A stretch of 64,000 nt of DNA from Chiridota heheva (Eukaryota > Echinodermata > Holothuroidea > Apodida > Chiridotidae): contig JAIGNY010002072.1 in NCBI GenBank assembly GCA_020152595.1, positions 434,001 to 498,000 of the forward strand. The letters run 5' to 3'. The translations under genes and the position numbers were made by a program. This document shows, piece by piece, positions 1 through 64,000 of this stretch; the first letter of the stretch is position 1, and each line of letters opens with the position of its first letter. The notes under the pieces were generated by a model that was not told where the DNA came from, made no database searches, and worked only from the letters and a program-made list of their open reading frames with translations.

Positions 1-1171
1 GAAATTTTTGTAAAGAATCTAATTATGTCACACAAGTCTCTGTTTTCAATACTGACAAGAAGTTATATTTGTGCAAAGATTGGCCATTTGTTTACCAAAT
101 TTAGCCAAAAATTGCTTAAATTGCTCATTTTTGTCCAATATCTTAGCTTCCATTCCAACAATAGTTGTAATAAAAGGAATGTTGTCAAAAATGCATATTA
201 AAAAAAAAAAAGTTACGAAATTGGGCTCACATTTTTCAAGGCCCTGGTAGAGTAAGGGTTAAGGAGATATCCAAGTTTAAACCTCTGTCTTATCTTTGTA
301 GAAATGACTCGGTGTAGTAATGGAAGGTCAGTGCCCATATCCTCCCATTCTTAACAATTGTTAATATATTTTAAAGAAAATATATTTAACCTTTTTCCTA
401 TTTCAATTATTTTCCCTCAAACTTTCTTCAGGTGGTAAATTATAATTACCCTTACAAGATTCTGTTGACTACTTTTCCTTACATATTTAATGGTTTTTAA
501 GCCACAAAATTGAAGGACAAAATATGATAGAATACATAAAAAAATAAGGAATCGGAGGCTATGACATCACAACTAGTCTAATTTCCGTTGTTTGTACCCA
601 AATGATGCCAAACTTTAAACTTAAATATCTCCTTAATGGAATAGGATTTTTGAATGCTTTCTCCACTGGTTTGTTTCTTTGAAGTCCTCTTTCATATGAG
701 TTGACCCCTAAACTAATCCTTTTAATCAGTTTAAAAAATATGTTTCTTAGAATTTATTCAATGAAAAGACCTATTTACATTTTATTAGTACAATTTACGA
801 CTTTACTTGGGCATATTTCTGTAAATGATATTAGGAATTGGAAATTAATAGTTGCAGGGTTCCCAAATCCAAAATAACTCATCACTCTTTTATCTTTTCA
901 TAAATTGTTTGATAAAGAAATAGTAGTTTTAAAACATGAGTTTGTCTTCATTAAAAAAAAAAGAGAAAATAAAACAATCCTACACATGGGTTTTTTGAAA
1001 ACAACCTTTCTACCTTCATAAAATTCCAAGGAATCTAAATTCAAAAACCAAATTTATGCCAGCTGTGCTACAGTACTGTATCTTTAACATACATTTTCAC
1101 AATTTGTCTTTGTATACTTGTACAAACAGGTAACATACTGTTTATTAGATTGAAGGTTACCAATTGTGTCA
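1..1171. other. 5' flank of BBS12
   Basis: No coding region is recognisable. The stretch is AT-rich and contains one copy of a long-inverted-repeat element (253-726). The 450 bases before the BBS12 start should hold its promoter and 5' UTR, but I see no convincing core promoter motif. Confidence 0.5.
253..726. mobile_element. Long-inverted-repeat MITE, family A, copy 1
   Basis: The right end (about 600-726) reads as the reverse complement of the left ends of family A at 41881 and 53640: TTAAACTTAAATATCTCC, then GAAGTCCTCTTTCATAT, then CTAATCCTTTTAA. The core words TTCTTAACAATTGTTAA and GAGGCTATGACATCAC recur in the copies at 38260 and 41881. The left end is truncated. With no coding capacity it looks like a non-autonomous DNA transposon. 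Confidence 0.7.
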
Positions 1172-4100
1172 ATGGATACTTCACAGACCAATAGCATTGG
1201 ACCTCAGACAGGTATACAGGCCATCAGTGCAATAGGTAAGTGATTGATGGTAATGAGATACATGTAGGCCTATGTCATGATTGAATTTGAAACGTATGAG
1301 ACACTCAAGCTAAAATGACATATAATGTTTGTGTCTGATTTCATTTAATGAAAATCTTTGTTTAGTAGGTAGGCTATTGGGCAAAAAAAAACATTTAAAC
1401 TAAATATTTTATTTCACTCTTCTTGAAAATTTACTTGTTTATTTACAGACTTAATGAAAGATAAATTAATACAAAACAGTTTATTTCACTTTGTGCTTGT
1501 GAATACGTATACCAATTTCAAGAACTTCTTTTTTCATTTAGGTTTGTTTGAAAATGGCAATATTGTTTGCCCCTGTTTTTGGAATTTTACATGCATTTTT
1601 TTGACCTTTAAGAAAAGTGCCCTTTCTGTTAAAAGGATCTCAAAATTCAAGTTCATTAGTTTTGTTTTGTCGTACAAACTATTGGAATGTAATGCAAGAA
1701 AATTATTCAAAAACACATGCTGTATCTGTGTATTGCCACCTAGGTTTAGAATTGAGAAACAAAACTCAATGCATATTCATTGTAAGGAAAGATTACTTGC
1801 TATCGCTGTGGTGTACATCCTTTTCAAAGTACAAAAGTAGCAGGCAGTTGACAGAGAAATGGTAAATGTCATCAATATGTCTCTAAATCTAATCTTTAAA
1901 ATTTCTTTTTACAGCGTCAACAGTGAAGTCTTTTCTGGGTCCAACTAAGAGGTAAGGAATATCACTTCTTTTGATAAGGTTGAGAATTAATATACAAATT
2001 TCTTTGGCCTAGCTTGTGCATCTTATTTTTGGCAAAGTGTTTCCTAATCTGAGTCAAAGACCTGCAGAATTACTACAGAATCTTTCTCACTCTTAAAGAA
2101 TTCTTTGCTTGCTTGTTTTTTTGTTAGCTTCAAGTGTGTAACTAGTCCAGACAGTGATGAAAATGTGATGGTATCTGATACAGTCAGCCTGCTCAAAAAC
2201 TTGGATATTCAGGTAAGGTCCATTATTGCCAAAAAATTGCACATACTGTAATTGAAATGTATTTAAAAAGTAATTTGTAACCCTCATGGGCCAAACCCTC
2301 CTGTAACAAGGCCCTAGGAAGATTTTTTTTTTTTTTTTTTGGAGAGGAGAGGGGTGGGTTGGGGGTAAATCACGATTAGTTATCAAGAGTATAGTGTAAA
2401 CTAGAACTTCAAATCTTTCTTATAATAGGCTTACTGTTAGGTGATTGTTTATTTGATGTAAAAGACCTAAGACTCAACTCAACTCTACTTAATGGAAAAG
2501 GTAGCATACATTTTGACTCTCGTTACTGAAAAAGTGAGGATAAATCCCTGCTCTTAGAGGCTACCCTGTATATTGATACTGTACATATAATTTAAGATCT
2601 CAGATGTGATGATGCTCATTTGTAGTACATCTACTTTGGATGATCTGAACTTGGAATAAAAATCATGGTAAAAGCTGTATCTTAAAATTGCTTTCTATAT
2701 TACCAAAGAATACATACATGTAATTTCTCTAATTGAAGAAAGATTTAATTGAATTGTTATTTCTCCTTCATTTTGTAGCACCCTGTTGGCAAGCTGCTGA
2801 TTAACACAGTCCTTGCTCATCATAAGCAGTATGGCATTGGATGCACCACTTTAGTCTGTATGGCAGGTGCATGGTGTGCAACCATTCAACCACTTATAGA
2901 ACAGGTATGATCTCTTTACTTTATGATTTTGAATGAACACTTTATTTCCTGTAAGGCAATAGTCATGGATACCACTAGAAGGTATTATTGTCAACCAGGG
3001 CCATAGATAGCATGGAGCGGGGGAAAGGGGAAGAGGCAGTTACCCCCAGAGTTTTTTTGCCGATTGTGAATTTCCACACATAAAGGTATATGCCAACATG
3101 GGAACAGAAGGTATTTTTTCCCCCCACCCCTCCCCTTTTTTTTCCACCATGCCCATGTTTATCCTATTTTTTTACTAGCTACGGCCCTGATGTCAACATA
3201 ACTTGAGGAGGCCTAGTAATTGAATACAGTACTTACTAGTTTATGGCAGAGAATATAGTTTTTGTGTTGGAAGTATTGTATTTTGCTCCTAAATGTTTAT
3301 CATTTTCATTTGAGAAGCAAATTAAGGTCAAAATGTTTTTCTTAAATTATTAACTAAGTGATAAATTTTGTGAGAAATTTGTTTTGTTCACATGTTTAAT
3401 TATGTACGGGGGACTTATATGTTGTTGCCAAAAGTCTTGTTTGGTATCAAAACATTTTTGTCATGGTTCTTGCTGAAAACATAACCATTTCATTTTGTGG
3501 TGATATTACTGATGTGTTTTTCTTATTTCTACTTTATAGGATATCCCTGTGCACATCATTTGTGAAGTTGGAGATGAAATTTTAGAATCATGCATCAGGC
3601 ATTGCCATGATAGGGAAATTCACCTAAATATATCATCACTGACAAAAGACTCAGAAAAGAAACCCTTTACTGAAGTAGTATTTCAAAATGAGAAGATATT
3701 TTGGAAAGCAAGAAGTGTCAAAGCATGATATGAAGCAAGATATGGGCCTCAAATGTCATGTTGTCAGTTTGCATCAAAATGAGAACCAAAGAAACACACC
3801 AAGAAAATGACAATTTTCCATAGAACCAACAGAAACACACCAAGAAAATGACAATTTTAAGGAAATTGTGTTCAGTCACCCTAGGATTACATCAGTTATG
3901 AATCCTTGTTCAACAGACACATCAGTGGGAGTAATTGAGAATGGGATACTCTTAACTCAATGGAAAAGAGATGGAATTCATTCTCTGACATAAATCAAAC
4001 TTTTCCAAAAACTAATACTAAAACTGAGAATACTGTTAGTAGTATTGATGCAAGTGAGGATGTGAGTTGGTTTTTTGATGAAAATGAAGATTTAGAATCA

Positions 4101-7100
4101 AATTTTGTGGAGATTCACTTGGTGAAGAGAGAAATGCTACATCGTATGATTCTAAGGCTTGTTCTTCCCTTAGCAAAGATGAAGCATTGAAAACCATTGA
4201 TAAGAAACTTGTAAACTCTCTAGTAAGTCATGATATTAAAGATAATGTTTGTTTTAATTTATCATGCACTTCATCTGAATTACATTCTACTTATGAATCT
4301 TGTAAAGCTGGTGTTTTTAGTAATTCAGAATTTGATGATAAACAGGGTTTAAAAATTGATCATCACAAAATACTGAACAAAAGCAGACATTTTAAAACTA
4401 TTGAAACAACAAGAACAAATCTTGAAGAAACAATCATCGAACCACTTGATGTTTATAAAGAAAGTGCAAATCAAGGATGTACTGATCTACCTTCTGTTTA
4501 TGAGATACGAAGACAAGATGTTACGTCAATTAAAATTAAGGAGATATCTAGCTTTCCTATAAATGCTAAGGCGGAACCTTCGCCACCATCCAATGAAAGT
4601 ATGGATGAGGTGAATTGGTTTTTTGATGGTAAGTTTGACAGTGGTGATGACAATGATGATAAGCGTATTTGTAAAAGCATTATTTCTAATACTAGTTTGG
4701 CGAAAAACATCAAAGGTTTTGCTCAGACTTATAAAAGTTGTGAAAATAAATCTTATAAATTAGATGCTGCAAGCAAAATATTTAAACAAAAGAGGTCCAT
4801 ACTTGGGAGTAATGTGGATGCAGACTGTGTGGATGTCAAGCCGGATCACCACAGAATTCTCTCATGCAGCAGACACTTTCAGACAATAGAAAAGTCTGCA
4901 GAATCATTGCAGAGAGGAAATGTCACTCATTTTTACCACGACATGCATCATTATGGGAATAAAAGTAACATTTCTGGAAGGGCTACTGTAGTTACAGGCC
5001 AAGATGGCTGCCAAGGAGCTGTGCAAAATGCCACCTATTTTTCTGATGTTGCATTTACACTTGATTATTCAAAAGATGACACTTGTGCACCACCTGCTTA
5101 TGAAGAAAATACTGAGGATGGAAGGAGTGTTGGGATACATAAAGAGTTTTATTTGTTAATCCTATTGTGACTTCAGTCAACACTGGTAAAACAAAGGTCT
5201 TGGAAAATTCAAGTGTTCTCCGAAGAGTGGGGAGAAAAAGAATACAGGAAGGAAACGTAGAGCCAGGATCAGAAACAGTGTCTCTGTTTGACTTGGGGTA
5301 AGTGTCTGAAGATCAGTTAAACTGAGTGAGAAAAATGTTTTGGTTTTTCTTTAGTGAACGTAAAAATGATAAATTATAGGTTTTATAGATGGAATTAATT
5401 GGAAGATTTCAAAACAATAAAGAATGAGTACATTAAATGATCTGTTTAAGTCTTTTGCAAGGAAACATCATCTTTTGATGTATTATTTGTTTTGTATTTG
5501 GTTTTCTATGCTTGATTTATTAACGCACCTATATCCCTTTATAAACTCTTTGAACTTTTGTTCTCAGTAGTGTTATCATGTACAGTATGTATACAATTCT
5601 CTGTAGAAGTGTATATTTATCCAAATTGTTTTTGATCATTTTTTTGTGTACAAAATATTTATTTACAAATTAATTTTTAATCATTGTTTATCTTCTCCAA
5701 ACTAAAATTTGTAAGTTTGTTTATCTTCTCCAAACTATTTGTGTTTGTATCTTTTTCTAACAGAAGGAAATTAGCTCATGGGTATAATGCAGAGATGGAG
5801 CTAGCTGTCAGTATTGCATCCAAGCAGTGGACACAAACCCAAAGGTATTTTGTCAATATACTCTTAATTCACTAGGAAGTGGAAATCTTAACAAATTTAT
5901 TTACATGGAAAATATTTCTGTCAGTCACTTAGTAAAATATTGTTATTGTGATATGAATAAAATTCATTCATTCATGAATTATATTATAATTAATATCATG
6001 ATGGAAACTCCTCTCCTTGTAAAATAATGCTATGCCACTAATGAGCAAAGTTTTATGTATCTTATTATTGACAAATACCACTTTTACACTGTATGGAAAA
6101 GTTCATTTGAAGTTACATGTAACCTCTAGATGGTTGAGTAAAATGGTTTGATATCAAAATGTCCCCTGACAATTTCAAAAAAAAAAATTGTGATAACAAT
6201 ACAATTATTCTGTTATGCCATTACTACATATATACTGAAAAAAATATGTTTCTTTTCCTTTAGCATTGACTTGGCAACTATTCATGTGTGCAGCATCACA
6301 GGTCCCCCAACCACATGCTCTCATGTAACAAGTAGTATTGTCCTGCCTCTGAATCCAGAGCAGAAGCAATCTGTGCTAAACAGGCGGAATGAGCCTCTGA
6401 GAGCAATTGTAAGTGTTAAAGAGAGATTTTTATTGTGTAAAATAACATAAACATATAAGAATTCACTGCCATCTACTATGAGCAGAGTAATACAAACTTA
6501 TTAATTTCTTTTGCAAAATTTGTCATATGATTGAAAATATCTGTGCATTTTACTTCTACATCCTCTGAAATGTACTGCAGTTAAAATGTTTTGTAAAACA
6601 GAGGAATAATGAATGTGATGTGGACTGTAGAGATATCATTCTTTGACAAAAGGTTTGGACCAGGAGATGTTGGGCTGCAAAGAAGCACATGCTGTGTTAC
6701 TGTTTCTCTAGACATTCTGCAGGAGTTATGGTGAACTGTTTTCTTAGAATTTGCCACAAGTCAATTGACTGATTTTTATTTTTAAAAAATTCTCTGATTT
6801 TCAGCACTAATTTGAGTTAACTGCATGTCTGTATTGGAAATAAACAATAACAATAAGTTCCAGAAAAATACAATTGGATTTTTTGTGAAAAACATTGGAC
6901 TGATTTGTGAAGTTGACCTTGTTAGTCTTTGATATTAATTGTTTTAAATTCGTCACAGAAATAATTGGATTGTTGTTGGATGCATGTTGTGAAATTGCCA
7001 AAGTCTTCAACAAATTTTGTTTGCAATGGTTCAACTTGCTTGAAAATCAGGGTCTGTTTTTGGGGTTTGCAATGGCAGATTCATCCAACAAATTTTAGGT

Positions 7101-10100
7101 TTGCAATGGTTCATGACTTGCCTACACAGGGGTCTGGTTTGGGGTTTGCAATGGTTCATGACTTGCCTACACAGGGGTCTGGTATGGGGTTTGCAATGGT
7201 TCATGACTTGCCTACACAGGGGTCTGGTATGGGGTTTGCAATGGTTCATAATTTACCTACACAGGGGTCTGGTTTGGGGTTTGCAATGGTTTATTACTTG
7301 CCTACACAGGGGTCTGCTTTGGGGTTTGCAATGGTTCATGACTTGCCTACACAGGGGTCTGGTTTGGGGTTTGCAATGGTTCATGACTTGCCTACACAGG
7401 GGTCTGGTTTGGGGTTTGCAATGGTTCATGACTTGCCTACACAGGGGTCTGGTTTGGATTTTGCAATGGTTCATGACTTGCCTACACAGGGGTCTGGTTT
7501 GGGGTTTGCAATGGTTCATGACTTGCCTACACAGGGGTCTGGTTTGGGGTTTGCAATGGTTCATGACTTGTCTACACAGGGGTCTGGTTTGGGGTTCTAT
7601 GACAGTCCTGACTGGAAAAGATGTTTTGCTGCTGGATTTGAAAGAGAAGAATTTCAAAAAGAATTTGTGGTTGCTTTCACAAGATAAAAAAGTTACAATC
7701 AATCACACTTTTTATTCATCACAACATCTATACAAAATTGAAGTATGAAGATTGCAGTTGACCACCTTACAAATGCTATTAGCCATTGCAAATGTGAGAA
7801 GTCACTGTTCGTCTACAGGTTGCTGTTCAAGAACGAATAACATTTTTAGTACAAATAGAATAAAAGTACAATATTTACAATTCATAAATTGTAAATTAAG
7901 TTTTAGCTTTCTGATTGGTTAATAGGTGGTCTCGAATACATTCAAACCAGCAAGATGTACGTTAGGAGAATGATGATGATCAACACTTTCCATATCTTAA
8001 CACCCTTCTGAAGCATAGTAAATGTACATCATCCTAGGTCTCAAATGGCCTAATTTTAGATTTGTAATTACTCTGTTTGGCTAATCGATGGTCTGAAATA
8101 TGTTCGAGACCAGACTGACCTGTATGGCAGTAAACGTATGTGCCCCTCGGAAAAATATTAGCCTACATTGGCAAAATAATGAAAAGTATATCCAAGGATA
8201 TGCACAGAAATATAAAAAAATGTATGAGAAAAATAAACCAACCACAAAATTCTAGCCACAACAATCACGACTCTCAAGACTTTCAAACAACTGCTCTGGT
8301 TTTGATTGGAGATCATAGCAACCTTTCTTAATTAGGCCTAGGCCTATTTTATAAAAATTTAAATCAGGATTATTAAATCATTTCCACCCTTCCTTTCTAC
8401 TGACCAGAACTGAATTTTGAAAGCCTTGAAAGTCAATATATGGCCCCCAAGTAATTAAATGCTGCAACGTTTACTGACACTGTTATTAAAATACCTCAAA
8501 TTGTAGATATGTTACTAACAGTACACTATGCATTGTATATTAATACAGTCCGCCGTGTGTCTGTGTATATACATAACAGAATGTTAGCCTAGCCTATTTT
8601 GATCACAAAACAAATGAGCAGCCGACTGACCTTAGCACAATTAAACCTAGATTCGACGTTCGTAAACTTGATATAAATTTCTTCAAAAGAGGCCTAAAAA
8701 TAAGCCACATTCATCATTTGAGTCTTACCTTGGTCCCTAATTCACCTGTGGCTGTTTATACTTTTCCAAGACCTTGTTTTTCAACTTTGTTCTACATGTT
8801 CAGAGTGCTCTGTGCTAGCCGGTTTTGCGATTCAGTTTTAACTGTCTGTCAAAACTTGATAACCTATGACCTGTCCATTTTAATGTATTTCTTTATTATT
8901 GTTCAAAAACAACGAAGAGCTTCTTGCGGTCGTACGAAAGTAATATGAAAAAGATGTTTGAGAACAAACATGTGTTTTGTTTCATTGAGTTTAGCGAGTA
9001 ACTTTAATCTGTACGGTCAGATCTTTGACTGGTCGGTTGGTCGTCGCAACAAAAAATGAAGAAATGTTGAAGTAAATGACATCACAATGATTATTAGGAG
9101 AATATGAGAAGTGATCAAAATAAATTGGCTTTTTTTCTATATTTTCACCTAAAAAATTAAATATTTATGAATGGGGATAAAAGCGAGGGTGGCCGGTCTC
9201 AAATGGCATTTGAGACCGGCCACCCTCGCATTTATCCCCTAAATACAATACAAGTACAAATCCTAGTTTTTGATTCGTGGTAGCTGATTGGTGGTGACCT
9301 GTCATCCTCATATCAACATGCCGGACACAAAGGGTTCGTGAAGATTACAACAGTGTCAAGTCATGTGGCAGAAATAAGTGGATCTGATGAAAGCAAATGG
9401 TTGGATAAAGTTTCATCCATTTTTGATAAGGTGAGTGAAATATGATATTGAGGTGCTGTGTAGAGGTTTAATTTTACAAGAATTTTGTAAATTTATTGCC
9501 TCTATAGTCTTGATTCCTGTGCCGTATAACTCAAAGGAGGTCAGCTGTTTTTGGCAAACGTTTTTTGAATATTTATATTTACCATGCATCAATCAGCATG
9601 TAACAGACCTTTTCATAGTTTCCTAAGTTCAAAGTGAAGAGAAGAAATTTGAAAACAGTTAGTCTTGGTCAGTCATCAAAGACCTTTTTTTTTCAAATGA
9701 TTGCCCTTTATAAAAGCCATGACATTTTGAAATTTTTCATATACATTTCAGGAGATTTATAGTTTTATAATTTCCAGTTTGGAAGCTTTCTTGTTCATTT
9801 GTTTAGAAAAAGAAATGTTAAAATGAAAATCTTGTTGTGTAGAAATTGTTTAAATGCAATAGTATAATTTTTACCATAATACAACAGTAAGAAGCAAAAT
9901 TAGCTCAAATGAAATATTTCTATTTCTTTCCATTTTATTTGGTTTTAGCTTCATTTGTCGCTCATCCTAGTAAAGGGCAAAATAGAAACAGCCATGAACC
10001 ACCTATGCCTCAGCAAAAACATTGTGGCAGTGTCTGATGTGCCGTATGCTATACTGCAGGAGATGGCTTATCGATGTGACAGTGATTTGGTGCATTACAT

Positions 10101-13100
10101 TACTGATGCCATGGAGGTATGTTCTGTTGTGTAAAATGTGTTGTGATTCTAACTCATGAACATCCCACCTCCTGTAAACTCCTTTCACCTACCCTCTGCA
10201 GGAAAAGTATTTTTTCTTTGGATACCCAGCCATGTTGGCATCCCTGGCAATGACATGGCTGATGCAGCCACTAAGCTTGCCCTCAACCTCCCTTACCCTA
10301 TTTCCCAAAACCCTTTCTGACATCAAACCGCTTATTGCTTCCCTTGTTTGCGACCGTTGGCAAACCTCATGGGACTCCCAAATTGATAACAAACTCCACA
10401 TTATCCAGCCCACCAATCCCATTAAACACACCATCCACATCCTATCCCATGTTGACAACGTTCACATTACGTGCCTTAGAATAGGTCACACCCACCTCAC
10501 TCACTTCCACCTCCTTATTGGCTCCCCTAAACCCCTCTGCAACAATTGCCATTGTACCCTCACAGTCCATCATGTTCTCCTTGCTTGCCCCCTGTACTTC
10601 CTTCCCAGAGCTTCCCTCTCTCCACACAACTCAATAGCCGAGTTCTTCCACAAAAACCCTCCGGATAAAATTATCTCCTACCTTTATCATGCTTCCCTCT
10701 ATAACCATATTTAGTCTTCCTCTCCCACCCCCTTCTCTCTACTTTGTTTTTTTTACCCATGCACCTCTCTCGATCCCAGCTTTCTGGCTTTTAGTTCTCG
10801 TGTTTCTCTCAATCTCCCCCTGTTTTCTTTCCTTCTTACCTCTGGAATGATTTAACCTTTAATGCACAATTTGACCCTTCTGTCGTGGTGCTGTTAAACC
10901 CTCATCAAACAAACAAACAAACATGAACATATTATTGGATCCACTCCTTTGTTGTTTTCCTAAACATCAATGTGATAATGTGTAAATTTTGAGTTGAATA
11001 TCTTACTAGTGATGATATACTGTTCAGTTCTTTGTCAGTTTCATTTGTACTTTTATCCTTTTTCATGAAATACTGCATATATTGTCAAGAGGCTCTTGAA
11101 AATCTTTTACAGACTTACAAAATGTAGGGCACAAAAAGCTGTTTATGTCACTAGTATAACTTTATATGATGGAATGCACTGTTTAGTTTGATTTGTTTTT
11201 ACCTTCATACCATGTTTATTCCATTAAGATATATCATTCATCATGAATGATTCCAATGCAGTCAACATGAAAGGAATGACTATCAAGTTACTCGATCCAA
11301 ATCATACACCCTGAATAATTTAAAGAAATTTTTGTGGATTTACTTTTTTTACTGAAGGAGGATGTGTGCACTGATCTCTTCGTTGAGTGTTTTGATGCTG
11401 GCTGGGATTCTGGACTTTCACTACGGACTCTTTCAACCCGTCTCAACTCTTTTATCAATATTAATGGACTGTCTGATATGCAGGTAAGAGTAGAACAATT
11501 GGGTGACTTTGTGATTTATAAGCATAATGATTGGAAATCATTTGTATTTTGGCAAGTAGTTATATGGTTAAAATATCAGTGCTTCATAAAATAGTGTGCA
11601 AAATCTTTGGATTGCTGAAAATACATAAAGATAGCCAGTAACACATGAATGTTGATTAAATTTGTATCAGTTTCACAAAGAAAAACCATTGCATTGTTTT
11701 CTAATTTTTGTGTTCAATTTTAGGAAAATTGTAAAAAGATTTTTTGATAACTTAAAACATGCACTTTAATATTTGTATCATTATTAAGATAATGTTTTGA
11801 TGAACACTTTCATTTCTGAGGTGAATATTGCTATGGCAATAAGAAAAAAGATGCTGCAAATGCTCGAATGTCATTTGACAGTGTTGTAAATCTCCACTTG
11901 TGCAAGAAATCTGCTCCTTCCATCTACCACAATAAATACTACCTACCATGTTGTCATTCCATACCAAAGCATTTTGAGACTTATCAATGACAGATTTTCA
12001 GAAAATGTTGTCAAATGAGAAAGGGTCCTTTGAAATCATATCAAATCTGAACAGGAAGAAATAAAATAACCTCTAACCTTAACAAGTTTAGATTTCAAAT
12101 GGAAGTCAAAATGTACCTCACATAGCGCAAGTTCTTTTCAGTTTGGGGCTCATCCACTAAAATGTTTTCTGTTTAATTCTTAACATGAAAGATATAAAAT
12201 TTCTTCTTGCATTTTTTGTCTAGGAATCATAATTCTGTATTCAATGTATTAAGCGCCCCTGCTCTTATAAGCGTCCACCCAATATTTATTTGCTTAATTT
12301 GAAGACTTGAAATAAGTTGTTACATTATTTGCTTAAGTTGCATTTGACACTCATGATGTCTTTGTGGTAGTTATTGTGGGATTAGATGTTTCTTCCGTGG
12401 TGTATTTTCATTTTTTGCTTCTTACGCTGAATACGATACTTCCATTTAAATTTGTTGTCTATGATTATAACTAAAATCTTTTCTTTTGGTTAGACCTGCG
12501 TATTGTGTGCCACATCTGTGCCAGAACTTTGTGGGAGGGAGAATGCCTTTTGGTCTTGTATAAGAAAATTGAAAGAGGCTATGGATACTAGAAGTGTTTT
12601 GCCAGGTGGTGGGTTGATTGAGCTACATCTGATGAAGCGTATCATAAGAGGTATGCTAAAGAAATTATTCAATTTTTTTTTTTAAGAAAAAGAAGATTTT
12701 TATTTTAGAGATCATATTCATACACCAATATCAGTTCATTCATCAAAATGAAATCATGATTACTAGAAAAAGGAAGGATTTTTTTTTTTTTAAATGTTTC
12801 ATAGTTCTGTTCATGCACTTGTTCTATTTTAGTTACTGGCATTCAGTAGGGGACTGTTTACTGTTTGGGTTGAATTTACACTTGCAGCAAAGGACTGTAT
12901 TGGAAAACCCTGATTGTGTCTACAAAATTCAATTAATTGAAAATTCTGCTAAAGAAATTCATGGTATCTTCTGTCATAAATTTATTTCTTACATATTGAA
13001 TTGATTTATTTGCAGATTTTGTACTTAACATAAAATAACATATAACATAACAAGATGACAGGCTAAGAAGGGTTAGTTACTCCATAAAAAGCCCAAATTA

Positions 13101-16022
13101 ACACTAAAAAACAAAAAATCAAAGACTTCCAGAGTTAGTAAAGAACTTATCAATGTTGACTTTAACGTTGTGAACAGAATTGGAGTCAATTACCCACTCA
13201 GGCAAACCATTCTACTCATTAACAACTCTTTACGAAAAGCTGAAATGCTGAATATCTATCCGTGAGGTCAACTTCAAACTGTTACCATGTGTCACATGAG
13301 GATTAACTGAAACATGCAAGAAGTAACAGGAAGTCAAAGCATCACTACCAGATAGGAATTTAAAACCTGAATCATATCGCCACATATTCTTCTCAACTCA
13401 AGCATGGTCAAACCAAGAATTAGCAACCTACAATCTTGGACAAAACTTGTTGAAACGCTTGGTAAAAATATGTGATTTTTTTTCATGAAGCTTTTTTTAT
13501 TGTAAATTATTCCACATTTAGAAACCAGAAATGCTGGAAATTTTTCTGTTGCTTCTTCAATCTGTACTCTTTCCATTGTTATTAATATTTTATAATTTTA
13601 AGGACATTTTATCATTTTATTAACGCTGCCAGTGTCCCCTCCCCTACCTCACTGTATTAATTGTCTCTCCCCCCCCCCCCATATTCAATGTTGGCTGTTG
13701 TTACTGTTTTTTCAGGAAAAGATGTTAATGAAATAAATAAATTCAACATTTAAAAGGAAAGGGGGGGGTAGGGGGTTACAATTCTCGGAAATAATATTTA
13801 AAAAACATAACACTATAACATATGTAGTTCTCAAAAAGCTGAAGTGTTCCAACAGTTTTGTCCAAGATTGTAGATTAATAAGAGAGATTCCTTACTTCGG
13901 GATTAAGTCCAGTGGTTTTTTGCTGAACCTGCTTCCAAAAAGAACTTATCCTTCTCATAAAAAGGACTTAAGCCTGAATGGCATACTCAAGGTGAGGCCT
14001 GACTAACTGCTTAAACAATTTAGAATAAACTCTCTACCAAGAAAACAAAATAGTCTTCTAATAAAATCAAGCATCCTATTTTCCATTGCAGATGCTAAAG
14101 CACACTGTTTAGAAGGCTTCAGATTACTAGTAATGACAACACCTAGATCCCTTTCTTGATCAATGCAACCAAGATTTTAACCACTCATGCAGTATTAATC
14201 AAAAGCCAAATTGCTCTGACCAAATGAATAACTTTGCATTTATCAACATTGAATGACATCTGCCACATTTGGGACTATGAAACTAACTTATCCAGATCAG
14301 TTTGCAAAAGTGAAGAATCCCTAGCATCATCAACAATCCTGTGCAGCGTAGTGTCATCAGCAAATTTACAAATCCTGGAGCCAAGGGAACATCAATATCA
14401 TTAATAAAGACTAAGAAAAGAAGCAGACCAAATTTTAGAACCCTAAGGAACACCACTTGTAACCTTCTTCCATGAAGATACTTCACTATTAACAACAACA
14501 ACACTTTGTGACTTGTCAACTAACCAAGAATTTATCCAACTGGCAAAGTTTCCCTCCACACCAAGCGCTCTTGTTTTCAACATGAGCCTGCCCAATAGAA
14601 TCTTATCAAATTCTTTTTGGAAATTTAAATAGATACATTCACATTATGACCAGAATCAACTAGTTTAGTAACATCATCAAGAAACTCCAAAAATTAGAAA
14701 CACAAGACCTCTTAGATAAGAACCCATGCTGGGACAAATTCAACAAACCATTGACCAGTAAATGATCTAGTACAACATCCTTAACAATGGACCCCATGAC
14801 CTTGCACACAATGCTAGTAAGACTCACTGGCCTATAGTTACGGGCAAATTTTGGTCACCTTTTTAAAATATAGGAGTGACATTAGCAATTCTCAATCACT
14901 AGGAACAACACCAACATCAAACCACTTTTGAAAGATAATACTCAGGGGAAGAGAAAGAACATCAGAACACTCACGTAAAACAGCAGGATGTATACCATCT
15001 GGACAGTGTATTATTGAATTCAAACCCTTCAACTTCTTAGACACAACATCAACTGAAAAATCAACATTCTTAATGGATACTGGAGAGTGCACATGATAAT
15101 CCACAACATCATCAGCAAGGAATTCTTTAGTAAAAACAGACACAAAGTAGTCATTCAAAACCTCAGCCATATCCTTACCACTATTTATAGTATCACCATC
15201 ATTACCCTGAAGGGGACCAACAACCTCCTTGGTTTTTTGCTTTAACAAACATAAGAATTAAATGACTTGGGATAAATCTTAACCTCTTTGGACAAATGTT
15301 TGGCAGGTTTGGTATTTCTTTATAATTATGATAACAATAAGAAGCTTTTTACGAATTTCTTTAACCTGATTATGTTGCCACAGAAAAGGACAGACTTGAT
15401 TCCAGACAGAACATCTATAAGTGTGACATCATGGAAGCTATCTACCAGGGCTGGGAGACATATCTGATTTGGTTGAAGCAGAATTATGGAGAAACAAACA
15501 ACGTAATTGACATTCAGAACATGGATCCATAATCTTGTCTATTCAGACCATGACGATGGCGGTTGGTCAAGGAGAAATATCCTGGAAGTTGGCCAGAAAG
15601 TAGGCGGCGTCGAAAATCAGGTGGAGGAGCAGGCAAGTTCAAGACATGTTAAAAATTTTGGAGGTTCAGAGTTGGTGGATGTTGATGATAGGTGCATGGT
15701 GAGTTGTGATGAAACATTGAAACAAATTTTGTGTGGTGGCAATCCTGTTGATGTCTCACATCCTGACTATCATGGTGATGCTGGTCATCCTGGTGCTGGT
15801 CTTCCTGGTGTTGCTGGTCATCTTGGTGGTAATGTGCATCATGGTGATGCTGTTCATGGTAGTAGTCTTGCATCATCATCACATGATGAAGTATTTGATA
15901 GCTCCTTAGCAAAAACTGAAGCTTGGTTAAGTGCTTGGAATTTGATCAAACTGGTGCTCAGGATAGACGCTGTCCTTGTTAGTGGCGTTGATAAACATAC
16001 ATATAGAGGGATTGTTTTGTGA
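1172..16022 (+). CDS. BBS12: BBS12, chaperonin-like Bardet-Biedl syndrome 12 protein (12 coding exons, frame-disrupted)
   Basis: Exons: 1172-1235, 1915-1951, 2128-2212, 2779-2904, 3540-5297, 5764-5844, 6264-6408, 9284-9430, 9949-10116, 11358-11483, 12494-12650, 15384-16022. All junctions are GT/AG with matching phases. The translation follows vertebrate BBS12 collinearly: KSFLGPTKSFKC near the N-terminus; GIGCTTLVCMAGAW where true chaperonins carry the ATP-binding GDGTT; SRHF; LIGGDLSSSY; VLPGGGLIELHLMK; and KTEAWLSAWNLI at the C-terminus. The family, with BBS6 and BBS10, works with CCT to assemble the BBSome at the ciliary base. Loss of the GDGTT Asp fits a non-ATPase relative. The start ATG follows an in-frame TGA 21 bases upstream. 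Spliced length is 3533 nt (about 1177 codons), against roughly 710 residues in human. The excess lies in exon 5, where the open frame changes several times; exon 12 has one more change. These could be assembly errors, a mutant allele or a decaying gene. Confidence 0.88.
2994..3193. mobile_element. Small hAT-like MITE in BBS12 intron 4
   Basis: The ends are imperfect inverted repeats, CAGGGCCATAGATAG on the left and CTAGCTACGGCCCTG on the right, around a G- and C-run-rich core of about 200 bp. CAGGG...CCCTG ends are usual for hAT-type non-autonomous elements. The superfamily is inferred from the ends alone. Confidence 0.5.
3540..5297 (+). CDS. BBS12: BBS12 exon 5: enlarged, internally duplicated, frame-broken
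   Basis: The exon opens in frame with exon 4 (DIPVHIICEVGDEILESC, BBS12-like), and that frame stops at 3726-3728. Coherent peptide then continues in frame +1 (to 3990), frame 0 (3960 to about 4125), frame +2 (about 4088-5168) and frame +1 (5143-5297), each overlapping the next. Across these frames the insertion has two related blocks. Each has an acidic motif, DVSWFFDENED or DEVNWFFDGKFDSGDD, followed further on by DHHKILNKSRHFKTIE or DHHRILSCSRHFQTIE. The spacing is roughly 180-200 residues. The human protein has one SRHF-containing segment of about 125 residues here, so the insert is about four times larger. Preserved sense on both sides of each break suggests recent indels or sequence errors rather than old decay. 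Hidden micro-introns are a weaker alternative. Confidence 0.75.
3783..3857 (+). repeat. ~40-bp tandem duplication inside BBS12 exon 5
   Basis: The word GAAACACACCAAGAAAATGA, followed by CAATTTT, occurs at 3791 and again at 3832, an offset of 41. The start of the unit is offset by 40 because of a one-base difference. An offset not divisible by three changes the frame between the copies. Confidence 0.85.
7096..7597. repeat. 45-bp minisatellite, about 11 copies, in BBS12 intron 7
   Basis: The unit contains TTTGCAATGGTTCATGACTT and CCTACACAGGGGTCTG and repeats every 45 bp with few changes. Since 45 is divisible by three and the unit has few stops, several frames stay open on both strands, producing repetitive pseudo-proteins (GSGLGFAMVHDLPTQ on plus). 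The array lies between spliced exons 6264-6408 and 9284-9430, so it is intronic and non-coding. Confidence 0.93.
9173..9239. repeat. Near-perfect 33-bp palindrome with a one-base centre
   Basis: The left arm 9173-9205 and right arm 9207-9239 are reverse complements except for one position (9182 against 9230), around a single G at 9206. The core arm contains GCGAGGGTGGCCGGTCTCAA. The stem is much more GC-rich than its surroundings. It sits 44 bases before the acceptor of BBS12 exon 8. Confidence 0.93.
10190..10923 (+). mobile_element. 5'-truncated non-LTR retrotransposon: RNase H end and C-terminal domain
   Basis: Frame 1 gives FLWIPSHVGIPGNDMADAAT, the C-terminal RNase H signature of I-group non-LTR elements. 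After a frameshift near 10310, another frame carries LRIGHTHLTHFHLL, then CNNCHCTLTVHHVLLACP, the typical C-terminal Cys/His region of these elements. The copy ends in a short AAAC tail near 10900-10923, marking its 3' end. It lies in BBS12 intron 9, in the same orientation as the gene. It is dead: truncated and frameshifted. Confidence 0.82.
13027..15260 (-). mobile_element. Decayed CR1-type LINE fragment in BBS12 intron 11
   Basis: On the minus strand the linker and reverse transcriptase region is readable in several broken frames: VVGPLQGNDGDTIN and MAEVLNDYFVSVFT near 15150-15220; the polymerase FADDT motif near 14344-14366, followed by SFNVDKCKVIHL; and RRICGDMIQV near the 3' end at 13380. 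CR1-clade elements carry KCKVLHLG and RRLRGDM at these places. The 3' terminal 350 bp is shared with 34497-34850. Many stops and frameshifts show it is inactive. Confidence 0.8.
15384..16022 (+). CDS. BBS12: BBS12 last exon, with frameshift and Gly/His-rich repeat
   Basis: The exon enters in phase with exon 11 (G+AA gives Glu) and reads KDRLDSRQNIYKCDIMEAI, then YQGWETYLIW, matching the BBS12 segment before the C-terminus, until TAA at 15530-15532. The +1 frame is open from 15507 to TGA at 16020-16022. It carries VSCDETLKQIL, a Gly/His/Pro-rich stretch (GDAGHPGAGLPGVAGHLGG) and the conserved KTEAWLSAWNLIKLVLRIDA. The two frames overlap by only about 25 bases, so one indel between 15507 and 15531 would reconcile them. 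Confidence 0.85.
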
Positions 16023-16854
16023 CATTAAAAACAAGAAAATATGTAATGTTGCAAAGAATGTATTGGCATGGGGGTATGGAAGACAAGCGACATCTGTGAT
16101 TCACATTAAGAAGAAAGTAAAAGCAAAATCTTCCTTCATAAAAGAGATATTCAGGTATATATGTTTCATAAATTTGCCTTCGGAAGGCTTGTAAAAAGAT
16201 GTAGTTAATTGGTCTATGGATATATATATACAAATTTTGTATTGATTAAAATCTGAACAGATCAGTTTTTAAATTTTGAAAATAACATTGTAAAATGGTC
16301 AATTTTTAACAGACTTTAATATGAAATATTTTGCTACTGTCATGGTTATTTTGATGGATTTTAAAGCAATTTAGCTAATGTTACCTCTAGATGTCCATAT
16401 ATATACCATTAAGTAGAAATGACACACTACTGTTGTTTTATTATGTACATTTATTAAGATATATCTGACAGTTGGTGACTTTTATTAACTCATTGTATAT
16501 GACATTATATGTAAAGCATTTGCCATAAAACTGTTTTCTGATATATGCTTAGTAAATTTTTCAATCTCTATATCTTCACATGTTTGTAATACCAAATATG
16601 GCATATATATATTTATAAAAAAACACCTCCCTTTTTTTAATGTACAGTAATTAATACTAAGATTAAGATTAATTCTAATTCTAAGATTTTTAATGCTCAA
16701 ACAAAAATCAATATTGTATCAATTTGAAAGAGTTAATCTCTTACAAGCAATACAGTTTAATGAAGTGAAAAATATGTGAGGCCTGGATAAATAAAATCAC
16801 CAGGTAAGGGGATTTCATAATTAACTCATTCAGTTTTTCAATTATGTTGAATCT

Positions 16855-17062
16855 CATCAAGCCTCAGGGCTTATAGAGCCAGTGCTTAAACCAGTTTCCA
16901 TGATGCTAAGCAGATGAGAGTACTTGACTTACCCTGGATGGGACACCAGTCCATCACAGGTTAACTCCCCAGCTAAAACTGCTACTCATTTCACAACTGA
17001 GTGAACTGGAGCAAATGGGATCAAGTGTCTTGCTCAAGGACACCACACTGCACCTTTAATAT
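16855..17062. repeat. SINE/MIR-like interspersed repeat, copy 1
   Basis: It contains AGAGCCAGTGCTTAAACCAG, CCTGGATGGGACACCAGTCC, CACAACTGAGTGAACTGGAG and GTGTCTTGCTCAAGGACACC. A diverged copy of the first three words is at 61803-61990. The last word is a common feature of widespread animal short repeats. The family name is not known to me. Confidence 0.6.
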
Positions 17063-18175
17063 TAAAATTGATTTTATTAGCATTTAAAGTTTGTTTAGAA
17101 TAATGAAGATGGTATGGAATTACTAATGACTTAGATTGCATATATCAATTCTAAAAGGTGTAAAATGTACAAACCTTGAAAAAAGCATCATAACAAACTA
17201 AAAATAATTTTAATTTTCCAGAGAATGCAGGTAACTTAAAAGTGCCTGTAAGGCACTTTCATATACAATTTTGTCCATTTTTTTTTTAATGTTGTTTTTG
17301 TTCAAGATAATCATATGTGGTCAATTGGTCAGTATGAATTCATTTAATTATGGAAGGTATACTATGGTGGAATTGACCACCAGAACGAAAAGCTTTTTGT
17401 GTTGACCAATGGGATCATTCTTTATATTTACCATAGTTATATATGCAATATACATTTAATACGTATGAACCCTGCAGATGTTTGACAACGGTATATGAAA
17501 ATATGAAAAATAAACAGTATGCAAAGTATATAAGAAAGAATTGAATTGTATGGTTTTTATACTACACTTGTCATTTAAATTCTAGGATGTTTTGTGGCTG
17601 TTCAGCCATTTTAAAATCTTGTCACTCTTTAGCTGTGTTTGTATCACCTATAAGTTGGGTTTGTTTGACTTGCCTAAAAAAAAAGATTTTTGATAATTAA
17701 AGCTGAACCTCAGAATGCAAGATATTTTAAATGTATTTTCCTGTCAATTTCACATTTTTAGCCTCGGTGAAATGCCATTCCAATTCTAACAAATGTGGTA
17801 TATTTACTTCTTTTGTGGATAAAAGTATCAATAGACCTTAAAAGCAATCTTATTAGCTCTTTTCAAGTAAATGGGCAAAGTTAATTTGGTATTTGATGAG
17901 AATTGTAGGCTTAGTATACCATTTTCCATCTTACTTTGTTTCTCTTAACTGTGGGAGGTTACAACAGGATCCTGTGAGCATATAATCATTTATGAAAATA
18001 AAAAGCTCTTAGATTTAAAATATTTATGAGTAAGAAGTATTAGTAATGGCATTTCATACATTAAAGTAATCATGATGATGATTGATTACTGTTATTTAAT
18101 GTAATATGTAATATAGTAGTTGTGATGAAGGAATTTGGTATTTTTTCATGGCATGCATATAACTTCAAGCTATGG

Positions 18176-18262
18176 ATAATAAATAATGATAATAAATTAT
18201 ATTTATATAGCACTTATTCTAACAGTAAGCTCTAAGTGCTTTACATAAGCATAACAGAAATC
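18176..18262 (-). mobile_element. L2-type LINE 3' tail fragment
   Basis: AATAATGATAATAAATTATA, then TTATATAGCACTTATT, then AAGTGCTTTACAT is the reverse complement of the 3' end pattern at 49170-49247 (AAGCGCTTT ... AAGCGCTATTCAAA, then an ATT tail). Only the terminus remains. Confidence 0.55.
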
Positions 18263-18535
18263 AAATTGATAAAGAAGATAAATATATCACAGTAAAAATA
18301 TTACTTATAAATAAAACAAAAACAAAGATTTCAATTGTTAAAATAGATTGCACCTACAACATACTGTAAGAAATAAAGATAAAATAATCAATTGCAGAAT
18401 AGGTTAAAACAATTTCTTGACTTTTAATGCTGCAGAAAAAAAAAGTTGGTTTATAGCACTTCATAATGTAGTCCATAACAAAAAAGTCAAGAAAATAAAA
18501 GACTTTGTAGAATTGTTGTTATAGCAACTTTGAAA

Positions 18536-19165
18536 AAGTTGGATTATCCGTCCTTTTTTAGCCACTGCAAAAGATTGAAAAAAATGGGTTATCTATCCCT
18601 AATTTAGCCACTGCAAAAGATTGAAAAAATTGGGTTATCCATCCTTAATTAAGCCACTGCAAAAGATTGAACAAATTGGATTATCCGTCCTTTTTTGCCA
18701 CTGCAAAAGATTTAACAAATTGGATTATCCATCCTTGATTTAGCCACTGCAAAAGATTGAACAAATTGGATTATCCATCCTTAATTTAGCCACTGCAAAA
18801 GATTGAACAAATTGGATTATCCATCCTTAATTTAGCCACTGCAAAAGATTGAACAAATTGGATTATCCATCCTTAATTTAGCCACTGCAAAAGATTGAAC
18901 AAATTGGATTATTGCAAAAGATTGAACAAATTGGATTATCCATCCTTAATTTAGCCACTGCAAAAGATTGAACAAATTGGATTATCCATCCTTAATTTTG
19001 CAAAAGATTTTGCCACTGCAAAAGATTGAACAAATTGGATTATCCATCCTTAATTTAGCCACTGCAAAAGATTGAACAAATCGGATTATCTATCCTTAAT
19101 TTAGCCACTGCAAAAGATTGAACAAATTGGATTATCCGTTCTTTTTTATCCACTGCAAAAGATTG
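18536..19165. repeat. 46-bp minisatellite, about 13-14 copies
   Basis: The unit runs GCCACTGCAAAAGATTGAAC, AAATTGGATTATCCATCC, TTAATTTA. Central copies are nearly identical; edge copies vary (CCGTCC, TTTTTTA). Two copies have internal deletions, near 18905 and 19000. The array begins about 115 bases past the CROT stop, so it may lie in the CROT 3' UTR. Confidence 0.93.
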
Positions 19166-19279
19166 AAAATACTGGAACATTTAGGTTATACATAATGTTG
19201 TTATTCTGGTTATTGCCCGGTAACACACAGATAGTCAACAGGGACTGAGAAAATCTTGCAACTCAATAAAATGCAATCA

Positions 19280-22200
19280 TCAGTAAAGTGTAGCGAGGGA
19301 ACTGAATTTCTCCCAGGGGAATTTGACATCAGGTTCCAAAATCTTCTGCATGCGGATCATGCTGGTCCTGATTTCTTCAAAGTACTCCACCAGGTGAGTT
19401 TCGTCACAGGATTTGTACTTTGACATACTTAGGTAATAGCTGAAAGAAAAGGAAAAAGTTAATGGAGATCAAAATTCTGTAATGTTTTTCAATCATGAAT
19501 TTTAAACATTATTTGTACGCAGTGAATTTGTACCCCAGATTTTGGCAGGTTTCATTCTTTAGATTGACTCCTTAAAAAAAAAAAATAATACCATAAACGT
19601 TTTACTGGAGGACCTGGGTTTGATCAGCCACAAAAATTGGACTTTTTTCCTTGCTCTTGATAGGAGAGTAGTGATGATGATAAACTTTAGGGACTTGTTG
19701 CTTTTTCTCCATGCTCTTGATAGGAGAGTAGTGATGTGATGATAAACTTCAGGGTTTCTTGTGACAATTTTTAAGGTCAAACTTTGGAAGGCAAAATATT
19801 GAACGGCTAAAAATACTGCTTACTTTGTACAAAATTGTGTGTTTTCTTTCAAATTTTAGATCTTTTTAGAGCCAAATAGTGTTATATTTCATGTAATAAT
19901 GTGAAATAAAAGTGATTAAGAGGTGATAGATTCAGCCCAAATTGCTACGCAAGATTTGAACAAAATTCAAGTCCATGGCCCAACCTTACTCTTTGGTTTA
20001 CATTTATATTCTTGGTATTAGATGGTTATATTATATCATACTGATACTGCTATTTTGCAATGAAAAATTACAAGTTTCTTGTATTGAACTTTACAAGATG
20101 TAGATGGACTGACCTGTCTTTGAAGGGGTTGTAGAATACCCCGTAGCCATTATGAACCATTGGGGATGTTCCTCCTGTGCCCCAGTCAGAACCAAGTGTG
20201 CTGGTTGATAGGATGAAGTTACCATTTCCACCACTTGAAAAGAGAAATTGAAAACTATTATTTTAGGGATGCTTGGTGTATATTTTTGAAGGATCACTTT
20301 TGTCAAAGTTGAGTAGAAATGAGGTAGGATTTCATCATTATTTCTTGTTTCTTTGAATGAGAAAACCAGCCGTCTTCATTCATTCATGACATGTTCTTTT
20401 ATTTAAACTATCAATCCAGTTAATTGTCAGCCAATTTAATCAAAGTTCTTCTATTTCAACTATCAATCCAGTTGATTGCCAGCCAATTCAATCAAAGTTC
20501 TTCTATTTCAAGTATCAATCCAGTTGATTGCCAGCCAATTCAATCAAAGTTCTTCTATTTCAAGTATCAATCCAGTTGATTGCCAGCCAATTCAATCAAA
20601 GTTCTATTTTAACTATCAATCCAGTTGATTGTTAGCCAATCAAAGTTGAGAGCGTGATGAAATTTTACAACATTTAGTCGTAAGTCAGCTTTTTCTGTAC
20701 ACATGGCAGGTTTTACTGTAGAAAATGTTCTGAAATCTTCCATGATATAAGAAGTTTACATCTGTAAAATTGATAAAATCTGTAAAAGTTAAAGTCTGTA
20801 AAAATCTCAATTTCTTTTTTGGCTATTTTTATGATATTTAATCTACTGCACTGTAACTTGTACTTCTACCAAATTGTCTCAAGCCAATTGATAAATAAAT
20901 TTGATGCCCCATTAATGTTTAATTAGCCAAACCTAAAAACCTTTTCAAGTCTGAATTAGCAATTTTGGTAGACTAAATTAAACAATGTCACATGGTTGAA
21001 ATGTATGTGTCCATAATGGACCAATGGTATACCAGAGACCGCAGAGCAATAAATAAAGCGGGGGAGGGGCTGAAGAAGAAAAAGGGTGAAAATGAAAGGC
21101 GACATCACCTTCCTAATAAACACTGTACACTAACTCCCAACCATATTAGTACATAATAATTTCCCGGTCACAAGTGGAAAAATTACACTAGTTACTTAAG
21201 TTCCATCAGTGATTGCTGCTAATCAGAAAATCTCCTTTAATTTTTCTGGAAATCTTCAATTTAAAAAAAAAATTCTTCATATTCGAGCCCTTTGGTGAAT
21301 TGTTTATCAATTTAAGGGAAATTTCAATCACTTTGGTGCAATTTTTCGGCACATACTCACAGTACTCTCCTTAAAATTTTAGTGAAATGTTTGACAATTT
21401 TAGGGAAAATTTGTTTCTTTTTGGGCAATTTTCTCCAAGTTTGGGCAATTTTCTTCAAGTTTAAGGAAAATTTTGTCAAGTTTTGAGATATTTTGTTCAT
21501 TTTTGGGCACTTTCCTTAAAATATTTGTGAATTATTTGACAATTTTAGAGAAATTTCAGGCAATTTTCTTTGATTTTAAGGAAAATTTTGTCAATTCTTT
21601 TTTTCTGACAATTTGTTGACAAATTTTAAATCATGCTACCAAATTTGCCTTCAATTTTTCAAAATATTCTTTGATTTTTGGGAAATTTCGTTCATTTCTG
21701 CTAACTTACCTTAAAATTATGGTAAACTGGTTATCAATTTTAGGAAAATTTTGTCCATTTTGCAATATTAAGGAAATTTCCATCATTCTTAGGCAATTTT
21801 ATTCAATTTGGGGGTAATTTTTGGAAAATTTGATAAATTTCATTTAAATTTACAAAATTTTCCTTTAATTTGATGTTAATAATTTCCTAATTTTACCTCC
21901 CAACCGGCCCGGGAAAACCAGGAAGTTGAAATCCTCTTAGGTCATTAGAAAAAAAATTGAATTGGGGGGCTGTCTCTGCGGTTTCTGTATACTGGGGAAA
22001 CTTATCGACCAATCATATATGGGGACAGAGCAAATGCTTGCAAACATTATTTATATATGTGTTATACATGAATGTAATACGCATGCGCATTGTTTGCAAC
22101 TTTTCCTCTAGCAATGCAGCTGATTGATTGGGTATAAAGGGGGACTTTCGCCAGCAGTTGATTGGTAAAAAAGTGTTGAAGAAATCTTGTTCGGCTAAAA

Positions 22201-25200
22201 TCTGTTTGAAAAGGTCTTATTAGTGCTCCAAATATTCATTATATTTGCCGAGAAGAAGAGAAGTGTTGGTATCATAAGGGTGAAAATTGTTTTTCAATTT
22301 CTTTTGTTATGTCATGAGGACATACTTGGAATGTATTGCACAGTACCTTCTCACAAAAGCTGGGTCCGTGAAGATGTCTGGCAATGAAAGGCCCATTTCT
22401 TGTGACATGATGTATAATCCGAGTAAGTGACGGTCAATTCCAAATCCTTGCAGGCACATCATGGCTACCATTAAATGCTTGCTTCCTGCTGCCCTCATTA
22501 AAGCTTGTCTCTGCTCATCCTTAGGAATGGAATAAAAAGGAGAGAATGAGAATTGTAATGTCATAATTTGCTTTCCACCAGTGGAAGGAATTTATGCAAA
22601 TGTATAATTCATTCCACTTGTGAAGAAAAATATGGTAATGATGTTTACTTAGTTGCCATTTCAGTTAATTGCAATCTGTAATAATGCTTGAATATATTGT
22701 TCTTTGTGTTGTATATAATGATGCAGAACGCAAGATGGAGAAGATATTACACACGTCTCCAGGTTGCATTCTTATACTATTTGTTACTTTTGCATGACGT
22801 CGCTTAATGCTACAGTTGATCAATCTAAAGCCTTATTATATGCAGTACAAGCCAGCACAACTAGTGAAAGACTCTAGGGCTATATGGTTCTCTTACTGTT
22901 TTCTCAGGGTTGTTCATTGCTTTGCACCATTCAAGAACCTCTTGTGTTGCTGACCGAATGGTCTCCGTCCGGCCATGATAAAACATCCGCGTCGTTGAGG
23001 TCTCGTAGGTTGGTGCTAATCTGTGAAGGAATTGATAATGTAAAAAGTAATTTACACTGGTGAACAAAAATTAGAAGAACCTTTACCTTTTCATATGCTA
23101 TGTATTGCAGACATGGTCTGATTATACAGAAATTAGTCAAATACAGACAATGGAACGTCCGTGACTTGGTGATATTTTGTGCAAAATTTTATTGTTTAAA
23201 AATCTTGTGACAAAATGAACATAAACAGATGTATTAAAATTTGTCTGACATTTTGTGACATGTTTATTGTAAATGATTGATTTTACGAACTACAAGTATG
23301 CAACTATGAGGCAAAACCAGGGCTTTCTCATCTTCTCAAACCATCACTTAATATATTTGAGAAAGAATGAAATTCTCATTTTCTTGCTTTATACCTGCCA
23401 TGCTTTGTGTAGTATGCTAGCTGAATAGCAAGTTGAATGTAAGCATCGGGATGAAAGCCTGCTTTCTTCACCCATGTCTTTCCATAGCATGGAAATGCAC
23501 CGCACAAGAATTCTACATCTGCAGCCTGTTGAAGATACACAGAGACATCAATAACGATGGTATGGTTAGTAAGATATTATTTCATTTTGGTGATCAATTA
23601 ATTTAAGTGAAAAATAAAGTGTCTTTTGGTACCAGTATTGCTTCAGCAGATATAAGATACCTTTCTCAAAAATCCCAGACTGTTCTATTGTTTCTTTTTA
23701 CATGACATCTCCCCCTCCCCCTCCACCTCCCCCTCCCCCACCCTCCACACATTTCTTTCTATTGTTTTACTAACAGCCCTGGTTGCCATTGACCAAAAAT
23801 TTGTTTCTAGTAGTTCGTGATAGGTTAAATGCTCCGTGATTTTAATTATATGAATTCCTAGCAGGTTGTTGTAGAAATGGTAAACTACATAATTCTTTAT
23901 AACCTACTGTAATCACAATTTACATGTTATCTTCCAATTGAAGAGACTGACAGTTTTTTTTCATGTTTAACTAAAATATATTTAAAAAGATACGAAAGTG
24001 GCAGGATTTAAAGAGGACCTAATATTCCTCAGAACAAGAAAGAAAGAAAGGTGCATTAAGTAGAAGATCATATCATACATCCAAAGTTTGACTGTAAAAT
24101 GCTCATTTTCTCAGCCAAACTGACACCCAGCTGAATCTTATCCATCTCCATGTATTCCTATGCATCTACCTTTGATAAAAATGTACCTCTGACTCAGTGA
24201 ATTTTTTAACGTACTAACTTAGAAATTTTGGTCGCCCAGTGAACAAAATTCTGATGCACTGGGCGACCTGGATTTTTGCCTTGGTTTAACAAAATGGCTG
24301 CTCCCATACAGTCGTGGAATAAAAGTTTTTAAAACATACCACATCATATGAAATAAAGTGTATGCATGTTAAAATTTACATGTTCCTTTGCCAGTTCATG
24401 ACACATTAGTTGCCCTAGGGGTAATTGTGGTCGCCCACTGAAATGTCCTTAAAATATTCATTGCTTTGACTTACAAGTTTGGTGTAGGTCTTAGTAGCAT
24501 GTGTCTTGGCATCCTCCACCTCTTGATCTATTGTGAAGATAATCTCTGCAGGAACCTCTGGGGCCTTTCTCGTTCTTTCTCCCTAAAAAGTGGAAAATTA
24601 AAGTGAAAAAAATGTTGTATTCAGGGTTATAAAATATGTATAGAATATTTGCATTGTTATGACCCATGGCTTAAATACTGTTAATGCAGGACCATGATTA
24701 TTTGGTTTATTCCATTTTCAAACGGGTGATTTATTTAATAAAGCGATAAAGTATATGTAAACTTTTCTCGTTTTTCATTCTTTTTAGTTATTTTTTATGC
24801 ATTTTAATCAATCTAATACAAAACTTTGATAAAAAGATTCATGTTTTGGCATCATGTTTATATGCGTATTTAATGCACGATTCAATGCTGGGCCATTCTA
24901 CTAGAGTCAAAGTTCTTTTCCCCGTGCATAGAATATGCATATAAACTCTCTGCCACAACATTAATTGTTAATTAATTTCTTCGTTGCTCTTAAAAGAACA
25001 TTAAATGTGTAGGAAAATCAAATCTGTTCCAAGGATAATTACTTTTCTTACCAAACCGCTCCTTTATATTGGGGAATGAGGTGTTTAGTGTCTGTTTCCA
25101 TTTATTACAATCTTGTGCTGGCTATTTGAAAATAAGGTGGGAAAACAGGGGGGAAGGCTTTTGATGTGTGAAAAAGTCAAATATGCAGGTTTGTTGTGCC

Positions 25201-28200
25201 CCCAACTTCGTTGTAGGAAAAATTCAGAATAGTGTATGCATGCGAAGTGCATACAATTTCACAATTTGAGTCTTTTGAGGGCGCTACTTGTGTTACTTTC
25301 TTTAATAATAGATGAGATATATAGTCTCTGAAAAAAAAGGTTTTTAATGTTTGAAAGTGCATGTTCCAACTCTAAAAGGGTATTTTTCCCTCAGAAAAAG
25401 GGCACTTTGTAAACTTGAGAAAAGTAGGAGGGGGGAGGGGCATGTGTACCTTGTTTCCCTGGTTCCGCTGCTTAGGAATTTTTTGTCGTCTGAAGTTCAA
25501 TCTCTCTTTCCATCAAATTTTCATACAAATTTGAATAGATGTTATAAGACATCTTAGTTTGGTCAGGTACATACCTGCAATTTCTAAGCGTCCAACTGTT
25601 GAATTTTGCTTATTTTTATGTTTCAGTTATTGGTTCCGATGTGATAGCGTCAGAAACCTATTCGGTCATGATGGTGTGTGTGTGTGTTACGCTGAGCTCG
25701 TAAACACGATATCTCAAGAACGGTACAGTGGATTCATATCATATGTGGTACACAAATAGCCCATGGTCCGTTATTGTGCCCTAGTGTTTTTGCTGGTGAT
25801 AGCATGCATATTAATGAGTAGGTAAGGCTTAACGTAAACATCTTAAAATGCTCATATTTTAACAACCCACATCTGTTTTGTTTCATATTTGGTAGTTATG
25901 AAGTTATCTAGTGTGTACATGTCCATGGTATAAAAACTTTGAATTTCATAATATGCATAGTGGGTGGGGCTTTATATGATTTTGCTATATAGAGCTTGTA
26001 AACACTGTATCTCAAGAACAATAAGCTGCATTCATGTCATATGTGGTACACATAGCACATGGTCTGTAGATGTGCCCTATGGTGGTGATATCTTGCATAT
26101 CAATAAGTAGGCGGAGCTTAATGTTAAAATCTATAAATGCTCACATTTTAATACTCACATGTCTGTTTTGTTTAGTATTGAATATAATTATGATGTTCGC
26201 TAGTGTGTACATTTTTATGAATAAAAACATTGAATTTCATAAATATGCATAGTGGGCGGGGCTTAAAAGGATTTTGTTGAAAAGAGCTTATAATCACGAT
26301 ATCTGAAGATTGATAAACTGGATTTAAGTCATATGTAGTACACAGATAGCCCATGGTCTGTGGATGTGCCTGATTGGTTTTGGTGGTGATATCGTGCATA
26401 TTAATGAGTAGGTGGGGCATAATGTAAATTTCTTACAATATGAGCAACCGTATGTCTGTTTTGCATCATACTTGCTATGATAATGTTGTTTATTATTATG
26501 CACATGCTAGTATTGTCAATAGGTATTGTCTATTTTATTGATCTGCATGTTGGTCGTGGCTTATTAATAAATATCCTGGAACAAATATTTTATGATATGC
26601 AATGACATGACACTTAATACAAAACTTGCAAATCAATCAGCATATGAAAAAAGCATCGGAACCACAAAACCCTTTGGTTCTGGTTCCTTCAACTGTTCAA
26701 TAAGAAATCTTAGACCTGCCCTAGTATGCTTACCAGCCACTTTTTGTTTTCTTTCAAATAATAGTCCTTGCCCCAGATTGAAAAGAGGTAACTGGTTAGG
26801 CCATCATAAGGTGCATGCTGTAAAGAGAAAAGAGTGAATATGATAAGTATAAATTCGCATAACATATTGCGCCTGTCACCTTATTAAAAAACAAGACTTC
26901 TCCATGCACCACCAGAACAGAATTAACAAAAAGTAAACAAAATCAAAGATGCTCAGTAAATACTTATCGGTGATGACTTTGCAGCTGTGAATACTAAATC
27001 AGAGCCAAATTCACTGATCAACAACCATTTTAGAAAAGCCTAAACACTGATAATCAAATTGAAAACTTCTGTCAATTTTAGACATCATATTTTAGACGCA
27101 ACTTATGATTAATTAGTGTATGTTCCTGTAAGAATTTGATGACTACCGAAAACTTACATCAGAATTTGATGACTACCGAAAACTTACATCAGAATTTGAT
27201 GACTACCGAAAACTTACATCAGAGTTTGATGACTACCGAAAACTTACATCAGAATTTGATCCTATATTTCCGTTTTCATAACAAACAATGTTGAAAGATT
27301 TGTCAAACCAACGATCCCATGGATTTGGTCCGCTTGACGACAGCATTATGTTCTGAGGAGAAAAAAAAGTACAGAATTAACAGGTTTCATCGTAACATCG
27401 TCTCTGACAAACATAGGCGGGTGTAAGAAAATTTTGTTGCTGGAACAAAGCATGATTTTGGGGGAGGGGCATAATATGAACATTAATTATATGTATAATT
27501 TAATACGATTAGATAATGATTAGCAAATCTCTGGGGGGAAAGTGCACCCCTTGCCCATATGGCGCACAGTCCATGCATGAGTTTCTCCGAAAATCACTAA
27601 ATCAGTTAACTATTCACACAAAGGAAGAATACAAGCAATCATTAATCAATCAAACAATATAGAATAAATTATTATGCATGTTAATTGTTCGAGAGACGAA
27701 AAATTACCTCTTCTGTGGTTTTTGGATTCTCCGGGTCCAAAATAAATGTGATGACCGCGGAGTGAATGGTTTCAAAATGTTTTATGTTATTCTTGTCCAA
27801 CTCGCACATGTGTTTGTAAGCCTGCCGAAGAGAAAATCACGGGAAGATAGATATTCACTTTCTTTTATTTCTCTACTACCACTGCCTTAGGGAGTCCTGA
27901 AGGCAGATGCTCTGTCCCCATAACCAGCGATGTTGATACCACTACCCCCTTACTCCAGAGTAATAGGGAAAGGGGGCAGGAAGTGCCCTTTTGAAAGTTG
28001 AGACGGGCCGGAAAAGGGAGTGCCCTTTATTTTAAAGAATTTTTCTTTATTGACCCCCAATCTTTTGGAAAAGTAGGCCTTTTAGCTATTTACCTAATGG
28101 GAAAGCTCAAAAATCTTAAACCCAGAGGCAGAATTTGCCCACTGAAAGTGAAAGAAAAGTCCAATAGTGTGTGTGGGTGAGGGGGTTCTGTTGTAAAATC

Positions 28201-31200
28201 ACGCTAAGATACAAAAAATCATAATACAAAAATATACATGGGTAGGGGAGGGGGGGGGGAATTTCTGGTGTAAGATCACGCCAAGATACCAAAAAACATT
28301 ACACAAAAATATACATTTGGAAAACAGTGGGGGTTGGGGCAAGTTTCCCCTTGCTCCTCAAATCCCGTATATGCTCAAACCATATGTGTAGGAATTGGTT
28401 TTTGAAAACTGACAAAAGTGCCTCCTTTTCAAAGTGCCCTTCAATCACTGTCAAATCACTTGAATTTCTAATTATATATTTCTTATTTAACAGGTCAGTG
28501 GCACAGCAACTGGTAAGAAAAGTATAACCGCATGAACGACCCCAAACAAAATTTAGGGGTCCGAGCAAATGCTACTGTGAAAACCTGTACCAAAATGCAG
28601 ATTTCCCCGAACGGCCCAAAGGCCCTATTTGTACTGTTAATGAAGAATATTTTCATTATCACTGCAGCACTGCACTACCATTCGTCACGTAACAGTAAGT
28701 TTGAAATGAACAAGGAAAAAATAATAATGCGAGTCGTGATGGTATTTGTAAATCATGTTATTACAAAGCTAGGTTTACTTTGATATATTATATCATATTT
28801 GTATTAACTTGTAAGTTATAGAGGCAAAACTAGCTAAATTGCTTTGGAGGTAGCAAAAAAGTTCATTTGAATCGTTAAACATTGACCATTTTTACAGCGT
28901 TTTAGAACCTCAATTTCTTTTATGCAAATTTTGCGATTTATTACAGGGCGACCTTTGGTAAATATTTTCTTTTGGTTGTTAAATGTCTATCATAATTCTT
29001 TGAGGTGATGCAGAAAATTATGACCAAATGTTTTTGAGAGTTTGCCATTTGCCCTAAATAGACAGGAGTAGACTTTCCCATCATTTTAAATTAACATTTT
29101 TAGCTGTTCGCCGAGTCACGCATCACAAATTTTGCATGAATTAAAAACTAATCAAACTTTGATCAACCATGCCTAAAACCTAAAAGCGCATTTTTTCAAA
29201 TTTAAGAACTGATCTGCTGATACTACTTCAACCAAAATAGAAGTTGCTAAATCGTCATGTTATTTAATGAAGGCTTTACGAAATAAATTAACATTTTTAG
29301 CTGTTCGCCGAGTCACGCATCACAAATTTTGCATGAATTAAAACTAATCAAACTTTGATCAACCATGCCTAAAACCTAAAAGCGCATTTTTTCAAATTTA
29401 AGAACTGATCTGCTGATACTACTTCAACCAAAATAGAAGTTGCTAAATCGTCATGTTATTTAATGAAGGCTTTACGAAATAAATTAACATTTTTAGCTGT
29501 TCGCCGAGTCACGCATCACAAATTTTGCATGAATTAAAACTAATCAAACTTTGATCAACCATGACTAAAACCTAAAAGCGCATTTTTTCAAATTTAAGAA
29601 CTGATCTGCTGATACTACTTCAACCAAAATAGAAGTTGCTAAATCGTCATGTTATTTAATGAAGGCTTTACGAAATAAATTAACATTTTTAGCTGTTCGC
29701 CGAGTCACGCATCACAAATTTTGCATGAATTAAAAACTAATCAAACTTTGATCAACCATGCCTAAAACCTAAAAGCGCATTTTTTCAAATTTAAGAACTG
29801 ATCTGCTGATACTACTTCAACCAAAATAGAAGTTGCTAAATCGTCATGTTATTTAATGAAGGCTTTACGAAATAAATTAACATTTTTAGCTGTTCGCCGA
29901 GTCACGCATCACAAATTTTGCATGAATTAAAAACTAATCAAACTTTGATCAACCATGCCTAAAACCTAAAAGCGCATTTTTTCAAATTTAAGAACTGATC
30001 TGCTGATACTACTTCAACCAAAATAGAAGTTGCTAAATCGTCATGTTATTTAATGAAGGCTTTACGAAATAAATTAACATTTTTAGCTGTTCGCCGAGTC
30101 ACGCATCACAAATTTTGCATGAATTAAAAACTAATCAAACTTTGATCAACCATGCCTAAAACCTAAAAGCGCATTTTTTCAAATTTAAGAACTGATCTGC
30201 TGATACTACTTCAACCAAATAGAAATTGCTAAATGTCCATGATATTCAATGAAAGCTTATGATCCACATGCATATTTGTATTCATGTTGGTATTACATTG
30301 TATTACTGAACTATGTTGTTTTCATTTGCGGCTTTTCTTTATAATTTTGCAAAATACTCTTTTCTTACCTTAGCCCAGCTTGTTCTGTCGTCTGCTGTAA
30401 GTACTCCTATCCGTTGTCCTGGTTCTTTGCACCTCTCCTTAATAAAAGCTAATTGGCTAGAAAAATGAATATATGAATCCTGTTAACGGTTGTTTGTATA
30501 TTGTTTTTTGATTACAATTCATGATTAAGTTTCATTGACTGTGCATTAAACATGTTCCTGGCAACATTGAGCATTTGAAAATATCATAGAGATACCAATC
30601 AGATTTTTAGAAATGTTGTCAAAACACAATAATTTAGTCTATTAAAGTATTCTGAGGCTAAAATTAACGTGGTAATAGATATACAATACAATTCAATGTT
30701 TCTGATTGGTCAAAATATTTAAACAAATCCTGCAGCTCCCTGTACAAAAGTAGACAATCCAATTGATAACCGCCGCAGAAGTGACGTCACTTTTATGTGC
30801 AAATTTTCTTGATATGAGATTCCCTTTTTAAATCGAAGACCAAAATAGGTTATCTCAAATCTGGACCTGAACCATATTTTCTGAACCTTATTAACTTATT
30901 TTACTTCACCCATTCGACATTCGATACCCCTCCCCCATCCCCTACACCAATGGGTCCATCTCCCTGCCATTTTATATTTCAGAAATGTCCTGATTATGCA
31001 ATAGAGTATTACTTACTGATATAAATCATAGGCACCATATTGATTTCCATCCTCATCGAACAAATCTAATTTGAACAGTCTACCATTGCACATGACGACC
31101 ACATGGGAAGGGCAAGGTCCTTCATCAGCTGCTCGAGGAGAAATGAAAGATAAAGCGAAGAATATTAGAGCATGCTAAAAATTGCCACATTTTATACGAA

Positions 31201-34200
31201 GATACATTTTTTGATAAAGCTAGATTTGTATCATCTCAACAACAAAAAAAGTCTTTAAAATGTATTCTTTTTACATGTTATCTATCCTAATATTAACGTG
31301 GTGGCATACAATCTATTCCAAAATGAACTTTGATTGGTCGAAATTGTTGTCCACATATTTTGCTTTTTTAAACTTTTTTTTTTTCTTCAAATATTCTCTG
31401 AAAGTGCAGTGAAGGACAATCCCCCTGCTCCAGGAATTACGACCCTGCGTTAAGACTTACCTGTTTTAAAGTACCTTACAATTTGGTCTCTCGTCTCTCC
31501 GGGTATTCTTGATGTGCAAAAGAGTGACCTATTTTGATCCATGGTTATAGTTTTACCTCGCATTTTCATAACTGGGTAGTCTTGTCTAAAAGTGAATGAC
31601 AAAGAAAGTGTAATACATACGTGGTCGTCCTAACTTAAAAATACATTCCCAACCCACCCCACTCCTCAATAGTTATAACCGTTTTTCTCATCTGTATTTT
31701 TTCTCTCAACAAAAACAAGTGAAACAATTTTCTTACGTATACCTGAAAATCATGTAGCAAGTTTTTTTTATAAGATTACATATTGGATATAAATTAAAGA
31801 TAGCTTGGAGATGCTTTGTTACCAGTCTGCCAGTACTGCTTTTTTACCAATACCAACTCGCATTTTAAAACTGTATATACATGCTGGCATGAATGAATGA
31901 AATCTTACTACGGGAAACATATCATCAAAGTGTCTCAGACTGACACATGCATTACTTATAAAGGGCATGTTTATGCAAAAGAAAATCATCTTTTATAAAT
32001 CTCATCAACCCATTTATGAAGGATTAGTTTTACTATTTGTACTTTGAAAATTGAAATACTTCATATGGTTTTAAAATAAGTCAAGAATTTTATTTAAAGT
32101 ACTGACTCACAAAAATGTTTTCAGATGTAATAAGCCATAATTAATACTCCTTTGTTTTAGCAAACCACAGGGGTTTAACATAGAACAATGAACACTTGAT
32201 ATTGAATTGATTCTACGCGCAGACGTGAGATGCACAAAGAAGAACAACAATGACTACAAATGAGTTTCATCTTATGAAGAATTATATTATTTCTAGGAAA
32301 ATACTTGATATCCATTATAAACAGATAGATAGACTGATGGACAAACCTTGAACTAAAAATAAGTCTATGCGCGTGAAAACAATCCGTCAAGAAACCAAAT
32401 GATGTACGGTACCCTCATAACTAAGTGGTGAAAGGAAATTGCCTCGCTTTTTTTTTTTTTTTTTATAATAAAACAATACACAATAATCATGATGATAAAT
32501 ACAATAAATATATGCAGTATAGCGCAGTAAAAAATACGTATAGTTGTTAGCAATATTATCTAATGTGTTGATGATTGTGATTATATTCTTTATGTAACTT
32601 ATTTTGGCACTAGGAAAAGCTTCGATTTATGTCGTTCAAGTCCAGACACGTAGCCAATGGGGAGCCATGGCTCCCCCCCTCTCACCCCTCCCTCCTACTT
32701 CCCTAACCCAAAATTGAACCTACTGACTTATGGAAATTCAGCTAAAGCAGTGGGGTATATGTCGTCGTCTCGAGTCTTATATCTATGACTGATAATTTGA
32801 CTGACTCACCATGACACAGCCGTGCATTACAGACAGAAAGAGGTGGGGTCCAACCGCGACTTTTAATGCAAACGCCGAAAAAGATAGGGGTTCAATGGAT
32901 CTTTATAACGAGGGAGGTTTGACACTCAGTGCTGCTGAGGGAGGCAGGGTAATAATTTAGCGGGCGGCGGGGCCCCCAATTGTATTGAGTATATTTTGGG
33001 GGAACTAACAAATAAAATGACCATAAAAAATAACCACCTGGGCAAAAATCTGGAAAAAAATCCATGCTTGATATTGGCGAAAACGATAAAGTTGGAATAG
33101 AAATTGGAAAAGAAATAGAATAGTTTTTTGCTCTTCATAATTTTTATGAGGGGCCCTTAAATGTTATTTTGCTCAGGGACCTCGCGATTGTCTCTGCGGC
33201 CCTGCTCCTCCCCCTTCCTCCCCTTCCTCATCGGGCCACTGTTACGTTGTTAACTACTTTAGCCAAACTATTAAATATTTTCAAATACTCACTCTCTCAG
33301 CAGAGTCAAAAACCTTCCCGCCGTCCACATAAAATTTGCCCCACGTTCAAGTTGGGTGTTTGCTCTTGGCGTCCACATCGTCATGGAAAGAGCATGAACA
33401 GCCATCATGTTTGATCTGCATGCTAGAGGTTCACGCCCATCAAGGTACGCTATATCCTCCCACCACCGTTCCACCTAAATATATGGAGAGTATAGAGAAA
33501 CGATGAAGGGAATATGATGCATAATGCATTCGTGCTATAAAATCAAGACTGTATCCAACCTTTCGGGTGGGGGGAGGGGTGAACTGCTGCTGACCCAAAA
33601 TACTCCAACAATAGGCCTTCCAGTTTATCATTACACAGGTTCGGAGGCTGAATTGAAATCTTTATGGAACTTTTTACCTTATTTTGTTCTCTTCATCTTG
33701 TTTTGAGGCAGAGGAAGGGAGGGGGGGGGGGGTGGACGACCCTCTGGTTATACCGATAAAAGTAAAAAGTAATTACAATTGTAAACACATTTCATGTATT
33801 CGTTTTCCATGTGTTGAAATAGCAACAAGCAGTAATTTTCTTTTGTTATAACATATTTCTATGTATTTTCCTATTCTGCATTATCAAGATAAAGATGAAA
33901 TACAAATATTTTTACATTTCTTAATGCTGACGGGCATGGTTTACAAACAAATATGTGGACCAACAAGAAAAGGTTTAACCGAACTCATTTCTTTTTATCG
34001 TGGGACGCTCATTTCTCATTTTTTGGGAAAACTTATTTTTCACATCTTGGCTCATCTGTCAGTCTGTTCATCTTATGCGACTGCCATGGCTGTAGCTAGG
34101 TAGGGCGTCTTTTGGATCGAAGGGTCAGACGCTGGTTCTTGACGCAATGACAAATTACAAGACAGTTCACGAGAAAATGTATGTTATACCTATTAGCACA

Positions 34201-35875
34201 AACTTACCCAGTTCTTTTGTGTTTTTGCTCGCTGTTGTAACTTTTCATGAATTTGTTTTCCAACACCATTTTTAAATTCCTTGATGATATTCGTTGTATC
34301 ATTGAATTCTTCAGGTGTTAAAAATGGTTTCACTGATAGAAAGAAAATAATAATAGATATATTAACAACAAATCATAGTTGATAGCATTATTAGTACATA
34401 CAGATATATTGGATTAAACAGTTCAATTTGAACACTTGTAGGGACGAGGGCTGTTACATATTTGACAAAGAACAGATACAAAATACATTTTCTGAAAGTA
34501 TAAAACATAACAAGATGACAGTCCAAGAAGGGGTAGTCACCCCATAAAAAGCCTAAACTAACACCGCCACCAGCACCACAAGAAATTACAGAAAAAAGCA
34601 AAGGAGCCCAGAATTAGTAAAGAACTTATCAATGTTGACTCTAAAATCATGGAGCTAACTACCTACTCCGGCAAACCATTCCACTCTTTAAGAACTCTTT
34701 GCAAAAAGCTTAAACGCCGAATATCTAACCGTAAGAACTCTTTGGTCAACTTCAACTTATCACGTGTCACATGATAAGGATTACTTGAAACATGCAAGAC
34801 TAACAGGAAGTCAAACCATCACTACCAGATCGTATATTAGTGAAAAAAGGGGCTACATTGCTACGACTGACAAAGTCATGAGTGTGGACCCAAGTACAGA
34901 CCGGGAGCATGCCTATTAATGGGAACATAAATGTTCATAAAAATGGGAACATTTTGTTACATGCAAGCCGCCATTTTGTGATATTTCCCATGATCCTTTG
35001 CTATCCTAACGTTAAAGCCTTACATAATGTTACATATTTCAAATTTGAAATATGTCTGGGAAAAATATTTTAAGTTTGCTAGGGGAAACTTAAAACTCAT
35101 GAAAATACCTTCATTACTGTCGTGGCTAAAACTTGTCTACTCCTACTTGAAAAGTTATAAATATTCAAGTTGCTCCAAATCGGGAAATTTACAATTTTCG
35201 GAAAATATCTTTCAATTGCGGAAAGTTTTTCTTCCTTTACAGAAATTTTCTTCACTTTTTCAAGAGTTTCCGTCATTTCCGGGCAATTTTCTTCCATTTT
35301 CGCAAAATATTTTTTTCATTTTCGGGTATTTTTCTTCGATTTATCGGAATAATTTTTTGTAATTATCAGAACATTTTGCTCATTTTGGGAAAATTTTGCT
35401 CGTTCTGGGAATTTTTTGGCCAATGTTTGGGGGCCACGCCCCAGTTAGTGTGTTTAAAATGGCCCTGCCACTAATACTAACAAAAATTTGCAATTACTGG
35501 ACTTTTCGATATACTTTTAAACTGTGGATGTGACTGAATGAATTGCATGTGGGAAGAGGGATCAAAGTGGAAATATACACGAAATTTGATACGGTAATGC
35601 ATGAAATCAAGTTTCGTCGATAACAATGGCTTTCATAATGCATACAACCAGCGATAAAGGTTTTATATCTTTTGCAAAGTATCTCACACTTTTGACTTTG
35701 CCCCTTATTTTCGGTAGACAAATCCCACCTATCAGCCTATGCACACAGCTAAGATTTCGAAAGGTATTTTACCTGATTCTGAATATTTTTTCATCGTTGC
35801 CGCCAAAGACGGGAGAGGAAGAGACGGTAGGTCGTCATCGTACTGGAATGTTCGCTCCTGTTTCTCCTCAGGCAT
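19280..35875 (-). CDS. CROT: CROT, peroxisomal carnitine O-octanoyltransferase (15 exons, complete)
   Basis: Minus-strand exons: 35875-35773, 34332-34208, 33474-33293, 31585-31461, 31128-31017, 30456-30369, 27821-27708, 27352-27248, 26817-26734, 24582-24475, 23525-23395, 23020-22897, 22519-22347, 20233-20114, 19439-19280. They sum to 1854 nt, 617 codons plus stop (human CROT 612), with all phases matching and no internal stop. CROT transfers medium-chain acyl groups between CoA and carnitine in peroxisomes. Diagnostic motifs are ERTFQYDDDLPSLPLPSL at residue 7, TQLERGA, the catalytic SDHAPYDGL with His at about residue 319, YHGRTETIRS, GIDRHLLGL, FILSTS at 531-536 and PMVHNGYGVFY. These match CROT better than CRAT, CPT1 or CPT2. 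The ATG has an in-frame TGA upstream and no presequence. The C-terminus SSLATLY lacks a recognisable PTS1 tripeptide, which is odd for a peroxisomal enzyme. Confidence 0.97.
20393..20645. repeat. ~55-bp tandem repeat, about 4.5 copies, in CROT intron 14
   Basis: The unit runs TCAAAGTTCTTCTATTTCAA, then TATCAATCCAGTTGATTGCC, then AGCCAATTCAA. The edge copies are shortened. Confidence 0.9.
21023..21995. mobile_element. Micro-repeat element 1: inverted ends around degenerate AT micro-repeats
   Basis: The left end GTATACCAGAGACCGCAGAG and the reverse complement of the right end (GTATACAGAAACCGCAGAG) are inverted repeats. The interior 21240-21890 is built from endlessly varied words such as TTTTGGGCAATTTTC, AAGGAAAATTTTGTC and GGAAATTTC. 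It is bounded by conserved segments: TTTCCCGGTCACAAGTGGAA on the left and TTTTACCTCCCAACCGG with GAAATCCTCTTAGG on the right. The same architecture recurs at 37494, 41424 and 62455. It lies in CROT intron 13 and has no ORF. Confidence 0.7.
24230..24268. repeat. 12-bp perfect inverted repeat (hairpin) in a CROT intron
   Basis: GGTCGCCCAGTG and CACTGGGCGACC flank a 15-base spacer. A related word, GGTCGCCCACTG, occurs near 24430. Confidence 0.7.
25690..26565. repeat. Three tandem copies of a ~293-bp repeat in CROT intron 9
   Basis: GTAAACACGATATCTCAAGA occurs near 25701, with diverged forms about 295 and 587 bases further on. Each unit then has CATATGTGGTACACA, AGCCCATGGTC, a TTAATGAGTAGG-like box, a GTCTGTTTTG word and ATATGCATAGTGGG. 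The copies have diverged by base changes and small indels. Confidence 0.85.
26734..26817 (-). CDS. CROT: CROT exon 9, with the catalytic histidine
   Basis: This 84-nt, phase 0 exon encodes HAPYDGLTSYLFSIWGKDYY and eight more residues. The first codon is the catalytic His; the preceding Asp of the SDHAPYD motif is the last codon of exon 8. The active-site motif is therefore assembled across a splice junction whose donor is duplicated in tandem (27131-27260). Loss of this junction would remove or displace the catalytic residue. Confidence 0.93.
27131..27260 (-). repeat. 30-bp minisatellite that multiplies the CROT exon 8 splice donor
   Basis: Four full 30-base units start at 27131, 27161, 27191 and 27221, followed by a partial unit from 27251. 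On the minus strand each holds AATTCTGATGTAAGTTTTCG, that is, the last codons of exon 8 (Asn-Ser-Asp) and its GTAAGT donor. The true exon end is 27248, reached through unique coding sequence. The downstream units are intronic copies of the exon-intron boundary, each with an intact GTAAGT. Confidence 0.93.
29086..30236. repeat. 196-197-bp satellite-like tandem array, 6 copies, in CROT intron 6
   Basis: TAGCTGTTCGCCGAGTCACG occurs at about 29101, 29298, 29494, 29690, 29887 and 30084. The units are almost identical over their whole length; single-base changes include one A insertion in an A-run and one ATGACTAAA variant. The last copy decays after 30216. No ORF runs through the unit. Confidence 0.95.
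34497..34850 (-). mobile_element. CR1-type LINE 3' fragment in CROT intron 1
   Basis: It is homologous to 13030-13350: CATAACAAGATGACA, CCCATAAAAAGCC, TTAGTAAAGAACTTATCAAT, GGCAAACCATTC and CATGCAAGA occur in the same order. Only the 3' end remains, again in minus orientation. Confidence 0.8.
35165..35420. repeat. Micro-repeat tract in CROT intron 1
   Basis: Degenerate words such as TTTCGGAAAATATC, TTTCCGGGCAATTTTCTTC and TTTTGGGAAAATTTTGC match the interior of the micro-repeat elements. Clear inverted ends are not visible here. Confidence 0.6.
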
Positions 35876-36124
35876 GGTACTATGTACAAAATGATAATAC
35901 AATGCAAAGAATCAGGGCCGTAATTTCTGGGGGAACAAGGGTCTTCCCCACTTTTCAGCAGATCAAAAGAAAATACATAAAATTGTAAAAAATGTTGTCC
36001 CCTAGGCTGGATTAAAGCACCAACCTTTGCCTGAGCTGATTGTTTAGGGTGTATAACTTAATTCTCCCAATATTTGAAGCCTATTGGTCAGGGTAAAACC
36101 AAGGTCAAATGGTTCAGCTTTAAT

Positions 36125-36520
36125 TTAAAACGCTTTTCAATACGATTGGAGTATTTTTCAGTTTTCACCCCTCCACAGTAATCAATCTCAAAAGTTCAAT
36201 GATCTTTTACATTTTCCAGCCATAACAACATCAGCATATGTCAAACATATATGCCTAACTATATCAGTTGGGCTGCTTGTGGCCAGCCGAGTAATTTGAT
36301 ATGCTTTTGATAGGCTTGTGCCATTTTTCAGTTTTGACCCCTGTATAGCCTAATTAGCAATGACCTTTTACATTTTCCAGCCATAGTAACATAATCAAAG
36401 GTCAAAGATGTAACAAACTATATACTTTTTTGGATTCCTCGTGATTAGCCAAGTAAGCAGGTAAGCTTTTCAATAAGATTGGGGTATATTTCAATTTTAA
36501 ACTTGGTTTGATCCTGATAA
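36125..36520. repeat. ~175-bp degenerate tandem repeat, about 2.3 copies
   Basis: Each unit has a CTTTTCAATACGATTGGAGT-like start, a TTTTTCAGTTTTGACCCC word, and CCTTTTACATTTTCCAGCCATA. Confidence 0.75.
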
Positions 36521-36865
36521 GATTCAAAAGTCGGACACACCTGTCTATAATTTCTCTATAAGACCAAAACAATAAGTGTGTAAGATTTGTTTAAATCCAA
36601 CGTGTCACAATTTCAGCCAAATATCAGACCTAAAGACCTAAGCCACTAGACTAATGCCTCCATTGTGAAAGAAAAAATAGCTATGAAGATTTCTTGTTCT
36701 TGACGCTCCAAAAGTTTGGGCTTAAAATCAAACACAAAGTTGCAAAATTCAATTGATGAAAAGATGAAATTTTTAGAGAAAATATTTCGGGTCAAAAAGC
36801 TGCGAAAAGGACCCTGCATGACAGCAACAGCAAAGATTTCGGTTGACAGGTTGACTAGAAGTTGA

Positions 36866-37250
36866 AGTCTATTCAAACATTTGAATTACTAAACCCCAAA
36901 ATGAGAAATAGGCCCAGGCTATTGAATTCTCATTCAGAAATATTTGTTAAAACTGCTGTCAGATTATTTAAAGTGCTGAAGCAGGGAGCTCTTACTGTCA
37001 AAGTAACAGCTCCCTGGCTGAAGGGACGTTGGTTGAACTTCCAACTGTCATGTTTTCAAATTTGACCATCAGTTACTGTTCAAATTTTAAAACAGTTTAA
37101 ATCAAGATTTTGGTTGATCGTAAGATATTTAGTCAAATTTTCGAATGACTAAACCCCATAAAATTTGTAAAATAAGCCAGGTTATTAAATTCTCAGACAG
37201 AAAAATATGTCAAAACTGAGGTAAGTTTGATGGGACGTTAGTTGATTTTC
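36866..37250. repeat. ~285-bp direct repeat, two partial copies
   Basis: ACTAAACCCCAAAATG, CCCAGGCTATTGAATTCTCA and GGGACGTTGGTTGA recur as ACTAAACCCCATAAAA, GCCAGGTTATTAAATTCTCA and GGGACGTTAGTTGA. Confidence 0.75.
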
Positions 37251-37493
37251 CATTGGGCAATAACTCCCACACCGCTGTATAGCGACGTCTCTGATTGTGC
37301 ATTCCCTAATTAAGCCTATCACTTTACATCACTTTTTTTTTTTTTAATTGATTATGATTCTCGTATATACATACGCAATGCAGTTAATATTTATAATCAT
37401 CCATTCAAGTGCCCACCAAACGCTCGTTGCATTCAGGGCCGTAATTCTGTTCTGCACAAAGTTCGGGGAACTTGTGAGGATAGGAAGGGAACA

Positions 37494-39213
37494 CTATACC
37501 CAATGATGCAACTACAGGGACCGCAAAGACGGGGGATGGAGAGGGGAGGGGGGGGGGGGGATTTACCCCCTATATTTTTGCTGATGTGCAAAGAAAATAG
37601 TTAAGAGGAGTTCACCTTTCTGGTTTTCCCGGTTGTGAGGTAGAATTGGCAGATTGGGAAAATATTAACATGAAGGAAAATGTGGTACAATAAGAAAGTT
37701 GTCAACAAATTTTCCGAAAATTGACAAAAATTACCTCAAAATTAAAGAAAATTGCCTAAAAAGGATAACAAATTTTCCAAAAATTGCAAAAAATAAAATA
37801 AATTTCCAAAAATGAACAAACAGTTACCGAAATGACCGAAATTTGAGCTAAAGTGACCAAAAATGAACGAAATTTTCCGAAAATCGAGATTTTTTTGAAA
37901 GAGTGAAGGAATATTTAAAATTTGTCAACAATTTTACCGAAAATTAAAAATAATTGACAAGCATTTCCTTGAAATTAAAGAAAATTGCCTGAAATAAAAG
38001 AAATTTCCCTAGATTTATTAAAGAATTCACCAAAATTTTAAGAAAAGTGACTGAAAATAAATTTCCCGAAAATTGACAAAAATTTCCTCAAAATCGAAGA
38101 AAATTGCCCCAAAATGAACAAGATTTCTTTAAAAATGTCTAATAATTGGCAGAGGTTTTAAGAAGAGTGCCCAAAAATTACTACATTTCCCGAAAATCTA
38201 AAGAAATTCACCAAAAGGAACAAAATTTCCCGAAAATCGAAGAAAATTGCAGTTTCCCTCAAAGGATTAAATCAGTGGTCAAGCATCTATGAAAGAGGAT
38301 TTTAAAAGAAGCAAACTGGTGAAGAAAGTAACTATTCAAAAATCGTATTCCCTTAAAGCAGTAAGGAGATATTCACGCTTAACTGCTTAAAGCTTTCTTA
38401 TTTGCGTACATAGTATACAGATGTAGTAAGTCTACTATGAAAGGTTAGCATTCCCATCTGCTCATCCTCACATTCTTAACAATTGTTAACTGGTTAATGC
38501 ATGTAATATTTTAACTATATGAATTACTTTTCAACAACATTTCTTCAGGTGAATAAGTATAATTACCCTTACTAAAGAACTTTGAGGAATCTGAGGCTAT
38601 GACACCACATTTAGTCTGACTTCAGTTGTTTCTGACTGAATGATACTAAACTTTAAACTTAAATATCTCCTTAAGCTATTAAGGGAACAAGATATTTCAA
38701 TGTTTTCCATACCATTGTTTCTAAAAAGTCTTCTTTTATATAAGATAGACTGGCTTGACCACTGAACTAATATTTTAACCATATATGGCTTTCTTAACTA
38801 AATGCTGATTTGAGGTATGATCACCATTTATCAATAGAACCAGAATATCGTTATAATCTGGCAAAAAATGGATCTCACTGTGTGGAGAGTTATATTCAAC
38901 TGACATCGCCACTACTTTTCAAATGTTCCTAATGAGGAGATTTTCCGATGAGCAGTAAAGTCAGTGACGGAACTTAATTTACTAGTGTAATATTTCCTCT
39001 TATGACTGGGAAATTGTTGTGGTTCTTCCCCCCCACCTTCCTGAGAGGTGGTGACTCTTTCTATGTCTCTGCCTAACAAAATGTACCAATATGGTTGGGA
39101 GTTAGTGTAGGCCTACAGGGTTTAATATGAATATGATGTCGCCTATAATTTTCACCATTTACTTCTTCATCGCCTCTCCCCCTCCCAACTTCAAGAATTG
39201 CTCCGCGATCCCT
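37494..39213. mobile_element. Micro-repeat element 2, interrupted by a family A MITE
   Basis: The left end CAGGGACCGCAAAGAC pairs with the right end TTGCTCCGCGATCCCTG as imperfect inverted repeats with hAT-like CAGGG termini. Inside are the conserved boundary TTTCCCGGTTGTGAGGTAGA and the micro-repeats 37680-38250 (GAAAATTGCCCCAAAATGAA, AAATTTCCCGAAAATCGA). A family A MITE follows at 38260-38777, and then the right boundary words TTTTCCGATGAGCAG and CAATATGGTTGGGAGTTAGT. Confidence 0.68.
38260..38777. mobile_element. Family A MITE, copy 2, nested and full length
   Basis: It begins AAAGGATTAAATCAGTGGTC and ends GACCACTGAACTAATATTTT. The ends, about 110 bp each, are imperfect inverted repeats that include GAAAGAGGATTTTAAAAG and AAGGAGATATTCACGCTTAA on the left. 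The core shares TTCTTAACAATTGTTAA and GAGGCTATGACACCACA with copy 1. Confidence 0.78.
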
Positions 39214-40278
39214 GAATTATATAGTTCTGGGTACCGTGAGGGACTTTGGCTCTCTCCAAAACAACCATATCGTTGTCGTTGCGTTCGGGGCCCCAAATCT
39301 CGATATATTTTTTCCCAATTTATTATCATTATGCATTTATTATTATTTTTATTTTATTTTATTTATTTACTATTTTTTGGAGAGGGGTGGGGGAGGGGGT
39401 ACCAGTCTTACACCCTAAATCGAAGCATTTAAGGGGAAAAACTAATTATATTTGAAAAATTAATCTTAAGCTTATGTTTTAAGGTGTGGGTGGTCATTGC
39501 CAATAGTTCAGGTGAGCGAAATCAATCGTTAACCAGAGATAGCTTTAAATATATCTCTTATTAAAACTTGTACAATCAAGTGTATGAAATGATAACACCA
39601 GTGTTTACATAAAGAGTGATAAGAAACACTTGTAATATTTTTAGAAATTATCTCAGCACCCAACGAGATAAAGCAAATACTTACTTTTCTATATGCGTAT
39701 GTAATTATTTGAACAACACTCATCAGAGAAATGTTTGATCTTTGGAGTCACCCCGTGACATACATTGTGCACTATGCAAACTGTTATCTCATTATTCGAA
39801 ATTATTTGAGGTTTTCAAAACAGCTCGTCTCGAATTAAAGCTCTATAACAATCGGAGCTAAAATATAGATATTTGAGGAGAGCGGGAAAATGTATATAGG
39901 CTCAGAGCAAACCCCAAAATGGGACAATTCCCAAAGCGAATCTTTAGTTCGTCCAAATCCTATGACAAAATGTATGGGGAATGGATGGGTGAGGTCCTTG
40001 TATTGTCTCTTTTTAAAGTCAACTGCTAGTCATGTGACTCAGCACGCGTCTGACTCTTTCGGCGCTTTGAAAAACTGGTGTGGTTCCTATATTTGATTGG
40101 TGGATGCATCGCGCCGCCAATGGGCAACTCTCATTGAGATAACGGATATCCATTTTCTAAGTTTGGGTTGATGTTTGCCTTAGTTTAACATACTGCAACG
40201 ATCTGACGATACCTTCACTCAAGGTTAGCTGATCATTATAACAGTTTAAATTGTTACCTTTTTATGCCCATGCATGGA

Positions 40279-40945
40279 CAGTTCGGTAGATTCTCCTCTT
40301 ATGGAGAAAATTATTTTCCCCCGAGGAGGGAAAAAATCTCAGACGCCATTTTGAAGATTACCCATGATACCTCTAACGAAACAGCGTAACGCTATGGCAC
40401 AGAACTTAGCATAGCATAGCAAGGTTTAACGTCCCGAAACATCCAGTGCTGGACATTATATCAAGACGCCACGGCCTTTGATAACCAGTTGTAAACTCAC
40501 TGGTTGCAGGTTGCAGACCCACCGGTTGCAGACCCACTTATATGGGTTTTATCAATTTTACAACCAAGTAGGTCAATTTCATTTTTGCATTTTCAAATCT
40601 ATACTTATTAATCTACAAATTATCCAGTTCCCAAATGAACATACACCACGCCGTTTAAGAGATGTTTAATGACAAACTTACACATTCTGGCCTATTTTCG
40701 GTGGGGATTATCGAAGTAACGCAGACACCATTCAGTACCAAACAAGAAAAAAAATGTCCATTGCACAAACAGGTATACACACAGCCTGGTCACTTCGCAC
40801 ATACAATGATCGCATATAAGGTAATTAAAAACCGTAGGTCAAAGCACTTGTAAATGGAAATCCGGAAGTTACATAATTTACATAGGTTTTCCCCCTCTTC
40901 GGGGGAAAATAATTTTTCTCCTGAAGAGGGGAATCTCCTGAACTG
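40279..40945. mobile_element. Inverted-repeat element, family B, ~667 bp
   Basis: The left end (40279-40340) carries CAGTTCGGTAGATTCTCCTC and AAATTATTTTCCCCCGAGGA. The right end, reverse complemented, carries CAGTTCAGGAGATTCCCCTC and AAATTATTTTCCCCCGAAGA. The inverted repeats are about 60 bp. There is no transposase. The flanks are homologous to 44370-44580, where the two flanks abut without the element. Confidence 0.8.
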
Positions 40946-41423
40946 ATGGAAAAGGCGGGCATCAAATGAGGGTTCGACCCTTTCGGCCCTCCTTATTTTT
41001 TCGAAATGCATGTCACAGTGGATTGTCAAAAGCAAGTGTTTAAAATTTGTGAATAAGCAGATAAGTGAGCGAACATTATATCAGTATAAGCAGCCTAACC
41101 ACGCCCGTTTCACATTTCAGTATAGTCCGAAGGATCGTTTCAACAATGTGATATGCAGCCGGCCATATGCATGCAGAACAGGTAAACTGACATATCGCGC
41201 ATATACTCTTTTAGCGCAGCCAGTGTAAAAATTGACAAAGATTGATGGTGATTACATATCACTGATGAGGAAGGCAAATGGCGGCGGTCAATACTGAGAG
41301 TAAGGTTCCCCACCTTCTACCTGGTTCTCTGACCACTCTTATGGATAACCTTTGTAAAACTACGATATTCATCCACATCCGACATCCAGCCATTACCAGA
41401 AACTTGGCTTGGTGTATTTGACC

Positions 41424-41765
41424 AGGGGCGTACGAAGGTTACCTCTCAGGGGTTAAGGGGAGCAAGAACCCCAACAATTTCCCGGTTGTACGCGGAAAAT
41501 TACACTGGTATTAAGCTTCCATCACACATTGCTGCCAGGCCAATCGGAAAATCTGAAATTTTTGGAAAATCTTCAATAAAAAAGATTCTTCTATTTTCGG
41601 GAATTTTTTCAATTTTTGGGAAATGTCGAATTTTTCTAAAATTTCCCAAAAAAATTATATAGTTTTTCTTCAATTTTGATACATTTTTTAGTTATTTTAT
41701 GTCATTAATTTCCCAACTTTACCACAAACTGGGAAGAAACCACGCAACCGGGTAGGTGAAATCCT
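41424..41765. repeat. Micro-repeat element 3, shortened
   Basis: The boundary words TTTCCCGGTTGTACGCGGAA and ATTACACTGGTATTAAGCTT match element 1. A short micro-repeat interior follows (41560-41700), and then CCGGGTAGGTGAAATCCTCT, the other boundary. The left flank has a CAGGGGCGTACG-type terminus. Confidence 0.62.
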
Positions 41766-41880
41766 CTCAGGAGCAGGTTCCCCCGGGCCGTGGCTTTTAT
41801 TCGTTGTAAGCCTACCAAAAAAAAAAACACCCCAAAAAACAAACACTTTACTTGGACTGACCGCTAAATTATTAAACAGT

Positions 41881-42256
41881 TAAAGGATTAATTAGTTCAG
41901 TGGTCAAGCAAGTCTATCGTATATGAAAGAGGACTTCAAATGAAACAAAATAGTGAAGAAAGCAATCAAAAATCTTTTTTCGCTAAGGATATATTTAAGT
42001 TTAAATTTTGGTGTCATTTGTTTAGAAACGACTGAAATCAGACTAGTTGTGATATCATAGCCTCAGATTCTCCAAAGTTTGTATGTATTCTGTCATAGTT
42101 TGTCCTGCGATAAGTAGTAACAAATTTGAATAAACTTTTTTTAATATGCATTAACAATTGTTATGAATGTGAGGATGAAGACGCCAACTTTTCATAGTCC
42201 TCTTTCATCAGCTCATATAAGATGGACTTGCTTAATCCATGTGCTAATCCTCTAAG
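41881..42256. mobile_element. Family A MITE, copy 3, opposite core orientation
   Basis: It starts TAAAGGATTAATTAGTTCAG and ends CTAATCCTCTAA. Internal GACTAGTTGTGATATCATAG and TTAACAATTGTTATGAATGT are in the reverse orientation relative to copies 1 and 2. Confidence 0.75.
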
Positions 42257-42778
42257 GGATGTGTCTCAAAGGATGATTGGGCGCGAAGTGCCATCCGCTG
42301 CAAATGCCGCGCCCGTGTGTGATTCCATATACCCCTCTGGCTGTCTGGTATTGGCATGTATGGTATCAACCGTGATCATAATGTTGTGAACATGAATGAG
42401 GTAAAAAATAAGGAAATCCAATATATTCTAACTAAAACAAAGTTGATGACATCTTACCTGCGTATGTAGCAAAAGCTGAAACCTCTGGTGGACTTTTCAA
42501 ATAGGTATAGCTAATTCAGCCTTCAATCGTATCAGTGATCAATTTCAAAATTGCGGCCTATATTTAATTCATTATCTTTGTCTGTTTGTGGAGACACTCT
42601 CTTGAGTTATTTATATCCTTATCGTCAAATAATTATCAATGTCAGAGTGATCTGCTGAAAACATATTGACAAGGATTGTGATCAGGTATAAAGAGCATAT
42701 GATTATACTAATATATGTTCGTACATTGAAATGTATATACTTACAGATACAAAATAGTTACGTCACAAGCAGTGGTTT

Positions 42779-42926
42779 ATTCTGAGCAGCAGGGTCGTAA
42801 TTCTCCTTTAAAAAGTGCGTGGGGGAGGGGGAGGGGGAATTAGCTTGGATTCGTATTTTTAATTTTAATGGTTCCGCCCCCTTCCTCCCTCATCCCTGCA
42901 AAAAAGTATAAATACGCCACTGCTGA
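42779..42926. mobile_element. Small hAT-like MITE
   Basis: The left end GCAGCAGGGTCGTAATTC and right end TAAATACGCCACTGCTG are imperfect inverted repeats around G/C runs. The same class of element occurs at 2994 and 63453. Confidence 0.5.
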
Positions 42927-42939
42927 AAAGTTGGAAACC

Positions 42940-43640
42940 CTGCATTTCTCGCGATTTTGAGAGCAGAAATCTACTCAGTTGTGTCAACTCCAAAGTTGAA
43001 GCTCTGGGCCCAACGGGTGAAGCTTCGGAAGTTCTGCATGAGCTCTCGTGATTTTGATAACAGAAAATTCCTTAAACTCGTGTTAGATATAGAGCGTCGG
43101 AAGCCTTGCGCTTTTTGGTGATTTTGGTAGAAAAACATTGCTCAAAAATTGCTTCAAACCTAAAGGCGAAGCCCATGGTATGGGCCTGATCAGGGGGCGA
43201 AGCCTCGGAAAGCCTATATACGTTTCACAGTCGTGATTTTAATAGCAGAAAATTGCGTGAAATTGTGTCACACATAAAGGCGAAGACCTTGCAAGCAGCC
43301 TGCGCTTCTCGTGATTTTGTTAGTAAATAATAGCTTTAAATTCAAATTTAGCGGGAAAATTCTGGGCTCAAATAACGAAGCTCCCGGATTTCATATATAC
43401 GGTTCTCGTAATTTTGATAGCAGAAAATTTGTTTAACATTGTGTCAATTATATCAGGCTATTGGAAGAAGCCCTCGGAAGCCCTGCAATTCTCGAGATTG
43501 TAATAGCATAACGGTTATTAATATTGTGTCAAATCCAAGGTCGAAGTCCTAATAGGCATTCACCTAGGGGCGAAGCCCCCGAAAGCTTCGCGGTTTTTTT
43601 GGCGTGATTTTGGTATCAGAAAATTGCTTAGAATCATGTC
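42940..43640. repeat. ~95-110-bp degenerate tandem repeat, about 7 copies
   Basis: Each unit has TCGTGATTTTGATAGCAGAA, an AAATTGCTTAAAATTGTGTC-like word, then GGCGAAGCC and GGAAGCC. It recurs in shortened form in the second segmental copy at 45290-45860. Confidence 0.8.
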
Positions 43641-44372
43641 AATTCCGCACTAAAGTTAGTTCAATTTGGAATAAATGTTGAAATGTAGGATCCCATTGAC
43701 CACATGTGGCTTTAGTTAGGATCCAGGGATGAGTTTCATGTTTTTGTTGTAAGAATAAAGCTTTTGAAAGAAAACATTTACAGCGTTTGTTTTGTAATGA
43801 TACAAATTGCAAAAACCTCAATTGTTGGAGTCGAGTATTCGGCGCGCCCTATTAGAGAGCTGCAATGGGCAGGAAGGGGAGAGAAGGGGGGACAGTTGCA
43901 TCCGGTCCTGTACCACTTCGCTACTGGGTGCCGCTATTAGAAAGCCACATACATTTAGTTACACAAGATACAAAATATCAAAAATAAGTCAATATTTTTA
44001 CAATACAACATCATAATTTATCCAAAAAACAAAATAATGAATCGTGATTTCTGATTTAATCTCCACACAATTTTAAAAGTGAAGATAATATATAGGCCTA
44101 TCTGGTAATGTATAAAATAATCATATTTTCACTATATGTTTCAGGGGTGATTTGTCCTTTATAAACAGCCAAGGTAAATAATTTTCAGACAAAGATACAT
44201 TCCAGCATGCCATAACGTACCGCCATCCAAGTACTTGTTTTTGTATATATCTTACTGCTTTTTCATTTTTTGGGCTTTTAAATACTGTAGGCCTATGGCA
44301 AAAGCCCCCCCCCCCTACTTTCCTGATAGGCCCATCACTGAGTCAGAGCCATAATTGTTTGAGTCTTAGAAT

Positions 44373-44595
44373 AGCTTGATGTTTGCTTTTAGTTTGGCAT
44401 ACAGCAACGATACCTACACCCAAGTTTAGCCGATCCCTATAATATTTTTAATTGTTATCTTTTTATGCCCATGCATGAACTGGCGGGTATTAAATGAAGG
44501 TTCGACCCTTTCAGGCCCTCCTTATCTTTTCGAAACGCATGTCACACAGGCACAGTGGATTGTCAAAGAGCTGGTGCTTTAGTTGTTTCTACGCG
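44373..44595. repeat. Element-free paralogue of the family B insertion site
   Basis: GATGTTTGC, CAGCAACGATACC and TTTTTATGCCCATGCATG match 40165-40278. GCGGGTATTAAATGAAGGTT, then CGACCCTTTCAGG, then CATGTCACA match 40955-41035. The 667-bp inverted-repeat element that separates these parts at 40279-40945 is absent. Confidence 0.8.
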
Positions 44596-44754
44596 AATGA
44601 CTGAATGATACCAAATTTTAAACTTAAATATCTCCTTAACAGCTTAAGCTGTTAATTAAGGGAATAAGATATTTCAATGTTTTCCTCACCATTGTTTCTA
44701 CAAAGTCTTCTTTCATATAAGATGGACTTGCTTGACCACTGAGCTAATCTTATA
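44596..44754. mobile_element. Family A MITE, copy 4, right end only
   Basis: TTAAACTTAAATATCTCCTT, AAGTCTTCTTTCATATAAGA and GACCACTGAGCTAATC are the right inverted repeat. The left half is missing. Confidence 0.7.
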
Positions 44755-44817
44755 ACCATATATGACTTTCTGAACTAAATGTTGATTTAAGGTATGATCA
44801 CCATTATAATTTTTTTT

Positions 44818-46356
44818 TAAAGTTGATGACATCTTACCTGCGTATGTAGCAATAGCTGAAACCTCTGGTGGACTTTTCAAATAGGTATAGCTAATTCAGC
44901 CTTCAATCATATCAGTGAACAAATTGAACATTGCGGCCTATATTTAATTCATTATCTTTGTCTGTTTGTGGAGACACTCTCTTGAGTTATTTATATCCTT
45001 ATCAGCACTAATTGTGTCTCAAGATTAAAGGTCAAATAATTATCAATGTCAGAGTGATTTGCTAAAAACATATTTACAAGGATTGTGATAAGGTATAATG
45101 AGCATATGATTATACTGATATATGTTCGTACATTGAAATGTATATACTTACAGATACAAAATAGTTGTGTCACAAGCAGTGGTTTATTCAGAGCAGCAGG
45201 GTCGTAATTCTCTTCCACAAAGTGCGTGGTGGGAGGGGGGGGGGGGAAGGAAAATTGGCTTGGATTCGTATTTTTGATATTTTTGAGTTTCTCGTAATTT
45301 TGATAACAGAACATTTCTTAAACTCGTGTCAAATGTAGGGTGTCAAATGTAGGGTGTCAAATGTAGGGTGTCAAATGTAGGGTGTCAAATGTAGGGTGTC
45401 AAATGTAGGGTGTCAAATGTAGGATGTCAAATGTAGGGTGTCAAATGTAGGGTGTCAAACGTAGGGTATCAAATGTAGGGCGTCGGAAGCCTTGCGCTTT
45501 TGGTGATTTTGGTAGCAAAACATTGCTTAAAATTGCTTCATTCCTAGGAGCGAAGCTCATGGTATGGGTCTGGCCAGGGACAAGGCCCTGGAAGGCATAC
45601 GTTTCGGAGTCGTGATTTTGATAGCAGAAAATTGCTTAAAATTGTGTCACACTTAGACAAAGACCTTGCAAGCAGCTTGCGCTTCTCGTAGTAAATAGCT
45701 TCAAATTCAAAACTAACGGAAAAATTATAGTGCTTAAGTAGCGAAGACCCCGGAAAACATATGTACGTTCCTCGTGATTTTGATAGCAGAAAATTGATTT
45801 ATATTGTGTAAAATCTAGGGTCAAAGTCATGGTAGGCATGCATGTAGGGCTTCGCGTTTTTTGTAGGATCCCATTGACCACAGTATGAGTTTTATGTTAT
45901 TTTTTTGTAAGAATAAAGCTTATGAGAGAAAACATTTACAACGTTTGTTTTGTAATAATACAAATTGCAAAAGCCTCAATTTTTAGAATCGAGTATTCGG
46001 CACGCCCTATTACAAAGCTTCAACGGGGAGGAAGGGGGAGGGGGGGGAGCAATTTCTCCTGGTCTCGTTCCACCACACCAATGGGTGCTGCTATTAAAAA
46101 GTCACATACACTTAATTACACAAGATAATAATAATAATAAAAAGTCAACAATATTATTACCCCAACGTACCCCCATCCAAGTATTTGTTTTTGTATATTT
46201 CTAAGTGCTTTTTCATTTTTGTTGCTTTTAAATATTGTAGACCTATAGCAAAAGTTCGACATTTATGATTGACCATGAACCCCCTCCCCCTCCCCCTTCC
46301 TCCCATCCCGATAGACCCATCACCGTCAGAGCCCTAATTGTATACAGTCTCAGAGT
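44818..46356. repeat. Segmental duplication, copy 2
   Basis: See 42437-44372 for the landmarks. This copy is shorter, lacks several of the degenerate units, and carries a private 14-bp array at 45328-45483. Confidence 0.88.
45328..45483. repeat. 14-bp tandem array, about 11 copies
   Basis: The unit GTGTCAAATGTAGG is repeated with rare changes (AAACG, GGATG, GTATC). In the other segmental copy the matching place has only one or two related words. Confidence 0.93.
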
Positions 46357-46589
46357 ACGCTCCTGCTTTCAAAAAAACTTTCATCCACAGGCAGTGGAAA
46401 CATGCCCCTTGTCAACTCCTGGGCCTTGTATACAACTTTTTCTTACGACACCGTCCTCTTTTTACGTAAATATCGGCTTCTGCCATGTTGAATAGTTCTA
46501 CGTGTACCTTCAATCCTCTGCGTCACATTTAAACTTTGCTTTTGCGACTATTCTAATAGTCGAGTGCTGCTTGAAATTGCACAATCAAA

Positions 46590-49500
46590 ATGTCAGCCTT
46601 TATGATTTTTAAGCCATTTAACTTTTCTAGGACTAGAAGTCTTACAATCACAAGTAAGGCTTTAAAATATGTTGGGATGGATATTAAACGCTTTTTCCAC
46701 TTTGGCAAGCCTCTCTGCAGTCTGGCAGCTCTTACAGAAAGTCGTCACACAGAATTGCTATTCTCGAAACGGAAAGATTTAACGTTAGTAGTAAGACACT
46801 TACAGTGTGTAACACTAGGATACGGATGTGAAATACCAAAACAAACCCCAGTGCAGATTCAAAATTGTGGAATATCGACTAATCATTCCTGTTTACCCAA
46901 GAAGACTTTTGCGAAGTATTATAATCGATATCATCTTCACTGGAGGCCCTACCAGAGAAAGAACTTAACAATAACAAGGAGTAAATTGAATAGTGAAATA
47001 AAGTATGAATTAAATAACACAAATTACTACTCGGATTGGGATGGAAGCAGCAATAATACGAGGCACGGTTTCACTCCTTTTGGAGTTGCTTTTAGTAAGT
47101 ATTTGTTTGTATCTGATAGTATATAGTGTGACTGGTAGTGGGTACATCTGTGTCCCTTTCATTCAAAATGTGATGTGTAAATGGTATTTTGTAAACAGTT
47201 TAAAAGGTAAAAATAAAAGTTGTTGCCATCATGGTGAAATGAAATTATCAGTATGGACTTTATATTTATGATAAGGCCTATGCTGTATGATCACTACCAC
47301 CTTAAATACTTGTAGCTGAAATCACAAAACCACAATAGGCTGCAGGATACCATATTACTCAGTCATGCAGGTGTGTACTGTGGGCGGCTTGATTTGTGGA
47401 TGTATTTTTTATGCTAACAGTGTAACATGCATAGCACTGAATTGATGGACAAATCCTAATAATTTCAGTACAGCATTAGGGAAAAAAGTTGATAATATTT
47501 TCTAAATTTACATACATTTATTTAATCTGAAAATAAAATTGGTGAAATATGTTGATTTCTATGAAATTTTGAAATAAAGAAATAAAACAAAATAATTTCA
47601 CACAACTATATATAAAAATTCAGATGATCTATTTAAGGATTTTGCTAGGATTTGACCAAATTGACAATCAAGTTGATTTTGCTGAGCAATTGTGTGTGCA
47701 TTATATTTTTATAACTTCTTGTGTTGATTATGTAATTCATAGAGGAGGAACACCTGAAAGATAATAGTAGTTATGTGATATAACTCTGGGGCTTTTTACC
47801 AAATATTTTCAAAGTTGCTTATCATTCACAGCATCATTTTATAGAATTTAAATCCAAAAATTTGAGTGGAGCAAAATAATTAGTACCATACTCTATGAAA
47901 CAGAAACTTAAAAACTTCAAGTAGGTTTGTTGCTTTGTTTTGTATCTCAAAGTTGCCAAGTGTAGTTGTCATAATACTGTTGTCATACAGTAAACAAAGG
48001 ATACCTCATTCAAAGTGTTTTTCCTAGTAACTTTCTGTTTTTCCCAACATGGCAAATCCTAGTGTATAGCAGCACAATCTTTAAAACATGAGTTTCTTAT
48101 AATGTAACTTTATATGAAAATAAGTGATCATTTAAAGATTTTGATCATTTCTGTTTAAATAATTATATAACTGAAAATATTCTTGTTACATTTTTGTGTT
48201 TTATATTTGGAGAAAAAAAATATTTGTATTCTATTATCATTTTGTAACACTTCCTACCTTCTCTTTATTACACAATAGGCATCATAACATTTGCAGCTCT
48301 TGAAAGTGAAAAAGAAGAAGAAGATAAGGAACTTGCAATAAGAAGGAAGATAGCAGGGGCCTTTGTAAGTCCTTGCGATTGGCCTGATGTTGCTATTACT
48401 CTTTACTAATACTAATGGGAATGTGATATCTTAAATTTTATTACATGCTTGCGTTTGTTTGGAGTATGGAGGGGTAGGCTTAGTCAAAATATTTCATCTA
48501 AAAGCATTCTGATTTTGCTTATTCATATTGGGAAAGTTTGTTTCAAAGCTTTTTATGGTCTTTATAACATTCATCAGATTGCCAAATATTTAATTGAAGA
48601 TTCCATGAAAACACTTAGTAATGCTTTTGTTATGAGTCACAGTGTTTATTGTTATTCACTTCTTGTTGGGCTACCTGATTATCAACTTTACGGAATTCAA
48701 AGAATACTTAATGGTGCTGCTCGGTTGATATTCAGACTACCAAAATTTGTTCACATTAATGCTGTTTTGAAGTCCTCTCACTGGTGACCAGCAGTCAAGC
48801 AAAGAATTGATTATAAAATTATTTTACAAGTTTTCAAGGGCATTAAAGGCCTTGCTCCCAATTATTTACAGTATGTGAAATGGTTGTTGAAAAACCATCC
48901 CGCCATGATTTTCGTTCCCTGTATTAAGCATAAAACTCTTGGTGAAAGTTTTTGCTTATAAAGGTCCTTGGTTGTGAATTCACTCCCAACTGAACTCAAA
49001 TGTATTGATAATTTATCCCTGACTTTCTTTAAAACTAAATTTTAAAAACTGTATTGTGTAAAAAGACATTCAACTAATGTGCAGCTTGATCCATTGTATT
49101 TCTATTTATGTTGTCATTTCTGTATTCTTATTTTTGTTTTCATATTTACATGTAATTTGCTTGCATGTAAAGCGCTTTTGAATGTTTTTACAAAATAAGC
49201 GCTATTCAAATTTATATATTATTATTATTATTATTATCATTATTTTACAGTGAATTACAAATGTATTCAGTTAAGAAAAATAACAAAAAAGTGTGTGTGG
49301 GGATGTGTGTGGGTGGGAGTATGGGAGGGGGAAGAGGTGGGTGTACCTAAACCTAAATGTAATATAATTTTTTTTTAAAGCTACGTTTTATTTGAAGGAA
49401 GGCAAGGGTCACAATCAATTTTTGGTGAGAAAAGTGGTTACGTTACTCGTGCAAGGGGGACTTTTATAGTAACAAAATTTCTTTTAATTTTGCTGTTACA

Positions 49501-52500
49501 AACACTTGTGATATTTACTGCCTCATTGTGTCACTAGGTATTTGATCAAACAGAAAGGCCCAGATACAGTATGTAGAGCAAAATATGTTGAGTTGCGGTT
49601 TGTGCCTCAAGAATAGTTGCATTTAATATGTTTTTTCTCTTAAACAGATTGCTGAAAAGAATGGGGATATTGGAAAGGCTGAAAGGCTTTTCCATGCTGC
49701 CTTGCACAAAGCACAAAAAGACGATAACAAGAAGGCCATTTTATATATTTATAATCATGTGAGTTGATATATTATTGAAAATAATGATAAAAAGGTATAT
49801 TGCACTTTGAGTTCTTTAAAACAAGACACTCATGGTGCAGTTATCAAAAACATAAGATACAAAAATATCCTAGTTTGTAGCTGATTTTGAAATATGTAGA
49901 TGTTGTAGTTTTGTAAATCTCTTTATTAGGTGAAGTCCTGCTTATGCAAATTGTGACATGCAATTTTGCAAAGGTAAGATAGACTGTTAACTGTTTGATC
50001 TCAAAATAAAGTCTATTTCTCCATGTGTGGACGAATAATTTCCATACATTAATTGGTTACAGTAAAGCTTAAAGTGCAAATGATGGAAAAGCTTCTGTCA
50101 GATGTTGTAGAACAATACTTTAAATTGCACATTAAATGCTGTAGATTGTTTTCATTTTGTAACTTTCCAAAAGTGGGGAATTTCTCTTGCCAGGTCAACA
50201 ATATTACAAAATGGGCTGTTTAAGCTGAATTTGGTTATTCTATAATAATCCAATTTTGTTTACTGTATGTTGTTAACCTGGCATTTGAAATTTTAATCTC
50301 GAAAGACCCTATTTTACCTGTTGTAACATCAGAAACATTTTACTATGTATGGTCAGGTCTGGCAGAGTTAAAAAGTTTCCTCATAATTCTTTTTCATCCG
50401 TATGTTTGTGCAAAGAGGTATGGTAACGCTAAAATATTATTGAAACAGAACTAACAAATATCCCAGAAATCAACCTTATCTATCCTGTAAAAGTGGAGGA
50501 ATAAATGAATAATTATATTAATCATGCAGTTAAAGGAGCACTTAGCTTAAATGTGGGGCATTTTATTCTTGAGTCTCTAGAATATTAGCACACACCTTCT
50601 GTGCATGTGATAGTACTGAAAACCTTGAATACACAGTGTTTAAATCAACCAAATTTATTTATAAAAAACATTTTAGAATTTTTTTAAATGACACAAATGT
50701 CAAGAAATAGACATTAGTACTATTTAAAGATTTCCACGACATAAAAAAATGATGCCCTCACTTTTCGACTGAGGGCTCCTTTAAATGCTTTCAAGTGCAA
50801 TAATTTTTGAGTTTGCATTTTTTCTCATCAAGATGGCTAACTTATGCTTTAATCACAACAAACACTGGAAGGCTGAAAATCTCTTTCGGGAGTTTATGAA
50901 GCTGCTGTTCTCAATGGGCATTGCTGACGATGATCCAGCTGTAATTGAAGCCTCTCTAAAATTGGCTCAAATTTGTGAAGCTCAGTTCAGGTAATTAATT
51001 GTTCGCTGTGTGAATTTCCATTTCGTATTAATGCTTGATACATACATACATACAGTACATACATACATACATACATACATACATACATACATACATACAT
51101 ACATACATACATACATACTGGTGGAAAAACCATATTGTATCTTATTGCATTTCAAACATGGATCGCATGAGTGTGCTGAAAAATAACTTTGTAGTGTAAA
51201 GTGTGATTTCATAATTTCAGATCAAAGTGGTGACAAATGCTGAAATGACTGGTCAGATGAGGAAACTTATGGAAAAATGCAGAAAACAACATAAACTTTT
51301 TCTTTCCTCTATGACAAGTGATGGCTTCCTCCGTTGTGAGTGTGTCATCACTTAGATGGTGTGTAAACATGGAGGTCATCCATTGGTGGATAGAGATAGA
51401 GCAAACACTGCAAGGTTACACACTGGTTACATCTTTGAAGTGCAATGAATTCTCAAGCGTAATGAGATATCCATCATGTTGTTTTTTTTTCTTCACCAAT
51501 TTGTTTTTTCAATTGTCCTCTACCTTTGAAATGAAAATACAAATTCACATGAAAATTCTTTTAAAGGATAAGTTAAGCGGTAAACAATAGAAGAAATTGC
51601 TGTACAAAATGCTGGAGAAGCTAAATTCACATTGTCAGGATTTAGGTTTCAGGGTTGGGAGCTACATGACTCATTAACCTTACAACAAAAACAGCAAGCA
51701 CATATCAAATATATTTCTTCAAAGTATGTTGTAAATATCAAATCACAGTATTAACCAAACAGTACACAACTAAACTTGACAGAATCATGAACACAAGTGA
51801 CAACATTAACAAATGATAGCGGGGATAGGCTTGGCAGTATCAGTAGAGAAACCACAAATATGGTTTCTCTGAGTCATGATTAAGAGCATGGAAGGAGGTA
51901 TGATTATATACCAAATAACGTATCAAAGTGGAGAAGGGGGAGATCATTTAACGTAAACAAGAGTATTAAGAAAATACAAATATTAACAAGTGGAAAACGT
52001 CTCTTACAGACTGATACAAAAATAGAATTGTCATGACAACCTCACATTCCTTTTCAAATATTTTTGACATTTTGAGGTCTATAACTGTCACAAAGCTTGG
52101 TGTTGGTTGGTTAGGATGGCCCTGTGGTACAGATCACCATGGTCCCCATGTTACTCCATTGGATTAAGCCTCATCACCAATTTGTTTTGACTAATGATTG
52201 GGGGTTATTGTTGTTCCACAATTTATATTGATCTAAATTTTTAAGATAAGTCTTGTTGAAATAGACAAACATCGCAATAAACAAAGCACCTGAGTCAATT
52301 TTTATATAAAGCAACTTGGAATAAAATTTGAATGGATATTAGCTCTGGTTCGATGATGTGTTCTTGGATTTGATCAAATGACAATTCAACTTCAAAAATG
52401 ATGCAATAACAAGCAACTTTCACTTATGAGTAAAACAATGATAATTATGAAATATGTAGATGATATTTCATTATTGAATGAAAAAATAATTCATCTTATT

Positions 52501-55500
52501 TTAGAACAAAGTCTTACTTCCACAAACTTAAAAATAATATCCTTTATCTGGCCCCACGTATTTTTATAAGAGAATATCAACTATAATCTCGAAATACAGA
52601 TGAGAAATTCAGCGTAATCAATACTCTATTACAGAACTTTCTGCCCTGACTTAGACTATAATAGATACTGTACTGTTATTGAGCTTTTTAGCTTGAAATG
52701 TCACAGCCACTGACGTCTGAATGTCTGTAAAAGGCTTACCTGGGTTTGAAAAAGAAAAAAAAATTACAAAGCTATGTTTTTCTTTATCTTGCATAAGACT
52801 TAAGATTAACTTCCTTACCTGTGATAACAAATATATCACCATTAAATTCCAACATACAAACCACCATTCATCACCCATCTTGTTTATGATGGATTTTTAC
52901 CATTAAATGCAAACTTGTCACTATAAGTGTCTCACTTTCACACACCCCCTAGTCTCCCAGAGTCCTTAATCCTTAAGTCCTCAAGACAAATTACTTTCTA
53001 ACTTTAGAACATAATTATAGGTATTACTGAAAAACGCATCATGTCGTCCAGTATGTACTGTGGACTAAACCATCCTGACCCCCAGTATGTACTGTGGACT
53101 AAACCACTCTGACTCCCCAGTATGTACTCTGGATTAAACCACCCTGAACCCCCAGTATGCCACCCTGATCCCCCAGTGTGTACCCTGGACTAAACCATTC
53201 TGACCCCCCAGTATGTACCCTGGACTTAAAAGAGCACTTTCACCTGTAAACATCAAAACTGACATCCCCAGGAATTGTATTCCTCACTATTTATTTGCCA
53301 TCCTAGCCCATTAATCTTTATCCACAGTAAACCACAACTAATAAAAACTTCTTTAGATCACCTTTGAGACAAGAACTCTCTTTAAAAAAGGGCTGTTGTG
53401 GCATTTATAAAAAAAAAATTGTATGGATAGTAATAAAGAAAGCAGTGATGTATCTAATGGGGCTATTGGGGGCTTAGCCTCCCCCTCATCTCCCAAAATA
53501 GACCAAATCCTGCCTGTGGGGGTATCATGTCAATCATAACTAATGATTCAATGAACTATGGGTCTCACTTTCTCACAACAACCATTAAATATGCCTGTAG
53601 ATTGTCAAGTGAAGTACAGTAGATGTAATTTGCCATTTGACAAGGATTACTTTAGTGGTCAAGCATGTCCATCTTAGAAAAGAAGAGGACTTCAAAAGAA
53701 ACAAAATGGTGCAGAAAGCATTCAAAAATCTTATTTCGTTAAGAAGATATTCAAGTTTAAAGCTCTCTCTTATCTGTGTAGATATTACTGGTGTAGTAAG
53801 TTTACTATGGAAAGTTGGTGTCTTCATCCTCACATTCCTAACAATTCTTAATGTATTTTAAAGAAAGTTTATTTAATTTTTAGCTCGACTATTCGAAGAA
53901 TAGTGGAGCTATTCTACTACCCCCGGCTTCAGTGTCGGCATCTGGTTAAAGTTTTTGTGAAAGTTTTCGGTTAAAGGTTTTGGTTAAAGTTTTCAGAAGT
54001 TATGAATGGTGTACATTCATGTAACTTAGCATAGGGGTAGAGGACATGGGTACTGTTCAAATGAGCATGATTGGGGGGTTGTGTGTGCTTATTAAATAGC
54101 TTATTTGCATAACAATGAAAATGTTTGTATCTATGTTATCTCTTAAATTAAAGTGGATGTGAGGTTTTTGTTTGCACAAATGATCATATATGTGTTTGAA
54201 TCACATGTTTTTAAATCAGAGTTTAATCTACACTTACTTGGGAGGTGAAGTATGCATATTAATAAGGTTATTTGCATAACAATAGACTTGTACAAAATGT
54301 TTAAAATCAGTGTATAACTTAACTAATTTATAAATGGTGTACATTTATGTAAGTTGGCACAGGGGTAGAGGACTTAAAATGAGCATGATTGGGGGTTGTG
54401 GGTGTGCATTCTAATTAGCTTATTTGCATAACAATGAAAATATTTGTATCTATGATATGTCTTGACTTAAAGTGGGAGTGGGGATTTTGTTTAAACAAAT
54501 GATCATATATGTGAAGAGCATTGTCTACACTTCATGGTAAGGTGTAGTGTGCATATTAAGTAGGTTATTTGCATAATTAGACTTTCATAGAAAATATCTA
54601 AGCTGAGATAATAACTTTTAAACCAGATTATTATAACTAATAAAAATTTTAACCAGAAATAATAATTTGGTACTTGGTACAGTGGTAGATGGAATTGTTA
54701 CTGTTAAGTTAAGCATGATTTGGGGTTGTGTGTGCATACTAATTAGCTTATTTGCATAACAATGACAAAATTTGTATCTATGATATCTCTTGAATTAAAG
54801 TGGGAGTGGGGATGTTGTTTACATAAATGATAATGTATGTGAAGAGCAAGTTGTCTACACTCAGTGGTGAGGTGTAGTGTGTATATTAAGTAGGTTATTT
54901 GCATAACAATAGATTTGCGTAAAAGATATTTAACCTGAGATAATAACTTCGTATTTGGTTCAGTGGTGGAGGGCATTGGTACTGTTCAGCTGAGCATGAT
55001 TGGGGGTTGTGTGTGCATACTAATTTGCCTATTTGCATAGCAATGAAAATATTTGTATATGTGGTATCTCTTTAATTAAATTGGGTGTGGTGATATTGCT
55101 TTATAAACAAATGATCATGATGAGCATTGTTCACACTTAATGGTGAGGTATACTGTGCATATCAATTAGGTTATTTGTGTAACAGTAGACTTTGCATAAA
55201 ATGTCTGACCTGAGATTAAAAATGTATGGCTTATGACTTACTAACTTCACATCTCTAGTTTTGTTATAAAGTTGACATTCTTGACATGAATAGCAATCAA
55301 AGTGTTTGTCTTGCCACGAATAAAGAAGCAAGTAAAAGTTTCCTCACTTCAAAAGAATGTTAAATAAGGGGTTTGGGAAATATAAACAATAAACAGAATG
55401 TAGGGTAGAAGATGACAAAAATTATGATAAAGTAGCTGAAGGAATTAGGATGAGGGTGGGATTTCATGTGGGACAAGGTGGAGTTGTATGTAGGGCAAGA

Positions 55501-58500
55501 TGGGTGGGATGTGGGTCATGATGCATTGGTATATTAGTCAGGGTGGATTGGCATGTAGAACAGGGTGGGTTGTCATGTTCAACAGGATGGGTTGGCATGT
55601 GGAACAGGGTGGGTTGGTATGTGGCACAGGGTAGGTCGACATGTAGGATAGGGCAGAATGGCATGTGGTGGGGTGTCATCTGGATATCAGTTGTGATGGC
55701 GTGTGGGTCATGCAAATGGTGGAATGACATACAGCAAGGATTCTTAATTAAATAATTTGAAGAGCCATCATTTCACAACAGCTTCAGGCCATGGGCCAAT
55801 CGCGTGGCAAAATCAGCATCATGTGACAAACAATACCTGCAGGCTGAATACAAACAAGTTGAGAGCGTGCGCTATTAGAAGGATGTACGCCAGATGTCGA
55901 TGATTATCTTATCTACCTTCCTTTGACAAGCTGCGAGCCCAATTTATAGCGGAACTAAAGATAAGATTTAATTTGATAAGCCGCAATATTTTAGTGAGCT
56001 GATCTGCCTAGAAAAACCCCCCAAATAAACTAGTATTTTGTGATTTTTAACGATCTTATTCGGATTACTCTTACATGCATTATTGTATTGTATTGTATTA
56101 TGTAATGACTATTGTTCACGGGCCAGATTGGATTGTCTGGCAGACAAGATGGCCCGCGAGCCGCTTATTAAGAATCGCCGACATATAGTATCTGGTTTAC
56201 AGGTTAGAGTCTGGAATATGCATTATTAGCGGTGGGGGGATTTGTCATTAGTAAAGGCACTGCTTAAAAATTTGGCCTACAATTTTGAAGCAACAAATTA
56301 ACCACATCATTCAACAAGAATGACTTTGCATTGTAACATTGAAGTATAAATAGGTCTAAGCTTAATAGTTCATTTCACCTTTCCCCAACAGCAAAGACAA
56401 ACAATGCCAGCATTGATTACAGTTACTACTTATATTACAAAGGATTGCCATTATATTCAGATGTGTGTCACTAAAAATACCATGTAACACAAGTGGGAGT
56501 AGTTGTTATCTTGAAGGAGCACAGATAAGGTGAAACTGTATACAGTTTTGTGGTTTGATAAACAAAGAAATTTAAAACTTGTAATTGCAGGACAAAATAT
56601 GATAGAATACATAAAGACTTTGAGGAATCTGAGGCTATGACATCACAACTAGTCTGATTTCAGTCGCTTCTACATGAGTGATCTTTTTAAAAGAATAAGA
56701 TTTTTGAATGCTTTTTTCACTATTTTGTTGCCTTTTAAGTCCTTGTTTATATACATTTAGATAGACATGCTTGACCACTAAACTAATCCTTTAGAATTAT
56801 CTTTTGATGTAGTTATTTGAAATAGTTGAGTTAATTTTCTTTACGATTCTATATAAGATACACTTGCATCACAAAGCAAAACAAAAATCAACAACTCGGT
56901 CAAAAGTTTAATGATATTGATAATTTCAGATACAGTTGTAATGAAAGTGAGTGTGTTATGCCATTCTTTTGTTTAAAGTAGTCTTTTCATTTTAAACACA
57001 CTCTGACAAATAACATGTTTTTACCATAAGATTTTGCATAGAAGCTTTGGTTTAAAAAAAAAAAGTTTTGTGTATTGAAAAATTGAGTTACACTTTTATT
57101 GGTGTATATTGAAATGATTAAGTTGATAATTTTCATAGATTTTAGTTTATTAATAGGCCTGGAAGTGTACTCCAATACTTCTTTTAATGTCATGTCCACA
57201 GGAAAAGGAACATTTAGTTTGTACATTGAAATTTGTATTTACAGTTTGTAATAATCTCTGCACTTGTTCTGTTCTTGTTGTATTGGATTTGGACTTTTCT
57301 GTGTTCGACGATGAGTGAGCATACAATTACAATGAAGGGGGTCGCCGCGCGTATTCGGTTATGATAGTAACAATGCTATCACGAAACGCTTAATACGATC
57401 CGGACGGGAACACAGGTACGACGTACGGACAGACATAACATTGACAACCAAGTCAATGTCTACGGCCTTTGATAACCAGTTGTGGTGCATTGTGTTCTGT
57501 TTTGTGTTCCTTTTTATATCAAAAATATATTTGATTCAATTACTGAGCAAATGTTTGCAGATTAGATTCAAACCTCTGATCTTGTGTGTGACATATTGTT
57601 CATGAACCTTTTCATTGTATTGATGACCAGGTACACTGAAGCTAAGGTTGGATATCTATGGTGCATTTCCCAGGCAGAAAAGAGGTTGCAATCCATGAAA
57701 GAGTCTGGAGAGTCGCCAGAGAGACTTCAGAATGTCCAAGCGCTTCTTGGGGTGTGTCTTGGCACGACAGGTCATTTCATGATGGGAATGAATAAGCTAG
57801 AGGAAGCAGAGAGGATGTACACTCGGGCTATTGGGTTGTGTGAGAAGGAACTGGTACAAGATGGGAAGCCACACCCTCAAGTAAGGGGCTTCTGATTGTT
57901 TTCTGTTTACACTTTCTTAAAAGTTTTCAGTTCTGGAGATTTCAAATTATAAATATGTCACAAGTTGCTTATTTGAAAATGAATGGTGTGGTAATACTAC
58001 TCTAAAAGAGTGATGTTACACCCTCATTGAACAATTTGTAATGTATTTTATTCAATTTAAATTTTTGTTCCTGCTTATTTCCAATCATTTTTCAAGATTT
58101 CTTCAAATGGTTAATTACAGTTACTCAACAACACTATTTTACTACTTTGCCGACATAACCATTTCTTGTAAGTAATAAAATCTCAGTACAATTTTTCATT
58201 AAAATGCACAAAGACCGAGGGATAGGAGGATCTGGTGTTACTTCTTGTCTTATTTTTCCAATTTCATCACATATTTGGCCTGTAAACTGACTTACAATAT
58301 CTCTCTCTGCAACAGAAAAGGAGTTTTGAATACTTACTTCACCGTGTTATTTCTTCTGTTGCCCTTTACCATTTAAGATAAACATGCTTGGCCATTGAAC
58401 TCTTCCTGAATATGGAAACTATTCTGACTGTTTTACTCCTGTTACATTATATTCTTTGGATCAATCTTAAATTTGATCATTCTGAAATCTTCATTCTGTT

Positions 58501-60221
58501 CAGATCTTTGACACTGAGAAAGTTGTCTGATGATGACCATAAATAGGTTGAAGTCATTGATTATTGCTTAAAAATAGTGTTGCATCTTTTGTCATTCAGG
58601 CTTCCATTCTTTTGAATGATCTTGGTTCTGTGTATGATCTGCAAAAGAATTATGACAAGGCATTTAACTGTATTCAGAGGGCTATTAATCTATCCCAGAA
58701 TGCACCAGAAGATTTACCTGTCATGATGTGCAATCTAGCATCAGTTGAACTACATAGAGGTAAACTTTAAATTCAATTTGCCGAATAATTTGCTTTATAT
58801 ACTGCATGTGTTTTAAGTGTACTCTGAATTTGAAATGCTTTCACATAGAAGTAAAAATGGGAGGTAGATTCAGAAATGATGAAATAACCATCCTCATGAG
58901 GAATGGTCCATCAATCATTCGTTGGTTTTGCACAAAGTCCTCCCAAGCATATAATGTATATTTATATAAGGCTCCGCCAAGGACTAATCTGATTCACATT
59001 ACTGAATAGCAGTTATGTGGCTTGAGCCCAAGATGAATGACCTATTGTATACAGTGTAAGAGTAGCTGGTTACTAACAAGTGAATTGTGAATAGACTATA
59101 AAAATGCTGTCAGTTAAAAAGGTATAGATTACCCCTGTGTTGTATATGGTGTAACAATAGTCAATGAATTGTGAAGAGTCTCTCGGGTTGAATGGTGTGG
59201 ATTACCCCTGATTTTGAGAAAGTCGGGTTGGTGGGGTCTAAGGGCCAACAATTCTTAATAAATAGTTGTAACTCATATAGCAGTTTCTATTGCATATACA
59301 GTAAGCTCATAGAGTCCAGCAAAGTTATTTTCCATCATGAAACACCATATGTATCTTTATGTGAGCACTGTGTTGACTGTCTTTCTTGATGAAAGAGAAA
59401 TTTCATTCATCTGGCAGAGAAGAGTTTTTTTCATCAACAACAAGACATCAATGATTCTTTATTACACATGCTGAATTACTTTCTTCTTAGAAGTTGGTGT
59501 TGAGTATCATAATAGCAGTGGATGAAGTCCTTATTGTGTGATTGAGTGGTTATTTTAATTAAGTAGGACCAAGGCAATGTAGGACTGAAGATTTGAAGTG
59601 TGTCAGCTAGGACATTTTATTTTTTAGCCAGATTTGGGACACAATGTTCAGACTGTAAGGCAAGTTGATGAGATAAAATTCTATAATGTTGTCTCTGTTT
59701 GAAAGAGTTGGTGTTTTTAACCTACAGCTCCTTTATATAAATATAATCAAATTTGTATCCTTAAAAGGACTTAAAAGTTCAAACTGGAAAGATCATCAAA
59801 GCAAAAATGATAGATTAAGCAGTAAATCCTTTTGAATTATGTTTGTATTTTCTGAATTTCAGGTTTTATTATGTATTTAGATAATAAATACTAAAACTTG
59901 TGATGTCACAATAAAGATTCTTTTCCTGTTTTTTCTATTATTTTTTTACTCTCTTTTTTTCCATTTTATGAAAGACAGGTTCTACATTTAGTCCTTATTA
60001 AGGAGTCAGCCACAAAAGTATATGCAAATGACAAATTAGTAAAAAAATATCTCCTAATTCAGATGTTTGACCATTTTTTCATTCTGCTAGGTAATCATAA
60101 GGAGGCAGCACAACTGTATGTCAAAGCCCTACATATAGCAAAGAAGAATGGAGATCAGGACACAATATCAAAAATCCAAGTGGCCATGGCAAAGATGGAA
60201 GCTACTGCCTCCAATAAATGA
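46590..60221 (+). CDS. TTC19: TTC19, mitochondrial tetratricopeptide repeat protein 19 (7 exons, complete)
   Basis: Exons: 46590-47094, 48279-48364, 49648-49758, 50833-50990, 57631-57880, 58600-58759, 60091-60221. They sum to 1401 nt, 466 codons plus stop, with all phases matching. TTC19 is an inner-membrane protein needed to keep respiratory complex III working by clearing Rieske protein fragments. Residues 1-30 are basic and free of acidic residues (a likely targeting presequence). A hydrophobic stretch (GVAFSIITFAAL, about 165-176) is followed by an acidic linker. From about 198 come TPR helices: GDIGKAERLFHAALHKAQ, NKKAILYIYNHMANL, ASLKLAQICEAQ, ALLGVCLGTTGHF, LEEAERMYTRAI, LLNDLGSVYDLQKNYDKA, MCNLASVELHRG and EAAQLYVKALHIAKK. 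These follow vertebrate TTC19 in order. The N-terminal part before the membrane segment is longer than in human (about 380 residues total). An in-frame TGA 18 bases upstream fixes the start. Confidence 0.95.
48455..49247 (+). mobile_element. L2-type LINE 3' fragment in TTC19 intron 2
   Basis: The plus frame gives IAKYLIEDSMKTLSNAFVMS, then YCYSLLVGLPDYQLYGIQRI and LNGAARLIF, the end of an L2/Crack-type reverse transcriptase. After stops follow KQRIDYKIILQVFKGIKGLA and PNYLQ. The 3' end has AAGCGCTTT, AAGCGCTATTCAAA and an ATT microsatellite tail at 49217-49240. The copy is 5'-truncated and contains stops. Confidence 0.82.
51040..51118. repeat. Tetranucleotide microsatellite (ACAT)n
   Basis: About 19 uninterrupted ACAT/CATA units with one early break (ACAGTACAT), in TTC19 intron 4. 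Confidence 0.97.
53041..53228. repeat. ~35-50-bp tandem repeat, about 5 copies, in TTC19 intron 4
   Basis: The unit is CCAGTATGTACTGTGGACTA, then AACCATCCTGACCCC, with variable copies (ACTCTGGATT, ACCCTGGAC). Confidence 0.9.
53640..53880. mobile_element. Family A MITE, copy 5, left half (split element)
   Basis: AAGGATTACTTTAGTGGTCA, GAGGACTTCAAAAGAAACAA and AAGAAGATATTCAAGTTTAA form the left end. The core runs to TTCTTAATGTATTTTAAAGA and stops abruptly at 53880. The missing right half appears in the same orientation at 56585. Confidence 0.78.
53881..55215. repeat. Octamer-bearing tandem repeat, four units of ~280-330 bp
   Basis: It opens with TAGCTCGACTATTCGAAGAA, followed by TAGTGGAGCTATTCTAC. 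Repeated boxes are GAGCATGATTGGGGGTTGTG, TTATTTGCATAACAATGAAA, TTGTATCTATG, AATTAAAGTGG and GTGAGGTGTAGTGTGCATAT. Seven perfect ATTTGCAT octamers lie at 54103, 54270, 54422, 54567, 54750, 54897 and 55031. An eighth place, near 55167, reads ATTTGTGT. Confidence 0.85.
55495..55725. repeat. ~22-bp degenerate tandem repeat in TTC19 intron 4
   Basis: Variants of GGGTGGGTTGGCATGTGGAA, then CAGG, are repeated about ten times with many changes. The open frames through it are artefacts of the repeat. Confidence 0.85.
56585..56794. mobile_element. Family A MITE, right half of the split element
   Basis: GGACAAAATATGATAGAATA, GAGGCTATGACATCACAACT, AAGATTTTTGAATGCTTTTT and GACCACTAAACTAATCCTTT match the right half of copy 1 closely. 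It begins where the half at 53640-53880 would continue after a short missing core. Confidence 0.78.
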
Positions 60222-61802
60222 GGAGTTTAGAGGATGTTGTAAGCTAACTGTCAAGTGTAATGCATTTTTTGTGTATTGAGCATTAAAGGTTGATAATTCC
60301 ATCTGTTTCTCAATGATGTGCCTGAATTTTGTATAACCATGCCTTGGAATAGAATGAATCTAAAATAATGGAATATGTAGGTGGGATATGTGTATTGTTG
60401 TTATTATTTTGAAATAATCCTGATCTATGCTTTTTCAATCCTTTGGGTCTTTGATACATTTATTTCAAGGTTTCTCATTCAACCACCAAGAGTTTGAGAT
60501 AGGACTTTTGTTAAATAAAGATTTCTAACCTGGGTTATACAACTTAGGTTTATAATTTTTTCAGGGTACCAGTGACTTTGGGATTGATGATGATTTCACA
60601 TATTATCTAACAATGGTCCATATGATGCTAATGTGATGAGCCGGTGGTATGGTAATAGAACACGAACTCAAGGTTACAGTTTCCAGATATAATTGACCCG
60701 CAAACACCCCTGATGTGGCCTGTATCTAATTATTATATATAATTAGATGACATTTTCTGTCACCGTCTGCATGTTTGATGCCAGCTGGAAAAAATGGCTT
60801 AAAATAGAAGGCTGTATACATAAATGATTATGTGCACAGCTCAGATGGAAAATAGAGGGGGTGCATCATAATTGCTATAAGGTACAATATTAAAGTGGCC
60901 TGCTCACACTAAGACGTATGCTTTTTGGGGGCAAGATGGGATCATATCTCTTCCAAATTATTTGAGGAGAGGATGGAAGTGAAACCCCTATGGGAGTTCT
61001 ACTTCAAAATTGGAAGTTTTTGTGTGCTTTTAAGTAAATTACTGGCATATGTCTATATTTATGCTTCTGAGAGAAATTCTTTGGTCTTTCCATTCAATGA
61101 TAATAATTGTTTTACCATAGCAATAAGAGTAGTACAGTTTCTCTTTCAACAGCCAGTGTGGGTGGGTGTGGTTGGGGAGTGGTCATATACCCAATATTTG
61201 AAGATGCTGTTGTTAGATATGGAGATCCTATTTTTCTAATTGCCGAAACATGCTCAGAAAAGTTCCAATTTGGGACCCCGTTTTCACCTGTGTTTGTATA
61301 ATAATCGGGAGTCAGAAAAGATCTCATTGCTACAACAATGCAGTTGATATGTGGGACAAGTATGGTAGCACTTCGCCTTCGATTTGTTCATATTACCTTA
61401 CCCCCTCCCCCATGAAAAATGAAAACAAAGAACATCAATTGTTTCACAGCAGATGACAAACTGACAAAACAACTCTCTGGTGCTATAACCCTACAAGTAT
61501 CTGTTTGGCTATATCTAATAACCCCCCAGTATGCTTCGTACAGGGATATTTGAATCTGTTGAAGCTAGTATAAACTTTCATCAGCTCAATTGCATTTGAT
61601 TGATTTTAAAGGCTGTTTTCATGCCACAATTGGCTATTGCCTTTGCTTCTTAAAATTCAATTATGCAAAGCTTTAGTGGCTCAGAATGGGGGATGGGCAA
61701 TTAGCAACATATTTGAAGAGGAACTGAAAATGTTAGTTACACTGAAACGATTTCTATGCATGCTTGCAAATTTGTTTTAATCAGTTTTTATCGCTGTAAA
61801 TC

Positions 61803-61990
61803 TTGTATACTAGTTTCATCTGAGCCATTAGGCACATAGGGCCAGTGCTTATCCCAGGTTTCCATGGCACAAGCAAATGATAGCATATGGCTCCCCTGGA
61901 CTGGATGTCAGTCTATCGCTGGTTAAGTTCCCAGCAGTGCTGGTTAATGTTTTACAACTGAGTGGAAGAGCAAATAAAGGAAAATATTTC
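61803..61990. repeat. SINE/MIR-like interspersed repeat, copy 2
   Basis: GGGCCAGTGCTTATCCCAGG, TCCCCTGGACTGGATGTCAG and TACAACTGAGTGGA match the order of words at 16855-17062, with a decayed 3' part. Confidence 0.55.
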
Positions 61991-62146
61991 CTCAACGATA
62001 CAATACAGCGCTCTTGAGGGAGTAATTTTACTCCTAGGCTTATACTTTGTCAGTTATTAATTACAATGAAAGTAATGCTTGGTTAGGATGGTACAGTCCT
62101 ACAGAAATATTCATAACCTGTGTAATGATTTGCTTAATGTGGTATA

Positions 62147-62437
62147 AAGGATTAGTTTAGTGGTGAAACAAGTTCTTCTTATAAGAAAGAGGATTTCAAA
62201 ATAAACAAAATGGTGAAGAAACTATTCAATACATATTCTGTTATGAAGATCTTCAAGATTAAAGTTCTGTGTCATCTGTGTAGGAATGACTGGTGAAGTA
62301 AGTTTACTATGGAAGGTTGGTGTCCTAATCATCACTTTCTTAACAATTTTAAGTGTATTTCAAATAAAATTGATTTAACTATTTTATTATTTGAATTATT
62401 TTTCTTCATACTTTCTTCAGGTACTAAATTTTAGCCT
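62147..62437. mobile_element. Family A MITE, copy 6, left half
   Basis: AAGGATTAGTTTAGTGGTGA, AAGAGGATTTCAAAATAAAC, TTACTATGGAAGGTTGGTGT and CTTTCTTCAGGTACTAAATT match the left end and core. The sequence then passes directly into a micro-repeat element. Confidence 0.75.
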
Positions 62438-62454
62438 TCACTTTTTTGATAGGC

Positions 62455-63435
62455 CAAAATTGAAAAGTAATATTGTGGCCTGAGAGGATTTCACCATCCT
62501 GGTTTTCCCAGTTGGGAGGTAAAATGGGGAATTATTATCATAAAAATTAAACAGTTAGTAAATTTCATCAAAAATTGGGAATTTTTTGAATTTTGGTCAA
62601 ATTTGTCAACAAATTTCCCGAAAATTTGCCTACAAATGAATGAAATTTCCTGAAAATTGCCCAAAATGAATGCAATTTCCCCAATATTGACAAATATAGT
62701 TCTCCAAAAATTTTAAGAAAAGCTCTGAAAATAAACAAAATTTTCCAAAATTAGAGATTTTTTTTTTTACGAAAATGAAGGTAAAGTTTAAGAATAATTC
62801 GGTAAAATTAATGATTGAAATTTTGGTCAAATTTGTCTACAGTTTTATGTTTCCTGAAAACTGGAAAATGGCCCAATACTGAAGGAAATTTCCCCAAAAC
62901 TTAAGGAGATTTTCCGACTAACAGCATCAGTTATGAAAATTAATTTCCAAAAAAAATTTATAGCACAAGTAGGGGGCGAATCCAGCTTTAAATAAATTAT
63001 CTTCAAGTTTTGGCAAATTTCGTTTAATGTTTGGGAAATCTCTTTTAATCTTTAAGTAATTTTTTTTTTTTTTTGGTCAAGTTTCTTCAATTTTAAGGAA
63101 ATTTCCTTAAATGTTTGGGATATCTTTCAATTTTGGGAAAAATTCTTTTATTCTCGTGCCATTTTCCTCAATTTTCAGAAAATTTCTGTCATTTTAGAAG
63201 GCAATTTTTCTTGGATTTCAGTAAATTTGTATCATGTTATAGTGGACTATTTTGGTGTTGTTGCCCCCTTCCCCCCCTCCTCCTGAGTTACAGGTAGCCC
63301 TTCTTACACCCATGCCTATCATTGTAATTGGAAGTTAGTGTTCAAATATGAATGTGATAACATATTTTATTTTCGCCATTTACTTCTTCAGCCCCCCTCC
63401 TTACTTTAAAATTGCTCTGCGGTCCCTGATTATAG
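62455..63435. mobile_element. Micro-repeat element 4
   Basis: The boundary GAGGATTTCACCATCCTGG, then TTTTCCCAGTTGGGAGGTAA, begins it. The interior (62560-63230) is the same degenerate word soup, first in one polarity (GAAATTTCCTGAAAATTGCC) and then in the opposite one (TTTTGGCAAATTTCG). It ends with GGAAGTTAGTG, TTCGCCATTTACTTCTTCAG and TTGCTCTGCGGTCCCTG, as element 2 does. Confidence 0.66.
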
Positions 63436-63452
63436 CTTATAGATATCGACTT

Positions 63453-63609
63453 GGCTGCAGTGACGTAGCCACAGCGGAGGAGGGGGGGGGGGCAGTATGG
63501 GTGATCTGGACCCCCTACTTTTTTGAGGGAGGGGATAGGATATTCTCAGACGACCCTCCCCCCCTCTCCACACACACACGCACTGTTTTAATGGTTACGC
63601 CACTGCTTG
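63453..63609. mobile_element. Small hAT-like MITE
   Basis: GCAGTGACGTAGCCA at the left and GGTTACGCCACTGC at the right are imperfect inverted repeats around G-runs and a CACACA tract. The length is about 155 bp. Confidence 0.6.
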
Positions 63610-64000
63610 GGGATTTGGGTTTGGAGGGGACAGGGTGAAGTTTAAGGATTCAATTGGACGCAGCATACAGCTATATTTGAAACCAGGACGCATCAAGCAG
63701 GGGCGACGGAATAGGGAGAATGTTCCCCATTTTTCTAAAAAGTTTAAAAAGTGCATTTTTCCATCGACGAAAATTGTCCCTTTCTAGCTGTCTAGGGGGA
63801 AAGGGCCCTTTTTCAGAGACGAAAAAGTTCCTTTTTCAGAGAGGAAACATGCCTTTTCAACTCACATTAAAACCTTCCCCTGTCAAAGAACTATTAAGAT
63901 ATCTGGTATTTTTATTGAAGAAATAAGTAACACAAATCTCGCTCTGAAAGAGAATGAAAATGTGTATACACTCTATTTCGAATTTTCACCCTAAAAACAA

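Follow-up and report, generated by a model that had tools for sequence, protein, structure and literature searches.

The CROT gene and its exon 8/9 junction

The window, a stretch of 64,000 nucleotides from Chiridota heheva with a GC content of 35%, carries a CROT gene on its minus strand. The model was built by tblastn searches with known motifs, by inspection of splice sites and by scripted assembly of exons; it has a coding span of 15 coding exons and 617 amino acids without internal stops, and all 14 introns are GT-AG. Because the frame is intact over its full length and every intron has these termini, the gene shows no sign of decay. In phmmer comparisons with the chains of solved structures, the modelled protein scored 517 bits against mouse CROT versus 288 against carnitine acetyltransferase (CRAT), 260 against ChAT and 201 against CPT2, and by these scores, taken without a tree, CROT appears to be the closest of the four enzymes. 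The features discussed below are as follows.

19280..35875, minus strand: coding part of CROT, 617 aa from 15 coding exons (gene model and phmmer)
27248..27352, minus strand: CROT coding exon 8, 105 nt, starting and ending in phase 0 (gene model and mouse CROT match)
26734..26817, minus strand: CROT coding exon 9, with a first codon, CAT, that stands opposite the His of DHAPYD in the alignment with mouse CROT
27131..27260, minus strand: minisatellite of four complete 30-bp units followed by a 10-bp piece of a fifth (TRF and unit table)
27242..27247, minus strand: authentic donor GTAAGT (gene model; same GAT/GTAAGT in the C1667 paralogue)
27233..27235, minus strand: in-frame TAG of unit 1, after GTA AGT TTT CGG (VSFR; frame 0 translation)
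27212..27217, minus strand: decoy donor 1, GTAAGT, +30 (unit table)
27182..27187, minus strand: decoy donor 2, GTAAGT, +60 (unit table)
27152..27157, minus strand: decoy donor 3, GTAAGT, +90 (unit table)

Exons 8 and 9 together align with mouse CROT (...CCDHAPYD) without a gap across SD/HAPYD, and the His motif (DHAPYD in mouse) is present as SD/HAPYDG spanning the junction. The His that opens exon 9 is taken here to be the catalytic residue, as in mammalian CROT. Because the alignment is gapless and the same junction occurs in the C1667 paralogue, exon 8 ends at 27248 and the first donor is the real one. An earlier note, made from the letters of the window, had named the gene CROT and placed a coding exon 8 on the minus strand with its junction at 27248/27247; the phmmer score and the His motif bear out the name, and the gene model and the mouse alignment bear out the junction.

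Mammalian CROT is peroxisomal and carries a C-terminal peroxisomal tripeptide, PTS1. A PTS1-like C-terminal tripeptide was not found in the modelled protein, which ends in FSSLATLY (last exon 19280-19439, minus strand) and may miss a 3' exon. As modelled, this end would weaken a peroxisomal location and leave the assignment to enzyme family intact; a missed 3' exon and a different location are both possible. Elsewhere in the window, open segments at 57566-60218 (plus strand) resemble a TPR protein, perhaps TTC19, and the two segments tested had no Pfam match; an array of 11 copies of 45 bp lies at 7098-7596 inside open frames, two on the plus strand (240 and 234 codons) and one on the minus strand (149 codons).

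The 30-bp array and its four donors

TRF reports a repeat at 27131-27260 with a period of 30, 4.3 copies and 98% matches. On the minus strand the full units are 27260-27231, 27230-27201, 27200-27171 and 27170-27141, each made of 13 nt of exon 8 (27260-27248 in unit 1) and 17 nt of intron 8; the partial fifth copy, ATCAAATTCT (27140-27131), is followed by TACAG. The tandem repeat crosses an exon-intron boundary and the splice signal is copied, as GAT/GTAAGT, in four of four full units, both of which are hallmarks of the minisatellites known as mirages. The units span the end of exon 8 together with its donor, and the proposal that the array grew by duplication of the boundary itself stands. The four units differ by one substitution in total, AAACTC in unit 2 for AAATTC elsewhere, and because of this near-identity the array looks recent or homogenised. 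The claim that all units repeat the exact exon end is correct for units 1, 3 and 4, which are identical, and fails for unit 2, in which the exonic word has one mismatch; the donor is present in all four. At the end of the array (27126-27140, minus strand), the fifth unit continues into an acceptor-like AAATTCTTACAG/G.

Four GTAAGT words at 30-bp spacing have an expectation of about 2e-9 in the window from base composition, and the 26-bp core matches the window four times versus zero times in each of 100 shuffles; the spacing of the four donors is not due to chance.

The donors start at 27247, 27217, 27187 and 27157 (minus strand), so that the real donor is followed by exactly three decoys, where the earlier note had three or more. 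Its description of the decoys as equally good holds: the context GAT/GTAAGTTT is common to all four, and the U1 pairing energies computed from the context around each site are equal, at -5.4. Among the 14 donors of CROT this is one of the weaker values, tied with exon 10 and with only exon 12 weaker, which makes leakage past the first donor plausible. Concealment of the decoys by secondary structure was considered and rejected, since predicted accessibility (mean unpaired) is nearly alike across the four donors, at 0.40, 0.41, 0.32 and 0.30 in order.

In translation every one of the four units reads in frame as ...SNSD-VSFR-stop, which confirms the prediction that reading past the first donor adds Val-Ser-Phe-Arg and then TAG. 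With a downstream donor in use, exon 8 would grow by 30, 60 or 90 nt, and the protein would stop four residues beyond the Asp just before the His. Given how nonsense-mediated decay generally works, we infer that transcripts with the VSFR-stop extension would be degraded.

Paralogues and the genomic background of the array

A DNA search of the animal's own genome with 27100-27360 found one place, the window itself, at 100% identity; this search, with the 261-bp region, revealed no further haplotig of different copy number. A single CROT is the expectation for most animals. Exon matches, taken without a tree, indicate at least four CROT-like loci in this genome, namely the window gene (C2058), C1667 and two on C3214; the window CROT exons were searched in three CROT-like loci, and PF00755 matches on C2, C10, C3188 and C3634 were left untyped. 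The exon 8/9 junction is readable on both sides in C1667 only, where the intron has the same position, the exon ends TTAGAT/GTAAGT with a single donor, and the next exon begins with CAT (His); there is no array at this boundary, and a repeat of two 55-bp copies starts about 100 nt into the intron. On C3214(+), where the donor side alone was found, the donor is single (GCTGAC/GTACGT) and likewise has no array at the boundary; on C3214(-) exon 8 was not found and the acceptor side alone was seen. Relative to the two readable paralogue donors, the array thus appears private to the window copy. Among 37 exon-locus hits in the paralogues (E up to 0.02, with overlapping loci counted twice), none overlaps a TRF array, and the nearest arrays are 22 and 54 nt away, as measured from hit ends rather than exon ends; the array 22 nt away shows no GTAAGT over the portion read. 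In the C3214(+) paralogue (L027:7468-8138), an array of 34 copies of 19 bp starts about 20 nt past the exon 11 donor; the stretch read contains no GTAAGT, and an acceptor-like TAACAG is repeated in it. No intronless copy of CROT was seen in the PF00755 scan, in which the longest of 69 matches covers 100 of 574 profile positions and which would not single out a retrocopy broken by frameshifts.

The CROT span is rich in tandem repeats: 11 TRF arrays cover 2,759 of its 16,596 bp (16.6%). With random placement of these arrays, a mean of 4.59 of the 28 splice boundaries were covered versus one of 28 observed, and at least one donor was covered in 92-93% of trials; with the two longest removed, leaving nine arrays of up to 300 bp, a donor was covered in 51% of trials, and with a single 130-bp array in 10%. 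Random placement is a yardstick only, which ignores selection against arrays in exons and leans on the two long arrays, and by this yardstick an array that covers a boundary is locally not very remarkable. Across the 1.1-Gb genome, triplets of GTAAGT words at array-like spacing number 19,325 over the two strands (8,646 + 10,679), versus 51,063 matches (25,593 + 25,470) for the reversed word, with overlapping matches within one array counted separately for both words. No enrichment of donor words in arrays was found: because the reversed word is the commoner genome-wide, GTAAGT is not visibly favoured in arrays relative to this one control word.

Interpretation and comparison with known systems

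The array is best read as a mirage-type minisatellite that is mainly neutral and perhaps leaks nonsense transcripts, with a probability of about 0.7. A 30-bp segment comprising the last 13 bases of exon 8 and the first 17 of intron 8 was tandemly duplicated and expanded to 4.3 copies; duplication of the boundary segment is shown by anatomy, and slippage or unequal exchange may have been the route of expansion. The copies after the first are all intronic. The first donor, adjoining the intact exon, probably supplies most of the mRNA, so that the enzyme would still be made; a share of the transcripts may be spliced from a downstream copy, acquire the VSFR-stop before the presumed catalytic His and in all likelihood be degraded, and the odds that some downstream donor use could be detected are even or slightly better. 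First-donor use with possible leakage is expected because the mirage anatomy and the intact frame were weighed most. The mirage-type reading is further supported by units that cross the boundary and differ by one substitution over the four copies, by the single donors of C1667 and C3214(+) without a boundary array, by the random-placement figures and by the genome-wide GTAAGT counts. Its neutral aspect is opposed by the weakness of the exon 8 donor, by the near-equal predicted accessibility of the four donors, by the use of downstream donors in human MSH6 and IFI6, by the remark on cryptic sites in the mirage paper (PMC3087553) and by the reliance of the placement yardstick on two long arrays. 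The suggestion that the first donor always wins is accordingly too strong, since IFI6 (PMC4526556) and MSH6 (PMC9818763) are reported to use downstream copies, though amphioxus mirages reportedly leave splicing undisturbed (PMC3087553).

If downstream use were instead constant and substantial, with the VSFR-stop transcripts decayed, the array would be a mildly deleterious, unregulated knock-down allele. The equal U1 pairing of the four donors and the in-frame stop in every unit speak for such an allele, the MSH6 duplication (downstream donor plus stop; PMC9818763) and the two downstream units reportedly used in IFI6 (PMC4526556) offer precedents, and the loss could be buffered by the three other CROT-like loci; it is nevertheless judged unlikely, with the fully intact CROT frame, the reportedly undisturbed splicing of amphioxus mirages (PMC3087553) and the latent donors behind stops that reportedly go unselected in normal growth (PMC3510495) counting against it. 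Far less credit is given to the proposal of the earlier note that repeat number switches the gene between active enzyme and a cut-short message, which would make the array a regulated switch; latent donors opened by heat or other stress would be one way. The anatomy allows it, with decoys and a stop just before the presumed catalytic His, and heat shock is reported to activate latent donors widely in human cells (PMC3510495); against it are the lack of a second allele in the assembly, the absence of the array at the two paralogue donors read, and the commonness of tandem GTAAGT, which is not favoured over the reversed word. The switch is left unsupported by the paralogue donors and the word counts, and its more specific form, a stress-gated ladder of poison donors in which the decoys are normally silent, stress opens them and repeat number sets the enzyme level, is just as improbable. 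A single substitution among the units is too little variation for a test of selection on the decoys in either direction. Least probable, to the point of being hardly credible, is an assembly artefact in which the extra units are absent from the genome: errors are common in tandem arrays, and one amphioxus mirage was reportedly misassembled in its draft version (PMC3087553), but the array is only 130 bp long, lies within a contig that is 498 kb or longer and has a substitution of its own in unit 2. No regulated function is needed to explain the array under the mirage-type reading, and as biology of the host animal it is most likely minor. Its wider interest is that four locally identical donors at equal spacing, with a stop between them, form a natural test of other cues to the spliceosome, such as donor order, distance to the exon or reading frame (the suppression-of-splicing idea). 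The test is cleaner than that offered by ordinary latent donors because the decoys match the real site at every base.

A literature search, not aimed at the organism, met no earlier report of the CROT array among the matches listed. In human segmental duplications, gene-modifying variable tandem repeats reportedly average four copies of a 30-bp unit, and some sit at exon-intron boundaries (PMC2812944). The human MSH6 variant c.3936_4001+8dup tandemly duplicates 74 bp that hold an exon end with its donor; the reported effects are skipping of the exon and, in part of the carriers, splicing from the downstream donor with an added stop (PMC9818763). It resembles the CROT array in that an exon end is tandemly duplicated together with its donor, and differs in being pathogenic, with two copies of 74 bp and exon skipping rather than an array. 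A minisatellite with multiple splice donor sites in human IFI6 (6-16, G1P3) was reportedly described by Turri in 1995. The IFI6 repeat is a short donor-like unit of 12 bp. Two downstream repeat units are reported to serve as donors there (PMC4526556). In both genes a minisatellite at an exon end offers several donors, which are usable in IFI6 mRNA and only predicted in CROT; in IFI6 the downstream donors yield protein isoforms, whereas in CROT every one of them would lead to a stop four codons on.

Intronic latent donors, more than 98% of which lie behind an in-frame stop, reportedly go unselected in normally growing cells and are widely activated by heat shock in human cells (PMC3510495). Like the CROT decoys, they are consensus intronic donors preceded by an in-frame stop; unlike them, latent donors of the usual kind sit in a context other than that of the real site. 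The mirage minisatellites of amphioxus (Adh3 and the globins BflGb6 and BflGb9) are described as crossing exon-intron boundaries with many units that bear splice signals; the Adh3 units measure 10-72 bp, the BflGb9 mirage duplicates the 3' boundary of exon 2, regular splicing is reportedly undisturbed, and the authors suggest that the repeated signals could serve as cryptic sites (PMC3087553). The CROT array likewise spans a boundary and carries splice signals, and its 30-bp unit is inside the Adh3 range; it lies in CROT instead of Adh3 or the globins, and copy-number instability and RT-PCR belong to the amphioxus work, whereas the CROT array is known from its sequence. The intact CROT frame is consistent with undisturbed splicing. 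Mirages are reported from cephalochordates; the 35% GC of the window and the 1.1-Gb assembly do not resemble Branchiostoma, and searches for COX1 and for the GFP family found no match, the latter with no signal in any control either. Thus a mirage-type array is now seen in CROT, and by its anatomy the mirage appears to be the closest named kind.
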